From: Actinobacteria bacterium HGW-Actinobacteria-5
Lineage (GTDB): Bacteria; Actinomycetota; Actinomycetes; Propionibacteriales; Propionibacteriaceae
NCBI GenBank assembly: GCA_002843035.1
Contig: PHEV01000001.1
Span: 1 to 60,290, forward strand
DNA: 60,290 nucleotides
Direction: 5' to 3'
Both the position numbers and the translations under genes were made by a program. This document shows, piece after piece, positions 1-60,290 of this stretch (position 1 is the first letter of the stretch; every line of letters begins with the position of its first letter). The notes below the pieces were generated by a model. It had not been told where the DNA came from. It searched no databases and saw only the letters and a program-made list of their open reading frames with translations.

Positions 1-3000
1 CCACCAGTGGGCACGTTGACCGTCGGGGTGTCGCTCGCGAGCGTGCCCGCCGCGACGGCCGCGGTCGCCGCCGAGGTGGCGGTCTTCGGCGTATAGCCGT
101 CTCGCAGGGCGGTTACTGCCACCGTGAGCTTCCCGCCGACGTCGGCCGACCGCACCCGGTAGGTGGACTGGTCGGCACCGTCGATGGCCGACCCGTTCAG
201 CGCCCACTGGTAGCCGAGGCCGGTCGGCTCCGGGCTCCAGCCCGAGGCGGACGCGGTGAGCAGCGCACCGACCTTCGGGGTGCCGGTGATCGTTGCGGTG
301 CCCGGTCCTGCGAAGGTGCCACCGGGGACGGCATCGGTCGGATCACTGGTCGCCGTGACGCTGGTGTAGCCCGCCAGGCTGCCCGTGACCCGAAGCGACA
401 GCCGGTACCCGACGTCGGCACTGGTCACGGTGTAGGTCGCCTGGGTTGCGGCGATGATCACCTCGCCGCCGCGGAGCCACTGGTAGGCCAGAGCGGTGTT
501 CGCCGGGTCCCAGGCGGTTGTCGACCCGGTGAGCGTGCTGCCCACCGTGGCTGAGCCGGAGACCATGACGGCCCCCGGCAGGATGCCGGCCAGCACCGCG
601 TCGGTGGCGGCCGAGGCCGCCGTGGTGGTGACCCGTCCGTCGAGCTGGGCCGTGACCAGCACGGCGATCCTCTTCCCGACCTGGTCGCTGGTCAGGACGA
701 GCGTCGTCCCGGTTGCGTCGTCGATGGGCGAGCCGTCCGCGAGCCACTGGTAGGTGAAGGTCGCTCCGGTCGGTGCCCAGGTGCCGGGGGTCGCCGTCAG
801 CGTCCCTCCGACGACGGGTGTGCCGGAGATCGCCGGCGTCCCGACGGTGTCGAAGGCGGTACCGCCGCTGATCGCGAAATTGATCGAGCGCACCGTCCGG
901 CCGCTGCCCACGACGATTCGGGTGCCCGCTTCCTGGTCAGCCGTCCCGGGCCACCACTGCTGGAGGTACTCCCCGACGCAGTCCTCGCCGTCCTCGTCGG
1001 AGACGCCCCACTCTGTGCAGTAGTCGACCCGCACCTTGTAGGTGCCGGGCTTCAGGTTGAACCAGTAGCTGCCCTCCCCATAGGGACGCGCGTTGGTGAC
1101 CTCGTCGCCGTCCGCGTCGACCACGGTCACCAGGACAGCCGTGGCCGAGCCGAACTGAGTGGTCACCTTCCCCGTGATCGCACCGTCCTCGGCGAGGGCG
1201 TGGAGTCTCGGCGAGATCTTGCCCGTGGCCTCGCCGGCCACGATCGTGACCGGAGTCGCCTGCGCAGCGGACGACGCGTCGCGCCACCACTCCGGGGCGT
1301 CGCCGTCCTGCTCGAACCGCACCAGCGCCTCACCGGCAGGAAGCCCGCCGACGCTGTAGCTGCCCCCTTCATAGACGCTGGTGGAGCCGAGTTCGACACC
1401 GGCCAGGTCGGTCACGACGATCCGGATCCATGAGGGGCCGCCGACGTCCGCGATGCGTCCGGTGACGCGACCACCGAGGCCCGCCTGCAGGGTGCCGAGC
1501 TGAACGGTCTCGCCCTCGCCGACCGTGACCGCGTCGTTGCCCGCGAGCGCGATGGCCGCGTAGCCGCCGTTCGGGTGGATCACCAACTCGTAGGTGCCGG
1601 CGGCCAGGCCGTCCACGTGGATCCCGCTGTTGTCGAAGGAGCTGTCAACGGTGTCGTCCGCTGCTCCCTGTCGCGTCCAGCTGACCCAGCCGGAGAGCGC
1701 CGTGCCGAACTCGTCGACCAGATCGCCCTCGATCGTTCCCGACGCGACCAGCTGCAGGTCGAGCACCGTGTCCGCGTCGATCTGCACGTTCTGCTCCAGG
1801 CCGAGCGTGCCGGCACCACAGGACAGGTACAGCGTGTAGCTACCCGCCTCCACGCGAGCGGTGTAGGTGCCCTCGGCGGTGATGTCGAGGTCGTTGTAGT
1901 CCTCGTCATCGTCCGCGTTGGTCGGGTTCAGGTTGGACAGCGAGCCCCAGCAGTTCGAGTAGTCGAGGTCTGCCCCGAGCCCGGCCGGGGGAAGGATCCG
2001 GCCGCTGACGGTGTAGGCGAGCCTGCCGACGATGTCGATCGTGGTCGCGCCGTCCACCTCGAGCCCACGGTCGTGGAGGACCACAGGAAGCGAGGTCTGG
2101 GCGTCGAGCCAGTACCAGCCGGGCTCGAGCATGACGGAGAAGTTCCCACTGGAGTCGATCGGGACGGGAATGGACGCGGCCTCGTCCTCCCCCTCGTCGT
2201 CGTCATTGTCGAGGGTGGCCGTGATGGTCACTGTCGCGTAGTTCCCTGCCGTGTCCATGCCCTCCGGCAGGATCACCCTGCCGCTGAGGGTCGCCATCTG
2301 GCGCAGCGAGATGGTCTCTGCGGTGTCGCCCCAGACCCCGATCTCGTCGGAGTAGCGGATCAGGTGCAGGTCCGGCGCAGCGACCTCCAGCTCGTACCAC
2401 CCGTTCGGGATGTCGGTCCCGCGTAGGTGGCCTGTGGCAGTGTCCATGACCAGAGGGATCGGTTCGGCATCCCCGGAGGTGAGCGTGCCGGTGACCCGCG
2501 CGTAGTTCTCCGGAGTCGCGGCGACGGTGGCGGGCAGGACCACCGCGATGTCGACCGGTGAAAGGACGGGCGGCGGCGAGTCGATGGCGATCTCGACATC
2601 GGTGAGGTTCGTGTCGCCCACGGCCACCCTGGTCGCGCTGGTGAAGTCCGCACCGCCGTACCACCCGAAGGCGTTCTCGTTGTCCTCCGAGTCGATCCGG
2701 AGCGCGTAGTCACCCGGGGGCAGCTGGGTGATCCGGTAGCTGCCGTCACTGCCGACCCACCCGCAGGTCAGGCTGACCTTGTCGGCGTCCACCGCGCACA
2801 CCTCGTACGAGTAGCTCTCCGGCGTCTCGCCGTCCACCGTGAGGTGACCGGAGATGCTCCTGCCGGGGACGACGGCGACGGTCTCCTCGACCGTCCCGCC
2901 AGCCGTCACCGTGACGGGTCGCTGGTTGAGGGCGTAGGTTCCGCCGTCGTCCCACACGCTCAGGATGTAGTCGCCCGGCAGCACCCGGCTGAAGGTGAAG

Positions 3001-5795
3001 GTGTTCGTGGTCGTGTCGTAGCTGTCCCAGTACTCGTAGAAGTTGCCGGCCTCGACGAGTTCGGCCCAGCCAGAGAAGCCACTCCCGTCGGGGGTCGTCA
3101 CCGTGGCGCGCAGGGACCCTGCGGCGGCCACCGTGAAGTCGGCGGTCCTGCTGGTGCCGACCGTGAGTTCCACCGGGATCGCACCGGCGAAGTCGGCGCC
3201 GGCCGGCCACCAACTGAGGTCGTTCCCCGTCCCGAAGACCGCCAGGTACAGCCCCGGCGTCTCGGTACCGAGCCGGTAGTGTCCCGCAGTGTCGGTGCGG
3301 GTCGTGACGACGGAATCTCCCTCCGAGGTCTCGAGCTGGACGATCCCGTCCGCCACAGGCCGGCCGAGGGTGTCAGTCACCGTGCCCTCGAGCACTGCGG
3401 CCGCACGTCCGCCCAGGCTGAAGTTGATCCCGCTGACGGAGCCGCCGGGCTCGAGGTTGACCGGGACGGCACCGAGTTCCGCGTCCGAGTCACTCCACCA
3501 GTGCGCAACCATGTCCGAACTGCCCGAGGGCGGGCTCGCAAGGAAGGTGTACGTGCCCGGGGCCAGCCCGCCGAGGGTGAACCCACCGTCCCGGTCCGTG
3601 TTCACCGTGCCGACCACGTCCGCCTCCGTGGAGTAGGCGACCACGGTCGCGCCCTTCAGCGGGGCGCCGCCGGGGTCGCTCACGGTCCCCGATGCCGAGG
3701 CGGTGCGCTGCAGCACGACGTCGTCGAGGGTCACAGTCTGGCCGGTCCGGGCACGAATGAAGGTCGCGTCCGTGAGGTTGTGCGCCCGCAGGTAGTAGGT
3801 GACACCGGTCTCGCCGTACTCGAAGCGCAACCGGTAGTAGCCCTTGGCGAGGCCGCCGAGCCGGTAGGTGCCGTCGGCCGCCGTCGTGGTGGACGCGGTC
3901 GTGTAGTTGTTGGAGTCGAGGAGCGTGACCGAGACGCCGGAGAGCGGCGTCCGGCCGTCGTTGCCGCCGATCGCCTTGCCGGTGATGACCGCTTCACGGG
4001 GGACGACCAGGGTGCCCAGGTCCTTGTCCTCTCCGTCCTCCACGCTGAACGATCCGCTGTAGGAGAGGTGGCCGCTCACGTTCCACACCGCGACGTAGAG
4101 CGAGCCGGCCGGCACGCCGAGGCCGAAGCTGCCATCGGAGCCGGTCGTGAGATAGCGGTAGCCGTTGTCGTAGGAGACGTAGACCTCTGCTCCGGCGAGC
4201 GGCGCCCCGGTGTCGTCGGTGACCACGCCGTGAGCGGTCGCACTCGTCACCGCGGTCGGAGAGCGTTCGAGCGTCACGTCGACGTTGGGCGTCTTCTGGC
4301 CCTTCGTCACGGCGATCGACGTGGCATCGGCCTGATCGGCGGCACCGTCGTACCACTGGTCGGCGTAGCCCCAACTCTGGAACATGATGTCGTAGGTGCC
4401 CGCTGCGACCTTCGGCAGCTCGTACTGCGTCGTGCTGGTCGAGGCGTAGACGCTGGTGCTGGTGACGTAGTGGCCCTCGAGATCGGTGAGGGTGATGAAG
4501 ACCGAATGGCCGGATCCGTCGAAATCCCCGAGGGTGACCGTGCCGGACACCGATCCCGCCGCCGTGAGGACGAGGTCCACGCCCGTGCGGGCCTGGTTCT
4601 CACCGAGGGCGAGTCTGGTACCGGCGTCGAGTGAGCCGTCCCGGGTGGTGCTGACCCAGTAGGAGCCCGCGGCAAGGGAGCCGATTGTGTAGGTGCCCGT
4701 GGAACTGCTCGTCGCGCACGCGGAACTCGTCAGGCTGGCACACACCTGCACCGAGGCGACCGGCGCCCCGAGTTCGTCAGTGACCGTACCGCTGATCGAG
4801 GAGCCGCGGGAGACCACCACGTCCTTGCCGGTCACCTCGGCCGACTCGGGCACGGAGAAGGTCTCCCGATTGGCGTACATGGTGACGTCGCCGTAGTAGG
4901 TCGTGACGTATCCGGACGCCGCGACGACGAGGCTGTACTGCCCGGCGGGGATCCCCCGGATCACGTAGTGACCGCTGGAGTCGGAGGTGGCGCACAGGGC
5001 GGCCCAGCTGTAGTCGGCGCTGGTGCAGACCCACGCGGCCTGTACCGCCGCGCCGTCGGCATTGCGGACGGTGCCGCTGATCTTCGCGCCCAACTGGAGG
5101 GTGGCGTCGTAGCCGACCAGATGGTCACCGGTGGCGACCAGCACCGCCTTCGCCGCGTCCTTCGTTGCGGCCTGCTGCCACCAGATCGAGCGGTAGTCGG
5201 TGCCGGCCGCGTCGAACTGGATCACGTAGGTGCCGGCCGCGACGTCGGAGAGGGTGTAGGCGCCGGAGGCATCCGTGGTCGCGGTCGCGACCGGGTTGGG
5301 GTCGCTGGACGCGGGCGGGAAGAGCTTGACCACGACGCCGGACACCGGGAGACCGGTATCGCCGGCCCTGACCAGGCCCGACAACGAACCGAGGCCGGTG
5401 AGTGCGAAGTCGATGCCGTCCAGGACCTGGCCGTCAGCGATCGTGACGCTCGAGACCGGGTCGCCCTGCGCGTCGTCGGTCTCGTAGAACGCTGCGCGGT
5501 GGTTGGCCGCCGTGGCCTTGAGGGTGTACTCCCCCGCCGGCAGGTCGAGGGAGTAGGTGCCATCTGCGCCCGTCTGGGCGGAGCCGGCCTCGGCCGCGTC
5601 CGCATACGCCCTCACCGTGGCCGCCGCGAGGACGGCCTCGGTGTCCGCGTCCCGCACGGTGCCGGTCAGGCGGCCCAGACCAGCCGCGAGCTGACCGCCG
5701 GCCAGCGCAGCCAGCGGTGGGACGCCGAGAGCCATGGCCAACGCCACTGCCAGGGCCAAAATGGCAGAACTCGGCCGATTATGGACGCGATGCAT
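1..5795 (-). CDS. Giant secreted multidomain protein, carboxypeptidase-regulatory-like and Ig-like repeats (partial, C-terminus outside window)
   Basis: The minus-strand frame stays open from an ATG at 5795 to the window edge, about 1,931 codons without a stop. The start is preceded by a purine-rich GGAGGGGGAG about 7 nt upstream. Residues 1-33 form a signal peptide: a basic start, then a hydrophobic stretch rich in Ala, Leu and Val, ending in ALAG. From there about 16 units follow the carboxypeptidase-regulatory (CarboxypepD_reg/CNA-B-like) pattern: G-x-V at the start, a P-(V/L)-x-G turn, a D-G-x-Y strand and a closing A-G-x-Y. The last part (about nt 860 to 1) holds three Ig-like repeats with the pattern GTP-x-VG ... 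YQW ... VG ... GY. No enzyme domain is seen. A role in cell-surface or secreted adhesion or binding is inference; a sortase or other anchor signal would lie outside the window. Confidence 0.9.
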   Translation of the reverse strand, partial: MHRVHNRPSSAILALAVALAMALGVPPLAALAGGQLAAGLGRLTGTVRDADTEAVLAAATVRAYADAAEAGSAQTGADGTYSLDLPAGEYTLKATAANHRAAFYETDDAQGDPVSSVTIADGQVLDGIDFALTGLGSLSGLVRAGDTGLPVSGVVVKLFPPASSDPNPVATATTDASGAYTLSDVAAGTYVIQFDAAGTDYRSIWWQQAATKDAAKAVLVATGDHLVGYDATLQLGAKISGTVRNADGAAVQAAWVCTSADYSWAALCATSDSSGHYVIRGIPAGQYSLVVAASGYVTTYYGDVTMYANRETFSVPESAEVTGKDVVVSRGSSISGTVTDELGAPVASVQVCASLTSSACATSSSTGTYTIGSLAAGSYWVSTTRDGSLDAGTRLALGENQARTGVDLVLTAAGSVSGTVTLGDFDGSGHSVFITLTDLEGHYVTSTSVYASTSTTQYELPKVAAGTYDIMFQSWGYADQWYDGAADQADATSIAVTKGQKTPNVDVTLERSPTAVTSATAHGVVTDDTGAPLAGAEVYVSYDNGYRYLTTGSDGSFGLGVPAGSLYVAVWNVSGHLSYSGSFSVEDGEDKDLGTLVVPREAVITGKAIGGNDGRTPLSGVSVTLLDSNNYTTASTTTAADGTYRLGGLAKGYYRLRFEYGETGVTYYLRAHNLTDATFIRARTGQTVTLDDVVLQRTASASGTVSDPGGAPLKGATVVAYSTEADVVGTVNTDRDGGFTLGGLAPGTYTFLASPPSGSSDMVAHWWSDSDAELGAVPVNLEPGGSVSGINFSLGGRAAAVLEGTVTDTLGRPVADGIVQLETSEGDSVVTTRTDTAGHYRLGTETPGLYLAVFGTGNDLSWWPAGADFAGAIPVELTVGTSRTADFTVAAAGSLRATVTTPDGSGFSGWAELVEAGNFYEYWDSYDTTTNTFTFSRVLPGDYILSVWDDGGTYALNQRPVTVTAGGTVEETVAVVPGRSISGHLTVDGETPESYSYEVCAVDADKVSLTCGWVGSDGSYRITQLPPGDYALRIDSEDNENAFGWYGGADFTSATRVAVGDTNLTDVEIAIDSPPPVLSPVDIAVVLPATVAATPENYARVTGTLTSGDAEPIPLVMDTATGHLRGTDIPNGWYELEVAAPDLHLIRYSDEIGVWGDTAETISLRQMATLSGRVILPEGMDTAGNYATVTITATLDNDDDEGEDEAASIPVPIDSSGNFSVMLEPGWYWLDAQTSLPVVLHDRGLEVDGATTIDIVGRLAYTVSGRILPPAGLGADLDYSNCWGSLSNLNPTNADDDEDYNDLDITAEGTYTARVEAGSYTLYLSCGAGTLGLEQNVQIDADTVLDLQLVASGTIEGDLVDEFGTALSGWVSWTRQGAADDTVDSSFDNSGIHVDGLAAGTYELVIHPNGGYAAIALAGNDAVTVGEGETVQLGTLQAGLGGRVTGRIADVGGPSWIRIVVTDLAGVELGSTSVYEGGSYSVGGLPAGEALVRFEQDGDAPEWWRDASSAAQATPVTIVAGEATGKISPRLHALAEDGAITGKVTTQFGSATAVLVTVVDADGDEVTNARPYGEGSYWFNLKPGTYKVRVDYCTEWGVSDEDGEDCVGEYLQQWWPGTADQEAGTRIVVGSGRTVRSINFAISGGTAFDTVGTPAISGTPVVGGTLTATPGTWAPTGATFTYQWLADGSPIDDATGTTLVLTSDQVGKRIAVLVTAQLDGRVTTTAASAATDAVLAGILPGAVMVSGSATVGSTLTGSTTAWDPANTALAYQWLRGGEVIIAATQATYTVTSADVGYRLSLRVTGSLAGYTSVTATSDPTDAVPGGTFAGPGTATITGTPKVGALLTASASGWSPEPTGLGYQWALNGSAIDGADQSTYRVRSADVGGKLTVAVTALRDGYTPKTATSAATAAVAAGTLASDTPTVNVPTG

Positions 5796-6315
5796 CGAAG
5801 AACTCCCCCTCCACGTCCCTACCCGGGGACGTGCCAAGCACAAGGTAGTGCGCCAGGTACTCCAATTCTGGGGAACGCACAAAGACGAGATGGGCAGTTC
5901 TGGAGCGTCGGAGGACCGGCTTCGCGGCCGACGACCGGCATTGATGAATAGGACCCTGGAGGCGTCCGGCACCGCCGTTGAGGCAGCGGGACGGGCCAGT
6001 TCATTCCTGAGTCCGGCGTCCTCCCGGGCCGGCTCCACCCCGCGATTGTGGACCGGCGCGATCGGATCCGAGCACCAGCGGTAATCACCGTGATCAGTCG
6101 CCGAAATGTCACCGCTTGTCGGAAGGTATTGCCTACCGAATGCTCTGCCCTGGGGGTGCGACACCGGATAGCCATCGATACCGGCAGCGCCGCAGAACAG
6201 CGGCGCCGCCTGCTGCGGGCGCCGTGCGGGTGAACCGCAACCGGATTGTCCGTGCCGTGCTCGGCCCACCCAAGCCGGTGCCGTTACGCGAGGAATTCTG
6301 TCGCATCCGGACACG
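5796..6315. other. Intergenic region upstream of the giant surface protein
   Basis: About 520 bp with no convincing gene. It must hold the promoter of the minus-strand surface protein. I see one short dyad (ATCAC-c-GTGAT, near 6084-6094) but no clear -35/-10 pair. Short open frames here have no start signal and no recognisable protein pattern. Confidence 0.5.
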
Positions 6316-6353
6316 GCGACGCCGCCGGTCCCTGTGGGGCCCGGCGGCGTCGC
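6316..6353 (-). terminator. Intrinsic terminator-like hairpin after glpK
   Basis: A perfect 13-bp inverted repeat (arm GCGACGCCGCCGG) with a 12-nt loop starts 18 nt past the glpK stop codon. It is very GC-rich and has no clear U-tract, as is common in actinobacteria. Confidence 0.75.
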
Positions 6354-6370
6354 TTCGCGTCAGCGAGTCG

Positions 6371-7888
6371 TTACTTCTCGACGTCCTCGTCGACCCAGTC
6401 GAAGGTCTTGGTGACGGCCTTCTTCCAGTTGCGGTAGAGGCGGTCGCGCTCGGCCGAATCGGCCTTGGGCTCCCACCGCTTGTCCTCGGCCCAGTTGGCG
6501 ATGACGTCAGCCTCGCCCTGCCAGTAGCCGGTCGCGATGCCGGCCGCGTAGGCCGCACCGAGAGCGGTCGTCTCGGCGACGACCGGGCGCACCACCGGCA
6601 CGCCCAGCTGATCGGCCTGGAACTGCATCAGCAGCTCGTTCTGGGTCATGCCGCCGTCGACCTTCAGCTCGGCGAGCTTCACGCCGGAGTCGGCCTCCAT
6701 GGCGTCCAGCACCTCACGGGTCTGGAAGGCCGTGGCCTCCAGGACCGCGCGGGCGATGTGGCCACGGTTGACGTACCGGGTGAGTCCGACGATCGCACCG
6801 CGGGCGTCGGCCTTCCAGTACGGCGCGAACAGACCGGAGAACGCCGGCACGAAGTAGGCGCCACCGTTGTCCTCAACGGACGCGGCGAGCTCCTCGATCT
6901 CCGGGGCGGAGGAGAACATCTTCAGGTTGTCGCGCAGCCACTGCACCAGGGCGCCGGTGATCGCGATCGAACCCTCGAGTGCGTAGATCGGCTTGTCGTC
7001 GCCGATCTTGTAGCACACGGTGGTGAGCAGGCCGTTCTTGGAGGGAACGATCTCCTCGCCGGTGTTCATGATCATGAAGCAGCCGGTGCCGTAGGTGTTC
7101 TTCGCCATGCCGGGCTCGAAAGCAGCCTGACCGAAGGTTGCAGCCTGCTGGTCGCCCAGGTCGCCTGCGATCGGGATGCCGCCGAGCAGACCCTGCTCGC
7201 GCCCGTAGCCGTAGACCTGAGAGGAGGACTTGATCTCGGGCAGCATGCTCATCGGGATGCCCATGTCGGCCGCGATCTCGGGATCCCAGGACAGGGTGTT
7301 CAGATCCATCAGCATGGTGCGGGACGCGTTGGTCACGTCGGTCACGTGCACGCCACCGTCGACACCGCCGGTCAGGTTCCAGATCACCCAGGTGTCCATG
7401 TTGCCCATGACCAGCTTGCCGGCCTCGGCGTCGGCGCGGGCGCCTTCGACGTTGTCGAGGATCCACTTCACCTTGGGGCCGGAGAAGTAGGTGGCCAGCG
7501 GCAGACCGACGCGAGCCTTGTACTTGTCCTGGTCGCCACCACCGAGTTCCTCGATGATCGCAGCGGTGCGGGTGTCCTGCCAGACGATGGCGTTGTAGAC
7601 CGGCAGGCCGGTCTCCTTGTTCCAGACGACGGTGGTCTCACGCTGGTTGGTGACGCCCACAGCCTGGATGTTCTCCTTGTTGAGGCTGGCCTTGGCCAGG
7701 GCCTCGGCGACGACCTCGCGCACGGCGTCCCAGACCTCGATCGGGTTGTGCTCGACCCAGCCGGCCCGGGGGAAGATCTGCTCGTGCTCCTTCTGACCTA
7801 CGGACACGATCTTGCCTTCGTGGTTGAAGACAATCGCCCGGGAGCTGGTCGTTCCTTGGTCAATTGCGAGGATGTACTTGTCGGCCAT
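6371..7888 (-). CDS. glpK: Glycerol kinase
   Basis: Cytoplasmic FGGY-family kinase that makes sn-glycerol 3-phosphate from glycerol and ATP. The 505-aa product has the family's usual length. It opens with the phosphate-binding [10 protein letters not shown], and has the WNKETG[14 protein letters not shown] block near residue 80 and the FGGY signatures GDLGDQQAA and DGGMTQN-x-LMQFQAD. I chose the ATG at 7888 (MADKY...) rather than a start seven codons upstream, because GGAAGG lies 8 nt before it and the family begins there. It follows glpF on the same strand, with two strong hairpins in the 147-bp gap, so its transcript level may be set separately from that of glpF. The divergent SorC-type regulator and glpABC complete the pathway. 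Confidence 0.97.
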
Positions 7889-7934
7889 GGATAATTCCTT
7901 CCACGTCATTATTCAAGAGGATGATGATTGGTAC

Positions 7935-7966
7935 GACAGCGGGTCGGCGGCCACCGGCCCGCTGTC
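7935..7966 (-). terminator. Hairpin in glpF-glpK gap (proximal to glpK)
   Basis: Inverted repeat with 13-bp arms (GACAGCGGG...CCCGCTGTC, one G-U wobble) and a 6-nt loop, lying 46 nt upstream of the glpK start. With its neighbour it could be an attenuator, an RNA-processing site or a partial terminator. Confidence 0.5.
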
Positions 7967-7992
7967 CTGTGTGTGGGGGCGGGTACCTGGGT

Positions 7993-8029
7993 CGGGTGGA
8001 CGAGCCGGGTGTGCCGGCTCGTCCACCCG
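7993..8029 (-). terminator. Hairpin immediately downstream of glpF
   Basis: Perfect 16-bp inverted repeat (arm CGGGTGGACGAGCCGG) with a 5-nt loop, beginning 6 nt after the glpF stop. This is a terminator-grade structure inside what looks like a two-gene operon. Partial read-through into glpK, or a separate glpK promoter, is implied. Confidence 0.65.
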
Positions 8030-8035
8030 CTCCAC

Positions 8036-8797
8036 TCAGACCGTCGGCAGCAGGAAAGCGCCGCTCAGACCTGCGAGCGCGCCACCCACGATCGGGGCGA
8101 CCACCGGAACCCAGGCGTAGGACCAGTCGGACGAGCCCTTGTTCGGGATCGGCAGAATGGCATGGGCGATACGCGGGCCAAGGTCACGGTTGGGGTTGAT
8201 GGCGTATCCGGTCGGGCCACCGAGCGAGGTGCCGATACCGACGACCAGGAGGCCGACCGGGAGCGCACCGAGCCAGCCGAGCTGACCAGCAGTCACCGCA
8301 CCGTTCCAGTGGCCGAGGGCCAGGATGAACAGCACCAGCACGAACGTGCCGATGACCTCGGTGATGAAGTTCCACGCATAGCTGCGGATCTCAGGGCCGG
8401 TCGAGAAAACGCCGAGCTTCATGCCGTCGGGAGCATCCTCATCGAAGTGCTGCTTGTAAGCCAGCCAGCAGAGGACGGCACCGATGAACGAACCGACCAT
8501 CTGGCCGGCCAGGTAGGTGAAGATCGACGCGGCGTCGACCGGGATGCCCGGAACGAATTCCTTGGCGCCGGAAGCAATGACGCCCATGGTGACCGCGAAG
8601 TTGAGGTGGGCACCAGACGCGTAGGAGACCATGACGCCGGCGAACACTGCGATACCCCACCCCCAGTTGATATGGAGGGTGCCGGACCCATGTCCCTTGG
8701 TCTTGGAGAGCAGGTTGTTGGCTACCACGCCACAACCCAGGAGGATCAGAAACGCACTTCCGACAGTTTCCGAGAGGAAAATCGTGCCGAGAGTCAC
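8036..8797 (-). CDS. glpF: Glycerol facilitator (aquaglyceroporin, MIP family)
   Basis: Inner-membrane channel for glycerol uptake, 253 aa, with six predicted membrane spans. Family landmarks are present: an N-terminal [15 protein letters not shown], the first half-helix region SGAHLN-x-AVT, and the second, GYAIN-x-x-RDLGPR. The two Asn-Pro-Ala boxes that line the pore are both changed: the first reads Asn-Phe-Ala and the second Asn-Pro-Asn; the following Arg of the selectivity filter is kept. I checked both at the DNA level. The ATG at 8797 gives the standard N-terminus. It is the first gene of glpF-glpK and divergent from the SorC regulator. Glycerol transport is very likely from context; a shifted selectivity is possible. 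Confidence 0.93.
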
Positions 8798-8923
8798 GAT
8801 GGCTCACTTTCCGACACCACTGCTGGTGTCAGTCTTGGGCGTCCCGGAGGACGCAGGCGATGTTCGATGTCTTGTGAGACGGAAGGAATAGAAAACAGAC
8901 GCCCCGCTCGGGGTGCTGCGCCC

Positions 8924-9166
8924 CTATCGCCCACCGGGGGCGTCGAGCGCCGGACGGGTGTACTGCACGACAGTCGGCGCAACAGCGCGCCGGACTGACT
9001 TGGCGGCGGCCCACGCTGGCCGCCGGAGCCTCACGCTGGCCACGTCCGCCGAGGCTCGTCGGCGCGGACGCGGATCTGGACAGTGCCCAGCGGGATCGGA
9101 ACTCGTCTCACTGTCCGCGGCGAACGCAACGGCGCCGACCGGACGGTCGACCACAGTGAGGCTCAT
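8924..9166 (-). CDS. Possible small ORF, 80 aa, unknown
   Basis: An ATG at 9166 has a good Shine-Dalgarno (GAAGGAG, 6 nt spacing) and opens an 80-codon frame upstream of and co-directional with glpF. The first 20 residues look protein-like (MSLTVVDRPVGAV...), but the rest is Arg/Ala/Pro-rich as expected of chance frames in high-GC DNA. It could be a short leader gene, a decayed gene or noise. Confidence 0.25.
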   Translation of the reverse strand: MSLTVVDRPVGAVAFAADSETSSDPAGHCPDPRPRRRASADVASVRLRRPAWAAAKSVRRAVAPTVVQYTRPALDAPGGR

Positions 9167-9276
9167 CTGACTCCTTCGTACCGCTGAACCACAACATTGG
9201 GGGCACGGCTGTGTCTAACGTTAACCCCGTCCCGCACCGCCCATCTTGCTAATGCTTGAACGCATGCGCTAGACCT

Positions 9277-9292
9277 GTGCACGAACGTGCAC
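9277..9292. promoter_or_regulatory. Perfect palindrome, candidate operator of the SorC-type regulator
   Basis: GTGCACG-AA-CGTGCAC: 7-bp arms, 2-nt spacer, ending 15 nt before the TTG start of the regulator. The half-site CGTGCAC occurs again at 10364-10370, upstream of glpA. Autoregulation is inference. Confidence 0.45.
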
Positions 9293-9307
9293 GGGAAGGG
9301 TGCAAGC

Positions 9308-10264
9308 TTGAACGAGCGCTACGAGGACATGTACCAAGCGGCCTCCCGCTACTACATTCAGGGCGAAACCATGGAGAGCATCGCCCACCAGTTGAAGCTC
9401 TCCCGGTCGTCGGTGTCGCGCCTGCTGAAGGATGCACGGGAGTCCGGGCTTGTCCGGATCAGCCTTGCCGACCACAGCGGCTCGCAGTCGCCACTGGCGT
9501 CGACGATCAGCCGGCACTTCGGCGTTCGCGTGCACATGGTCTCCGTGCGCGAGAACGCCAACGAGAACGTCCGCTTCGACCAGGTGGCCCGGCTCGCGGG
9601 CCGGTTGTTCACCGAGGCCGTCGACGACCACCAGTTGATCGGGGTGGCCTGGGGGGTGACCCTCTCCCACGTGGTGAAGCACCTGGGCCGGCGTCCCCTG
9701 GTCGGCTCCACCGTCGTCCAGATCAACGGCGGTGCCAACCAGCGCAGCTCCGGCATCCCTTACATCGGCGAGATCCTGCAGGCGATCGGGGACGCCTTCG
9801 ACGCGCGCGTCGTGCTGTTCCCCGTCCCTGCGTTCTTCGACTACGCCGCCACCAAGCAGGCCATGTGGCGGGAGCGCTCGGTGCAGAACGTCCTGAAGCT
9901 GCACCAGAAGCTCGATCTGGCCGTATTCGGCGTCGGCTGCCTCGAGGGACGGGTGCCCTCGCACGTCTACACCGCCGGCTACATGGACGCCGCAGACATG
10001 CGCCAGCTCGCCGCGGACGGCGTGGTCGGCGACGTGTGCACCGTGCTGCTGCGCGAGGACGGCTCCTACGCAGACATCTCCTACAACGACCGTGCCACCG
10101 GCCTCACGCCCGCCGAACTGCAGCGGGTGCCGAGACGGATCTGCGTGGTCGCCGACCCGTCTCGCGCCCCGGCGGTGATCGGCGCGCTGCGCGCCGGCAC
10201 CGCCACCGACCTCGTGCTGGACGAGGGCACCGCGCGCGCCATCCTGGACCGCGCGCGGCTCTGA
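9308..10264 (+). CDS. SorC/DeoR-type sugar-binding transcriptional regulator
   Basis: Cytoplasmic DNA-binding regulator of 318 aa. Residues ~8-50 form a helix-turn-helix (MESIAHQLKLSRSSVSRLLK). The rest matches the SorC-family effector domain, which binds phosphorylated sugars, with the conserved GVAWGVTLSHV, VQINGG and GCLEG stretches. I place the start at TTG 9308, which has GGGAAGGG 7 nt upstream. A GTG at 9287 is in frame but lies inside the palindrome and lacks such a site. It stands between glpFK (divergent) and glpABC (same strand, 245 bp downstream), so a role in controlling glycerol and glycerol-3-phosphate use is likely; glycerol 3-phosphate or DHAP as effector is a guess. Confidence 0.88.
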   Translation: MNERYEDMYQAASRYYIQGETMESIAHQLKLSRSSVSRLLKDARESGLVRISLADHSGSQSPLASTISRHFGVRVHMVSVRENANENVRFDQVARLAGRLFTEAVDDHQLIGVAWGVTLSHVVKHLGRRPLVGSTVVQINGGANQRSSGIPYIGEILQAIGDAFDARVVLFPVPAFFDYAATKQAMWRERSVQNVLKLHQKLDLAVFGVGCLEGRVPSHVYTAGYMDAADMRQLAADGVVGDVCTVLLREDGSYADISYNDRATGLTPAELQRVPRRICVVADPSRAPAVIGALRAGTATDLVLDEGTARAILDRARL

Positions 10265-10509
10265 GCCTCCGTTCCGGCCCGGCGACCGGCCACTGCCGCC
10301 CTTTGGTCTTCCGTCCCGGGACCGGAGCGCGTGCCTGTCGATTTCCCATGTGTGCGGATCGTGCGTGCACATCTGGGCGACCTTGCGTCCTGATGGTGAA
10401 TCCCGGACCTGCGTCTGATTAGCCTGAACACAAGAGGCGCGCTGCGCGTTGCCTGGACGCGACGAGGAGTCCCGGGCCGCGGGCGTCGCACGACTTCAGG
10501 GAGGTCTAC

Positions 10510-12087
10510 GTGAGGAAGCTGGCGGTTGACGTCGTCGTCATCGGTGGCGGCTCGACGGGCGCCGGGGTGGTTCGGGACGTCGCGATGCGGGGCTACAGCA
10601 CCGTGCTGCTGGAGCGCGCCGATCTGGGCCAGGGCACCACCGGACGGTTCCACGGCCTGTTGCACTCGGGCGGGCGCTATGTGGTCAGCGACCCGCTCTC
10701 GGCGACGGAGTGTGCCCAGGAGAATGCGATCCTCTCCAGGATCCAGTCCGAGGCGATCGAAACCACGGGCGGCTATTTCGTCACCGGGCCTGACGACGAC
10801 CCGGCCTTCGCGGACAAGTTCCTCGAGGGTGCGAAGGCCACCGGCGTCCCCGCCCGGGAGATCAGTGTCGCCGAGGCCCTGCGCAACGAGCCGCGGCTGA
10901 ACCCGCGGATCCTGCGCGCGATCGAGGTGCAGGACGGGTCGGTCGACGGCTGGCAGCTGGTCTGGGGCGCGGCGAACTCGGCGAAGGCCTACGGCGCGGA
11001 GATCCTCACCTACCACAGCGTGACCAAGATCGACACCGCGGACGGGAAGGTCACCGCCGTCCACTGCACCGACCTCAAGAACGGCGAGGACGTCGTGATC
11101 GAGTGCGGCTTCGTGCTCAACTGCGCGGGCCCGTGGGCCGGCCAGATCGCGGCGATGGCCGGTGCCCACCCGGTGGACGTCATCCCCGGGCGCGGCATCA
11201 TGGTCGCGATGAACCACCGGCTGGTGAACCGGGTGGTCAACCGCTGCATCTATCCCGCAGACGGCGACATCCTGGTTCCGGTGCACACCGTGAGCATCAT
11301 CGGCACCACGGACGTGAAGGTCGACGATCCCGACAACCTCGCGATCGAGCCCAAAGAGGTGCAGCAGATGCTGGACGCGGGCGAGGTGCTGATCCCCGGC
11401 TTCCGGCAGTCCCGCGCGCTGCACGCGTGGGCCGGTGCGCGTCCGCTGATCAAGGACAACCGGGTCGCCGCCGCTGACACCCGGCACATGAGCCGTGGCA
11501 TGGCGGTGATCGACCACACCACCCGCGACGGCCTGGACGGAATGCTCACCATCGGCGGCGGGAAGCTCACCACCTACCGGCTGATGGCCGAGCACATCGT
11601 CGACGCGATGTGCGAGAAGCTCGGCGAGAAGCGCTCCTGCCGCACCGCCGACGAGGCGATCCCCGGCTCCGAATCGGGCAAGAACTACCTGGTCACCCAC
11701 CGGCTGGAGGACCGCGAGCACGACCGGCTGGACGACCAGATCATCTGCGAGTGCGAGCTGATGAGCCGCAAGATGTTCACCGACGCGCTCGCCACCCAGC
11801 CGAAGGGCACCTTCGACGACCTGCGCCGCCAGCTCCGGCTCGGCATGGGCCCCTGCCAGGGCGGCTTCTGCTCGATGCGGGCCACCGGCATCGCGCTGGA
11901 GAGCGACCACATCGACATCGAGCGGGCCACCGGCCTGCTGCGCCTGTTCCTGAAGAACCGCTGGATCGGGTTGTGGCCGATCCTCTACGGAGACCAGGTG
12001 CGCCAGACGGCCCTCGACAACTGGATCTTCCAGGGCACGCTCGACGTCGAGCACCTGCCCCAGCCCGAGAGTGAGGTGGCGCTGTGA
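10510..12087 (+). CDS. glpA: Anaerobic glycerol-3-phosphate dehydrogenase subunit A
   Basis: FAD-dependent catalytic subunit of GlpABC, which oxidises glycerol 3-phosphate to dihydroxyacetone phosphate and passes electrons to quinone. The 525-aa product begins with the dinucleotide-binding VVVIGGGSTGAGV and contains the DAO-family GRFHGLLHSGGRY. It ends in the BFD-like iron-sulfur segment that separates GlpA from GlpD: CEC near residue 417 and CQGGFC near 454. The GTG start at 10510 has GGGAGGT 6 nt upstream. The 4-nt overlap with glpB shows translational coupling. GlpABC usually works without oxygen, for example with fumarate as final acceptor. Confidence 0.96.
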   Translation: MRKLAVDVVVIGGGSTGAGVVRDVAMRGYSTVLLERADLGQGTTGRFHGLLHSGGRYVVSDPLSATECAQENAILSRIQSEAIETTGGYFVTGPDDDPAFADKFLEGAKATGVPAREISVAEALRNEPRLNPRILRAIEVQDGSVDGWQLVWGAANSAKAYGAEILTYHSVTKIDTADGKVTAVHCTDLKNGEDVVIECGFVLNCAGPWAGQIAAMAGAHPVDVIPGRGIMVAMNHRLVNRVVNRCIYPADGDILVPVHTVSIIGTTDVKVDDPDNLAIEPKEVQQMLDAGEVLIPGFRQSRALHAWAGARPLIKDNRVAAADTRHMSRGMAVIDHTTRDGLDGMLTIGGGKLTTYRLMAEHIVDAMCEKLGEKRSCRTADEAIPGSESGKNYLVTHRLEDREHDRLDDQIICECELMSRKMFTDALATQPKGTFDDLRRQLRLGMGPCQGGFCSMRATGIALESDHIDIERATGLLRLFLKNRWIGLWPILYGDQVRQTALDNWIFQGTLDVEHLPQPESEVAL

Positions 12088-13337
12088 GCCGCGTGATCGT
12101 CATCGGCGCCGGCCTGTCCGGCCTGGTCGCCGCCAACCGCCTCGCCGGCAAGGGCGTGGATGTCACCCTGCTCACCAAGGGCATCGGCGGGCTCCAGCTC
12201 GGCCAGGGCAGCATCGACGTGCTCGGCTACGCACCGGACCGGGTCACCAACCCCGTTCTGACCCTGTCGGCGATTGCCTCCGCCCGTCCCGCACACCCCT
12301 ACGCCGCGATCGGCGCGGAGGCCGTGCACACCGGCATCGAGTACCTCAAGGCGCTGCTGGGCGACCTGCTGGTGGGCGACGCAGAGGCGAACTACCAACT
12401 GCCCACCGCCGTGGGTGCGATCCGCCCGACCTGCCTGGTCCAGCCGAGCATGGTCGCGGGGAACGTGACCGACGGCGCCCGGTTCGCGATCGTCGGGCTA
12501 CGCCGGCTGAAGGACTTCCACCCGAAGCTGGTGGCGGAGAACCTGTCCCGCACCCCGCTGCCCGACGGTGGACGCCTCGACGCCCGCCCGGTGATGGTGG
12601 ACGTGCCGGCCCGCGACGGCGAGGTGGACTCCTCCGGCCTGACCTACGCCCGCGCCTTCGACGACCCCGCGTTCCGGGATCGGTTCGCGGCCGCGCTGAA
12701 GCCGCAGCTGAACGAGGGCGAGACCGTCGGCCTGCCCGCGGTGCTCGGGCTGAAGGACCGCGGCGCCTGGAAGGACCTGTCCGAGAAGCTGGGGCACCCG
12801 GTCTTCGAGATCCCGCTGCCGCCGCCGTCCGTACCCGGGATGCGGCTGAACGAGGCACTGACGGCGCTCGCGAAGGCTGCCGGCGTCCGGGTCGTGAACG
12901 GGACCCGCGCGGTCTCGGCCCGGGTCGAGGACGGCGTGGTCAAGGGTGTCACGATGGCAACGGCCGGTGCGCCCCGGGAGTTCACCGGTGAGGCGTTCGT
13001 GCTGGCCACCGGCGGGTTCGAATCCGGCGCGCTGGCGATGGACTCCTACGGGAGCGTCACCGAGACACTGTTCGGGCTGCCGCTGCAAGGACTGGACGAC
13101 GGCCCGCTCGTGCACGGCGACTACTGGAGCGCAGAGCAGCCGCTGTTCAGCGTCGGCGTCCGTGTCGGCAAGGACATGCGGGTCCTGGACGCCGCGGGAG
13201 CGGCCGTCCATCCGAACCTGTTCGCTGCGGGTGGCATCATTGGCGGCTCGTCGCGGTGGGCAGAGAAGTCCGGGGACGGCATCGCGCTCGGCAGCGCGGT
13301 GCGGGCCGCCGATTCGATCGTGGAGGAGCTGGCATGA
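12084..13337 (+). CDS. glpB: Anaerobic glycerol-3-phosphate dehydrogenase subunit B
   Basis: Flavoprotein subunit of GlpABC, 417 aa, close to the family length. The N-terminus has the FAD motif VIVIGAGLSGLVAANRLA, then the typical GIGGLQLGQGSIDVLGY. The C-terminus has the FAD-binding NLFAAGGIIGGSSRWAEKSG. It starts at a GTG that overlaps the glpA stop (GTGA) and ends in an ATGA overlap with glpC, so the three subunits are made together. It links the GlpA active site to the membrane-bound GlpC. Confidence 0.95.
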   Translation: MSRVIVIGAGLSGLVAANRLAGKGVDVTLLTKGIGGLQLGQGSIDVLGYAPDRVTNPVLTLSAIASARPAHPYAAIGAEAVHTGIEYLKALLGDLLVGDAEANYQLPTAVGAIRPTCLVQPSMVAGNVTDGARFAIVGLRRLKDFHPKLVAENLSRTPLPDGGRLDARPVMVDVPARDGEVDSSGLTYARAFDDPAFRDRFAAALKPQLNEGETVGLPAVLGLKDRGAWKDLSEKLGHPVFEIPLPPPSVPGMRLNEALTALAKAAGVRVVNGTRAVSARVEDGVVKGVTMATAGAPREFTGEAFVLATGGFESGALAMDSYGSVTETLFGLPLQGLDDGPLVHGDYWSAEQPLFSVGVRVGKDMRVLDAAGAAVHPNLFAAGGIIGGSSRWAEKSGDGIALGSAVRAADSIVEELA

Positions 13338-14575
13338 GTGACGAGACGAAGCCCGGCCTGGAGTTCGCCGGCCACGAGTTCGCCCGGGCCAGCCTGGACG
13401 CCTGCGTGAAGTGCACGATCTGCGAGACGCAGTGTCCGGTGGCAGCGGTCACGCCGTTGTTCTCCGGGCCGAAGTTCGTCGGGCCGCAGGCCGAGCGCTA
13501 CCGCAACGGCGACAGCGTCGACCACTCGCTGGACTACTGCTCCAGTTGCGGCACCTGCACGCTGGTCTGCCCGCAGGGCGTCCAGATCGCCGAACTGAAC
13601 AGCCAGGCGCGCGCGGTGATGAAGGCCGACCACATGCCGTTGCGGGACCGGCTGATCGGGCAGACCACGCTGATGGGCACCATGATGACGCCGGTGGCGC
13701 CGATCGCAAGGGCAGCCCTCCACAACAAGCCGATCCGCACGATCATGGAGAAGGTCGTCGGCGTGCACCGGGACGCCCCGATGCCTCCACCACAAGGGCA
13801 GACGTTCGCGAGCTGGTGGGCGAAGCGGCCGAAGCCGGCCACGGCGGCGACGCGCGGAACCCTGGTGTTCTTCCACGGCTGCGCGGGCGGCTACTTCGAG
13901 GTGGAGACGTCGAAGAAGTCTGTCGAGGTGCTGGAGCACCTGGGGTACGAGGTGATCGTGCCGAAGCAGGGCTGCTGCGGTCTGGCCCAGCAGTCGAACG
14001 GGCTGTTCGAGCAGGCGTCCGCGTCCGTCCTGAAGCTGTGCGACGACCTGCGCGCCGCCGGCAAGGACCTGACGATCATCTCGTCGTCCGGCTCGTGCAC
14101 GGGCATGCTCAAGCACGAGGCGCACGAGATCATGGGCGTCGACGACGAGCGGCTGAAGGACGTCGGGACGCGGATCCGCGACATCATGGAGTTCCTGCTC
14201 GATCTGCACGAGGCGGGCGAGTTGCCGACGGACTTCGCCACCATCGAGATGACCGTCCCGTACCACGCACCGTGCCAGCTGAAGAGCCAGGGCATGGGCA
14301 TGCCGGCGGTCGAGGTGCTGGGCCTGATCCCGGGCCTGACCGTGGTGGAGTCGGGCGCGGTCTGCTGCGGCATCGCCGGTACCTACGGGCTGAAGAAGGA
14401 GAAGTACGAGATCGCCCAGGCGGTCGGCAAGCCGCTGTTCGAGATGGTCAAGAAGACCAACCCGAACCTCGCCCTGTGCGACACCGAGACGTGCCGCTGG
14501 CAGATCGAGCAGTCCTCGGGCGTGAAGACCGAGCACCCGATCTGGATGGTCCACCGCGCCTACGGCCTGTCGTAG
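13334..14575 (+). CDS. glpC: Anaerobic glycerol-3-phosphate dehydrogenase subunit C
   Basis: Iron-sulfur subunit that anchors GlpABC to the membrane and hands electrons to quinone. In 413 aa it shows two 4Fe-4S ferredoxin motifs, CVKCTICETQCP (~residue 23) and CSSCGTCTLVCP (~66). Two cysteine-rich CCG domains follow, with GCCGLAQ (~residue 215) and CCGIAGTYG (~345). The ATG at 13334 overlaps the glpB stop by 4 nt; a longer frame upstream is only read-through of glpB sequence. It is followed by the first copies of the GGGGACGGTTC repeat. Confidence 0.95.
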   Translation: MSDETKPGLEFAGHEFARASLDACVKCTICETQCPVAAVTPLFSGPKFVGPQAERYRNGDSVDHSLDYCSSCGTCTLVCPQGVQIAELNSQARAVMKADHMPLRDRLIGQTTLMGTMMTPVAPIARAALHNKPIRTIMEKVVGVHRDAPMPPPQGQTFASWWAKRPKPATAATRGTLVFFHGCAGGYFEVETSKKSVEVLEHLGYEVIVPKQGCCGLAQQSNGLFEQASASVLKLCDDLRAAGKDLTIISSSGSCTGMLKHEAHEIMGVDDERLKDVGTRIRDIMEFLLDLHEAGELPTDFATIEMTVPYHAPCQLKSQGMGMPAVEVLGLIPGLTVVESGAVCCGIAGTYGLKKEKYEIAQAVGKPLFEMVKKTNPNLALCDTETCRWQIEQSSGVKTEHPIWMVHRAYGLS

Positions 14576-14605
14576 GCGCCCGGGGGCGGCCCACCCGTGC
14601 CCGGC

Positions 14606-14768
14606 CCGAGTTGGGGACGGTTCCGAACTCGGTCCACCACCGGTCGCGCTGGCATGCCCCCAACCGCGCCGCCGAGGTGGCGGTCGGACCGAGTTGGGGA
14701 CGGTTCCGAACTCGGTCCACCGCCGGTCGCGCTGGCATGCCCCCAACCCCGCCGCCGAGGTGGCGGTC
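14606..14768. repeat. REP-like repeat locus A: 83-bp tandem duplication
   Basis: Two head-to-tail units with period 83 (14606-14688 and 14689-14768), differing at about two positions. Each holds one palindromic element. In unit 2 the arms GGACCGAGTT and AACTCGGTCC are perfect (14686-14695, 14709-14718) around the core GGGGACGGTTCCG. Each unit also carries a tail containing CGGTCGCGCTGGCATGCCCC. The block runs from just past the glpC stop right up to the stop codon of the convergent rhomboid gene. Confidence 0.85.
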
Positions 14769-15357
14769 AGCGGCGCGGCGGACGTCCTCGCCGATGCAGG
14801 AACCAGGCGGCCAGGACCCCGCCGATCACGCCGCCCAGATGGCCCTGCCAGGACACGCCGGCCCGCAGCGGCAGGACGCCGAGCAGCAGCGAGCCGTAGC
14901 CGACCGCAACGACCAGTCCGATCGCGATGTGTGCGACGTTGCGGCTGAGGACGCCGCGAACGAGCAAGTAGGCCGTCCATCCCATGACCACTCCGGACGC
15001 ACCGATAACCCGGGAGCCGCGCGGGGTGAGTAGCCACGCCACGGCGCCCGAGCACATCCACGCGAAGGCGGTGGCCCAGGCGAACTCGCGCCTATCGCTC
15101 GCCCACAACACGGTGCCGAGAACGAACAGCGGCACCGAGTTGGCCGCCAGGTGCGCGAACCCGAAGTGCAGCAGGGGCGCGAACAGGATGCCGACGAGCC
15201 CGGACAGCGTCCACGGCCGGACGCCGAACAGGTCGAGCGAGTGGCGCAGCGCCAGGTCGACCAGCTCGATCACCCACAGCGCCGCCACCGCGACCGCCAT
15301 CACGGTGGCGCCTTGACGAACCCGCGCCCAGTCGGCTGTCTTCACGCCGTCCAGCAT
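14767..15357 (-). CDS. Rhomboid-family intramembrane serine protease
   Basis: Membrane protease of 196 aa with about six hydrophobic spans. The catalytic serine lies in GASGVVMG (~residue 118) and the histidine in WQGHLGG (~residue 172). The HFGFAHLAANS block (~residue 65) matches the family's conserved His/Asn region. The frame is open much further upstream, but that part is antisense to or overlaps yaaA; the ATG at 15357 gives a complete rhomboid. It lies downstream of yaaA on the same strand with two copies of the palindromic repeat between them. Substrates are unknown. Confidence 0.88.
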   Translation of the reverse strand: MLDGVKTADWARVRQGATVMAVAVAALWVIELVDLALRHSLDLFGVRPWTLSGLVGILFAPLLHFGFAHLAANSVPLFVLGTVLWASDRREFAWATAFAWMCSGAVAWLLTPRGSRVIGASGVVMGWTAYLLVRGVLSRNVAHIAIGLVVAVGYGSLLLGVLPLRAGVSWQGHLGGVIGGVLAAWFLHRRGRPPRR

Positions 15358-15369
15358 GGCAGGCGACCT

Positions 15370-15439
15370 GTGGACCGAGTTCGGAACCGTCCCCAATCCG
15401 GTCCGTGGACCGAGTTCGGAACCGTCCCCAATCCGGTCC
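15370..15439. repeat. REP-like repeat locus B: perfect 35-bp tandem pair
   Basis: Two identical 35-bp units (15370-15404, 15405-15439), each reading GTGGACCGAGTT, then the core CGGAACCGTCCCC in reverse sense, then AATCCGGTCC. The arms pair imperfectly (GGACCGAGTT against GGACCGGATT). The pair ends one base before the yaaA stop codon. Confidence 0.88.
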
Positions 15440-15440
15440 G

Positions 15441-16232
15441 TCAGCGGCGGTCGGCGAAAGCGCGGACGAAGACGGGCACCTCGCGGGTGGAAGCCGCCTT
15501 GTCGTAGCGGTAGCCGACGCCGTCGAAGCCCGTGATCGCGGACGCGGATCGCACCCGGTTGAGCACCAGCCAGGCGGCGAGCTCGCCGCGGGCCCGCTTG
15601 GCGAAGAAGGAGACCACGCTGCGCCGGCCCCTCGCGTCCGTGTCCTCGAAGCGGGGCGCGACGACCGGGGCGTCCAGTTCGTCGGGCCGCACCGCACTGA
15701 AGTACTCCCCCGAGGCCAGGTTGACCACCACCTGCGCGCCGGGGGAGGCGGCCAGGTCGTCCCGCAGCACGGCGGTGATCCGCGGGCCCCACCAGTCGTA
15801 GAGGGAGCGGCCCCGGTCCGTCGCGAGCCGGGAGCCCATCTCCAGTCGGTAGGGCTGGATCAGGTCCAGCGGACGGAGCACGCCGTACAGCCCGGACAGG
15901 ATCCGCACGGTCTTCTGGGCCTCGGTGTAGTCGCGGGTGGCGAAGCGGCGCCGCACGGCCAACCCCTGGTAGACGTCGCCGCTGAACGCCAGCACGGCCG
16001 GACGCGCGTTGCGCGAGGTGAACGGGGTGTGGAAGGACGCCCAGCGCTCCGCGTTCAGCGCGGCCAGCTCGTCGGAGATCCCGGCCAGCCGGGCGAGGTC
16101 GGCGACCGACTTCGTCCGCATCACCTCGACCAGCCGCTCGGACTCGTCCAGCAGCCGCGGCTGACTCGGCGTGACCTTGGGCAGCGGTGACTCGTAGTCG
16201 AGTGACTTCGCCGGGGAGAGCAGGATCAGCAC
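15441..16232 (-). CDS. yaaA: YaaA family protein (peroxide stress resistance, DUF328)
   Basis: Cytoplasmic protein of 263 aa. It matches YaaA from the first residues (VLILLSPAKSLDYESPLP) through FSGDVYQGL, ILSGLYGVLRPLD and YRLEMG to the C-terminal VNLASGEYFSAV. In E. coli YaaA limits intracellular iron and so DNA damage during peroxide stress; the biochemical reaction is not settled. I chose the GTG at 16232 because the conserved family start is there. The longer frame to 16286 adds 18 residues of no family similarity. No strong ribosome-binding site is visible. Confidence 0.9.
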   Translation of the reverse strand: MLILLSPAKSLDYESPLPKVTPSQPRLLDESERLVEVMRTKSVADLARLAGISDELAALNAERWASFHTPFTSRNARPAVLAFSGDVYQGLAVRRRFATRDYTEAQKTVRILSGLYGVLRPLDLIQPYRLEMGSRLATDRGRSLYDWWGPRITAVLRDDLAASPGAQVVVNLASGEYFSAVRPDELDAPVVAPRFEDTDARGRRSVVSFFAKRARGELAAWLVLNRVRSASAITGFDGVGYRYDKAASTREVPVFVRAFADRR

Positions 16233-16289
16233 GCTCGCGAGCGTACTGGGCCCGTCCCTTGACGGTCGAGGCGCGCCCGGCGCCACAGG

Positions 16290-16380
16290 TCAGGCGCCGG
16301 CCCCACCGTCCACCGGCAGGATCGCCCCGGTGACCGCGGACGCCCGGTCGCTGAGCAGCCAGCAGGCCGCCTCGGCGGAC
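16290..16380 (-). pseudogene. C-terminal remnant of a short-chain dehydrogenase/reductase
   Basis: Reading leftward from about 16380, the frame gives AEAACWLLSDRASAVTGAIL, then PVDGGAGA and a stop codon. This is the well-known end of an SDR-family oxidoreductase (residues after the last helix, then the TG-x-x-x-x-VDGG turn). Everything upstream (catalytic Tyr-x-x-x-Lys, Rossmann fold) is absent. The right boundary is approximate and coincides with the start of another gene fragment in the opposite sense. Confidence 0.7.
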
Positions 16381-16383
16381 GAC

Positions 16384-16674
16384 CCGGCCGTCACCGCCCT
16401 GGTCCGGGAGCTGCGCGCGGGCAGTCCCGAGTTCGCCCGGCTCTGGGACCTGCACGACGTCGAGCCGGCGCTCGTGCACACCAAGACGTTCCAGCATCCC
16501 GTGGTCGGCCCGGTGCGGGTCGACTGCGACACCCTGCTGCTCACCGATGCCGACCAGCGTCTGGTGCTGTACACCGCGCCGGTGGGTTCGCCGGACGCCG
16601 ACGCGCTCGCCATGCTCGGGACCCTCGGCCCGGGCGCGAGCCGTGCGGCTCAGCCGACGGCGTCCTTGCGGTAG
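16384..16674 (+). pseudogene. C-terminal remnant of an HTH/MmyB-type regulator
   Basis: The plus-strand frame reads VRELRAGSPEFARLWDLHDV, then TKTFQHPVVGPVRVDCDTL and QRLVLYTAPVGSPDADAL. This is the second half of the MmyB-like ligand-binding domain that follows an XRE helix-turn-helix in actinobacterial regulators. The helix-turn-helix and the first half of the domain are missing, and the frame is joined directly to the antisense SDR remnant. The last 25 nt overlap the 3' end of the convergent AraC gene. Confidence 0.7.
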
Positions 16675-17435
16675 CCGGCCGGGCTCAGCCCGAGCACGCG
16701 GGTGAACTCGTTGGTGAGGTGGGCCTGGTCGGTGTAGCCCAGCTCGGCGGCGAGGGACGCCAGGTCGGCGTCCGGGTCGGCCCGGATCCGTTCGGCCGCC
16801 TCCTGCAGCCGGCGCCGCCGGATCAGGGCCGCCGGGCCGAGGCCGACGTAGCGGGAAGCAAGCCTCTGCAGCGTCCGCTCGGAGGTGCCGAGCCGCTCGG
16901 CCAGCTCACCGACCCGGAGCAGGCCAGGGTCGGCCTCGGCGAGCTCCACCATCCGGTTGGCCTGGAGCGCGTCCGGGGTGGGATCGCCGACCCGGGCGAT
17001 CAGCCAGTCCGCAAGCACCTCGGATGCCGCCCGCCGCCCGCGCTCGCTCGGCGGGTCGCCGAACGACTCCCCGACCCGGGCGTGCAGTTCGGGCTCGGCC
17101 AGGGCCACGTACTCGTCGCGCAAGGACGCCGGGTCGTCGGTGAACGCCGGCACCGCCGCCGGGCGCAGCAGCGCGCCGACCACCCAACCGTTTCCGGACA
17201 GATCCCGATGGGACGTCCGCGTGGTCGGCCCGGACAGTCCGACCATGGTCGACTCCACCACCAGGTTGAGCGCCGGGAACGCGATCAGCTGCTGCCGCGA
17301 CACCGAGCCGTCGGAGAGATTCCAGCTGCTGATCCAGAACCAGCGCACCAGTGCCCGCGCCCCGGGTGGCGGCTCGAGCCGGTGCAGGTCGGGCAGGCGC
17401 TTCGGGTACAGCGTCCCCCGCGACGACGGCAGCAT
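16650..17435 (-). CDS. AraC-family transcriptional regulator
   Basis: DNA-binding protein of 261 aa. The C-terminal ~90 residues carry the two AraC helix-turn-helix motifs (ELAERLGTSERTLQRLASRYVG and SLAAELGYTDQAHLTNEFTR), ending in the usual GLSPAGYRK. The N-terminal ~150 residues resemble the all-beta sensor of the DUF6597 type (ALVRWFWISSW...). It is divergent from the VOC-family gene 62 bp away and probably controls it; the ligand is unknown. The start at 17435 is the first ATG giving the full sensor domain. Confidence 0.87.
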   Translation of the reverse strand: MLPSSRGTLYPKRLPDLHRLEPPPGARALVRWFWISSWNLSDGSVSRQQLIAFPALNLVVESTMVGLSGPTTRTSHRDLSGNGWVVGALLRPAAVPAFTDDPASLRDEYVALAEPELHARVGESFGDPPSERGRRAASEVLADWLIARVGDPTPDALQANRMVELAEADPGLLRVGELAERLGTSERTLQRLASRYVGLGPAALIRRRRLQEAAERIRADPDADLASLAAELGYTDQAHLTNEFTRVLGLSPAGYRKDAVG

Positions 17436-17497
17436 GCGGTGAGCCTATGTCGGGAATCTGCAAGCCCGGGCGGAGGGTGCCTGCCTAGGGTCGGGCC

Positions 17498-17989
17498 ATG
17501 AGTACCGCAGTCACCGGAAACCACACGGCCCACGGCCGTCCGAACGGCTTCTCCAGCATCACGCCGTTCCTGGCGGTCACGCCGGCCCGCGACGCCCTGG
17601 CCTTCTACTGCGAGGTCTTCGGCGCGACGCTGGTCGCCACCACCGAGTTCGGCGACGTGCTCGCCCATGCCGAACTCGACCTCGGCCACGGCCGGCTGCA
17701 GCTCGGCGAGCCGATGCCCGACTACCACCTGGTCGCGCAGCCGGACGGGGAGGACTCGAGCTTCTCCCTCGCCCTGTACTGCGCCGACGTGGACGCTGTG
17801 GTCGCGAAGGCGGTCGCCGCCGGTGCCACCGTCCGCGAGCCGGCGTCCGACTTCGTCTCCGGCGACCGGTACGCCAGCATCCGCGACCCGTTCGGCGTTC
17901 GCTGGTCGATCCTGACCCGGATCGAGGACCTCTCGGACGCCGAGAGCGCCGCCCGGGTCGCGGAGTGGGCCGCCCAGTTCGGCGGGTAG
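17498..17989 (+). CDS. VOC-family (glyoxalase/bleomycin resistance) protein
   Basis: A 163-aa protein with the paired beta-alpha-beta-beta-beta modules of the vicinal-oxygen-chelate fold: ITPFLAVTPARDALAFYCEVFGA at residues ~20-45 and FSLALYCADVDAVVAKAVAAGA at ~85-110. It ends with YASIRDPFGVRWSI, typical of PhnB/YdeM-like members. Its substrate cannot be read from the sequence. The AraC regulator next door suggests induction by a small molecule, for example a toxic aldehyde or antibiotic. ATG at 17498 lies just after GTCGGGCC, with a weak ribosome-binding site. Confidence 0.85.
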   Translation: MSTAVTGNHTAHGRPNGFSSITPFLAVTPARDALAFYCEVFGATLVATTEFGDVLAHAELDLGHGRLQLGEPMPDYHLVAQPDGEDSSFSLALYCADVDAVVAKAVAAGATVREPASDFVSGDRYASIRDPFGVRWSILTRIEDLSDAESAARVAEWAAQFGG

Positions 17990-17997
17990 GCCGCCCC

Positions 17998-18075
17998 TGG
18001 ACGAAAAGGGGACGGTTCCTTTCTCGTCCACCCGGTCCGGGTGGACCGAGTTCGGAACCGTCCCCGATCTGGTCC
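17998..18075. repeat. REP-like repeat locus C: two unlike copies
   Basis: Copy 1 (17998-18031) has arms GGACGAAAA/TTTCTCGTCC around GGGGACGGTTCC. Copy 2 (18041-18075) is in the opposite sense with the GTGGACCGAGTT arm seen at loci A and B. The junction forms a further dyad, GTCCACCCG-GTC-CGGGTGGAC (18027-18047). It lies between the VOC gene and trxB. Confidence 0.83.
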
Positions 18076-18168
18076 GGGCCACCCGGGAATGCCGGACGCG
18101 TCGGCGCGGTTAGGCGAGTGTCAGTCGTCTAGAGTTGGGCACCCACACAGTGCTCGTTGAGGAACGCC

Positions 18169-19140
18169 ATGTCCGACATCCGTGAGGTCATCATCATCGG
18201 CTCCGGCCCGACCGGATTCACCTCCGCCATCTACACCGCACGCGCCGGCCTGAAGCCCCTCGTCTTCGAGGGTGCCGTGGACGCCGGCGGTGCCCTGATG
18301 AACACCACGGAGGTGGAGAACTACCCCGGGTTCACCGACGGCATCATGGGCCCCGACCTGATGCTCGCCATGCGCGGCCAGGCCGAGCGGTTCGGCGCCG
18401 AGATCATCACCGACGACATCACCGCGGTCGACCTGACCGGGCCGGTGAAGACCGTCACCGACTCCGAGGGCAACACCTACTCCGCGCGCGCCGTGATCCT
18501 CGCCATGGGCTCGGGCTACCGCAAACTCGGCATCCCGGCCGAGGAGGTCTACAGCGGACGCGGTGTCTCCTGGTGTGCCACCTGTGACGGCTTCTTCTTC
18601 CGCGACAAGGACATCGCGGTGGTCGGCGGCGGCGACTCCGCGCTGGAGGAGGCCACCTTCCTGACCCGGTTCGCGAAGTCGGTCACGATCATCCATCGTC
18701 GCGACGAGCTGCGCGGCTCCAAGATCATGGTCGACCGGGCCAAGGCCGACCCGAAGATCCTGTTCGCCTGGAACTCGGTGGTCACCGACCTGCACGGCGA
18801 CGGCACGCTGGCTGGAGCGACGCTCACCGACACCGTCACCGGTGCGACCCGGGAGCTGCCCATCCAGGGGCTGTTCGTCGCGATCGGCCACGACCCGCGC
18901 TCGCAGATCGTCCGCGGCCAGGTCGAGGTGGACGCCGCCGGCTACGTGGTCGTCGACTCCCCCAGCACCCGCACCAACATCCCCGGCGTGTTCGCAGCCG
19001 GCGATCTGGTCGACCACACCTACCGGCAGGCGATCACCGCGGCGGGCACCGGTTGCTCTGCCGCGCTCGACGCCGAGCGGTACCTCGCCGCGCTGTCGGA
19101 CGAGGCCGCTAGCCTCACCCCTGTCACCGCGAACGCCTGA
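18169..19140 (+). CDS. trxB: Thioredoxin-disulfide reductase
   Basis: NADPH-dependent flavoenzyme (323 aa) that reduces thioredoxin in the cytoplasm. It shows the FAD motif [20 protein letters not shown] at the start, the redox-active CATC followed by DGFFF at ~residue 140, the NADPH motif [12 protein letters not shown] (~155), and the closing [10 protein letters not shown]. The ATG at 18169 follows GAGGAAC; a few upstream codons in frame are not needed. It sits 12 bp before trxA, forming a trxB-trxA operon as is usual near actinobacterial origins. Confidence 0.97.
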
Positions 19141-19152
19141 GGAGCAGCGCAC

Positions 19153-19476
19153 ATGTCGAACGTCGCCGATGTCACCGATGCCACCTTCAACGACCTGGTC
19201 GTGAAGTCGCCCAAGCCCGTCGTGATCGACTACTGGGCCGACTGGTGCGCGCCCTGCAAGCAGCTGTCCCCGATCATCGACGAACTGGCCCGTGACTACG
19301 GCGACAAGATCACCTTCCTGAAGATGGACACCAACACCAGCACCCAGGTGCCCACCCAGCAGGGCGTGCTCGGGCTGCCCACCATCCAGGTGTTCGTGGG
19401 TGGCGAGGTGGTCAAGTCGTTCACCGGGGCCAAGCCGAAGTCGGTGCTGCTGAGGGCGCTCGAGGAATACCTCTGA
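19153..19476 (+). CDS. trxA: Thioredoxin
   Basis: Small redox protein of 107 aa with the active site WCAPCK at ~residue 31, preceded by VVIDYWAD. The cis-proline turn is in VLGLPTIQVF (~residue 76), followed by the family's GGEVVKSFTGAKPK. ATG at 19153 has GGAG 11 nt upstream. It is the reduced partner of TrxB, encoded directly upstream, and supplies electrons to ribonucleotide reductase, peroxiredoxins and others. The convergent acetyltransferase gene ends 22 bp away. Confidence 0.97.
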   Translation: MSNVADVTDATFNDLVVKSPKPVVIDYWADWCAPCKQLSPIIDELARDYGDKITFLKMDTNTSTQVPTQQGVLGLPTIQVFVGGEVVKSFTGAKPKSVLLRALEEYL

Positions 19477-19498
19477 GCTCTCGCCCGTCCGTCCGCGC

Positions 19499-20047
19499 TC
19501 AGCCGCGGTTGGCGCGTCCCGAGATCGCCCCGCCGGCCGGATTGGGCGGGGTGACCGGACGCAGCGACTGCATCAGCCGCTCGAACGCGCTGCGGACGCC
19601 GCTGCGCTCGCCGAGCACCGCCCGGTCGAGGTCGAGGTGCCAGAGCCGGTCGTCCAGGCTGCGCGCGAACCCGACTGCCCGCAGGAAGCCGCTGGGCGGG
19701 GCCTCACAACGCAGGTGCTGCCTGCTCCCCACGGCGACGATCTCCCGCTCCTTCTGCTGCACCAGGCCGGCCGCAGCGGCCTGGACGAGCTGGCGTCCAT
19801 AGCCGGACCCGGTCAGCCCCGGACGCACCCACAGCGCGTTCACCAGGGCGTGTCCCGGCTCCTCGTTCGGTCCGAGCAGCAGCACACCGTCCACGCGGCC
19901 GTCCCCGTTGGCGAGCTTCCACCCGCACCAGCCCCACAGGGTCGCGGCGGACACCGCCCAGGACGTGTCCGCTCCGACGACCCGCCCGCAGTAGGGGCAG
20001 GCGAGGCCCGGCAGTTCTGCCAGTGTCACCATGGACAGTCTCGACAT
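19499..20047 (-). CDS. GNAT-family N-acetyltransferase with CPYC motif
   Basis: A 182-aa protein with the acetyl-CoA-binding region of GNAT enzymes: NALWVRPGLTGSGYGRQLVQ at ~residues 70-90, where the R-x-x-G-x-G/A loop reads TGSGYG. Near the N-terminus is CPYCGRVV, a possible half zinc site that is not part of the core fold. The C-terminal ~50 residues are Pro/Gly/Arg-rich and likely disordered. The acceptor substrate is unknown. It is convergent with trxA and divergent from the aminotransferase. An internal ATG (20032) five codons in is an alternative start. Confidence 0.72.
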   Translation of the reverse strand: MSRLSMVTLAELPGLACPYCGRVVGADTSWAVSAATLWGWCGWKLANGDGRVDGVLLLGPNEEPGHALVNALWVRPGLTGSGYGRQLVQAAAAGLVQQKEREIVAVGSRQHLRCEAPPSGFLRAVGFARSLDDRLWHLDLDRAVLGERSGVRSAFERLMQSLRPVTPPNPAGGAISGRANRG

Positions 20048-20125
20048 GCCGCTCCCGGATCCGGATCATCCACCCGACGGGTGGGTCGGTTTCATCCTAG
20101 GCCCGGTGTGCGGCAGTCTGGTGCG

Positions 20126-21442
20126 GTGAGCCTGCCTGAGCCGTCCCGCCGTGACACCCGGCTGGACCCCTACATAGACGCGTACGCCGAGCGAACCCAC
20201 GGACTGACGGTCTCGGCCGTCCGCGCCCTGTTCGCCGTCGCCAACCGTCCCGAGGTGGTCTCACTCGCCGGCGGCATGCCGAACATCGCCGACCTGCCCC
20301 GCGAAGCACTCGGACGCGCCGTCGACCGGCTGATCGCCGAGCGTGGCACCCAGGCCATGCAGTACGGGTCGGGCCAGGGCGAGCCGTTCATGCGGGAGAA
20401 GATCGTCGAGGTGATGGCCGAGGAGCAGATCCACGCCCACGCCGACGACATCGTGGTCTCCTGTGGCTCCCAGCAGGCGCTCGACCTGGTCACCCGCGTG
20501 TTCTGCGACCCCGGCGACGTCGTGCTCGCCGAGGGCCCGAGCTATGTCGGCGCGCTGGGTACGTTCCGCGCCTACCAGTGCCAGATCGTCCACGTCGCGA
20601 TGGACGACGCCGGCATCGATCCGGTCGCGTTGCGCGGCGCGCTGGTCTCGCTGAAGGCGGCCGGGAAGCGGGTGAAGTTCCTCTACACGATCCCCAACTT
20701 CCAGAACCCGACCGGCGTCACCCAGACCGTCGAGCGCCGCCGCGCGATCATCGAGGTCGCCCAGGAGCACGACCTGCTGATCATCGAGGACAACCCGTAC
20801 GGCCTGCTCACTCTGGACGCCGAGCCGCTGCCGGCACTGCGGTCGATGGACGCCGACAACGTGATCTACCTCGGCTCGTTCTCCAAGATCTTCGCGCCGG
20901 GCTACCGGGTGGGGTGGGCGCTCGCGCCGCACGCCGTTCGGGAGAAGCTCGTCCTCACCCAGGAGGCGGCCACCCTGTGCCCGCCGGTGTTCAGCCAGTT
21001 CGCGATCGCGACCTACCTGGACGAGTTCGACTGGCGCGCCCAGATCACGATCTATCGCGACATGTATCGTGAGCGACGGGACGCGATGCTGCAGGGCCTC
21101 ACCGAGCACATGCTTCCCGGCTCCACCTGGACCCGCCCGGACGGCGGCTTCTTCGTCTGGGTGACCCTGCCCGAGGGCCTCGACTCGCAGGCGATGCTGC
21201 CCCGCGCCGTCACCGCGCGCGTCGCCTACACGCCCGGCACAGCGTTCTACGCCGACGGGCTCGGCTCGCGAAACATGCGGCTCTCGTTCTGCTTCCCCAC
21301 GCCCGAGCGCATCTACGAGGGCACCCGCCGTCTCGGTGAGGTGCTCGAGCAGGAGCTGGAGATGCATCGCACCTTCGGCCTCGGCGACGAACCCACCCGA
21401 CACCTCGACCTGTCCACCGGCCCGGCACCCGATATCAGTTAG
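20126..21442 (+). CDS. PLP-dependent aminotransferase (class I/II, MocR-like domain without HTH)
   Basis: A 438-aa fold-type I aminotransferase. Landmarks include SLAGGMPNIADLPRE (~residue 45), YGSGQGEPFMRE (~80), the SCGSQQALDLV helix, NFQNPTGVT (substrate/PLP Asn), EDNPYG, and the Schiff-base lysine in LGSFSKIFAPGYRVGW. It resembles 2-aminoadipate/aromatic-type transaminases; the exact substrate is not decidable here. I place the start at GTG 20126. The frame is open far upstream, but that part is antisense to the acetyltransferase gene. It is followed 8 bp later by ddl and is probably cotranscribed. Confidence 0.85.
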   Translation: MSLPEPSRRDTRLDPYIDAYAERTHGLTVSAVRALFAVANRPEVVSLAGGMPNIADLPREALGRAVDRLIAERGTQAMQYGSGQGEPFMREKIVEVMAEEQIHAHADDIVVSCGSQQALDLVTRVFCDPGDVVLAEGPSYVGALGTFRAYQCQIVHVAMDDAGIDPVALRGALVSLKAAGKRVKFLYTIPNFQNPTGVTQTVERRRAIIEVAQEHDLLIIEDNPYGLLTLDAEPLPALRSMDADNVIYLGSFSKIFAPGYRVGWALAPHAVREKLVLTQEAATLCPPVFSQFAIATYLDEFDWRAQITIYRDMYRERRDAMLQGLTEHMLPGSTWTRPDGGFFVWVTLPEGLDSQAMLPRAVTARVAYTPGTAFYADGLGSRNMRLSFCFPTPERIYEGTRRLGEVLEQELEMHRTFGLGDEPTRHLDLSTGPAPDIS

Positions 21443-21450
21443 GCACCACC

Positions 21451-22422
21451 ATGAATGAAACCCCTACCCACGGCCCCATCGTCGTGCTCTCCGGCGGGCT
21501 TTCGCACGAGCGGGACGTCTCGCTGCGCTCGGGACGCCGGGTGGCCCAGGCGCTGCGGGACCAGGGCCGCGACGTCGTCGAGTCCGACATCGGCGCCGAC
21601 CTGATCGAGCTGCTGCGCTCGCTCGACAACCCGGTGGCGTTCCCGCTGCTGCACGGCGGTGTGGGTGAGGACGGCGGCCTGCAGCAGGTGCTGAGCCTGC
21701 TCGACGTCCCCTATGTCGGCTCCGAGCCCAGCGCGTGCCGGCGCTCGTTCAACAAGGCCGTCGGGGGCCCGCTGATCGAGCGGGCAGGACTCTCCCGTCC
21801 ACGGATGGCTGCGCTGCCGCATGACATGTTCCGCGAGCTCGGCGCGCAGGCGATCATGGCCGCGCTCGGCGAGCGCCTCGGCTTCCCGCTGATCGTGAAG
21901 CCTGCCCGCGGCGGCTCCGCGCTCGGCTGCTCGAAGGTGGACGCCCCGGCCGGGTTGGCTGCGGCGATGGTGCAGGCGTACTCCTACGGCGAGCTCGCCG
22001 TGGTCGAGGAGTTCATCGAGGGCACCGAGGTCGCGGTGACCGTCGTCGAGCTGGACGGCGAGCAGATCGCGCTGCCGGCCGTGGAGATCCGGCCGAACTC
22101 CGGCATCTACGACTACACCGCCCGCTACACCGCGGGCGAGACCCGGTTCATCGTTCCCGCGACGCTCGACGCGACCGCAGCGAAGGCCTGCGCGGACATG
22201 GCGATCGGGGCGCACCGGGTGTTCGGGCTGCGGGATCTCTCCCGCGCCGACATCATCGTGCGCCCGGACGGGACGCCGGTGTTCATCGAGACCAACGTGG
22301 CGCCGGGCATGACCGAGACCTCGCTGATGCCGCAGGCCGTCGAGGCCGCCGGCTACGACTTCGGCCTCCTCTGCGCGCAGCTGGTCGACAACGCCTGGGC
22401 GCGGCACGTCACGTCCGCCTAG
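21451..22422 (+). CDS. ddl: D-alanine-D-alanine ligase family protein
   Basis: ATP-grasp enzyme of 323 aa, expected to join two D-alanines for peptidoglycan. Motifs: VLSGGLSHERDVSLRSG at the N-terminus, HGGVGEDGGLQQVL (~residue 66), the ATP-grasp FPLIVKPARGGSALG, and the metal/substrate region FIETNVAPGMTETSLMPQ (~residue 282), where Ddl proteins have E-x-N-x-PG-x-T-x-x-S. The ATG at 21451 lies 8 bp after the aminotransferase stop. The next gene starts 1 bp after its stop, so this is one operon. Confidence 0.9.
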   Translation: MNETPTHGPIVVLSGGLSHERDVSLRSGRRVAQALRDQGRDVVESDIGADLIELLRSLDNPVAFPLLHGGVGEDGGLQQVLSLLDVPYVGSEPSACRRSFNKAVGGPLIERAGLSRPRMAALPHDMFRELGAQAIMAALGERLGFPLIVKPARGGSALGCSKVDAPAGLAAAMVQAYSYGELAVVEEFIEGTEVAVTVVELDGEQIALPAVEIRPNSGIYDYTARYTAGETRFIVPATLDATAAKACADMAIGAHRVFGLRDLSRADIIVRPDGTPVFIETNVAPGMTETSLMPQAVEAAGYDFGLLCAQLVDNAWARHVTSA

Positions 22423-22423
22423 C

Positions 22424-23194
22424 GTGGCCGGCCCGGACTCCCCCACGGGGCCATCCCGGTCCACGCCGGGATCCCCCGCCCCGGGCACACGCCTGCGGCA
22501 GTGGCTGGTGGCCGTCCTCGGCGCCGCGGTGTGCCTGACCATGCTGGTCCTGGGCCTGTGGCAGATGCGGGTGTTCGAGGCCAAGGAGAACGAGAATGCG
22601 GCGCTGCGGGCGCAGCAAGCTGCCGTCCCGCTGCTGGAGAACGTGGCCGCGGACGGCACGGTCGGCGATGTCTACGGCAGGACCGTGACCGTGACCGGGA
22701 CGTACCTGCCCGCCGAGCAGGTGCTCGTGCTGGACGCCGACGGCGCGGTGCGCGTGCTGTCCGCCCTCCAGGTGGAGGACGGACGGGTGCTGGCGGTGGT
22801 GCGCGGCACCGTCCCCGCCGTGTCGTCGACGATCCCGCCGCCCCCTGCGGGCACGGTGGCCGTGGCCGGCGTGTTCCTGCCCTCCGACGCGGCTGACCAG
22901 CGTGCGGTGCCGGCGGGCACGCTCGCGTCCGTGCGGCTCGGGGCCCTCGCGCAGGTCTGGCCGCAGCAACTCCTGCCCGGATATGTCACCTTGTCCGCGG
23001 GTGATTCCCGGGCGCAGGGGCTGGCCCCGGCCACCGTGGCACTGCCCACGGGAGAGGGCTCGCTACAGAACATCGGCTATGCGTTGCAGTGGTGGGTGTT
23101 CGCCGCCTTCGGTGCGTTCATGACCGTCCGGTTCGTCCGAGCGCTGGGACGGCGAGGCTCGCTCGGTACGCTGGCCGAGGAGGAGGACGAATGA
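22424..23194 (+). CDS. SURF1-family protein (cytochrome oxidase assembly)
   Basis: Membrane protein of 256 aa with one hydrophobic span near residues 25-45 (WLVAVLGAAVCLTMLVLGLW, then Q) and another near 215-235. Between them is a periplasmic domain with the SURF1 pattern VTVTGTYLP and a closing NIGYALQWWVFAAFGA, the most conserved family motif. SURF1 proteins help insert haem into cytochrome c oxidase, so this suggests an aerobic respiratory chain. The GTG start is 1 bp after the ddl stop, and its end overlaps the next start (ATGA). Confidence 0.86.
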   Translation: MAGPDSPTGPSRSTPGSPAPGTRLRQWLVAVLGAAVCLTMLVLGLWQMRVFEAKENENAALRAQQAAVPLLENVAADGTVGDVYGRTVTVTGTYLPAEQVLVLDADGAVRVLSALQVEDGRVLAVVRGTVPAVSSTIPPPPAGTVAVAGVFLPSDAADQRAVPAGTLASVRLGALAQVWPQQLLPGYVTLSAGDSRAQGLAPATVALPTGEGSLQNIGYALQWWVFAAFGAFMTVRFVRALGRRGSLGTLAEEEDE

Positions 23195-23649
23195 CGCTTC
23201 GCGACGACCAGCGGAACCCGGCTGACGGAACCGACCCGACCCCGGAGCCGGCCTCGGCACGGGGCGAGAAGACCGTGGGGCCGGCGGTTCCTCCGATCAC
23301 CTCTGCGGCGATTCCCGGGATCCGTGGTGCGCTGATCCGGTACCGCGTGATGGCCTACCTGGTCGGCACGCTGCTGGTGGTACTGGTGTTGGTGGGCATG
23401 CCACTGAAGTACTTCGCCGGCAACGGCGCCGTGGTGACCTGGACCGGGATCCCCCATGGGTACCTGTACATGGTGCTGATCGCCACCGCATATGACCTGG
23501 GCAGGCGGGTGCACTGGCCCTGGGGTCGCCTGATCGTGATTGCTCTCGCCGGCACGGTGCCGTTCCTGTCGTTCTGGGCGGAGTACTCCGCACGCAAGGA
23601 CGTGCAGGCCCGGATCCACGACGTGGAGTCCTCGCCCTCCACCCCCTGA
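23191..23649 (+). CDS. DUF3817 family membrane protein
   Basis: A 152-aa protein with a hydrophilic N-terminal ~45 residues and three predicted membrane spans. The DUF3817 signature is visible: RYRVMAYLVGTLLVVLVLV, then GMPLKYF, HGYLYMVLIATAYDL and WAEYSARKDV. Its function is not known. The ATG overlaps the SURF1 stop (ATGA), which I prefer to a longer frame that reads SURF1 sequence in another phase. Confidence 0.87.
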   Translation: MTLRDDQRNPADGTDPTPEPASARGEKTVGPAVPPITSAAIPGIRGALIRYRVMAYLVGTLLVVLVLVGMPLKYFAGNGAVVTWTGIPHGYLYMVLIATAYDLGRRVHWPWGRLIVIALAGTVPFLSFWAEYSARKDVQARIHDVESSPSTP

Positions 23650-23692
23650 GCGACCTCGGGCCACCACCGTCCGGGCGGACCTGGTGGAGCCC

Positions 23693-24184
23693 TCAGGTGA
23701 GCGGCAACTCCAGGTGATCGACGCTGAAGACCAGGCCGGGGAAGTGCTGCCCGGCCGCGACAGTGACGAATCCGAGCCGCTGGTACCAGTTCGAGAGGCG
23801 GGTGTTCTCGCCGATGATTCCGATCCGCAGGCTGCTGCCTCCTCCGCCGCGGGCCCGGCGCGCCGCCTCGGCCACCAGTGCCTCCCCGTAGCCCCGGTGG
23901 CGGGCCTCGGGGCGGACGGCGAGGTGGCGCAGGACCCAGGTGCCCGGGAAGCGTCGGGACGCACCTACGAACGCGCAGCCGGCGATTCGGCCGTCCTGCT
24001 CGACGGCGAACAGCTGGGTCGGCCTGGCGACCACGCGGGCCACTTCGTCCGGAGGCCAGAACGCCGGGTTGGAGGGGGTGTTCTCCGCGGTGAGCCCGAA
24101 CGTGCCCACCTCCGTGCCAAAGCCTGCGTGCAGCACCTCGAGGCATTCGTCGTAGCGGGCGGGTGTCACTTCGATAATCGTCAT
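23693..24184 (-). CDS. GNAT-family N-acetyltransferase
   Basis: A 163-aa protein with the full GNAT layout: an N-terminal strand TIIEVTPARYDECLEVL, central LFAVEQDGRIAGCAFV, the acetyl-CoA loop HLAVRPEARHRGYGEALVAEA (R-x-x-G-x-G form) at ~residues 88-108, and the closing NTRLSNWYQRLGF. The acceptor is unknown. It lies 20 bp past the end of parB on the same strand and may be transcribed with it. Confidence 0.85.
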   Translation of the reverse strand: MTIIEVTPARYDECLEVLHAGFGTEVGTFGLTAENTPSNPAFWPPDEVARVVARPTQLFAVEQDGRIAGCAFVGASRRFPGTWVLRHLAVRPEARHRGYGEALVAEAARRARGGGGSSLRIGIIGENTRLSNWYQRLGFVTVAAGQHFPGLVFSVDHLELPLT

Positions 24185-24204
24185 AGCTATTTGTCGATAA
24201 GTCG

Positions 24205-25101
24205 TTAGGTCAGTAGATCGGCAATTCGTTCGAGATCCTCTGCGCCGGCGAACTCGATCACAATCCGCCCTCGACTACGTCCTTCACTGACCAGGACGCG
24301 GGTGTCGAGCCGCTCGGACAGCTGCTGCCGCAGGCTCTGGGCCGCGGGAGACAGCTCGACCTGTCGCTGGGCCCGGGGCGCGCGCTTGGTTCCATGCTCC
24401 CCCACCGACACGATCTCCTCCGCCGCGCGCACCGACAGCCCCTCTGCGACGATCCGGCCGGCGAGATGCTCCATCGCCTGCGCGTCGGGCAGCATCAGAA
24501 GGGCTCGTGCGTGGCCCGCGCTGAGCACTCCGGCGGCGACCCGGCGCTGGACGGGCGCCGGAAGCTGGAGCAGCCGGATCGTGTTCGAGATCTGCGGGCG
24601 GGAGCGCTTGATCCGCACCGAGAGCTCTTCCTGCGTGCAGCTGAAGTCCCTCATCATCTGCTGGTAGGCGGCCGCCTCCTCGAGCGGGTTGAGCTGGGCC
24701 CGGTGCAGGTTCTCCAGCAGCGCGTCCCGCAGCAGGTCGGCGTCCTCGGTGCGCCGGATGATGGCCGGAATCGTGGTCAGCCCGGCCATCTGGGTGGCCC
24801 GCAGGCGCCGCTCCCCCATCACCAGTTCGTAGCCGCCTCCGTCCAGTGGACGCACCACGACGGGCTGCAGCAGACCCACTTCGGTGATGGATGCGACCAG
24901 TTCGGCCAGGGCGTCCTCGTCAAAGACCGTCCGCGGCTGCCGTGGATTCGGCCGGATGTCACCGACCGGGACCTCGGCGAAGTGGGCGCCGATAGGCTCC
25001 TCCGCTGTGGCCTCGTCGTGATGCGGTGTCAGTTCAGGGTCGGTGCGCTGGAGAAGATCACCCAGTCCGCGTCCGAGTCCGGTGTGGCGGGGCGTGTTCA
25101 T
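24205..25101 (-). CDS. parB: Chromosome-partitioning protein ParB
   Basis: CTPase and parS-binding protein of 298 aa. Residues ~45-140 hold the ParB/Spo0J nuclease-like CTPase domain with IRPNPRQPR and the GERRLRA box. The helix-turn-helix follows at ~165-190 ([18 protein letters not shown], which reads parS). The C-terminal ~50 residues are the dimerisation domain. ATG at 25101 overlaps the parA stop. It spreads from parS, loads SMC and segregates origins together with ParA. The N-terminal [10 protein letters not shown] is the usual ParA-interacting tail. Confidence 0.97.
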
Positions 25102-26033
25102 GCCGACTTCTCCTCGGTGTTCATGGCTGCGCCGCGGGCCGCGAGCTCGGCGGCAGCCTCGAAGTAGGCCTGGGCGCCGGCGGACGCCGCGTGATAGGTG
25201 AGGACGGACTGGCCGTAGCTGGGAGCCTCCGACACCCGCACCGACCGGGGGATGGCCGCCTGCAGCGTCTCGGCAGGGAAGTGCTCGCGCACCTCGGCCG
25301 CAACCTGGGAGGCCAGCCGGGTGCGTCCGTCGTACATGGTCAGCAAGACCGTGGACAGGACCAGCTGGTCATTCATCGAGCCCTTTACCAGGTTGATGGT
25401 GCGCAGGAGCTGGGACACGCCCTCCAGCGCGTAGTACTCACACTGGATGGGGATCAGGATCTCCTCTGCCGCCACCAAGGCGTTCAGGGTGAGCAGGCCC
25501 AACGACGGCGGGCAGTCGATGAAGACGTAGTCGGGGGAGTACTTGGCGCTGAAGGCGCGCAGGGCATACAGCAGGCGGCTCTCCCTGGCGGGCGTGGTGA
25601 CCAGACCGATCTCGGCGCCGGCGAGGTCGATCGTGGCCGGCAGCACCCATAAGCCGTCCGACTCGGGCGACGGCTTGATCAAGCTCTCGATCGGCGAGTT
25701 GCCGGCCAGCACCTCGTAGGTGCCCTGGATGCCCTCGTGATGCTCGACGCCGAGCGCGGTGGACGCGTTGCCCTGCGGATCAAGATCGATGAGCAAGACG
25801 TTGAGGCCACCCATCGCGAGCGCGGTGGCGAGGTTGACCGCCGTGGTGGTCTTCCCCACTCCACCCTTCTGGTTGGCGACCACCAGGGTTCGGGTACGCA
25901 CCGGCTTCGGTAGCGATGTTTCACGTGAAACAGAGAAGCCCGCCAGGTCATCCGGCTCGTCGCCGAAGGGCTCTCCGAACTCCGGGACGTCGAACTGGAC
26001 CCGTCGGGGTGCTGATGGGGGAGTGCTCGTCAT
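25098..26033 (-). CDS. parA: Chromosome-partitioning ATPase ParA
   Basis: Deviant Walker-type ATPase of 311 aa. It has [14 protein letters not shown] (~residue 55), [12 protein letters not shown] (Walker A'/B region) and [12 protein letters not shown]. The N-terminal ~45 residues are acidic and disordered. They include VSRET, encoded by a parS site inside the gene. ATG at 26033. It is followed by parB with an overlap of 4 nt. It pulls ParB-bound origins apart in the cell. Confidence 0.97.
25917..25932. promoter_or_regulatory. parS site inside parA
   Basis: TGTTTCACGTGAAACA, a perfect 16-bp match to the bacterial parS consensus, recognised by ParB. It lies in the 5' part of the parA coding sequence. 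Confidence 0.97.
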
Positions 26034-26053
26034 GGTTCTCCTGCTGCGACGGA

Positions 26054-26069
26054 CGTTTCACGTGAAACA
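26054..26069. promoter_or_regulatory. parS site upstream of parA
   Basis: CGTTTCACGTGAAACA matches parS at 15 of 16 positions. It sits in the 62-bp gap between rsmG and parA, 21 bp from the parA start, so ParB binding here could also affect parAB transcription. Confidence 0.93.
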
Positions 26070-26095
26070 TCAGGATAGGGGCTCGCGGCGACGAC

Positions 26096-26701
26096 TCAGG
26101 CCCGTCCAACCTCAATCACCCACGTTGTCTCGCCGCGGTCCGGCGCCGCCAGCTCGTGGACCTCCCCACGTAGCTTCCGCGCCCGCAGCAAGTCGGCCGC
26201 GTCGGCCAGCTCCCCGGACGCCGACGCCCCCTTCAGCGCGAGCAAGCGTCCGTGCGGCGCCACCAGCGGCAGGCACCACTCGACGAGCCGGGGGAGCGGG
26301 GCCACAGCGCGGCAGGTCACAGCGTCGTAGCTCAGGCGGTGCTCCTCCGCCCGGCCCCGAACCACCTGGACCCGGTCACCCAACGCCAGCTCCGCCACGG
26401 CCAACTCGAGGAAGTTCACCCGCCGCAGCAACGATTCCAGCAGCGTCACCCGTAGGTCAGGACGCAGGATCGCCAGCGGAATGCCCGGCAGGCCGGCGCC
26501 ACTGCCCACGTCCACCACGGAGGCGCCGGACGGAAACAGGGGAGCCGCAGCCACCGAGTTGAGGATGTGACGCTCCCAGAGACGATCGCCCTCCCGCGGG
26601 CCCATCAATCCCCAGTCGATACCTCGACTTGCCAATATATCGACATATCGGCTTATCGCCTCGAAACCCGCTCCGAACAGCTCGGCACGCGTGTCCGACA
26701 C
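26096..26701 (-). CDS. rsmG: 16S rRNA (guanine527-N7)-methyltransferase
   Basis: SAM-dependent methyltransferase of 201 aa that modifies G527 in the 530 loop. Family motifs: WERHILNSVA (~residue 42), the SAM-binding VVDVGSGAGLPGIPLAI (~62), VTLLESLLRRVNFL and VTCRAVAPLPRLVEWCLPL. Its loss gives low-level streptomycin resistance in other bacteria. GTG start at 26701, 2 bp after the jag stop, so it is in the rpmH-to-rsmG operon. Confidence 0.96.
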   Translation of the reverse strand: MSDTRAELFGAGFEAISRYVDILASRGIDWGLMGPREGDRLWERHILNSVAAAPLFPSGASVVDVGSGAGLPGIPLAILRPDLRVTLLESLLRRVNFLELAVAELALGDRVQVVRGRAEEHRLSYDAVTCRAVAPLPRLVEWCLPLVAPHGRLLALKGASASGELADAADLLRARKLRGEVHELAAPDRGETTWVIEVGRA

Positions 26702-26703
26702 GC

Positions 26704-27270
26704 TCAGGCCTTGGGCAGCACCACGACTCGCCGGTGCGGCTCCTCACCCTCCGACTCGCTCACCAGCCCCGCCTCGGCCACCGCGTCGTGCACGATCTTC
26801 CGCTCGAACGGGTTCATCGGCGAGAGCCGGACCGGCTCGCCGGTCTCGGTCACCTCCGCCACCGCATCCTTCGCGAGCTCCTGAAGCACCTTGCGGCGCT
26901 TGTCCCGGTGCCCCGCGATGTCCAGCATCAGCCTGCTGCGGTGGCCCGTCTCTGTCATCACCGCGAGCCGGGCCAGCTCCTGCAGCGCCTCCAGCACCTC
27001 GCCGTCCTTGCCCACCAGCACGTCGCCCGAGGTCAGGATGGACACGTGCGCGCGGCCACCTTCGGTGAAGGTGTCGATGTCGCCGTCGAGATCGGCGATG
27101 TCGAGCAACTCCTCCAGGTAGTCCGCGGCAATCTCACCCTCGTTGTCGAGCGCCGACTCCTTGCGGGAGCGCGGGCCGTCCTCGCCGGTCTCCTCCGCGG
27201 TCTGATCCGCGCTCTCCTCGGCGATCTCGTCGGCCGCAATCTCGACCACGTCGCTGCTGTCTTCGGTCAC
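26704..27270 (-). CDS. jag: KhpB/Jag family RNA-binding protein (KH and R3H domains)
   Basis: A 188-aa protein. The first ~60 residues are very acidic (Glu/Asp/Ala). A KH-type domain follows at ~65-125 (VSILTSGDVLVGKDGEVLEALQ, the G-x-x-G loop reading GKDG). The C-terminal R3H domain at ~125-185 contains RLMLDIAGHRDKRR and the R-x-x-x-H-like LSPMNPFERKIVHD. It binds RNA with KhpA and affects cell-wall growth and division in Gram-positive bacteria. GTG start at 27270; between yidC and rsmG in the classic order. Confidence 0.92.
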   Translation of the reverse strand: MTEDSSDVVEIAADEIAEESADQTAEETGEDGPRSRKESALDNEGEIAADYLEELLDIADLDGDIDTFTEGGRAHVSILTSGDVLVGKDGEVLEALQELARLAVMTETGHRSRLMLDIAGHRDKRRKVLQELAKDAVAEVTETGEPVRLSPMNPFERKIVHDAVAEAGLVSESEGEEPHRRVVVLPKA

Positions 27271-27286
27271 GTTCTACTCCTTCTTG

Positions 27287-28390
27287 CTACTGCTTGCGGG
27301 CGGCGCGGCTGCCCTTGCGGGGCTGCTGCCGCTGGATGACCTGGCGCTGGACCGTCGGCTCGGCCGGCTCTGCGGCGTCTCCCCCTGCGGCCGTGCCCCC
27401 GGAGGACGAGGCGCTGCCCTGGCGGGCCACCTTCGACGGGTCGCCGCCCACCGGCGCCGACGGCTTGCTTGCTCCCCGACGCCGAGCCGCGATCTCGTCG
27501 GGATCCTTGCCCTTGGCCCGCATGCGCTCCTCCCAGTCCACGTACGCCGGCGTCCCGGGGGCCGGGTTGCTGTGGATCAGGAGGTACTGCTGGCCCATCG
27601 TCCACAGGTTCGTGGTCAGCCAGTAGATCAGCACGCCGATCGGGATGTTCACGCCCATGAACAGGTACATGAACGGGAAGACGTAGAGCATCATCTTCTG
27701 CTGCTGCGCCATCTGCCCGGTCAGAGCCTCTGGCGGCATGTTCTTGCGCATCAGCTGCAGCTGGGTGATGAACAGCACGACCGTCATCAGCACGACGAGC
27801 GTCGCAGTCACCCACTGCGTCGCGCCGAACCCGCCCTCGATCGGAAGGAACGTCGACGACAGCTGCGCACCGAAGATCGTCGCGTTGTGCAATGACTCGG
27901 CCAGGGCAGGGTTCTGCTGGAAGAAATAGCCCAGCGCCTGGTCCGGCGTCCGGGACACGCTGTTGAGCACGTAGAACAGCGCCAGGAAGATCGGCATCTG
28001 CAGCAACAGCGGCAGACAGGACGCCATCGGGTTGACGCCCTCCTCCTTGTACAGCTTCATCGTCTCCTGGCCGAGACGCTCCCGATCGTGGCCGTACTTG
28101 TCGTTGAGCGCCTTCACCTTCGGCTGGATCAGCTGCATGTTCCGCGCGGAGTTGATCTGGCGCACGAACAGCGGGATCAGCGCGGTGCGGATCACCACGG
28201 TCAGCAGCACGATCGACAGCGCCCAGGTGCCGCCCCAGTCAGGGTTCATGCCCATCGCGCTGAGCAGCCAGTGGAAGCCGACCAGGATGCCCGAGACCGC
28301 CCAGTACAGCGGGGTCATCATCGCGCCGAGCAAGCCCATGAAGTCGTCCCACAGGTTCAGTGGGAGCAGCAGCAGAATCAGGGTGTTCAT
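27287..28390 (-). CDS. yidC: Membrane protein insertase YidC
   Basis: Inner-membrane insertase/foldase of 367 aa (Oxa1/Alb3/YidC). About five spans are visible. The essential hydrophilic-groove Arg lies in VIRTALIPLFVRQ (~residue 72), and the hairpin region has KYGHDRERLGQETMKLYKEEGVNPMASCLPLLLQMPIF. The C-terminal ~90 residues are basic and Gly/Ser-rich and could touch the ribosome. The ATG at 28390 has GAGGTGAA directly upstream; eight upstream codons in the longer frame are not needed. Confidence 0.96.
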   Translation of the reverse strand: MNTLILLLLPLNLWDDFMGLLGAMMTPLYWAVSGILVGFHWLLSAMGMNPDWGGTWALSIVLLTVVIRTALIPLFVRQINSARNMQLIQPKVKALNDKYGHDRERLGQETMKLYKEEGVNPMASCLPLLLQMPIFLALFYVLNSVSRTPDQALGYFFQQNPALAESLHNATIFGAQLSSTFLPIEGGFGATQWVTATLVVLMTVVLFITQLQLMRKNMPPEALTGQMAQQQKMMLYVFPFMYLFMGVNIPIGVLIYWLTTNLWTMGQQYLLIHSNPAPGTPAYVDWEERMRAKGKDPDEIAARRRGASKPSAPVGGDPSKVARQGSASSSGGTAAGGDAAEPAEPTVQRQVIQRQQPRKGSRAARKQ

Positions 28391-28698
28391 TTCACCTCGT
28401 GAACGTGCGAACACGTGCGGTCAGGGGCCGGTTCGGCCGGATGGGCTTTGGCTGCCAGCTCGGCAGCCCAGGCTTCGGCGGCCGGGGTGCCCGGCACGGG
28501 GTCGTACCCGCCCGCGGCCCACGGGTGGCAGCTGGCCAGCCGGCGCGCGGAGAGCCAGGAGCCCTTCACCGCGCCGTGCACGGTCACCGCCTCCAGCGCA
28601 TAGGCCGAGCAGGACGGGTAGTACTTGCAGACGTTGCCGTACAGCGGGCTGATCACCGCGCGGTACACCTTGAGCAGGCCGATCAGGACGTACTTCAT
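28387..28698 (-). CDS. yidD: Membrane protein insertion efficiency factor YidD
   Basis: Small membrane-associated protein of 103 aa. It shows the hallmark YRAVISPLYG and CKYYPSCSAYALEAV near residues 12-40 and SCHPWAAGGYDPVP (~60-73). It assists YidC in inserting proteins. Its ATG overlaps the rnpA stop and its stop overlaps the yidC start (both ATGA), so rnpA-yidD-yidC are translationally coupled. Confidence 0.95.
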   Translation of the reverse strand: MKYVLIGLLKVYRAVISPLYGNVCKYYPSCSAYALEAVTVHGAVKGSWLSARRLASCHPWAAGGYDPVPGTPAAEAWAAELAAKAHPAEPAPDRTCSHVHEVK

Positions 28699-29030
28699 GC
28701 CGCCAGCCGATCCAGGCAGGTGCCGAGCGCGGAGGAGAGGTCCGAGGCGAGATCTTCGGTCGTCGCGGGCGGCAGGGCCCGCACCACCACGTCCACAGTG
28801 AACGGGACGGACGGAAGCGCTGCCGCGACGAGGTGGCGCAGCCGCCGCTTGACCCGGTTGCGGTTCACGGCGTTGCCCACGGCCTTGGAGACGATGAAGC
28901 CCGCCCGCGAGTTCGCGAGCGGGGAGCGACGAGCGTGCACGACCAGGCTCGTGCGTCCACAACGGACGCCGTGGCGCAACGTGTCGCGGAAATCGTCGGC
29001 GTGGCGCATCCGCGACTCGGCGGGCAACAC
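28695..29030 (-). CDS. rnpA: Ribonuclease P protein component
   Basis: Protein subunit of RNase P, 111 aa, which with the RNA subunit trims tRNA 5' ends. The conserved RNR motif is in GNAVNRNRVKRRLRHL (~residue 55). The N-terminus VLPAESRMRHADDF matches the family start MLPxxxRLRxxxDF, so I chose GTG 29030. The longer frame (to 29132) overlaps rpmH out of phase. GGAGG lies immediately upstream of the GTG, which is closer than ideal. Confidence 0.95.
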   Translation of the reverse strand: MLPAESRMRHADDFRDTLRHGVRCGRTSLVVHARRSPLANSRAGFIVSKAVGNAVNRNRVKRRLRHLVAAALPSVPFTVDVVVRALPPATTEDLASDLSSALGTCLDRLAA

Positions 29031-29043
29031 CCTCCGGGCCGGC

Positions 29044-29181
29044 TCAGCCGGCGAGACGGGTGCGGCCCCGACGACGACGGGCCGAAATGATGGCGCGGCC
29101 GGCGCGGGTCCGCATCCGCAGACGGAAGCCATGGGTGCGGCTGCGACGCCGGTTGCTCGGCTGGAAAGTGCGCTTGCTCAC
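29044..29181 (-). CDS. rpmH: 50S ribosomal protein L34
   Basis: 45-aa basic ribosomal protein: [19 protein letters not shown], then [20 protein letters not shown]. This is the standard L34 sequence and length. GTG start at 29181. It is the first gene of rpmH-rnpA-yidD-yidC-jag-rsmG and lies opposite dnaA. Confidence 0.97.
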
Positions 29182-29504
29182 GCGAGTGCTCCCAAGTTCG
29201 ATGTAATTCAGGACCAGATGCGCCCACCCGGGCGCACGAATGTCGCGACAGCGACTGCCCAACTCTACGCGGCGCCGGGGAGGTCCGGCAAACCAGACAC
29301 CTCGCGGACGCCACGTCGAGCCGACACGCCGTGCTGACAGCATCTTCTCTCGAAACTGTTTGCGCACCTGCCCGACCTTCGCTAGGTTGCTCTACGCCAC
29401 TGGGGGCCGTCACCCCTGAGTTCGTGCACCCACTCGTGCACATCTGTGGACAATCGTGTGGAAACCTGGCTGGGGCAGGTAGTGAAGGAGCCGAAGCGGG
29501 ACCC
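29182..29504. promoter_or_regulatory. rpmH-dnaA divergent control region with DnaA boxes
   Basis: 323 bp between the two start codons. A box cluster lies close to dnaA: TCGTGCACA at 29434, a perfect TTGTCCACA in reverse sense at 29445-29453, and a near match (reverse GTTTCCACA) at 29457-29465. This fits DnaA autoregulation. No gene is seen. Confidence 0.75.
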
Positions 29505-30896
29505 ATGTCGCAACCTCCCAGACCCAAGGAACCCGTGGGCGCAGGCGATCTCGAGGCAGCCTGGTCCCACGTCTGGACGTCAGCCGACTCCTCCACCCGG
29601 GGGTGGCTGCAGGCAATGCGACCGGTCACCATCCACGACTCGCTGGTGATTCTCGCCGTCCTCAACGACTTCACCAAGGATCGGGTGGAGAGCCGGCTCC
29701 GCCCCCTCATCGAGCGGCAGCTCTCCGAGTTCTACTCCCGCCCGATCCGCCTGGCGATCGACGTCGATCCGACCATCGGCCAGGAGGAGCCCTCGCTGCT
29801 GGACCTCGAGCCGCCCGAGCCCGAGCCGCCGGCCAGCACCCGTTCGTCCGGTGGACGCAACGGCGACCGGCTCAACCCCAAGTACTCCTTCGAAACCTTC
29901 GTGATCGGGAACTCCAACCGGTTCGCGCACGCGGCAGCCGTCGCCGTCGCCGAGGCCCCGGGCAAGGCGTACAACCCGCTGATGATCTACGGGGATTCCG
30001 GCCTCGGCAAGACCCACCTGCTACACGCGGTCGGCCACTACATCCGCAACTACTACGACCGGGTGAAGGTCAAGTACGTCTCCACCGAGGAACTCACCAA
30101 CGACTTCATCAACGCGGTCTCGGACAACCGGACGGCGGACTTCCGCCGCCAGTACCGCGACATCGACGTTCTGCTGGTCGACGACATCCAGTTCCTCGAG
30201 GGCAAGATCCAGACCCAGGAGGAGTTCTTCCACACCTTCAACACCCTCCACACCGCGCAGAAACAGATCGTGCTCACCTCCGACCGGCCCCCGAAGGCCC
30301 TGGAAGCGCTGGAGCCGCGGCTGCGCAGCCGGTTCGAGTGGGGGCTGATGACCGACATCCAGCCGCCCGACCTCGAGACACGGATCGCGATCCTGCGCAA
30401 GAAGGCGGCAGCCGAACGCCTCACCGCCGGCCCGGACGTGCTGGAGTTCATCGCGTCCAAGATCCAGACCAACATCCGCGAGCTCGAGGGTGCGCTGATC
30501 CGGGTGACCGCGTTCGCCAGCCTGAACCGCCAGGAGGTCGACCTGGCCCTTGCCGAGGTCGTGCTCCGCGACCTCATCCCCGAGGGCGCCGAGACCCAGA
30601 TCTCCTCGACCGCGATCATGACCCACGTGGCCGACTACTTCGGGATCACCGTCGAGGAACTCTGCGGGCAGAGCCGGACGCACGTGCTGGTCACCGCGCG
30701 CCAGATCGCCATGTACCTGTGCCGCGAGCTCACCGACCTGTCGCTGCCCAAGATCGGCCAGCTGTTCGGCGGCCGCGACCACACCACCGTCATGCACGCC
30801 GACCGCAAGATCCGCCAGCTGCTCCGCGAACGGCGCAGCGTGTTCAACCAGATCACCGAGCTGACCAACCGGATCAAGCAGTCCCCACTGCGCTGA
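29505..30896 (+). CDS. dnaA: Chromosomal replication initiator DnaA
   Basis: AAA+ initiator of 463 aa. Domain I occupies ~1-85, a Pro/Glu-rich linker ~85-120. The ATPase core follows with [13 protein letters not shown] (Walker A, ~160), [12 protein letters not shown] (Walker B) and the sensor-2 region. Domain IV at the C-terminus ends in [19 protein letters not shown], the DnaA-box-binding signature. I chose ATG 29505 ([12 protein letters not shown]), the usual actinobacterial start. The frame is open to 29331 but that part covers the DnaA boxes. Confidence 0.97.
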
Positions 30897-31274
30897 CCAC
30901 CGCCGTGCGTCCCCGCACACCCCCACCCGTGCCCGTGTCCCCCACGCGGGGGACATTGTGCACCGCTGTGGATAAGTCGGGGGATAACCTGCCCCGGCTG
31001 TGGAGCCCGTCCGCGCCACCAGGCTGCGTCCTCAAATCCTCCCCGTGTGATTCCAGGTTCTCCACAGTGGCCGTCCACAGGCGACACGCCGTCTGAGCAG
31101 TCCGTTCACCAGTTCTCCACGCAATCCACACCTGCTGTTACTACGACGAATTGATAGATCTCCCTCGAACTTCAAAGTCACCTCGTGCACAGTGTGGGGA
31201 AACGCGCCGAGTCGAGCCCATCAGGGTCCACGTCGATATGATCAACCGACCATGCGTGTGAGTTCTAGGGAGCA
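30897..31274. promoter_or_regulatory. Probable replication origin (oriC)
   Basis: 378 bp between dnaA and dnaN, the usual actinobacterial position. It contains a perfect DnaA box (reverse TTATCCACA) at 30967-30975. Near matches are TTGTGCACC 30956, TTCTCCACA 31058, CCGTCCACA 31071, TTCTCCACG 31113, CAATCCACA 31122 and TCGTGCACA 31183. An A+T-richer stretch at about 31135-31180 is a candidate unwinding element. No gene is seen. Confidence 0.88.
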
Positions 31275-32438
31275 ATGGTGAAGATCCGTCTCGACCGCGA
31301 CGTCCTGGCTGAAGCAGTGCAGTGGGCGGCGCGCAGCCTGCCCACCCGTCCGAGCGTCCCGATCCTGGCCGGCCTGCTGGTGAAGGCTGCCGGCGGCCAG
31401 GTCGTGATGAGCAGCTTCGACTATGAGACCTCGGCCCAGATCACGGTCGCCGCCGACGTGACCGACGACGGTGTCGCTCTGGTGTCGGGACGGCTGCTCG
31501 CCGACATCGCGCGCTCGTTGCCGAACAAGCCGGTCGACATCACCGCGGACGAGACCAGGATGGAGCTGGTCTGCGGCACGGCCCGGTTCACGCTGCAGAC
31601 GCTCCCCGTCGCGGACTACCCGTCCCTGCCGGAGATGCCCGAAGCCACCGGCGCGATCCCGAGCGAGGACTTCGCGAAGGCCGTCAGCCAGGTCGTGGTG
31701 GCAGCCGGACGCGATGAACTGCTGCCGGTGTTCACCGGCGTCCGGATGGAGATCGAGGGCGAGACCCTCTCCCTGCTGGCGACCGACCGCTACCGGATGG
31801 CGCTCAAGGAGCTGGACTGGAACCCGCGCTCGACCCGCGGCGAGGGGGCGGCCCTGGTTCCGGCGCGGGTGCTGGCCGAGACCGCGAAGAGCATGACCGC
31901 CGGCGAGACCGTCACGCTCAGCCTGTCCTCGGCCGCGACCGGCGACGGACTGATCGGTTTCGAGGGCACCGGCGCGGCCGGCGTCCGCCAGATCACCACG
32001 CGGCTGCTGGACGGCGAGTTCCCGAAGGTGCGGCACCTGATGAACGTGCAGGCCTCCGTCAGCGTGCGGGCGAACACCGCGGAGGTCATCGCGGCGGCGA
32101 AGCGGGTCGGCCTGGTGGCCGAACGCAACACCTCCCTGCGGATGCTGATCGCTGACGGCTCGATCACGCTCGAGGCCGCCACCGGCGACCAGGCGCAGGC
32201 GGTGGAGGCGCTCGAGGCGGTCGTGGAGGACACCACCGGCGCCGGGCTGTCGATGACCGCGGCCGGCTTCAACCCGCACTACCTCTCCGACGCCCTTGCC
32301 GCGCTGGACAGCCCGTACGTCCAGTTCTCGTTCACCCAGCCCGGCAAGCCGTGCCTGTTGACCGGCCTGAACGAGCTCGACGGCGAGCCGCTGGTCGACT
32401 ACAAGCACGTGATCATGCTGATGCGCCTGCCTGCGTGA
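31275..32438 (+). CDS. dnaN: DNA polymerase III subunit beta (sliding clamp)
   Basis: Ring-forming processivity clamp of 387 aa with three repeated clamp domains of ~120 residues. N-terminal [26 protein letters not shown] is typical of actinobacterial DnaN, and [11 protein letters not shown] marks domain 2. The end ...[10 protein letters not shown] carries the C-terminal M-R-L-P peptide conserved in clamps. ATG at 31275 follows AGGGAGCA. It is 88 bp from recF. Confidence 0.97.
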
Positions 32439-32526
32439 GCGGACAACGCTCCCCGAGGACTGCTCGAGTAAGGAAGCGGCCCGGACAGCTCGCGAAGCGC
32501 CCGGGCCGGGTGCGGGAGGATTCGCG

Positions 32527-33813
32527 GTGTTCGTCACCCACCTGAGCCTTGCGGACTTCCGTTCCTACACCGGCGCGGAGGTGCCGCTGGGAGCGGGCGT
32601 CACCGTGTTCACCGGGGCGAACGGGCAGGGCAAGACCAATCTCGTCGAGGCGGTGGAGTTCCTGGCCACGCTCGGCTCGCACCGGGTCGCCGCAGAAGCG
32701 CCCCTGGTGCGGGTGGGTGCGGAGCGGGCGATCGTGCGCGCGCGCGTCCAGGCCGGTCTCGATGATCCGCGCAGTCTCCTGCTCGAGGTCGAGTTGATTC
32801 CCGGACGGGCGAACAAGGCGTCGCTGAACCGGTCGCCGCTGCGGCGGCCGCGAGACCTGCTCGGTGCGCTTCGGGTGGTGCTCTTCAGTCCCGAGGATCT
32901 GGCCATCGTGAAGGGAGATCCGAGCGAGCGGCGCCGGTTCATCGACGAGCTCGTGGTCGCGCGGTGGCCGCGGCTGGCGGGCGTCCGGGCTGACTACGAC
33001 CGGGTCGTGAAACAGCGTTCCACCCTGCTGAAGTCACTGTCCGGACGGGGCCCGCGCGGGCTCACCGATGATGTCGCCGTGACCCTCGACATCTGGGACG
33101 GACAACTCGCCGGCTTCGGTGCGGAGATCGTCGCGGCTCGGCTGGCCACGCTGGCCGACCTGCGTCCGCACCTGCTCGCGGCGTACGCCGACATCGCGCC
33201 GACCAAGAACGTCGCCGGCGTCGAGTACAAGTCGTCCGCCTTGCCTGCGCCGCTTTCCGTGGAACCGGACCAGGTGTCACGCACGGTCGAGAACCTCAGC
33301 ACCGCCGAGCTGTCCGCGGCGCTCGCCGAGCGCATGCGTGAGCGGCGCGGCGAGGAGATCGCCCGCGGCCTGTGCCTGGTCGGGCCGCACCGTGACGACC
33401 TCACCCTCACCCTCGGCGACCTGCCGACGAAGGGGTACGCCTCCCACGGCGAGTCGTGGTCGACCGCGCTGGCGCTGCGGTTGGCGTCCTTCGCGCTGCT
33501 CCGGGCGGACGGCGTCGAGCCGGTGCTCGTGCTCGATGACGTGTTCGCCGAGCTGGACGAGACCCGGCGCGAGCGCCTCGCCGACCTGGTCGCCGGCGCC
33601 GAACAGGTTCTGATCACCGCCGCGGTCGCGGCCGACGTCCCTGCGCGTCTGGCGGGTCGCCGATTCGCGGTGCAGGCTGGTGAGGTGCTGCCCACCCCAC
33701 CGGTCCTCGCGGAGGGAGCGATCCTGCCGCCGGTGGTCTCCGGGGAGACCGGAACCGAGCCTGCGGAGCCGACACCAGGCGCCGCCGAGACCCCGGAAGA
33801 CCCCGATGCCTGA
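32527..33813 (+). CDS. recF: DNA replication and repair protein RecF
   Basis: SMC-like ATPase of 428 aa that helps load RecA at gaps. Walker [21 protein letters not shown] (~residue 31), the ABC-signature region [16 protein letters not shown] (~317) and Walker [13 protein letters not shown] (~340) are present. After the usual end near residue 383 comes an extra ~45-residue Pro/Glu/Thr-rich tail. GTG start at 32527. Its last 8 nt overlap the next gene. Many actinobacteria have gnd between dnaN and recF; here gnd lies about 10 kb away in the uronate cluster. Confidence 0.96.
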
Positions 33814-34273
33814 TCGCCCCGAGCACGACCCCCAGGGCATGGACGTGGCGAAACGGGTCGCCCGGGCCGCGCGCGGCGCAGCACCCGCACCGAAGAAGCG
33901 CCGGTCCGTCCCGCGCACTGACGAACCCACCCTGCTCGGCGACCTGCTCAAGGAGGTCATCGAGGACGAGGGCTGGACGCGCGAGGTGAACGTCCATCAG
34001 CTGCTCGCCCGCTGGCCCGCGCTGGTCGGGCCGGTGAACGCCGCGCACTCCCAGCCGGTGGGGTACGCCGACACCGTGCTCACCGTCCGTGCCGAGTCGT
34101 CCACCTGGGCCACCTCGCTGCGCACGATCGCCCCACAACTGGTGGCGGTGCTCAACGATCAGCTCGGCCAGGGGACGGTGACCCGGGTGGTCGTGATCGG
34201 CCCCGAGGCCCCCAGCTGGAAGAAGGGACGACGCTCCGTGCCCGGCCGCGGCCCGAGGGACACCTACGGCTGA
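33806..34273 (+). CDS. DUF721 (DciA-like) family protein
   Basis: A 155-aa protein of the family found next to recF and gyrB in actinobacteria. The conserved domain spans ~40-140: [31 protein letters not shown] and [21 protein letters not shown], whose pattern S-x-W-A-x-x-L is diagnostic. DciA proteins recruit the replicative helicase in bacteria that lack DnaC. It starts with ATG 33806, overlapping recF by 8 nt. Its C-terminus is Arg/Gly-rich. Confidence 0.92.
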
Positions 34274-34352
34274 GCGGGGCGTCCGCCGTCGGCGGATCCG
34301 CTGTGGGCAGCGTGGCCTCCGGATCGGGGGTTGACGGGCGCAGGCTGTCGGC

Positions 34353-34970
34353 ATGAACCACGAAACGACCCGGGTGCTGAGCCTGGACGACCGCCTGGCT
34401 GAGGCCCTGTTCGAGCAGCGCACGATCCTCCTCGGCGAACCACTGGAGGACCACAACACCAACCGCCTGTGCAACGCCCTGCTGGTGCTCTCCGCCGCCG
34501 ACCCGAAGGCCGACATCCGCTTCCTGATCAACTCTCCCGGCGGCTCGGTGCCCGGCATGCTGGCGATTCGCGACTGCATGCGCGCCATCACCAACGACGT
34601 GGCCACGATCGACCTGGGGATGGCCTACAGCGCGGGCCAATTCCTGCTGTCGTCCGGGACGCCGGGCAAGCGGTACGCGATGCCTCACGCCCGGGTACTG
34701 CTGCACCAGGGTTCGGGCGGCATCGGCGGCACGGCGATGGACGTCGCGATCCAGGCCGCTGACCTGCGCAACACCAGGGACGTGGTGCTGGCCTGCATCG
34801 CCGAGGACACCGGCCAGCCGGTCGACAAGATCGAGGCCGACTCGCGCCGCGATCGCTGGTTCACCGCGGCTGAGGCGCTCGAGTACGGCTTCATCGACCG
34901 GATCATCACCAGCATCGACGAGGTGCTGCCGACCCGCGTCCGCCCGGTCGGCCTGGGGCAGCCGTCATGA
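34353..34970 (+). CDS. clpP: ATP-dependent Clp protease proteolytic subunit (first of pair)
   Basis: Serine protease subunit, 205 aa. Catalytic residues are in place: Ser in DLGMAYSAGQF (~residue 92), His in ARVLLHQGSGG (~117) and Asp in EADSRRDRWF (~166). The substrate-contact strand is FLINSPGGSVPG. The residues around the serine are not those of the housekeeping ClpP (GQAASM), so this is the first half of an accessory ClpP pair like Streptomyces ClpP3-ClpP4. No Clp ATPase is encoded nearby. It overlaps the second subunit by 4 nt. A dyad TCCGCCG-T-CGGCGGA lies upstream at 34282-34296. Confidence 0.92.
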   Translation: MNHETTRVLSLDDRLAEALFEQRTILLGEPLEDHNTNRLCNALLVLSAADPKADIRFLINSPGGSVPGMLAIRDCMRAITNDVATIDLGMAYSAGQFLLSSGTPGKRYAMPHARVLLHQGSGGIGGTAMDVAIQAADLRNTRDVVLACIAEDTGQPVDKIEADSRRDRWFTAAEALEYGFIDRIITSIDEVLPTRVRPVGLGQPS

Positions 34971-35560
34971 GCAGCTACACGATCCCCTACGTGACCACGC
35001 GCACCAGCGCCGGCGAGCGCACCGTCGATGTCTACAGCCGGCTGCTGGCCGACCGGATCATCTACCTCGGCACTGCCATCGACGACGGCGTGGCCAACGC
35101 CGTGATCGCGCAGCTGCTGCACCTGGCCAACGAGAACCCGGACGCGCCGATCTCGCTATACCTGAACTCGCCCGGCGGTTCGATCCCCGCGACGCTGGCG
35201 ATCTACGACGCGATGCAGTTCGTCCGTCCGGCGGTGGAGACCACATGTGTGGGCCAGGTGGTGGCGTCCGCCGCCGTCCTGCTGGCCGGGGGTGCGGCGG
35301 GCGAGCGACGGATTCTGCCCCACGGCCGGGTGGTGATCCATGCGCCGGCGACCGAGGGCGGGCGGGGCGCCGTCCCGGACCTGATCGTGGAGGCCGAGGA
35401 GATGGCGCGGGTCCGCGCGCTGCAGGAGGAGCTGCTCAGCCGGCACACCGGAAGGACGCCCGCCCAGCTGCGCGCCGACACCGAACGGGAGCTGGTGCTC
35501 ACCGCCGAGCGGGCCGTCGAGTACGGCGTGGTCGACCAGGTGCTGGTGCCGGTCGGGTGA
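34967..35560 (+). CDS. clpP: ATP-dependent Clp protease proteolytic subunit (second of pair)
   Basis: Second ClpP, 197 aa, starting in an ATGA overlap with the first. Catalytic Ser is in GQVVASAAVLL (~residue 99), His in GRVVIHAPATEGG (~124) and Asp in RADTEREL (~173). YLNSPGGSIPATLAIYDAMQ is the substrate strand. The two genes likely form a mixed double ring. The facing regulator gene at 35694-36002 ends in LAA and resembles PopR/ClgR, which controls clpP pairs in other actinobacteria. Confidence 0.92.
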   Translation: MSSYTIPYVTTRTSAGERTVDVYSRLLADRIIYLGTAIDDGVANAVIAQLLHLANENPDAPISLYLNSPGGSIPATLAIYDAMQFVRPAVETTCVGQVVASAAVLLAGGAAGERRILPHGRVVIHAPATEGGRGAVPDLIVEAEEMARVRALQEELLSRHTGRTPAQLRADTERELVLTAERAVEYGVVDQVLVPVG

Positions 35561-35693
35561 GCCAGCATCCTCGGGATCCGTCGTGATCCGGCCGCCGGAC
35601 GGCCTGGGTGGGACGACAGGGACGCGCGGGAGGCGATGGGTGGCCGGATCGCGACATCCGTCGCCCGGGGCGGTCGAGTCGGAACGGCGGGGG

Positions 35694-36002
35694 TCAGGCG
35701 GCGAGGCAGACCGGGGAACGGGGGACGCGGCGTTGGCGGACGGCGGCGCGGGACGCCAGCTCGGAGACCCTCAGGCCGAGGGCACCGGCGACGGCCGCCA
35801 GCACCTCCGACGACGGCTCCTTGAGGCCGCGCTCGACCTCGGAGAGGTACTGGGCGGACACTCCGGCGCGACCGGCGACGTCGACCAGGCGCTCGTCGCG
35901 GTCGAGGCGTTCTTCGCGCAACTGGCTGCCGAGCGCCTCACGCCACAGCGGTTCGGGACGTGGCACCGCTTCCTCGCGCCGGAACGGAAGCACCTCACCC
36001 AT
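35694..36002 (-). CDS. XRE-family regulator, ClgR/PopR-like, with Leu-Ala-Ala C-terminus
   Basis: A 102-aa protein that is mostly one helix-turn-helix at residues ~25-85. The block VSAQYLSEVERGLKEPSSEV, then LAAVAGALGL, closely follows ClgR and PopR, the activator and repressor of clp genes in actinobacteria. The last three residues are LAA, the same ending as the ssrA degradation tag; PopR is known to be turned over by Clp through a C-terminal Ala-Ala. It faces the clpP pair (134 bp between stops). A perfect dyad lies 18 bp upstream of its ATG. Control of the pair, and destruction by Clp, are inference. Confidence 0.82.
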   Translation of the reverse strand: MGEVLPFRREEAVPRPEPLWREALGSQLREERLDRDERLVDVAGRAGVSAQYLSEVERGLKEPSSEVLAAVAGALGLRVSELASRAAVRQRRVPRSPVCLAA

Positions 36003-36019
36003 GCGGCAACGCTAGTCGC

Positions 36020-36037
36020 GGCGATCGCGGGATCGCC
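36020..36037. promoter_or_regulatory. Dyad upstream of the ClgR/PopR-like gene
   Basis: GGCGATC-gcgg-GATCGCC: perfect 7-bp arms, 18 bp upstream of the regulator's ATG and inside the 53-bp gap to the kinase gene. A candidate autoregulatory operator. Confidence 0.4.
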
Positions 36038-36055
36038 ACGGCCGCAGTCACGCCC

Positions 36056-37129
36056 TCAGCGAACGACGCGGGCGTTGCCCTCCCAGATCGACCAGATCGC
36101 CGCTTCGTCGGCGGGGGTCGCGTAGTCGGTGAGGCAGGTGGCGGCGTAGGCACCGGAGGCCCAGCCGAAGTGGGTCGCGTCCTCGATCGACCAGCCGCGC
36201 AGCAGGCCGTAGAGGAGCCCGCCGACGAAGCCGTCCCCGCCGCCGATCCGGTCCAGGACGCCGATCTCGCGCGGCGCCACCGTGCACAGCTCGTCGCCGC
36301 TGCGCACGATCGCCCCCCACAGGTGGCGGTTCGTGCTGAGCACCTCACGCAGCGTGGTGGCGAACACCGAAGCGTTGCCGTACCGCTCGCGGACCCGCTC
36401 GATCATCGCGACGAAGCCGTCCAGCTGGTCGGTGACCGCCTCGCCGCCGGCCTGTGGCCCGGCCACCCCGAGGGCGAGCTGGAAGTCCTCCTCGTTGCCG
36501 ATCAGGATGTCGGCCAGGCCGGCGATCTCGCTGAACGCCGTCCGCAGTTCATCCTCTCGTCCCTTCCAGAAGGACGCCCGGTAGTTCAGGTCGAACGAGA
36601 TCGCGGTGCCGTGCGCCTTCGCTGCCCGGGCGAGCTCCACACAGAACCGGCTGGTCTGCGGCGAGAGCGCCCCGATCAGCCCGGACAGGTGCAGGATCTG
36701 GACGCCTTCGGTGCCGAAGAGTCGCTCGGTGTCGAAGTCGGCGATGTCCAGGGTCCGTCCGACCTCGCCGGCGCGGTCGTTCCACACCCGCGGGCCGCGG
36801 TGGCCGTAGCCGGAGTCGGCGATGTTGAACTGGTGCCGGTAGCCCCAGGCGCCGCCCTGCGGCACGTCCGGACCCTCGAAGACCATGCCGCGTGCCCGCA
36901 GGTTCGCCTTGATCAGGGCCGAGATCGGGCTCCCCGCGACGAAGTTCGTCAGCACCTTGACCGGCAGGCCGAGGTGGGACGCGACGCTGGCCACGTTCGA
37001 CTCCGCCGAGGTGGCCTGGAGCAGGAACCGGTCGCTGCTGTGCACGGTCTGGCCCGCTTCCGGGGTGATCCGTACCCCCATGCTGGTGGGCACGACCAGC
37101 GACCACTGCGCGTCCTTGCGAAACTCCAT
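36056..37129 (-). CDS. PfkB-family sugar-acid kinase (KdgK-like; gluconate proposed)
   Basis: A 357-aa ribokinase-fold kinase. The PfkB signature is intact near the C-terminal third: VLDRIGGGDGFVGGLLYGLL, with the catalytic Asp in GGGDGF. The N-terminal substrate region (GVRITPEAGQTV, ESNVASVASHLG, GYRHQFNIADSGYG) resembles 2-keto-3-deoxygluconate kinases but lacks their usual G-x-E-x-N-V and RPS-x-V-x-YDR spellings. ATG 37129 has AGGAGG 7 nt upstream. It is the last gene after uxaC-uxuB and may be partly transcribed from its own promoter near the motif at 37194. KDG is the textbook substrate, but no KDG-forming dehydratase is seen here; gluconate fits the gene set better. Confidence 0.82.
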   Translation of the reverse strand: MEFRKDAQWSLVVPTSMGVRITPEAGQTVHSSDRFLLQATSAESNVASVASHLGLPVKVLTNFVAGSPISALIKANLRARGMVFEGPDVPQGGAWGYRHQFNIADSGYGHRGPRVWNDRAGEVGRTLDIADFDTERLFGTEGVQILHLSGLIGALSPQTSRFCVELARAAKAHGTAISFDLNYRASFWKGREDELRTAFSEIAGLADILIGNEEDFQLALGVAGPQAGGEAVTDQLDGFVAMIERVRERYGNASVFATTLREVLSTNRHLWGAIVRSGDELCTVAPREIGVLDRIGGGDGFVGGLLYGLLRGWSIEDATHFGWASGAYAATCLTDYATPADEAAIWSIWEGNARVVR

Positions 37130-37193
37130 CACTTCTCCTCCTGCGGATGCCTGCGACCCGATCGTGGCAGCAGCGGACGCACGGCGGCGACTG

Positions 37194-37208
37194 CTTGCCG
37201 GGAGTTGC
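37194..37208 (-). promoter_or_regulatory. GCAAC-N5-GCAAC motif upstream of the PfkB kinase
   Basis: Minus-strand GCAAC-TCCCG-GCAAG, 65 bp upstream of the kinase start in the 171-bp gap after uxuB. One base differs from the form upstream of uxaC and larA. Confidence 0.45.
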
Positions 37209-37300
37209 CTACGCCGGCGCGGGACCGGTCGACCGCCGGACGGTCAGGTGCACCGGCACAACCGAGACCACCCCGGCGCCGGCGGACAACGCGGGCTCCC

Positions 37301-38689
37301 TCAGCGGGCGAGCGACAGCAGCTCCCCAGCGAGCCGATGGACGGCAGTGGCCAGCTCCGGCACGTCGGCGAGACCGAGGTGAGCGAGCACGGCGGCGACG
37401 CCGTCCGCCAGCGTCCCTGCGGCCAGCGGCGCCAGCGCCTGGGCGTTCACGTCCTTCACCGGAGCGCCGACACCGCGCAGGTGCAGCACCCAGGCCGCGA
37501 CCGCGCGGCACGCGCCCTCGGGTACCCGCCCGTCCGCGAGCTCTGCCCGCAGCGTGGGAACGATCCGCACCGGCAGCTTCAGCGAGCCGTCGGCGGCGAT
37601 CTGCGCCAGGGCATGGCGGATGTTCGGGTTGTGGTAGCGCTCGAGCAGCGCCTCGCGGTACGCGTCCAGCTCGTCGGCGGGCAGCGGCAGGTGCGCGCAC
37701 GCCTCGTCCCACCACTGCTCGACCCAGCCGCGACAGCGGGGATCGGCGATGGCGTCGGCGACCGTCTCGTGGCCGGCGATCGTGGCCGCGTACGCCAGCA
37801 GCGAGTGCGAGCCGTTCAGCAGGGCCAGCTTGCGACGCTCGAACGGGACCACATCGGGCACGATCCGGGCGCCGGCGTCGACCCAGTCCGGGCGTCCGGC
37901 GGGGAACTCGCCCTGGATCACCCACTCGGCGAACGGCTCGGTGGGCACGGGCGCGGCGTCGGTGATTCCGAGAGCGGTCCGCACGGCCGCGCGGTGCTCG
38001 GCCGTGGTGGCGGGGGTGATCCGGTCGACCATGGTGGTGGCGAAGCGGACGTTCGCTGCGATCCAGCCGACCAGGGTCTGGTCCACCTCGAGAGCCAGGT
38101 CGTGCACCACGCGAGCCAGGGCCTCCCCGTTGCCGGACAGGTTGTCGCAGGACACGATCGCGAGCGGACCGAGGCCGGCGGCGCGCCGGGCAAGGAGACC
38201 GCCGACGAGCCGTCCGGGGGCCGTGCGGACGACCGCGTCGGGCGCGGCGCGCAGCGCAGCGAGATCCGCTGCCACCTCCGCATCGGCCAGGTCGAGCCCG
38301 CCGTCGGCACCGCGGCGGTAGCCGGCCTCGGTGACCGTGAGCGTGACGATCGCGAGCGCGGGGGAGCGGAAGTAGCCCAGCAGTGCCGGGTGCTCCTCGG
38401 CGGAGTGGACGGCGGAAAGGCTCGAGATCACCTCGAACTCGTCGCCGACCGGCCCGCGGGTGATCAGGGTGTACAGGCCGTCCTGCGGACGCAGCTCGTC
38501 GGCGACAGCTGCCGAGCGTCCGGTGAAGGCGGCGATGCCCCAATCGGCGGCGTCCGGAGCGTGTTCGGTGTACCAGGCCTGGTGGGCGCGGAAGAAGTTG
38601 CCGACACCGAGGTGCACGATCCGCACCGGGGCGGCCGGCCGTCCGTGGCGGGCGCGGGACAGGGTCTGGGCGGCTGTGGTCGCGGTCAT
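37301..38689 (-). CDS. uxuB: Mannitol dehydrogenase-family protein, D-mannonate oxidoreductase (fructuronate reductase)
   Basis: NADH-dependent reductase of 462 aa turning D-fructuronate into D-mannonate. The N-terminal Rossmann region has IVHLGVGNFFRAHQAWYTE (~residue 26), and the family signature SCDNLSGNGEALARVV comes at ~190. The catalytic region FPLV-type is ALLNGSHSLLAYAATIAGHETV (~310), with the Lys-x-x-x-x-Asn-x-x-His pattern (KLALLNGSH). The ATG at 38689 overlaps the uxaC stop (ATGA), so a longer open frame upstream is rejected. UxuB after UxaC is the usual order of the glucuronate branch. Confidence 0.92.
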   Translation of the reverse strand: MTATTAAQTLSRARHGRPAAPVRIVHLGVGNFFRAHQAWYTEHAPDAADWGIAAFTGRSAAVADELRPQDGLYTLITRGPVGDEFEVISSLSAVHSAEEHPALLGYFRSPALAIVTLTVTEAGYRRGADGGLDLADAEVAADLAALRAAPDAVVRTAPGRLVGGLLARRAAGLGPLAIVSCDNLSGNGEALARVVHDLALEVDQTLVGWIAANVRFATTMVDRITPATTAEHRAAVRTALGITDAAPVPTEPFAEWVIQGEFPAGRPDWVDAGARIVPDVVPFERRKLALLNGSHSLLAYAATIAGHETVADAIADPRCRGWVEQWWDEACAHLPLPADELDAYREALLERYHNPNIRHALAQIAADGSLKLPVRIVPTLRAELADGRVPEGACRAVAAWVLHLRGVGAPVKDVNAQALAPLAAGTLADGVAAVLAHLGLADVPELATAVHRLAGELLSLAR

Positions 38690-40125
38690 AGCTTGAACGC
38701 CCTCCTGGGATTGCCGGTGACGAGCTCGTGGGCGGACTGCAGGGCCTCGTCCATGCTGAGCCGGTGCTCGGCGACGAGACGGGCGAGGAAGCCGGCGTCG
38801 ATCCGGCGGCTCAGGTCGTGCCGGGCCGGGATGGAGAGGTAGGCGCGGGTGTCGTCGATGAAGCCGGACGTGCGGGTGAAGCCCGCGGTCTCGGTGACGG
38901 ACGAGCGGAAGCGCGCCATCGCGTCCGGGGCGTCGATGAACCACCACGGCACCCCGACGAACACGCTCGGGTAGAAGCCGGCCAGCGGCGCGAGCTCGCG
39001 GGCGTAGACGGTCTCGTCGATGGTGAAGAACACCACGTGGAAGCCGGGGGAGGTGCCGAATGCTGCCAGCATCGGCTGGACGGCCCGGGTGAACTCCACC
39101 TGGAGCGGGATGTCCGCGCCGACGTCGGCGCCGTAGCCGGCGAACGTGGCCGGGTGGTGGTTGCGGTACACCGCGGGGTGCATGGTCAGCACCAGGCCGT
39201 CGTCGGCGGCCATCCGGGCCTGCTCGAACAGGAAGGCGCGGCGAAGGGTGTCCGCCTGCGCCGGCGTGATCGCGCCGTGGCGGCCCAGCGCGTAGAGGCG
39301 CTCGGCCTCGGCGTCATCCAGCGGTTCGACCCGTGCGTCCGCGTGCGAGTGGTCGGACGAGATGGCGCCGTGCGCCGTGAAGTACGCCCGCCGGCTCTCC
39401 ATCGCCGCCACCCACCCGGCGTAGCTGTCGACGTCGACGCCGCTGACCTCGCCGAGCCGGTCGATCCGGGTGTTCCAGTCGGCGCGGGCGGGCTCGAGGT
39501 AGGCGTCCGGCCGGAAGGTCGGCACGACCCGTCCGGTGAAGGTCTCGTCGGCGGCCAGGCGGGCGTGGTGGCGGAGGTCGTCGCAGGGGTCGTCGGTGGT
39601 GGCCAGGAGTTCGATGCCGAAGCGCTGGTACAGCGCCCGCGGCCGGAACGCCTCGGTGGCGAGGCGCTCGGCGATCGCGTCGTACAGCGCGTCCGCGGTC
39701 TCTGCGGACGGGGCGAGGTCGAGGCCGAAGATCTCGGCGAGTTCGGACTCCAGCCAGAACCGGACCGGGGTGCCGCGGTAGAGGTGCCAGTGCGCGCACA
39801 GCGTCCGGAACGCCTCCCGGGACTGCCCGGGGCCGAACGTGGTCTGGCCGACGCCGAGCCGGTCCAGCCCGATCCCGCTCGCGTGCAGCAACCGGGTCAC
39901 GTAGTGGTCGGGGGTGATCAGCAGGGACGTCGGGTCGGCGAACGGCTCGTCGTCGGCCAGCCACTGGGCCGGCACGTGCCCGTGCGGGGAGTAGATCGGC
40001 AACGCGCGGACGCTCTCGTAGAGCTCCCGGGCCAGGGACCTCAGCGCGGGGTCGGAGGGGAGCATCCGGTCAGGGTGCACCTCGAGGCGGGGTCCGGCGC
40101 TCAACTGGCTGGTCATGGCGTCCAT
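38686..40125 (-). CDS. uxaC: Glucuronate isomerase (uronate isomerase)
   Basis: Amidohydrolase-superfamily isomerase of 479 aa, D-glucuronate to D-fructuronate (and D-galacturonate to D-tagaturonate). It has the metal-binding YSPHGHVPAQWLADDEPFADP at ~residues 46-66 and LLATTDDPCDDLRHH (~170). AYFTAHGAISSDHSHADA, VLTMHPAVYRNHH and FVGVPWWFIDAPDAM follow. ATG 40125 has GGAAG 6 nt upstream; a second ATG three codons later is possible. It is the first gene of the minus-strand uxaC-uxuB-kinase operon and divergent from larA. Confidence 0.95.
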   Translation of the reverse strand: MDAMTSQLSAGPRLEVHPDRMLPSDPALRSLARELYESVRALPIYSPHGHVPAQWLADDEPFADPTSLLITPDHYVTRLLHASGIGLDRLGVGQTTFGPGQSREAFRTLCAHWHLYRGTPVRFWLESELAEIFGLDLAPSAETADALYDAIAERLATEAFRPRALYQRFGIELLATTDDPCDDLRHHARLAADETFTGRVVPTFRPDAYLEPARADWNTRIDRLGEVSGVDVDSYAGWVAAMESRRAYFTAHGAISSDHSHADARVEPLDDAEAERLYALGRHGAITPAQADTLRRAFLFEQARMAADDGLVLTMHPAVYRNHHPATFAGYGADVGADIPLQVEFTRAVQPMLAAFGTSPGFHVVFFTIDETVYARELAPLAGFYPSVFVGVPWWFIDAPDAMARFRSSVTETAGFTRTSGFIDDTRAYLSIPARHDLSRRIDAGFLARLVAEHRLSMDEALQSAHELVTGNPRRAFKL

Positions 40126-40155
40126 CGTGACTTCCGGCCCGGCTCTGGCACACGC

Positions 40156-40170
40156 GTTGCCGGGTGTTGC
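40156..40170. promoter_or_regulatory. GCAAC-N5-GCAAC motif upstream of uxaC
   Basis: Minus-strand GCAAC-ACCCG-GCAAC, 30 bp upstream of the uxaC start. It is inside one of two identical 20-bp direct repeats (40153-40172 and 40267-40286). Confidence 0.5.
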
Positions 40171-40176
40171 CGTCCC

Positions 40177-40265
40177 GGCCGAAAAGGGGACGGTTCCTTT
40201 CTCGGCCACCGCCGCTGCCGACGGACGAGGTGGACGGAAAGGAGAACCGTCCCCTTTTCGGCCAC
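40177..40265. repeat. REP-like repeat locus D: inverted pair between uxaC and larA
   Basis: Copy 1 (40177-40208): arms GGCCGAAAA/TTTCTCGGCC around GGGGACGGTTCC. Copy 2 (40230-40265) in reverse sense: GTGGACGGAAA, core GGAGAACCGTCCCC, TTTTCGGCCAC. The pair is enclosed by the 20-bp direct repeats at 40153 and 40267. Confidence 0.88.
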
Positions 40266-40269
40266 GCGC

Positions 40270-40284
40270 GTTGCCGGGTGTTGC
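40270..40284. promoter_or_regulatory. GCAAC-N5-GCAAC motif upstream of larA
   Basis: Same 15-mer as at 40156 (plus-strand GTTGCCGGGTGTTGC), 45 bp upstream of the larA homologue's ATG. A further GTTGCC follows at 40292. Confidence 0.5.
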
Positions 40285-40329
40285 CGCGGACGGTTGCCGC
40301 GTCCGGATGCAAGGAGCAGGGTGAGGGCC

Positions 40330-41610
40330 ATGAGCGAGCAGGTCGCAGAACTCGCCGCGGGCGCCGCGCTGGTCGGCGGGCCGGGCACAACCCTCAGCGA
40401 GGACGAGGTGCGCGGTTTCGTCCGCGCGCAACTGGATGCCGCCGACCTGGACGGGAAGAGCGTCTGCCTGGTGATCCCGGACGGCACCCGTTCCAGCCCC
40501 CTGCCGCTGCTGCTGGACGCCGTCTGTTCGGCCCTCACCGGACGGGTCACGAAACTCACCGCCGTGGTCGCCCTCGGCACCCACGTGGCGATGAGCGAGG
40601 CGGCGCTTGCCCACCACCTCGGCTACGAGGAGCGGGGACTGGCCGCGACCTACCCCGGCCTGAGCGTGCTGAACCACGAGTGGTGGAAGCCGGAGACGTT
40701 CGTCGAGCTGGGCGAGATCAGCGCCGGCCGGGTGGAGGAGCTCAGCGGCGGGTTGCTCGCCGTCGCGGCGAAGGTGTCCTTGAACCGGGTGGTGGTCGAG
40801 CACGACGTCGCCCTGGTCGTCGGGCCGGTCTTCCCGCACGAGGTGGTCGGCTTCTCCGGCGGGAACAAGTACTTCTTCCCCGGTATCGCCGGGCAGGAGA
40901 TCATCGATCTCACCCACTGGGTGGGTGCCCTGATCACCAGCGCCGAGATCATCGGGACGCTGGCGGTCACCCCGGTGCGGGCCCTGATCGACGAGGCCGC
41001 CGCGATGATCCCCGCGCAGAAGCTCGCCCTGTGCGTGGTGGCGAAGTCCGGCAGCTACGACCTGCACGCCGCGTCCTTCGGGGACAGCCGGGCGGCCTGG
41101 GCCGCGGCCGCGCAGGTGGCGGCGCAGACCCACGTCCGCTACCTGGACGCGCCGGTGCGGCGCGTGGTCTCCCTGATCCCCGAGAAGTACGAGGACATCT
41201 GGACGGCCGCGAAGGGCTTCTACAAGCTGGAGCCGGTCGTGGCGGATGGCGGCGAGGTGATCCTGTACGCGCCGCACGTGCGCGAGATCTCGGTCGTGCA
41301 CCAGGAGATCTACGAGATCGGCTACCACTGCCGCGACTACTTCGTCGGCCAGTGGGACCGCTTCGCCGGCGTCCACTGGGGTGTGCTGGCGCACAGCACG
41401 CACCTGCGGGGAGCCGGAACCTGGAACCCGGTGGACGGGGAACACTGCCGCGTGGACGTGACGCTGTGCACCGGCATCGACGAGGCGCGGGTCCGGAAGG
41501 CGAACCTCGGCTACCTCGACCCGGCCGGGTTCGACCTGGCCGCCTACGAGGACGACCCGGACACGATGGTCGTGCCCAACGCGGGGGAGACCCTCTTCCG
41601 ACTGCGCTGA
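40330..41610 (+). CDS. larA: LarA-family nickel-pincer racemase/epimerase (proposed mannonate/gluconate 2-epimerase)
   Basis: A 426-aa member of the lactate-racemase superfamily, whose members use a nickel-pincer nucleotide bound to a lysine and invert the C2 carbon of alpha-hydroxy acids. All four key residues are present with the spacing of Lactiplantibacillus LarA: His85 (ALGTHVAMSE), His170 and Lys180 (FPHEVVGFSGGNKYFFPG) and His196 (IIDLTHW). The nucleotide-binding VIPDGTRSSPLPLLL is at ~48. It lies divergent from uxaC, and larE, larB and larC are 3-6 kb downstream. The superfamily includes a D-gluconate 2-epimerase, which fits this uronate neighbourhood better than lactate. The 3' end overlaps the convergent lacI by 67 nt. 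Confidence 0.87.
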   Translation: MSEQVAELAAGAALVGGPGTTLSEDEVRGFVRAQLDAADLDGKSVCLVIPDGTRSSPLPLLLDAVCSALTGRVTKLTAVVALGTHVAMSEAALAHHLGYEERGLAATYPGLSVLNHEWWKPETFVELGEISAGRVEELSGGLLAVAAKVSLNRVVVEHDVALVVGPVFPHEVVGFSGGNKYFFPGIAGQEIIDLTHWVGALITSAEIIGTLAVTPVRALIDEAAAMIPAQKLALCVVAKSGSYDLHAASFGDSRAAWAAAAQVAAQTHVRYLDAPVRRVVSLIPEKYEDIWTAAKGFYKLEPVVADGGEVILYAPHVREISVVHQEIYEIGYHCRDYFVGQWDRFAGVHWGVLAHSTHLRGAGTWNPVDGEHCRVDVTLCTGIDEARVRKANLGYLDPAGFDLAAYEDDPDTMVVPNAGETLFRLR

Positions 41611-42599
41611 GCGGTCGAGCCGCGCACCTTCAGCTGCACCGGCATCACCAGCGCCTCCGTGCTGCGGTGCCGCGCTCCGTTGATCAGCGCCACCACGTTC
41701 TTCACCGCGGTGCTACCCAGCTGGCGCATCGGCGCCGCCACCGTGGTCAGTGTCGGCAGGGAGATCCGCGAGATCAGGATGTCGTCGAAGCCGACCACGC
41801 TCACCTGCTCCGGCACCGCCACGCCTTCACGCAGCAGCCCGTGCATCACCCCGAGCGCGATCAGGTCGTTGTACGCGATCACCGCGGACGGCAGCTTCTC
41901 CAGCAACGTCCGCGTCGCAGCCAGGCCACCCTCGAAGGTGGGCAGGAACGGCCCGATCCGGCTGACGGTCAGGCCGGTGTGTGCCCCGTGATCACGCAGG
42001 CTCCGGAAGCGGACGCCGTCCGCCCAGGACGCCTCCGGCCCGGCCACGTAGGTGGCGGCGTCGTGGCCGAGGTCACGCAGCAGTTCGACCACGGCGTGGG
42101 CGCCGCTCACGTTGTCGGCGACGACACTCGGCACGTCGATCAGGGCGCGGTTCAGCACCACCATCGGACGCTGTTTCGCGATCGTCCGCAGGGCGGAGTC
42201 GGACATCCGCGAGCTCCCGATCACGAACCCCTCGACCACAGGGACGAGCCGCTCGAGGGCGGCCCGCTCCCTGGTGCTGGACTCGCGCGAGTCCGCCAGC
42301 AGGATCTCGTAGCCGGCTTCGGTGGCGGCCAGCTGGGCACCCCGGATCAGCTGGGAGTAGAACGGGTTGGCGACGTCGGAGATCATCAGGGCGAGCAGTC
42401 GCGTCTGTGCCGTGACCGGTGCCTGCGTGACGGGGTGCGCGCGATAGCCGAGGTCGTGGGCGACCTGCCGGATCCGGGCAGCGGTGTCGGCGTTCACCCG
42501 TCCGGGCCGCGCGAACGCGCGGCTCACCGTGGATGGCGCCACGCCGGCGGCCTTCGCCACGTCGTAGATGGTGACCGGGACTCGCGGCTGCTCCGTCAC
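41544..42599 (-). CDS. LacI-family transcriptional regulator (uronate cluster)
   Basis: A 351-aa repressor. The N-terminal helix-turn-helix and hinge helix read VTIYDVAKAAGVAPSTVSRAF at residues ~8-28. The rest is the periplasmic-binding-like effector domain (LLALMISDVANPFYSQLIRG, VSVVGFDDILISRISLPTLT). GTG start at 42599; the frame is open upstream to 42803 but the family begins here. The last 22 codons lie antisense to the end of larA. It is divergent from gnd, with a GGTACGTACC palindrome and a GCAAC-N5-GCAAC motif in the 203-bp gap. It probably responds to a uronate or aldonate. Confidence 0.9.
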   Translation of the reverse strand: MTEQPRVPVTIYDVAKAAGVAPSTVSRAFARPGRVNADTAARIRQVAHDLGYRAHPVTQAPVTAQTRLLALMISDVANPFYSQLIRGAQLAATEAGYEILLADSRESSTRERAALERLVPVVEGFVIGSSRMSDSALRTIAKQRPMVVLNRALIDVPSVVADNVSGAHAVVELLRDLGHDAATYVAGPEASWADGVRFRSLRDHGAHTGLTVSRIGPFLPTFEGGLAATRTLLEKLPSAVIAYNDLIALGVMHGLLREGVAVPEQVSVVGFDDILISRISLPTLTTVAAPMRQLGSTAVKNVVALINGARHRSTEALVMPVQLKVRGSTAQRSRKRVSPALGTTIVSGSSS

Positions 42600-42714
42600 C
42601 CGACCAGAGTAGAGGAGCGGGCCGACGCCACGGTGGATCCGCGGGCTCCTGCCTCCGCGGGCATCGCGCGGCCGAGTGCGTCCTGCGTCCACGGCGGCAG
42701 CCCCGCGTCGCCAA

Positions 42715-42729
42715 GCAACCAGCGGCAAC
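42715..42729. promoter_or_regulatory. GCAAC-N5-GCAAC motif between lacI and gnd
   Basis: GCAAC-CAGCG-GCAAC, 73 bp upstream of the gnd start. This is the fourth instance of the motif, in the divergent control region of the cluster. Confidence 0.45.
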
Positions 42730-42762
42730 AGGTTGAGTCGGGCCCGGGGTGCTGGTTGATTG

Positions 42763-42772
42763 GGTACGTACC
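42763..42772. promoter_or_regulatory. Palindrome GGTACGTACC upstream of gnd
   Basis: A perfect 10-bp dyad with the central CG usual for LacI-family operators, 30 bp upstream of the gnd ATG. Candidate operator for the divergent LacI regulator. Confidence 0.4.
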
Positions 42773-42802
42773 GAGCAACAGGAACCCACAGGAGCGACTC
42801 CA

Positions 42803-44251
42803 ATGACCTCTGATCCCACCGCTACCGCCGACATCGGCGTGGTCGGCCTTGCCGTGATGGGCAGCAATCTCGCGCGCAACTTCGCCCGTCACGGGCACAC
42901 GGTGGCGCTGTACAACCGGACGGCATCCCGTACCCACGACCTGGTCGCCGAACACGGCGGGGAGGGGTCGTTCGTCCCGTCCGATGATCTGGCCGGGTTC
43001 GTGGCGAGCCTGAAGCGGCCGCGCCGGATGGTGCTGATGGTGAAGGCCGGGGACGCGACGGACGCCACGATCGATTCCCTGGTGCCCTTCCTTGAGCCGG
43101 GCGACATCGTCGTGGACGGCGGGAACTCACACTTCCCGGACACGATCCGGCGCGAGGCGGCACTCGCGGAGAAGGGGCTGCTGTTCGTCGGTGCCGGGAT
43201 CTCCGGCGGCGAGGAGGGCGCGCTGAACGGCCCGGCGATCATGCCCGGGGGACCCGCGGAGTCGTACGCGAGCCTCGGTCCGCTGCTGGAGTCGATCTCC
43301 GCGCACGTGGACGGCGTCCCGTGCTGCACCCACGTCGGCCCGGACGGCGCCGGCCACTTCGTGAAGATGGTGCACAACGGCATCGAGTACGCCGACATGC
43401 AGCTGATCGGCGAGGCCTACACCCTGCTGCGGCAGGGGTTGGGGGCCTCCCCTGCGGAGCTGGGCGACATCTTCGCCGAGTGGAACACCGGCGACCTGGA
43501 GTCGTTCCTGATCGAGATCACCGCCGAGGTGCTGCACCACACCGACGCGGAGACCGGGCGTCCGTTCATCGACGTGGTGGTCGACCAGGCCGGCCAGAAG
43601 GGCACGGGACGCTGGACCGTGCAGAGCGCGCTCGACCTCGGCGTCCCGGTGACGGGGATCGCGGAGGCGACGTTCGCCCGGGCCCTGTCCAGTTCGTTGC
43701 CGCAGCGCGAGGCCGCCCGGGCCACGCTGCCCGCGGACGCCGCGCCGATCACCGTGGACGACCGCGCCCGTTTCATCGAGGACGTGCGGCTCGCGCTGTA
43801 CGCGTCCAAGGTCGTCGCGTACAGCCAGGGCTTCGACCAGATCGCCGCCGCGAGCGCCGAATACGGCTGGAGCATCGACCGGGGCGCGATGGCCCGGATC
43901 TGGCGGGGCGGGTGCATCATCAGGGCCCGGTTCCTGAACCGGATCACGGAGGCCTACGAGCGCGAACCCGGGCTGGCGCTGCTGATCGCCGACCCGTACT
44001 TCGCGAAGGCTGTGGCTGACGGGCTGGCCGCCTGGCGGCGCGTGGTCGCACAGGCAGCGCTGAGCGGCGTGCCGGCGCCCGCGTTCGCTTCCAGCCTCGC
44101 CTACTACGACGGTCTGCGCGCCGAGCGGAGTTCGGCCGCCCTGATCCAGTGCCAGCGCGACCTCTTCGGCGCCCACACCTACGGACGCGTGGACAAGCCC
44201 GGCACCTTCCACACCCTCTGGTCCGGCGACCACAGTGAGGTCATGGCCTGA
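42803..44251 (+). CDS. gnd: 6-phosphogluconate dehydrogenase (decarboxylating)
   Basis: Oxidises 6-phosphogluconate to ribulose 5-phosphate and CO2 with NAD(P)+. The 482-aa product shows the Rossmann motif IGVVGLAVMGSNLARN (~residue 11). VDGGNSHFPDT, GISGGEEGA and the catalytic-lysine block HFVKMVHNGIEYADMQLIGE follow, with the family's long C-terminal helical domain (WRGGCIIRARFL). ATG 42803 has AGGAG 10 nt upstream. Its position in the uronate cluster is telling: it can finish a route that passes through gluconate. The tandem repeats of locus E begin 22 bp after its stop. Confidence 0.96.
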   Translation: MTSDPTATADIGVVGLAVMGSNLARNFARHGHTVALYNRTASRTHDLVAEHGGEGSFVPSDDLAGFVASLKRPRRMVLMVKAGDATDATIDSLVPFLEPGDIVVDGGNSHFPDTIRREAALAEKGLLFVGAGISGGEEGALNGPAIMPGGPAESYASLGPLLESISAHVDGVPCCTHVGPDGAGHFVKMVHNGIEYADMQLIGEAYTLLRQGLGASPAELGDIFAEWNTGDLESFLIEITAEVLHHTDAETGRPFIDVVVDQAGQKGTGRWTVQSALDLGVPVTGIAEATFARALSSSLPQREAARATLPADAAPITVDDRARFIEDVRLALYASKVVAYSQGFDQIAAASAEYGWSIDRGAMARIWRGGCIIRARFLNRITEAYEREPGLALLIADPYFAKAVADGLAAWRRVVAQAALSGVPAPAFASSLAYYDGLRAERSSAALIQCQRDLFGAHTYGRVDKPGTFHTLWSGDHSEVMA

Positions 44252-44273
44252 GCCACCTCCCTCCGGGTGCTCG

Positions 44274-44417
44274 GTGGCCGATAAGGGGACGGTTCTCTTT
44301 TCGTCCACCGGGTGCGTCGGGAGCGGAGTGGCCGATAAGGGGACGGTTCCTTTTCCGTCCACCCAGTGCGTCGGGAGCGGAGTGGCCGAAAAGGAGAACC
44401 GTCCCCTTTCCGTCCAC
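44274..44417. repeat. REP-like repeat locus E: three-copy array, period 54
   Basis: Copies at 44274-44308 and 44328-44362 (same sense) and 44382-44417 (reverse sense), separated by two near-identical 19-nt spacers (...GTGCGTCGGGAGCGGA). Outer arms are GTGGCCGATAA or GTGGCCGAAAA and TTTCGTCCAC or TTTCCGTCCAC. It lies between gnd and larE. Confidence 0.9.
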
Positions 44418-44486
44418 GGGTCGTTGTTCCAGGCTTGACCGGGAGATCCGGATCGGGTGTTGTGGTGCGAGCATGAGGAGGTGACC

Positions 44487-45329
44487 ATGACCACGGTGTT
44501 GAGCGACGACGTCGCCGAACTGGCCGGACGGGTCGAGGCGCGGTTCGGTTCACCGGCTCGGCTGGGCGTGGCGTTCTCCGGTGGCGTCGACTCCTCGGTA
44601 CTGCTCGCCCTCGCCACGCGCGCCCTCGGACCCGACCGGACGCTGGCCATCCTGGGCGTGTCGGCGAGCCTGGCCGCGTCCGAGCGCAGGGCCGCCCACG
44701 AGGTGGCCGCCGGCATCGGCGCCCCGCTGGTCGAGCTCGCCACGCACGAGCTGGAGCGTCCGGAGTACCGGGCGAACGGTCCCGACCGCTGCTACCACTG
44801 CAAGACCGAGTTGTTCAGCCGGATCGACGACGAGGTCGCCGCCCGCTACGGCCTCACCGCGGTCGCGTACGGCGAGAACGCGGACGACGCCGTACGGCCC
44901 GACCGGCCGGGGGCGAAGGCGGCCACGAACCACCGGGTGCTGCGCCCGCTCGCCGAAGCCGGCCTGGGCAAGGCGGACGTCCGCCGCGTGGCCCGTGCGC
45001 TCGGCCTGGCGTCCGCGGACAAGCCGGCCGCGCCGTGCCTGGCGTCCCGGATCCCGCACCACGAGCCGGTGACCGCCGCGAAACTGCGCCAGATCGAGGA
45101 CGCGGAGGAGGTGCTGCACGAACTCGGCTTCACCGAGGCCCGGGTGCGCCACCACGGCGAGATCGCCCGGATCGAACTGCCCGCGGACGACCTCGTCCGC
45201 GCGGTCACCGAGCCCGTCCGGACAGCGATCCGCAGCGGCGTGCGGGCGGCCGGCTTCCGGTTCGTCAGCGTGGACCTCGCCGGCGTCCAGTCCGGTGCGT
45301 TCACGTTGCCGCTGGTGACCCGTGGCTGA
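44487..45329 (+). CDS. larE: ATP-dependent sacrificial sulfur transferase LarE
   Basis: PP-loop enzyme of 280 aa that adenylates the pincer precursor and gives it the sulfur of its own cysteine. The PP-loop SGGVDSS is at residues 31-37, CYHC at 102-105, and the sacrificial cysteine is Cys184 in APCLASRIP, in the position of Cys176 of Lactiplantibacillus LarE. GVQSGAFTLPL closes the protein. ATG 44487 follows GGAGG; an in-frame TTG ten codons earlier is not needed. It overlaps larB by 8 nt. The gene makes the cofactor for the LarA homologue at 40330. Confidence 0.95.
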   Translation: MTTVLSDDVAELAGRVEARFGSPARLGVAFSGGVDSSVLLALATRALGPDRTLAILGVSASLAASERRAAHEVAAGIGAPLVELATHELERPEYRANGPDRCYHCKTELFSRIDDEVAARYGLTAVAYGENADDAVRPDRPGAKAATNHRVLRPLAEAGLGKADVRRVARALGLASADKPAAPCLASRIPHHEPVTAAKLRQIEDAEEVLHELGFTEARVRHHGEIARIELPADDLVRAVTEPVRTAIRSGVRAAGFRFVSVDLAGVQSGAFTLPLVTRG

Positions 45330-46005
45330 CCCCGCCTGGCAGCCGCCGGAGGAGTTGCGCGCGATCGCCGACCTCGACCTCGACCGGACGCAGCGCCGCG
45401 GCTACCCGGAGGCCGTCTACTGCGAGGGCAAGACCCCCGACCAGTTGCGCACGATCGCCGCCGCCCTGCGCGAGAAGGACGCCCGCACGATCTTCACCAG
45501 GGCGGACGCCGAGCGTGCGGCCGCGATCCTGCAGGTTCTTCCGGACGCCGGCCACGATCCGGATTCCCGCCTGCTCTGGTGGCCCGCCGTCCCGCCCGAA
45601 CCGTCCGGGGGACTGGTGGTGGTGGCCGCGGCCGGCACGTCCGACCTGCCGGTGGCCCGGGAGGCCCAACGGACGGCCGAGCTGCTCGGACGCCGCACCG
45701 AGCTCGTGGCGGACGTCGGGGTGGCGGGCCTGCACCGCATCCTGCGCCGGCTCGACCTGCTGCGCAGCGCGGCGGTGGTCGTTGTCGTGGCCGGCATGGA
45801 CGGTGCCCTGCCCAGCGTGGTCGCCGGTCTGGTCAGCGCTCCGGTCGTGGCGGTGCCGACGTCGGTGGGCTACGGCGCGTCCTTCGACGGCCTGGCGGCG
45901 CTGCTCACGATGCTCAACGCCTGTGCACCCGGGGTGGCCGTGGTGAACATCGACAACGGCTTCGGCGCCGGCCACCTGGCCGCCCAGATCGCCGCCCCCC
46001 GCTGA
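45322..46005 (+). CDS. larB: Nickel-pincer cofactor biosynthesis protein LarB
   Basis: PurE-like carboxylase/hydrolase of 227 aa acting on nicotinic acid adenine dinucleotide, the first step of the nickel-pincer pathway. Features are DLDRTQRRGYPEAVYCEGKT at ~residues 19-38, the AIR-carboxylase-like core VVVAAAGTSDLPVAREAQRTA (~97) and VVVVAGMDGALPSVVAGLV (~153), and the closing NIDNGFGAGHLAA. GTG start at 45322 lies inside larE (8-nt overlap), so larE and larB are coupled. Confidence 0.94.
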   Translation: MADPAWQPPEELRAIADLDLDRTQRRGYPEAVYCEGKTPDQLRTIAAALREKDARTIFTRADAERAAAILQVLPDAGHDPDSRLLWWPAVPPEPSGGLVVVAAAGTSDLPVAREAQRTAELLGRRTELVADVGVAGLHRILRRLDLLRSAAVVVVVAGMDGALPSVVAGLVSAPVVAVPTSVGYGASFDGLAALLTMLNACAPGVAVVNIDNGFGAGHLAAQIAAPR

Positions 46006-46042
46006 GCGCGACTCCACTCGCCGCCTTCATGCGCGAGCGCGG

Positions 46043-46273
46043 GTGGCCGATAAGGGGACGGTTCTCGTTTCCGTCCATCTGGCCCGAGTGGACGGAAAGG
46101 GGACGGTTCTCGTTTCCGTCCATCTGGCCCGAGTGGACGGAAAGGGGACGGTTCTCGTTTCCGTCCACCCCTACCAGTTGGGGTGGGTGCCGTCGTGGAC
46201 CGCAAGAGGAACCGTCCCCTTATCGGCCAGAGGAACCGTCCCCTTATCGGCCAACCGTCCCGTTACCGTCCAC
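46043..46273. repeat. REP-like repeat locus F: three-copy array (period 45) plus inverted copies
   Basis: Forward copies at 46043, 46088 and 46133, each about 35 nt, separated by the identical 10-nt spacer TCTGGCCCGA. Then comes a reverse-sense copy at 46195-46229, a copy lacking its left arm at 46229-46253, and a fragment at 46254-46273. It fills the gap between larB and the convergent larC. Confidence 0.9.
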
Positions 46274-46289
46274 TCGTCCCAGCGCAGGC

Positions 46290-47507
46290 TCAGGGCAGCG
46301 GCGAACCCACCATGTACCCGGCGGCGGCCGCCGCCCGTGCGGCCAGCCCGAGGGCAGCGCGCTGGGTGGTCCCGCGAACCCGGGCCAGCGTGGCCACGTC
46401 CGCGAACTCCGGGGTCGCGCTCGTGACCAAGTCGCCACGAAGGCCGAGCTTGACCCGCACCGGCACGCCGTCCACCTCGACGCGCACCTCGGTCCGTGCC
46501 AGGGCCGTCCGCGTCACCGCAATGCGCCGGACGCCAAGGGTCGGCACCAGCTCGAACACGAGCGACTCCAGGGCGTCCGCGTCCGGTGGGACGGAGAGCA
46601 CGCTGAGCGTGTGCGCGGGACGCCCCTTCTTCATCAGGATCGGCGTGAGCCAGGCGTCGGCCGCGCCCGCATCCATGAGAGACGCGAGGACGCCCGGCCA
46701 CAGGCGCGGGTCGAGGTCGTCGACGTTCGTCTCGAGCAGGACCATCGTGGAGGCGGCCTCGGCGTCCCCGCGCGCACCGAGAACCACCCGCACGATGTTG
46801 GGCCGGCCCTCGACGTCGCGGGTGCCGGCGCCCACGCCGACCGCATCCGGGACGAGCTCGGGCAAGTCCTCGCAGCGCTCCGCCAGCGCGCGAACCAGCG
46901 CCATGCCGGTCGGCGTGGCCAGCTCGCCCTCGCCCCCGGAACGAACCCGCCAGCCGAGTGCGAGCTCGGCCACCGCGGGCACGGGGACGGGGATCAGCCC
47001 GTGCGCGGCGTGCACCGCCCCTGAGCCGAGCGCGACGGGCCCGGCGCTGACGGACGCGACGCCGAGGTCCTCCAGGGCCGCGCAGACGCCGACCACGTCG
47101 GCGATCGAGTCCCAGGCCCCGACCTCGTGAAAGTGCACCTGGTCAGGGTCGATGCCGTGCGCGCGACCTTCGGCCGCAGCCAGGGCCGCGAAGGTGTCGT
47201 GGGCACGGATCCGGACGCGGTCGGGCAGTGGGGCGGACGCCAGCATCTCCCGGATGTCGCTCCAGTGCCGGTGGTCGGGGCTCTCCACCAGCGGGGTGAC
47301 CTCCACCTTGGTGGCACGCTGGCCCGCGCGCCGCACCTCGCGCGTGCTCAGTGCCACGGTGCCGGGCGCGACCGCATCCACGGCCGCGGCCACCCGAGCG
47401 AGATCCGCGCCGGCGTCCACGAGGGCGCCGAGCAGCATGTCCCCGGCCACGCCGGCCGAGGCGTCGATCCACGCGTGGCGTGGTGGTCCGGTGACTGCGT
47501 TGCTCAC
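46290..47507 (-). CDS. larC: Nickel-pincer cofactor nickel insertase LarC
   Basis: CTP-dependent cyclometallase of 405 aa that puts nickel into the pincer cofactor. The N-terminus has WIDASAGVAGDMLLGALVDAGA. The metal-binding HFHEVGAWDSIADVVG is at ~residue 130, and the C-terminal half has LLETNVDDLDPRLWPGVL and ILMKKGRPAHTLSVL. In Lactiplantibacillus the gene is split into larC1/larC2 with a programmed frameshift; here it is one continuous frame. GTG start at 47507; a longer open frame to 48404 is not homologous. Convergent with larE-larB across repeat locus F. Confidence 0.94.
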   Translation of the reverse strand: MSNAVTGPPRHAWIDASAGVAGDMLLGALVDAGADLARVAAAVDAVAPGTVALSTREVRRAGQRATKVEVTPLVESPDHRHWSDIREMLASAPLPDRVRIRAHDTFAALAAAEGRAHGIDPDQVHFHEVGAWDSIADVVGVCAALEDLGVASVSAGPVALGSGAVHAAHGLIPVPVPAVAELALGWRVRSGGEGELATPTGMALVRALAERCEDLPELVPDAVGVGAGTRDVEGRPNIVRVVLGARGDAEAASTMVLLETNVDDLDPRLWPGVLASLMDAGAADAWLTPILMKKGRPAHTLSVLSVPPDADALESLVFELVPTLGVRRIAVTRTALARTEVRVEVDGVPVRVKLGLRGDLVTSATPEFADVATLARVRGTTQRAALGLAARAAAAAGYMVGSPLP

Positions 47508-47633
47508 CCGCGCACGATACTTCCTGACCTGTCCCGACTTCCCGATCCGTCCCACGCGCGGCAACGGCGGCGGGCCCGGTCGCGTGGGTACGGCATGGCG
47601 ACAGCGGCGGACGTCCCGGGCTACGGTCGAGGC

Positions 47634-48143
47634 ATGCACAGGGTCCGGTCGCAGGCGGTGGGTCTCGCGCTGATCGCCGGCCTCGGTCTCGGGGTGGCCG
47701 GCTGCAGCGTGCCGTCGGGGTGGACCGGCGGAAGCCTGCCCGCATCGTCGGCGCCGTCCCGGTCGTCGGCGTCCGGGGCATCGCCGGCCGCCGCGGGGAC
47801 GGCGAGCGCGAGCCCGTCCGTCACCCCTTCGCCGACCACAGTGCAGGAACTGTGCGCGGCCGCCCTGCCCGACCGGACGCTGCTCGGCTGGGGAGCGGGC
47901 ACGGTCGGTGACTTCCGCGACTACAACTACGGCCCGCCCAGGCACAAGCCGCCGCTCGCCAAGGCCTTCCCGGGCGCCGCCGCCGACGTGGCGGGAGCCT
48001 GGTGCGCCACCCGGGCGGCGAAGCAGGCGACCGCCTGGTGGGCCGTGGTGTGGCAGCGGACGCCGCGGCGCGCGATCACGATCGTCGGCCCGGGTGAGGG
48101 CACCCATCTCGGGGAGATTTCCGGCCCGCCGGCGGTGCCGTGA
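47634..48143 (+). CDS. Putative secreted lipoprotein, unknown function
   Basis: A 169-aa protein with a lipoprotein signal peptide: basic MHRVRSQ, hydrophobic core and the lipobox GVAGC (~residue 22). A ~45-residue Ser/Ala/Pro-rich linker follows, then a ~95-residue domain with two cysteines (ELCAAALPDR and GAWCATRAA), which may form a disulfide. I do not recognise the domain. ATG 47634 is preceded by GGTCGAGG. It lies alone between larC (divergent, 126 bp) and gyrB. Confidence 0.7.
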   Translation: MHRVRSQAVGLALIAGLGLGVAGCSVPSGWTGGSLPASSAPSRSSASGASPAAAGTASASPSVTPSPTTVQELCAAALPDRTLLGWGAGTVGDFRDYNYGPPRHKPPLAKAFPGAAADVAGAWCATRAAKQATAWWAVVWQRTPRRAITIVGPGEGTHLGEISGPPAVP

Positions 48144-48442
48144 CGCGATCTGGCCACGCAACGTGTCCCGATCGTCCCCGCTGTCACACCCCGCAGCTTC
48201 CGTGGCCGGATTACGACATCGGGAAACGGCCCATCTGGCCGTCTGGGGGCCCCATACGCATATCCGACCTTGGCTGAGCCCCCGCGAGGCGCTCCGAAAC
48301 GCCAATCCGGGCCGCTGAGGACCACATGATGGGCCCGGGAACCCCGGAATTCGGGGGTGATCGGCTAGACTATGTCCGTTCTGGAGCGTGCCGCCACTGA
48401 CCATCGGTAGGTGGCGCTTTCTTACGTCCGAAAGGTTCCGCG
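48144..48442. promoter_or_regulatory. gyrB leader and promoter region
   Basis: 299 bp without a gene. A -10-like TAGACT is at 48366-48371 with no clear -35. Downstream, in the likely leader, is an inverted repeat CGCCAC...GTGGCG (about 48392-48416). Confidence 0.4.
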
Positions 48443-50464
48443 TTGACTGACGAGTCCAGCCCCGCTGTGTCCGCAGCTGAGGCCGCGCACGTCGCTGAGG
48501 GCAGTTACGACGCCTCAGCGATCACCGTTCTGGAGGGCCTGGAGGCGGTCCGCAAGCGTCCCGGCATGTACATCGGCTCCACCGGAGAGCGGGGCCTGCA
48601 CCACCTGGTCTACGAGGTGGTCGACAACGCCGTCGACGAGGCGCTCGCCGGCTACTGCGACGCGATCCTGGTCGAGCTGCTGGACGGGGGCGGCGTCCGG
48701 GTCACCGACAACGGCCGCGGCATCCCGGTCAAGGAGCACCCCAAGGAGAAGATCTCCGCGCTCACCGTGGCCCTGACCATGCTGCACGCCGGTGGCAAGT
48801 TCGGCGACGGCGGCTACAAGGTGTCCGGAGGCCTGCACGGCGTCGGCGTCTCCGTGGTGAACGCACTGTCCGACTCGCTGACCGTCGATGCGCTGCGGGA
48901 CGGCTACCACTGGCGGCAGAGCTTCAGCCTCGGCGACCCGGTCGGTCCGCTGGAGCAACTGGAGGCGACCTCCGCCACCGGCACGATCGTCACCTTCTAC
49001 GCCAGCCCGACCATCTTCGAGACCACCACCTACTCCTACGAGACGCTGGTCACGCGGTTCCGGGAGATGGCGTTCCTGAACAAGGGACTGAAGATCACCA
49101 TCGTCGACCGGCGCGCGGAGACCGCTTCGCTCGACGACGACGATGCGCTGGACGAGGCACCGCGCATCCGCGAGCAGACCTTCCAGTACGCGGACGGCCT
49201 GATCGACTACGTGAAGTACCTGACCGGCAGCAAGGAAACGATCCACCCGAACGTGATCGCGATCGATGCGGCCTCGGACGAGCAGAAGATGAGCCTCGAG
49301 GTCGCGATGCAGTGGAACACCTCGTTCAACGAGAGCGTCCACACCTTCGCGAACACGATCAACACCCACGAGGGCGGCACCCACGAGGAGGGCTTCCGCG
49401 CCGCGCTGACCAACACGGTGAACAAGTGGGGCGAGACCTGGGGGATGATCAAGAAGAAGGAGGACCGGGTCTCCGGCGACGACATCCGCGAGGGCCTGAC
49501 CGCGATCATCTCGGTGAAGCTGGCCGAACCGCAGTTCGAGGGCCAGACCAAGACCAAGCTGGGCAACACCGAGGCACGCTCGTTCGTGCAGAAGGTGGTC
49601 AACGACCTGCTCGGTGACTGGTTCGAGAAGAACCCGAACGACGGCAAGGACATCGTCCGCAAGGCACAGGCCGCCGCCACCGCCCGCGTCGCAGCCCGCA
49701 AGGCGCGCGACCTGGCCCGCAGCCGCAAGGGCCTGCTCAACAAGGGCCAGTACGGCAAGCTCTCCGACTGCTCGTCCACCGAGCCCGCCGAGTGTGAGGT
49801 GTTCATCGTCGAGGGCGACTCCGCCGGCGGCTCCGCGAAGGGCGGACGCGACCCGCGCACGCAGGCGATCCTGCCGATCCGCGGCAAGATCCTGAACGTC
49901 GAGAAGGCCCGCCTGGACAAGATCCTGCAGAACAAGGAGGTCGAGGCCATCTTCAACACCCTCGGCACCGGGGTGCAGGACGACTTCGACGTGGACAAGC
50001 TGCGCTACCACAAGATCGTGCTGATGGCGGACGCCGACGTGGACGGCGCGCACATCCGCACGCTGCTGCTGACGCTGCTGTTCCGGTTCATGAAGCCGCT
50101 GATCAACGGCGGTTTCGTGTACCTCGCGCAGCCGCCGCTGTTCCGGCTGCGCTGGACGAATGCCGCGCACGAGCTGGCCTACTCCGACGCCGAGCGGGAC
50201 GCGATGCGCGACGCCGGGCTGGCGCGGGGACTGAAGCTGCCCAACGTGAACCCGATCCAGCGTTACAAGGGCCTCGGCGAGATGGACGCCGGCGACCTGT
50301 GGGACACCACGATGGATCCGGAGAAGCGGGCCCTGCTCCAGGTGACCCTGGAGGACGCGGCCGCCGCCGACGAGATGTTCACGATCCTGATGGGGGAGGA
50401 CGTCGAGCAGCGCCGCAGCTTCATCCAGCGCAACGCCAAGGACGTCCGTTTCCTCGACATCTGA
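48443..50464 (+). CDS. gyrB: DNA gyrase subunit B
   Basis: ATPase subunit of gyrase, 673 aa. The GHKL ATPase domain has [19 protein letters not shown] (~residue 28), [14 protein letters not shown] and [14 protein letters not shown]. The TOPRIM domain has the [14 protein letters not shown] block (~residue 455) and the metal-binding DADVDGAHI (~530). The C-terminus [13 protein letters not shown] is standard. TTG start at 48443 has GAAAGG 7 nt upstream. It is 35 bp from gyrA. The gene is normally close to recF/DUF721; here 14 kb lies between. Confidence 0.97.
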
Positions 50465-50499
50465 GCCGCACCAACGATCTGCGAAGTAGGAGAACCTGA

Positions 50500-53151
50500 A
50501 TGACTGACGGTCCCGACGAACCGACGGACGTCGAAACGCAGGCGCCCGAGGACGAGCAGGCGCTCGCCCCCACGATGGCGAAGACGGAGGAGATCGACCT
50601 CCAGGTGGAGGTGCAGCGCTCCTACCTCGACTACGCGATGAGCGTGATCGTGGGACGCGCGCTGCCCGATGTCCGCGACGGCCTCAAGCCGGTGCACCGC
50701 CGCGTCCTCTATGCGATGTACGACGGCGGCTACCGTCCCGACCGCGGCTGGAACAAGTGCTCCCGCGTGGTCGGCGAGGTGATGGGTCTGTACCACCCGC
50801 ACGGCGACTCGGCGATCTACGACACCCTGGTGCGCCTGGCGCAGCCGTGGGTGATGCGGCACCAGCTGGTGGCCGGCCAGGGCAACTTCGGCTCGCCCGG
50901 CAACGACCCCGCGGCCGCGATGCGGTACACCGAGTGCAAGATGGCGCCGCTGGCCATGGAGATGGTCCGCGACATCACCGAGAACACGGTCGACTTCACG
51001 CCGAACTACGACAACCGCGAGATGGAGCCGACGGTGCTGCCGGCGCGGTTCCCGAACCTGCTGGTGAACGGCTCGACCGGGATCGCGGTCGGCATGGCGA
51101 CCAACATTCCGACGCACAACCTGCGCGAAGTGGCCTCCGCCGTGCAGTGGGCGCTGGAGCACCCGGAGGCGTCCAAGGAGGAGCTGCTCGAGGCGGCCAT
51201 GGAGCGGATCCAGGGCCCCGACTTCCCCAACGGCGCGCTGATCGTGGGCCGCAAGGGCATCGAGGACGCGTACCGCACCGGGCGCGGCTCGGTGATCATG
51301 CGGGCGGTCATCGACATCGAGGAGGACCGCAACGGGCGTACCCAGCTGGTCGTCACCGAGTTGCCGCACATGTGCAACCCCGACAACCTCGCGGTGAAGA
51401 TCGCCGAGCTGGTGAACGCGGGCCGGCTGACCGGTATCGCGGACATCCGCGACGACTCGTCCGCCCGCACCGGGCAGCGGCTGGTGATCGTACTGAAGCG
51501 TGACGCCCAGCCGCGCGTGGTGATGAACAACCTGTACAAGCACACCCAGCTGCAGGACACCTTCGGGTGCAACATGCTGGCGCTGGTCGACGAGGTTCCG
51601 CGCACGCTGCGGCTGGACCAGTTCATCAGCCACTGGATCAAGCACCAGATCCTGGTCATCCAGCGGCGCACGGCCTACCGGCTGCAGGAGGCGGAGAAGA
51701 GGGCGCACCTGGACCGGGGACTCGTCCTGGCGCTGAACCGGCTGGATGAGGTGCTGGCGCTGATTCGCGCTTCCCGCACTGCTGACGCGGCGCGCGAAGG
51801 CCTGAAGGATCTGCTCGGCATCGACGACGACCAGGCGCTGCACATCCTGAACACCCAGCTGCGCCGGCTGGCGGCGATGGAGATCGAGCAGATCATCGCC
51901 CGGCTGGCCGAGATCGAGGCCGTGATCGAGGACCTGAAGGACATCCTGGCCAGGCCGGAGCGTCAGCGGCAGATCGTCAGTACCGAGCTGGCCGAGATCG
52001 TCGACAAGTACGGCGACGAGCGGCGCACCCGGATCATCGCGGCCGACGGCGACCTGTCCGACGAGGACTTCATCCCCGACGACGACATGGTGGTCACGAT
52101 CACCCGCGGCGGTTATGCGAAGCGGACCCGCACCGACCTCTACCGCACCCAGAAGCGGGGCGGCAAGGGCGTGCGCGGCGCCACGCTGAGGGTCGACGAC
52201 GAGGTGGATCACCTCTTCGCCACGACCAACCACCATTGGATCCTGTTCTTCACGAACCTCGGCCGGGTGTACCGGGCGAAGGTGTGGCAGCTGCCGGAGG
52301 CGGGCCGGGACGCCAAGGGCGGCCATGTGGCCGGCCTGCTCAGCTTCCTGCCGGACGAGCGGATCGCGGAAGTGCTCACGCTGCGCACCTACGACGATGC
52401 GCCGTACCTGTTGCTGGCCACGCGCAACGGCCTGGTGAAGAAGACCGACCTGCGGGCGTACGACTCGCCGCGTCAGGCGGGCGTGATCGCGGTGAACTTC
52501 CGGGAGCCCGACGACGAACTGATTGGTGCGGCGTTGTGCTCGCCGGTGGACGACGTGCTGCTCGTTTCGAAGAAGGGGCAGGCCATCCGGTTCGCTGCGG
52601 ACGACGAGCAGCTGCGTCCGATGGGTCGGGCGACGTCGGGTGTCACCGGAATGAAGTTCCGGGACGGGGACGCCCTGCTGAGCATGTCGGTGATCAACGC
52701 GGACATGCCGGAGGACGATCGCTACGTGTTCACGGTGACCGACGGTGGCTTCGCGAAGCGCACGGCGGTGAGTCAGTACCGCCAGCAGGGCCGCGGCGGC
52801 CTGGGCATCAAGGCGATGAAGCTCAACGAGGATCGTGGCTCGCTGGTCGGCGGACTGGTCGTGCAGGAGTCGGACGAGGTGATCGCGATCAAGGTGAGCG
52901 GCCAGATCACGCGTTCGGCGGTCGCAGAAGTGCCGGCGAAGGGGCGTGACACGATGGGCGTGAAGTTCGTCGGGGTGTCCGGGGAGGACGCGGTCTCGGT
53001 GATCGCTCTCAACCCGGAGTCGAGCGCTGAGGACGCGGAGCTCGAACCGATTGAGCCGGGTGTGGTGCCGGAGGGTACCGTTGACACCCAGAAGCCTGAG
53101 GCGGCGACAGCTGCTGACCACGCAACTGCCGAGGAGGAACAGGGTGACTGA
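50500..53151 (+). CDS. gyrA: DNA gyrase subunit A
   Basis: Breakage-reunion subunit of gyrase, 883 aa. The catalytic tyrosine lies in MRYTECKMA (~residue 146). The quinolone-resistance region reads [19 protein letters not shown], with Ser and Asp at the two main resistance positions, so it is of the sensitive type. The C-terminal half holds the six-bladed DNA-wrapping domain with the GyrA box QKRGGKG. The first ~30 residues are an acidic extension. ATG 50500 follows AGGAG. It overlaps the DUF3566 gene by 8 nt. Confidence 0.97.
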
Positions 53152-54040
53152 GGGACAGGGCACTGCCCCGAGCGGGGTCGAGCAGGGTCCCGAGCCGCAG
53201 TGGAGGGTCGAGGGCGCAGAATCGTATGGCGACGGAGGTCTGGGCGACACGGTCGTCCGGATCCCGAGGATCACCGATGACGGTCACACGCCCGAGCTGC
53301 CGACGCCGCCGAGACCGCGATCGACGCGGCGGCGGAGCGGGCGAGGCTCGGCGTCGACCGCCGACAGCGCGCCCACCGGAACCCAGCCGAAGGTGGTCGA
53401 GCCGGTGAAGAGCGCTCCGGCAGCCCCGAGCGGGCCGGCTCCCGTGAAGCCGGCGAGCCCGGCTCCGGCAGCCGTGGCCGCCGCGGCTCCTGCCCCGGTG
53501 ACGCAGCCCGCCCCGACCCTCGCGCCGCCGTCCCCCTTCGCTGATCCCGGCCCGGCGTTCGCACCGACGGCTTTCGTCCCCACCGCCTACGCCGAACCGG
53601 CCGCTGTCGCGGCCCCGGCGGCGGCCGCTGCTGCGGCCGGGCGGCCGAAGGTGTCCGGCCTGAGGCGAACCCGGAAGGCGCGGTTGCGGCTGTCCCGGGT
53701 CGACCCGTGGTCGGTGATGAAGACGTCGTTCCTGTTCTCGATCGCGTTCGGGATCATGTTCTGGGTCGCGGTCTCGGTGGTCTGGACCGTGATCATCAAC
53801 TCGGGGCTCTTCGACCTGATCAACAAGCAGATCGTGGATCTGATCGCGAGCCCGACGAGCACCCAGAGTAGTTTCCGCATCGAGGACTACATCAGCACGA
53901 ACAAGGTGCTCGGCGTGACCGCGCTGCTGGCCGTGATCAACGTGGTGATCTCCACGGCCCTCGGGACGCTGACCGCGTTCCTCTACAACCTGAGCGCGAA
54001 CATCCTCGGCGGCCTGGAACTCACCCTCGCCGAGGACTGA
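53144..54040 (+). CDS. DUF3566 domain membrane protein
   Basis: A 298-aa protein always found after gyrA in actinobacteria. The first ~190 residues are Pro/Ala-rich and likely disordered. The conserved domain is at ~195-298: [20 protein letters not shown], two membrane spans ([19 protein letters not shown] and [20 protein letters not shown]), and the ending [17 protein letters not shown]. The function is not settled. GTG 53144 overlaps gyrA by 8 nt; the longer frame upstream is gyrA sequence in another phase. Confidence 0.92.
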
Positions 54041-54143
54041 GTCGAGCGGCGTCCGGAATCGGTCGGATCCGTCCATCGCGACCCGCCAAGTTGAGCCGCC
54101 CGGACGGAGTCGGTAACGTATCCTCTCGCGTGCAACGCGGTGC

Positions 54144-54220
54144 GGGCCTTTAGCTCAGACGGTTAGAGCGCTGCCCTGATAAGGCAGAGGTCACTGGTTC
54201 AAGTCCAGTAAGGCCCACCA
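54144..54220 (+). tRNA. ileT: tRNA-Ile (anticodon GAT)
   Basis: 77-nt cloverleaf: acceptor GGGCCTT pairs with AAGGCCC, D-arm TAGCTCAGACGGTTAGAGC, anticodon stem CTGCC/GGCAG with GAT at 54178-54180, T-arm ACTGGTTCAAGTCCAGT, and an encoded CCA end. It follows DUF3566 in the standard actinobacterial order. No copy of its 3' end is seen elsewhere in the window, so it is not visibly an integration site. Confidence 0.97.
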
Positions 54221-54306
54221 GATCTCCCGGCGCGATGGTTGAGGCGCAGTGGCATCCTTGGGCCGAGCGAGTCTGGTGGGCAGACTCCGCCAGAGTCGGC
54301 GGTCAG

Positions 54307-54726
54307 ATGAACAGGTTCGACCAGATCTCATCCTGGGTCATCGTTGCCGTCTTCGCCCTGACGGTGGGCGGCGGGCTCGGATTCTGGTGGCTCAGAGCCA
54401 ACGTGATCGCGCCCTCCTGCGGGGATGTCGCAATGGCGCAGCTGAACGACGCGGTCGGGGAGATGCAGAGCCGGATCCCGAGCCTGAGGTTCGATGGCGT
54501 CGACGACAGCTGCGACTCCGGTGGCGAGGTGTATGCCTCCTGGGAGCACGACGATCCAGGGCAACTGCTGAGTGAAGCCGCGGCCGCGGGCTGCCGGGTG
54601 GACGAACCGGACCCGTACGAGGAGTACGCGCCTGAGTCGCTGACCTGCAGGACCGCCGGCAGGGACGCAGTCCTCGTCTTCGAACTCGGCACCCTTCCCA
54701 TCTCCGGGGAGCTGTTCCTGTCCTGA
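54307..54726 (+). CDS. Hypothetical single-pass membrane protein
   Basis: A 139-aa protein with one N-terminal span (SSWVIVAVFALTVGGGLGFWWL, residues ~8-29). The ~105-residue outside domain holds four cysteines (SCGD, DSCDS, GCRVD, TCRTA) that could form two disulfides. I do not recognise it. ATG 54307 is the best start; the frame is open to 54235 with no better signal. It lies 86 bp after tRNA-Ile. Confidence 0.62.
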   Translation: MNRFDQISSWVIVAVFALTVGGGLGFWWLRANVIAPSCGDVAMAQLNDAVGEMQSRIPSLRFDGVDDSCDSGGEVYASWEHDDPGQLLSEAAAAGCRVDEPDPYEEYAPESLTCRTAGRDAVLVFELGTLPISGELFLS

Positions 54727-55035
54727 ACGGGGAAGCCAACAGGTGGCCCCCGCTCGGCTGCGCGGCTTCCATCGCCGCGGCATCGTCGTGATCCTGATCA
54801 CCGCCGTCGACTGGTGCACCCTCCGCACTGCCTGGTTGGCTGAAGATGTGGGGCCACGATTCGCCCTGGCGTGTGGCGTCCCATGATCCGGACCGTCCTC
54901 ACCGACCCCAGCCGGCACACCTTCCTGATTCCGACGTGGTCGGTTCTGCTCATCCTGACCTGGACGGTGGCACTGTGGTGTTCCGGCCCCTCGGTTGAGC
55001 CGGTCCAACGACGCGCGCGCGGTTCAGCCCGGCGG
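54727..55035. other. Gap with two weak overlapping short frames
   Basis: 309 bp between the hypothetical membrane protein and the lacI-type gene. A GTG at 54743 opens 47 codons with one hydrophobic stretch (GIVVILITAVDW) and ends at 54886 in an ATGA overlap with a second frame. That frame begins MIRTVLTDP and has a second hydrophobic stretch (LIPTWSVLLILTWTVALW), but runs on antisense into the lacI-type gene. This could be a decayed small membrane-protein gene; neither frame has a good ribosome-binding site. Confidence 0.35.
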
Positions 55036-56031
55036 CTACCTCTGGGTGGATTCCCGAACGATCAGCTCCGGCTGGAACACCACGTGGGGAGTGCGCGCCG
55101 GGGGGTCCATGAGGATGTCGGCGGCCGCCCACCCCATCTTGCGGTTCGGCTGCCGGATCGAGCTGAGCGGCACGATGAGTTCGGCAGCGAAGTAGACGTC
55201 GTCGTAGCCGAGGACGGCCACATCTTCGGGAACGCTCAGTCCGGCCTTGCGGACGGCGCGCATCGCTCCCAGAGCGGTGATGTCGTTGTAGCAGAACGCG
55301 GCCGTCACCCGCGGTGTCGCGGCCAGGAGCTGGATCATTGCGCGCTCGCCGCCCGCAGAGCCGTGCTGCTCGATGAAGACCTCGACGAGCTGGATTCGGT
55401 CCTGGCTCGCCGCGACGGCCTCCATGGCCCCCTGCCAGCGGGCCGCGCAGTGGGGCAGGTCGTGGGAGTCGTTGATGAACGCGATCGTGCGGTGCCCCTT
55501 GTCGATCAGGTGGTTCACGCCGAGGCGTCCCCCGGCCACGTCGTCCAGCCCGACCGTTGGCACGTCGAGTTTGGGTCGGACGCCTGCCATCACCACCACC
55601 GGGATGCCCAGCCGCCGCAGGTGCTCGAAGTGCGCCGTGCTCCCTCGCGTCGGGGTCATGACGATGCCCCGGACGCCCTGCTCCGCGAGCAGGTCCAGCA
55701 GGTGGGCCTCCCGGTCGACGTCCTCGTCGGAGCTGGTCAGGATCAGCGTCCCATTGTCCTGGCGGAGCCGATCCTCGATGCCGCTGGCGAGTTCGGTGAA
55801 GTAGGGGTTGCTCATGTCGAGCACGATCGCTCCCACGGTGTTGCTGCGTCCCAGCTTGAGCTGGCGCGCGGTGCCGTTGCGGACGTAGCCGAGGTCGGCC
55901 ATCGCCTGGGTGACCTTCAGGGCGGTCTCCGGAGTCACCGGGCGAGACCCGTTCACGACATGCGACACGGTGGCGACAGACACGCCGGCCTGCCTGGCCA
56001 CCTCGATCATGCCCACGCGGCGGGTGTTCAT
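55036..56031 (-). CDS. LacI-family transcriptional regulator (lactonase/ABC operon)
   Basis: A 331-aa repressor. The helix-turn-helix plus hinge reads MIEVARQAGVSVATVSHVVNG at residues ~8-28. The effector domain has GAIVLDMSNPYFTELASGIE, AAFCYNDITALGAMRA and VAVLGYDDVYFAAEL. ATG 56031 with GGGGAAGA upstream is the family start; the frame is open to 56124 without homology. It is divergent from an operon for a lactonase-like enzyme and a sugar ABC importer. Two TAAACGTTTA operators lie in the gap, so it most likely represses that operon and is released by the imported sugar. Confidence 0.92.
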   Translation of the reverse strand: MNTRRVGMIEVARQAGVSVATVSHVVNGSRPVTPETALKVTQAMADLGYVRNGTARQLKLGRSNTVGAIVLDMSNPYFTELASGIEDRLRQDNGTLILTSSDEDVDREAHLLDLLAEQGVRGIVMTPTRGSTAHFEHLRRLGIPVVVMAGVRPKLDVPTVGLDDVAGGRLGVNHLIDKGHRTIAFINDSHDLPHCAARWQGAMEAVAASQDRIQLVEVFIEQHGSAGGERAMIQLLAATPRVTAAFCYNDITALGAMRAVRKAGLSVPEDVAVLGYDDVYFAAELIVPLSSIRQPNRKMGWAAADILMDPPARTPHVVFQPELIVRESTQR

Positions 56032-56229
56032 CGGGTCTTCCCCATTGGTGGCAGCACTCGGCTCCCGACGCTCCGACGGGACCGAGTTGCCCGCGAGCGC
56101 AGGCCTCGACCGCTCGCCAGGCACTGCGGCAGTCCGCGCATCGTGACCTCCTCCTCCTCGTGTCTCTCCACCGCAACGGCGATGCTGCCATGATCCCGCG
56201 TCTTGACCAGATCGTTACCGGGTCCCCGC

Positions 56230-56258
56230 TTGACAGGCGACAGGCCCGGCCATAGCTT
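56230..56258 (+). promoter_or_regulatory. Candidate promoter of the lactonase/ABC operon
   Basis: TTGACA (56230-56235) and TAGCTT (56253-56258) with 17-bp spacing. The start of transcription would fall just before the first LacI operator. Confidence 0.55.
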
Positions 56259-56274
56259 TGCAGATGAAAGCTCG

Positions 56275-56284
56275 TAAACGTTTA
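56275..56284. promoter_or_regulatory. LacI-family operator 1
   Basis: TAAACGTTTA, a perfect dyad with central CG (flanked G...A), about 16 bp downstream of the candidate -10. Confidence 0.8.
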
Positions 56285-56330
56285 ACACCCATCAAAGACT
56301 GATGAAAACAGGGTCTCCCTGACGAGAGGC

Positions 56331-56342
56331 GTAAACGTTTAC
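56331..56342. promoter_or_regulatory. LacI-family operator 2
   Basis: GTAAACGTTTAC, a perfect 12-bp dyad, centred about 57 bp from operator 1 and 46 bp upstream of the SMP-30 gene start. Two sites at this spacing would allow a loop or a roadblock. Confidence 0.82.
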
Positions 56343-56388
56343 CATACTCAAGTTCTTGCGGTGCGGAGAAGCACCCGAAGGGGAAGAC

Positions 56389-57297
56389 GTGGCACTGGGG
56401 CCAAGGGTGTCGGAGTTGGTCGGAGACATCCGCACGCAGCTGGGCGAGTCGCCGTGGTGGGACGGGCAGCGGTTGTCCTGGATCGACATCCGGGGCAAGG
56501 CCCTGCACATCCTCGAGCCGGCGACGGGTCGGCGGGTCAGTTACGACGTTCCGGGCGTCCCGGGCTTCGCGATCCCGACCGAGTCGGGCGAGTGGGCCGT
56601 CGGCCTGGCGGACGGGCTCTACACTTTCTCCCCGGACACGTCGCGGTGGATCCCGAACTGGACCGCACCGCACGACCCCGCGACCCATCGCATGAACGAC
56701 GCCAAGACCGACCCCCGAGGACGGCTCTGGATGGGCTCGATGACCTACGAGGAGCGGGAACCAGTCGCGGCCCTCTACCGCAGCGCCGAGGGGCACGTGG
56801 AAGCGGTGCTCCCCGGCATCATCACCGGTAACGGCCTGGGCTGGTCGCCAGACGAGAAGACCTTCTACTACACCGACTCGATCGCGCGCCTGATCTGGGC
56901 CTTCGACTTCGACCCCGATGCCGGCGTCGCCACCAACCGGCGGGTCTTCGCCGAGGATCCCGCAGCCTACGTCCCCGACGGCCTGGCCGTGGACGACGAG
57001 GGCTGCGTGTGGTCGTGCAAGTGGGACGGAGCCAGGATCGTGCGCTACAGCCCGGAGGGCCGGATCCTCGCCGAGATCGCGACGCCGGTTGCCCGACCGA
57101 CGAGCTGCGCCTTCATCGGCGCCGACCGCTCGACTCTTGTGGTCACCACGGCCCTGCCGGCGGACGGCCCGACCGGAACGCTGGACGGGGCGCTGCTCGT
57201 GATCGACCCGGGCGTCACCGGCCCCCAGCTCCGGCCGGTGGCGGCCGATGCACATGTCTTCGCGCTTACCAACAACTCACGAAGGAGTGACAGATGA
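56389..57297 (+). CDS. SMP-30/gluconolactonase/LRE-family protein
   Basis: Six-bladed beta-propeller metal-dependent lactonase, 302 aa. Family motifs with metal ligands: Glu in LGESPWWDGQRLSWIDI (~residue 18), Asn in HRMNDAKTDPRGRLWMG (~100), Asn in GNGLGWSPDEKTFYYTDS (~146) and Asp in VPDGLAVDDEG (~195). It probably opens a sugar lactone to the aldonate. GTG 56389 has GAAGGGGAAG directly upstream. It overlaps the next gene's start (ATGA) and is first in the LacI-controlled operon. Confidence 0.88.
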   Translation: MALGPRVSELVGDIRTQLGESPWWDGQRLSWIDIRGKALHILEPATGRRVSYDVPGVPGFAIPTESGEWAVGLADGLYTFSPDTSRWIPNWTAPHDPATHRMNDAKTDPRGRLWMGSMTYEEREPVAALYRSAEGHVEAVLPGIITGNGLGWSPDEKTFYYTDSIARLIWAFDFDPDAGVATNRRVFAEDPAAYVPDGLAVDDEGCVWSCKWDGARIVRYSPEGRILAEIATPVARPTSCAFIGADRSTLVVTTALPADGPTGTLDGALLVIDPGVTGPQLRPVAADAHVFALTNNSRRSDR

Positions 57298-58445
57298 AGA
57301 GGTTCGGATCCAGGGCGACGCGCCATCCACTGGGGGCCCCGATCGACGGGGCCACGCAGGCAGGGCTGTACGCACGCCGTGATGTGCTCTTGATGGGCGC
57401 AGGGGCCGCTGCTGCCCTCGCCCTCGTGGGCTGCTCGACCGCCGGCTCAACTGCCGGCTCCGCCGCAGCCAGCGGTGGCACTCAGGCCGCGTCCACCTAC
57501 ATGGTGCCCGCCAAGACCGGCCAGCTGCTGGTCGGGTTCTCGAACTCCTTCGCCGGCAACGCCTACCGCGCGCAGATGATCCTGGAACTCCAGGAGCAGG
57601 CCAAGAAGCAGGCCAGCGACGTCAAGGAGGTCATCGTCACCGATGCGAACAACTCCGTCGACAAGCAGCTGTCCGACATCAACGACCTCGTCGCAAAGGG
57701 CGTCGACATCCTGCTGATCGATGCTGCCTCCTCCACCGCGCTGAACACTGCGGTCGAGCGGGCGCAGAAGGCCGGCATCCTGGTGGTCTCCTTCGACAAC
57801 ACGATCACCTCGACCGCAGGGATCAGCGTCAACGTCGATCAGAAGAAGTTCGGTGACATCGGCGGCAAGTGGCTGGCCTCGAAGCTCAAGTCGGGCGACT
57901 CCATCTTCACGCTGGACGGCGCGTCCGGGAGTCCGGTGAACGACGACCGGCTCGCTGGCGCGACCGAAGCGCTCAAGGCCGCAGGGATCACCATCGTGGC
58001 CGGCGCGCCGACCGACTGGGACCAGGCCAAGGGGCAGTCCGCCACCAACGACCTGCTCGCCGCGCACCCCGACGTTGCCGGCATCTACTCCCAGGGCGGC
58101 GGCCCGAGCCTGGGTGCCATCAACGCGATCGAGGCACGCAACGGGAAGCTCGTCCCGATCACCGGGGAGGGCTACAACGGCTTCCTCAAGAAGTGGAAGG
58201 AACTCAAGGACGCCTCGGGCTGGGAGTCCATCGCCCCGAGCAACCCGCCCTCGCTGGCGGCCGACGCACTGAAGATCGCGGTCAAGGCCGTCCGCGGTGA
58301 GGATCCGGGCCAGACCGTCGTTCTCGACCTGCCGGTGATCACCCAGGACACGCTCGACCAGTTCGTGCGCACGGATCTTCCGGACGCGTTCTTCCTCCCG
58401 ACGAGCCTGTCCGAGGAGACGATCGCGGCGAACTACAAGAAGTAG
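57294..58445 (+). CDS. Sugar ABC transporter substrate-binding lipoprotein
   Basis: RbsB/type 1 periplasmic-binding protein of 383 aa, tethered to the membrane. The signal segment has a lipobox ALVGC at ~residue 47, after an unusually long N-terminal ~30 residues with a twin-arginine-like ARRDVLLMG. The binding domain reads LLVGFSNSFAGNAYRAQM, LVAKGVDILLIDAASSTALNT, VDQKKFGDIGGKWLA and AGIYSQGGGPSLGAINA. It is the first part of a ribose-type importer; the sugar is unknown. It overlaps the SMP-30 stop by 4 nt. Confidence 0.9.
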   Translation: MKRFGSRATRHPLGAPIDGATQAGLYARRDVLLMGAGAAAALALVGCSTAGSTAGSAAASGGTQAASTYMVPAKTGQLLVGFSNSFAGNAYRAQMILELQEQAKKQASDVKEVIVTDANNSVDKQLSDINDLVAKGVDILLIDAASSTALNTAVERAQKAGILVVSFDNTITSTAGISVNVDQKKFGDIGGKWLASKLKSGDSIFTLDGASGSPVNDDRLAGATEALKAAGITIVAGAPTDWDQAKGQSATNDLLAAHPDVAGIYSQGGGPSLGAINAIEARNGKLVPITGEGYNGFLKKWKELKDASGWESIAPSNPPSLAADALKIAVKAVRGEDPGQTVVLDLPVITQDTLDQFVRTDLPDAFFLPTSLSEETIAANYKK

Positions 58446-58456
58446 CCTGAAGCAGA

Positions 58457-59980
58457 ATGGACCAGGTGGGTACTCCGGGATCTCCCCTCATCGAGCTGAA
58501 GGGAGTCCAGAAGCACTTCGGAGGAGTGCAGGCCGTCCGGAACGTCGACTTCATGGTTCCCGCCGGAACGATTACGGGACTGGCCGGAGAGAACGGCGCA
58601 GGGAAGTCAACGCTCCTGAAGATACTGGCCGGCCTGCACCAACCCGACGCGGGTGAGGTCTGGTACTACGGAGAGTTGCAGTCCGGCCTCACCCCCGCCT
58701 CGGCGAAGAAGGCCGGAATCGCCTACGTGGCCCAGGAGCTGTCCCTCTTCGAGGATCTCCCGGTGTCGGAGAACATCCTCATCGGGCAGGAACCGATGCG
58801 GGGACCGTTCGTCGACCGGCGGAGACTCCTCGCGGAGGCGCAGCGGGTGCTGGACCTGGTCGGCTCCGAGATCGATCCGGACATGATGGTGCGCGACCTC
58901 GCCTTCGCGGACCGGCAGCTCGTCGAGATCGCCAAGGCCATGGTCGGCTCGCCGAAAGTGCTCGTGCTCGACGAGCCGACCTCCGGCCTCAGGCAAGCAG
59001 AGGTCGCGCGGCTGATCGGCCTGATGAAGGACCTCCGTCAGACCGGGTGCAGCGTGGTCTTCATCACCCACCGGATGGGTGAGTTCTTCGAGGCGTGCGA
59101 CCGCATGACCATCCTCCGCGACGGCACCCACATCGCCACGGTGGGGATCGACGAGGTCACGCCCGGTGAGGTCGTGGACCTGATGATCGGGCGCCAGCTC
59201 ACCGACGCGTTCCCGCCCCCGCTACAGATGGAGCCCGATGCACCCACAGGGGATGCGCTCGTCCTGCACGACTTCTCCGTCCACGGAACCGACGTGGCCT
59301 CGGTGACCGTCAGCCTGCAACGCGGAGAGGTGCTGGGCATCGCAGGCCTCGCCGGCAACGGCCAGACCGAGCTGCTCGAAGGCCTCGCCGGCGTCCGCAA
59401 GGCGGGCGGGGGGTACCAGGTGGGCTCGGTCGCCGGGCCGTTCCGGTCGGTCCGTGCCGCGCTGAAGGCCGGCGTCGCGCTGGTTCCGGAGGACCGCAAG
59501 CGGCACGGGCTCGTGCTCGCCATGGAGGTCTACCGGAACCTCACCCTTCCGGTGCTTCGGACCCTGACGCGGTGGGGCCTCGTCGATCGGACCCGTGAGG
59601 GCGGACTGGTCGACGACATGATTCGCACCCTTCAGATCACGCCGTCCGATCCCCGTGTCGCGGCCGAGAGCATGTCGGGCGGGAACCAGCAGAAGGTCGT
59701 CATCGGCAAGACCCTGCTGACCGAGCCGGACGTCTACCTGCTCAGTGACCCCACCCGGGGCATCGACGTGAAGACCAAGTTCGAGATCTACTCGCTGATC
59801 AGGCGACTCGCCGCGTCCGGAAAGGCGGTCGTCCTGGTATCGACCGATCTCGCCGAGATCACCTCGCTGTGCAGCCGGGTCCTGGTGATGGCATCAGGCC
59901 GGGTGGTCGCCGAGTTGTCCGGAGAACAGATCACCGAGCGCGAGATCACCCGCGCCTCCTTCGCGGCGGTGGCGGCATGA
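58457..59980 (+). CDS. Sugar ABC transporter ATP-binding protein (RbsA/XylG type, two ABC domains)
   Basis: Double ATPase of 507 aa. Domain 1 has Walker A GENGAGKSTLLKIL (~residue 45), a degenerate signature (DLAFADRQLVEIAKAMV) and Walker B VLVLDEPTSGL. Domain 2 has a degenerate Walker A (GLAGNGQTELLEGLAG), the signature SGGNQQKVVIGKTL and Walker B YLLSDPTRGIDV, in which the usual Asp-Glu reads Ser-Asp. Such asymmetry is common in this group. ATG 58457 is 11 bp after the binding-protein gene and it overlaps the permease by 4 nt. Confidence 0.93.
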   Translation: MDQVGTPGSPLIELKGVQKHFGGVQAVRNVDFMVPAGTITGLAGENGAGKSTLLKILAGLHQPDAGEVWYYGELQSGLTPASAKKAGIAYVAQELSLFEDLPVSENILIGQEPMRGPFVDRRRLLAEAQRVLDLVGSEIDPDMMVRDLAFADRQLVEIAKAMVGSPKVLVLDEPTSGLRQAEVARLIGLMKDLRQTGCSVVFITHRMGEFFEACDRMTILRDGTHIATVGIDEVTPGEVVDLMIGRQLTDAFPPPLQMEPDAPTGDALVLHDFSVHGTDVASVTVSLQRGEVLGIAGLAGNGQTELLEGLAGVRKAGGGYQVGSVAGPFRSVRAALKAGVALVPEDRKRHGLVLAMEVYRNLTLPVLRTLTRWGLVDRTREGGLVDDMIRTLQITPSDPRVAAESMSGGNQQKVVIGKTLLTEPDVYLLSDPTRGIDVKTKFEIYSLIRRLAASGKAVVLVSTDLAEITSLCSRVLVMASGRVVAELSGEQITEREITRASFAAVAA

Positions 59981-60290
59981 GGTCGGTTCGCACCTACCTG
60001 CGCCGGGAACCGTCAGTGCCGGCCGCCTGGGCCGTGCTCCTGGTGATTGTGCTGATCTGGCTGGCGGGCAGCTCGGTGAGCGTGCTGTCGGTGACGATCA
60101 TGATCGGACAGAAGGTTCCGCTCGTCCTGGCCTCGATCGGCGCGGCGATCGTCATCATGAGCCGCGGGATCGACCTGTCGGTCGGCGCGGTGCTGACCGT
60201 GGTCAACACGATCATCGCCGCAGGGACGGCCGCGTTCGGCAACAGCCTCGCCTGGATCGGAGTCGGCCTGGCCGTCGCGCTGGTGGCGGG
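59977..60290 (+). CDS. Sugar ABC transporter permease (partial, RbsC type)
   Basis: The first ~104 codons of a membrane permease: a hydrophobic span (WAVLLVIVLIWLAGSS), then the BPD_transp_2 hallmark VIMSRGIDLSVGAVLTVVNTI. It starts in an ATGA overlap with the ATPase gene and runs off the right edge. Confidence 0.92.
   Translation, partial: MRSVRTYLRREPSVPAAWAVLLVIVLIWLAGSSVSVLSVTIMIGQKVPLVLASIGAAIVIMSRGIDLSVGAVLTVVNTIIAAGTAAFGNSLAWIGVGLAVALVA

What the first reader, a model, noticed from the sequence alone, without database searches (positions are those of the whole stretch)
36056..47507. Proposed nickel-dependent uronate route: mannonate epimerised to gluconate instead of dehydrated
Seen: uxaC, uxuB, a PfkB kinase, a LarA-superfamily enzyme, gnd, and larE, larB and larC are all within 11.5 kb; no UxuA and no KDPG aldolase are in the window. 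Known: UxaC and UxuB make D-mannonate; LarA homologues invert C2 of alpha-hydroxy acids with a nickel-pincer cofactor, and the superfamily includes a D-gluconate 2-epimerase; Gnd uses 6-phosphogluconate. Inferred: mannonate goes to gluconate (LarA homologue), is phosphorylated by the PfkB kinase and enters the pentose phosphate pathway through Gnd. This uses every gene present and needs none that is missing. It would yield NADPH and pentose instead of pyruvate and glyceraldehyde 3-phosphate.
Basis: partly seen in the sequence, partly recalled or inferred. Interest (0 to 1): 0.9.

Follow-up and report, generated by a model that had tools for sequence, protein, structure and literature searches.

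The report
Nickel-epimerase bypass for glucuronate breakdown
A group of actinobacteria seems to break down glucuronic acid by flipping mannonate into gluconate with a nickel-cofactor enzyme and sending it into the pentose phosphate pathway, a shortcut proposed earlier for a heat-loving bacterium, here with an unusual kinase.

Summary
The genes are as described. The window lies in a Propionibacteriaceae-like MAG; the LarA-like gene is a GntE-type (mannonate/gluconate 2-epimerase) homologue. UxuA has no hit in the 98.9% complete genome. A KDPG aldolase exists on another contig, with a KDG kinase and an altronate/galactarate-type dehydratase. GntE tracks UxaC: 22 of 22 strong-GntE genomes among 60 relatives, 15 of 18 among 393 class members. 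Of 80 GntE loci, 49 have UxaC or UxuB, 14 a gluconokinase-like FGGY kinase, 13 Gnd, 1 KDPG aldolase, 0 UxuA. The window's PfkB kinase forms a clade apart from KDG kinases; seven of eight members lie beside gnd or uxuB, two of them as gnd-pfkB-gntE, and one congener has FGGY in that place. Best reading: mannonate, gluconate, 6-phosphogluconate, Gnd, with PfkB a probable gluconokinase. The route is not new: proposed for Thermotoga in 2012, epimerase shown in 2020, also from Corynebacterium. Against: that enzyme's high KM, and 8 of 22 GntE relatives also have a UxuA-family hit. No enzyme was assayed.

The parts
36056..37129 (-). PfkB-family kinase, proposed gluconokinase
   Evidence: PF00294 75 bits; best PDB 2afb KDG kinase 103 bits. 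Clade separate from KDG kinases, 100/100 support. Orthologues lie beside gnd or uxuB in 6 of 7 other cases.
37301..38689 (-). uxuB, fructuronate reductase (mannonate-forming, inferred)
   Evidence: PRK15037 277.6 bits, below its cut-off of 603; Mannitol_dh domains over cut-off. Only strong copy in the genome. Overlaps uxaC by 4 bp.
38686..40125 (-). uxaC, uronate isomerase
   Evidence: NF002794 526 bits (cut-off 387); PF02614.
40330..41610 (+). gntE-like LarA homologue, proposed D-mannonate/D-gluconate 2-epimerase using the nickel-pincer nucleotide
   Evidence: Lar_N; 4nar 201.8 bits alone, 278.7 bits with the family profile. H91, H176, K186, H202, K301, D57, R60 (numbering of P0001) invariant in 13 rows, 12 distinct proteins.
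41544..42599 (-). LacI-family regulator of the cluster
   Evidence: PF00356, PF13377; related LacI in 38 of 80 GntE loci.
42724..42737 (.). candidate LacI operator GGCAACAGGTTGAG upstream of gnd (weak, 3 mismatches to GGCAANCGNTTGCC)
   Evidence: the same lacI-gnd gap has 1 mismatch in G027, 2 in G021 and G012, 3 in G026.
42803..44251 (+). gnd, long NADP-type 6-phosphogluconate dehydrogenase
   Evidence: NF006765 729.5 bits (cut-off 413); the only long-type match in the genome.
44457..45329 (+). larE, nickel-pincer cofactor sulfur transferase
   Evidence: TIGR00268 274 bits (cut-off 150).
45322..46005 (+). larB, nickel-pincer cofactor synthesis
   Evidence: NF033503 282 bits (cut-off 175).
46290..47504 (-). 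larC, nickel insertion (LarC1 and LarC2 in one frame; start codon not settled)
   Evidence: TIGR00299 202 bits, NF052512 124 bits, both over cut-off; PF01969.

Best explanation
The cluster breaks down D-glucuronate without UxuA. UxaC makes fructuronate and UxuB reduces it to D-mannonate. The GntE-type enzyme, with a nickel-pincer cofactor made by LarB, LarC and LarE, inverts C2 to give D-gluconate. A kinase makes 6-phosphogluconate (here the PfkB protein; in 14 of 80 related loci an FGGY gluconokinase homologue). Gnd decarboxylates this to ribulose 5-phosphate and NADPH. Shown here: gene families, absence of UxuA, co-occurrence, conserved neighbourhoods, kinase swap, an operator shared by relatives. 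Inferred: substrates, order of the kinase and epimerase steps, flux.
For: UxuA absent. GntE tracks UxaC: 22 of 22 strong-GntE genomes among 60 relatives against 6 of 38 without; 15 of 18 against 44 of 375 in the class (p 2.7e-11 and 4.8e-11, not corrected for phylogeny). In 80 GntE loci (the best 80 of at least 591) UxuA is in 0, Eda in 1, UxaC or UxuB in 49, FGGY kinase in 14 (all within those 49), Gnd in 13, beta-glucuronidase in 19, any lar gene in 36. FGGY best matches gluconokinase in 3 of 3 scanned, below cut-off. PfkB, eight proteins: next to gnd in G010, Tessaracoccus L133 and Actinomycetaceae L141 (the last two gnd-pfkB-gntE); next to uxuB in the window, G026, G027 and G005; alone in G035. 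G012 has FGGY at that place. G010 keeps pfkB and gnd without uxaC or gntE. 0 of 6 PfkB proteins among the relatives lie next to Eda against 16 of 20 KDG-kinase paralogues. Enzymes of this group from C. glutamicum and T. maritima convert D-mannonate to D-gluconate in vitro (PMC7583248 passages).
Against: The C. glutamicum enzyme has a KM of 120 mM for D-mannonate and its authors doubted the substrate. A KDG kinase, KDPG aldolase and galactarate/altronate-type dehydratase exist on C104, so part of the canonical lower route is available. Eight of 22 GntE relatives also have a UxuA-family hit, so GntE is not always a replacement. 32 of 59 UxaC genomes in the class have neither GntE nor UxuA. The window itself has no beta-glucuronidase, glucuronide transporter or FGGY orthologue, so glucuronate as feed rests on relatives. 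In this genus gnd lies in the recF-gyrB region without gntE too (G010, G017, G024). G021 has neither a pfkB nor an FGGY orthologue.
Confidence: 0.75

Rival explanations
1. Phosphorylation comes first: the kinase makes 6-phospho-D-mannonate and the nickel enzyme epimerises this to 6-phosphogluconate, as in the enzymology of Lactobacillus suebicus.
For: L. suebicus extracts do this and its epimerase gene is unknown (PMC6978723, passages and abstract). KM values of the two GntE enzymes for free mannonate are high, 120 and 17 mM; a third, LarAH15, has 9.4 mM (PMC11770544 passage).
Against: G010 keeps pfkB next to gnd without uxaC or gntE, which suits a gluconate kinase. The three FGGY kinases scanned are closest to gluconokinase. 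Free mannonate is epimerised in vitro by these enzymes.
Confidence: 0.12
2. The reductase makes altronate or mannonate that is dehydrated elsewhere: uronates end in KDG and the C104 kinase and aldolase, and the LarA homologue does something unrelated.
For: C104 carries a galactarate/altronate-family dehydratase, KDG kinase and KDPG aldolase. The window's reductase is the only strong one in the genome. One of 80 loci, L085, has Eda and such a dehydratase within 10 kb of gntE.
Against: No UxuA. Beta-glucuronidase recurs in the GntE loci (19 of 80), pointing to glucuronate, not galacturonate. C104 has no operator site at 2 mismatches or fewer in 14 kb. GntE tracks UxaC in two samples.
Confidence: 0.1
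3. The PfkB protein is a KDG kinase and gluconate is phosphorylated by another kinase in the genome.
For: Best named relatives are a KDPG aldolase/sugar kinase fusion and KDG kinases. Other FGGY kinases exist in the genome, best 152 bits to the cluster FGGY.
Against: A distinct KDG kinase sits with Eda on C104. The PfkB clade is separate (100/100), lies beside gnd or uxuB in 7 of 8 cases, and beside Eda in 0 of 6.
Confidence: 0.25
4. The nickel enzyme acts on another 2-hydroxy acid such as glucarate or lactate.
For: Desguin et al. suggested a uronic or aldaric acid for the C. glutamicum enzyme. No curated NCBIfam cut-off is met (best NPN_18_hexonate 153.5 of 500).
Against: Much closer to 4nar than to lactate racemase (201.8 against 32.7 bits). 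Hexonate-group marks present. Neighbours are uronate and gluconate genes. The genome has a separate, more LarA-like protein on C284 (337.8 bits, cut-off 460 not met).
Confidence: 0.1

Closest known systems
Thermotoga maritima hexuronate network with GntE (Rodionova 2012, not held; GntE2 shown active by Desguin 2020, PMC7583248 passages)
   Same: Mannonate to gluconate by a LarA homologue, then gluconokinase and 6-phosphogluconate dehydrogenase.
   Different: T. maritima rings for a UxuA-family gene (control rows); the window genome has none. A PfkB-type kinase and a LacI operator were not mentioned in the passages read.
Corynebacterium glutamicum GntE1 (LarAH19, PMC7583248 passages)
   Same: Actinobacterial hexonate epimerase whose group has a uronic-acid gene context; C. 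glutamicum rings for UxaC but not UxuA.
   Different: The authors left the true substrate open; their Table S1 was not seen.
Lactobacillus suebicus galacturonate to phosphoketolase route (PMC6978723 abstract and passages)
   Same: Upper isomerase route joined to 6-phosphogluconate, bypassing UxuA.
   Different: Kinase acts before the 2-epimerase, and the epimerase gene is unknown.
Canonical isomerase (Ashwell) pathway, UxaC-UxuB-UxuA-KdgK-Eda
   Same: First two enzymes.
   Different: UxuA absent. Congeners with it (G011, G020, G023) carry a different UxaC type; in G011 UxuA, KDG kinase and Eda are adjacent.

Membership tests
GntE / hexonate 2-epimerase group (groups 18-20) of the LarA superfamily | Lar_N domain and the NPN-binding and catalytic residues of LarA | tested here: met
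   PF09861 72 bits. H91, H176, K186, H202, K301, D57, R60 invariant in 13 rows, 12 distinct proteins, and lined up with the lactate racemase chain 2yjg. Which LarA residues they equal is recalled.
GntE / hexonate 2-epimerase group (groups 18-20) of the LarA superfamily | E-V/S in the loop and W in helix 11 (PMC7583248 passage) | tested here: met
   P-H-E-V-V-G and H-W in all rows; that these are the loop and helix meant is my reading. The third mark (A/V in helix 14) was not placed.
GntE / hexonate 2-epimerase group (groups 18-20) of the LarA superfamily | Curated model cut-off | tested here: not met
   NPN_18_hexonate 153.5 bits against 500. By its name this model covers group 18; no hit to a group 19 or 20 model appeared.
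GntE / hexonate 2-epimerase group (groups 18-20) of the LarA superfamily | Epimerises D-mannonate and D-gluconate | not testable with these tools
   Needs an assay.
Canonical UxuA glucuronate pathway | UxuA mannonate dehydratase | tested here: not met
   0 matches in G000.
Canonical UxuA glucuronate pathway | KDG kinase and KDPG aldolase | tested here: met
   Both on C104, away from the window. The aldolase is over a cut-off; the kinase is not.
KDG kinase (KdgK) | Curated KDG kinase cut-off | tested here: not met
   98.5 of 440, 36.8 of 400, 30.7 of 400 bits; the C104 kinase also misses its cut-offs, so this alone decides little.
KDG kinase (KdgK) | Linked to KDPG aldolase | tested here: not met
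   0 of 6 beside Eda, against 16 of 20 paralogues.
Gluconokinase | Phosphorylates gluconate at C6 | not testable with these tools
   Inferred from gnd-pfkB-gntE order and the FGGY swap.

The most novel reading that the evidence does not exclude
The PfkB protein founds a gluconokinase family of the ribokinase fold that replaced the FGGY enzyme in a nickel-dependent glucuronate route, and this route is the main lower route in the Actinomycetota that carry UxaC and GntE but no UxuA. In that case the doubtful physiological substrate of Corynebacterium GntE1 would be mannonate (or its 6-phosphate) from UxuB.
Probability: 0.5. Interest if true: 0.62.

Novelty: new variant of a known kind. Interest (0 to 1): 0.5.

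Why it matters
It gives a physiological setting to a biochemical puzzle (an actinobacterial nickel epimerase with poor affinity for its assayed substrate). It makes a glucuronate route to pentose phosphate and NADPH, independent of UxuA, testable in culturable genera, and names a candidate for a new gluconokinase family. It also ties synthesis of a rare nickel cofactor to uronate catabolism by gene order (any lar gene in 36 of 80 loci) and, in a few loci, by a shared operator (larE 5 of 29).

Tried and rejected
Considered: gnd lying there only because actinobacteria often carry a gnd near the origin (recalled). In four other Propionibacteriales the gnd within 4 kb of the contig start is of a short type (G037, G039, G043, G052); the window's is the long type, and G000 has a short one on C128. 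But in this genus the long gnd lies between recF and gyrB without gntE in G010 and G017, and after recF and clpP in G024, whose contig ends there. So the window adjacency alone was discounted.

Considered: strict mutual exclusion of GntE and UxuA. It holds in the class sample (0 of 18; p 0.019 among UxaC genomes) but fails in 8 of 22 GntE genomes among relatives (G012 and seven of family f4), so it is not claimed.

Considered: palindromes in the window as operators. The strongest shared repeats there are a dispersed GGGGACGGTTC element, not an operator. The motif GGCAANCGNTTGCC was found from three sites (one in G010, two in L074) and then counted in all 80 loci, including L074, so its count is partly circular. 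In the window it is only a 3-mismatch match. In eight Kribbella-family (f2) UxaC regions there is no site at 1 mismatch or fewer (0 of 8); of eight named Kribbella gntE loci 3 have one.

Led nowhere: paper searches for GntE/UxaC terms with Actinobacteria, C. glutamicum with mannonate and glucuronate, and PfkB with gluconokinase or gluconate kinase showed no paper on the topic in their listings; only titles, counts and abstract starts were seen. Passages of PMC12611868 and PMC6353982 added nothing decisive.

Rows dropped before counts: the 22 GntE genomes are those over 480 bits and drop 4 weaker-only genomes of the 26 listed; the 18 in the class are those over 580 bits and drop 15 of 33. UxuA in the class counts 20 over cut-off of 22 matched. 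Two rows were left out of the kinase tree (an opposite-strand reading of L150, and L155, a duplicate of G011). In the operator count genes at contig edges were dropped (gntE 79 of 80, larC 26 of 27, beta-glucuronidase 18 of 19). The 20 KDG-kinase paralogues are those between 100 and 170 bits, paired by eye (within about 3 kb); the four not near Eda are in G009, G010 (two) and G019. The LacI query was out of frame; LacI counts come from the corrected query. L064 and L065 are the same contigs as in congeners G021 and G002, so the two samples are not fully independent.
Full report
OBSERVATION. The genes are there: pfkB 36056-37129 (-), uxuB 37301-38689 (-), uxaC 38686-40125 (-), a LarA homologue 40330-41610 (+), a LacI regulator 41544-42599 (-), gnd 42803-44251 (+), larE 44457-45329 (+), larB 45322-46005 (+), larC 46290-47504 (-). 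dnaA, dnaN, recF and two clpP lie on the left, gyrB and gyrA on the right; these flanks were named by eye from their ORFs, not by a family scan. The window is contig C177 of a genome of 3.84 Mb, 98.87% complete, 3.6% contaminated. The nearest named records are Propionibacteriaceae MAGs (86 and 81% identity of GntE); one has the contig length of congener G021. The order uxuB-uxaC-gntE-lacI-gnd-larE-larB recurs in G012, G021, G026 and G027 of the same genus, so the contig is not foreign.

MISSING GENES. UxuA (PF03786) has no match in the genome, while the same search finds it in 5 of 14 control genomes. KDPG aldolase is present at C104 (227.6 bits), with a KDG kinase, a LacI regulator and a galactarate/altronate-family dehydratase. 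The reductase is the only strong one in the genome; the next hit is 43.9 bits. The window also has no match to the relatives' beta-glucuronidase, glucuronide transporter or FGGY kinase.

THE LARA HOMOLOGUE. It is closer to 4nar, filed as a putative uronate isomerase (201.8 bits; 278.7 with a 13-row profile), than to lactate racemase 2yjg (32.7 and 52.8 bits). I take 4nar to be the Thermotoga maritima protein from recall. The residues that match the catalytic and cofactor-binding residues of LarA are invariant in 13 rows, 12 distinct proteins, as are the E-V loop and the tryptophan that PMC7583248 (passages) gives as marks of groups 18-20. The nearest curated model, NPN_18_hexonate, is matched below its cut-off (153.5 of 500). 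Desguin et al. showed D-mannonate to D-gluconate activity for LarAH19 of Corynebacterium glutamicum and LarAH20 of T. maritima. Their KM for the first was 120 mM, and they suggested that its real substrate might differ, although its group has a uronic-acid gene context (their Table S1, not seen).

CO-OCCURRENCE. Among 60 relatives, 22 have a strong GntE match, and all 22 have UxaC, against 6 of the other 38. Of those 6, four have UxuA (G011, G020, G023, G050) and two are 81-82% complete (G005, G031). Their UxaC regions hold a UxuB-like reading frame and a LacI gene, and no UxuA, Eda or KDG kinase match (8 of 8). Among 393 genomes of the class, 18 have strong GntE; 15 of these have UxaC against 44 of 375 without, and none has UxuA. 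Against the reading: 32 of 59 UxaC genomes in the class have neither GntE nor UxuA, and 8 of 22 GntE genomes among relatives also carry a UxuA-family hit. The p-values do not correct for shared ancestry. In the control rows C. glutamicum rings for UxaC and not for UxuA, the same state as the window genome.

NEIGHBOURHOODS. A scan with the profile found at least 591 loci; the best 80, L064-L143, mostly Actinomycetota by record title, were examined, many on short contigs. At 150 bits or more: UxaC or UxuB in 49, LacI 38, LarE 29, LarC 27, LarB 23, beta-glucuronidase 19, FGGY kinase 14 (all in the 49), Gnd 13, glucuronide-type transporter 8, PfkB orthologue 2, Eda 1, UxuA 0. One GH2 representative was scanned and is over the cut-off for beta-glucuronidase (878.8 of 544). 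The FGGY kinases match gluconokinase best in 3 of 3 scanned, below its cut-off. Beta-glucuronidase points to glucuronate as the feed, hence fructuronate and mannonate. By contrast, in the UxuA cluster of G011 UxuA, KDG kinase and Eda are adjacent.

THE KINASE. The window's PfkB protein has orthologues over 540 bits in five relatives (G005, G010, G026, G027, G035) and over 450 bits in two named loci, eight proteins in all. Next to gnd: G010 (head to head), Tessaracoccus oleiagri L133 and an Actinomycetaceae MAG L141 (both gnd-pfkB-gntE on one strand). Next to uxuB: the window, G026 and G027 in the cluster, and G005 at a contig end. G035 is the exception. G010 keeps pfkB and gnd in the recF-gyrB interval but lacks uxaC and gntE, which fits a kinase for gluconate. 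G012 has an FGGY kinase where G026 and G027 have pfkB; G021 has neither. In a tree of 16 rows the eight PfkB proteins form a clade (100/100) apart from KDG kinases. None of the six in the 60 genomes lies near Eda, against 16 of 20 KDG-kinase paralogues. No listing in two paper searches showed a PfkB gluconokinase.

GND. The long NADP-type gnd is in 10 of 30 genomes of the genus: 6 of 6 with GntE and 4 of 24 without (p 3.5e-4). It lies between recF and gyrB in G010 and G017 as well, and after recF in G024, so in this genus its place may be older than the cluster. Outside the genus it lies near gntE in 12 further loci (L066, L074, L081, L086, L093, L099, L130, L132, L133, L139, L141, L142).

REGULATION. 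A palindrome, GGCAANCGNTTGCC, was noticed between pfkB and gnd in G010 and twice in L074. In the 80 loci there are 68 sites with at most one mismatch against 2 to 10 in ten shuffles, and 51 of the 68 lie just upstream of cluster genes: gntE 19 of 79, uxaC 18 of 43, lacI 19 of 38, beta-glucuronidase 7 of 18, larE 5 of 29, uxuB 4 of 44, transporter 1 of 8, gnd 1 of 13, and none for FGGY (14), larC (26) or pfkB (2). Divergent genes share sites, so these counts overlap, and the motif came from one of these loci. In the window only a 3-mismatch copy lies before gnd. The C104 aldolase locus has none at 2 mismatches or fewer in 14 kb. Kribbella-family UxaC regions have none (0 of 8); two f4 regions have one perfect copy each.

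VERDICT ON NOVELTY. The route mannonate to gluconate to 6-phosphogluconate was proposed for T. maritima by Rodionova et al. 2012, as reported in PMC6978723 and PMC7583248 (passages read; the 2012 paper is not held). A variant with the kinase first was shown in extracts of L. suebicus (PMC6978723 abstract and passages). What this work adds is the distribution in Actinomycetota, the context that makes mannonate from UxuB the likely feed of the Corynebacterium-type enzyme, a candidate PfkB gluconokinase, and an operator. Most likely, then, this is a new variant of a known kind.

Noticed in passing
14613-18065, 40186-40254, 44285-44406, 46054-46243: A dispersed element with core GGGGACGGTTC occurs 16 times in the window (0.11 expected), in both directions; in the cluster it lies between uxaC and gntE, gnd and larE, larB and larC. 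It looks like a small repeat family.
   Followed up: partly
G000:C284:15093-16616 (L050:7094-8617, minus): A second LarA homologue, closer to lactate/malate racemases (337.8 bits to Ni_dep_LarA, below its cut-off of 460), so larB, larC and larE may serve two enzymes.
   Followed up: partly
L064:3977-5968, L171, L172, L173, L133, L141: A GH3-family glycosidase gene (two of the six scanned) recurs near the kinase, uxuB or gnd of this cluster in six loci; the window has no match to it.
   Followed up: partly
G011, G020, G023 (L052, L053, L178): Within one genus two UxaC types exist: a typical one (488 and 551 bits where unbroken) in genomes with UxuA and a divergent one (about 230-240 bits) beside GntE.
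   Followed up: partly
6371-7909: An FGGY kinase on the minus strand is glycerol kinase GlpK (774.7 bits), not a gluconokinase.
   Followed up: yes
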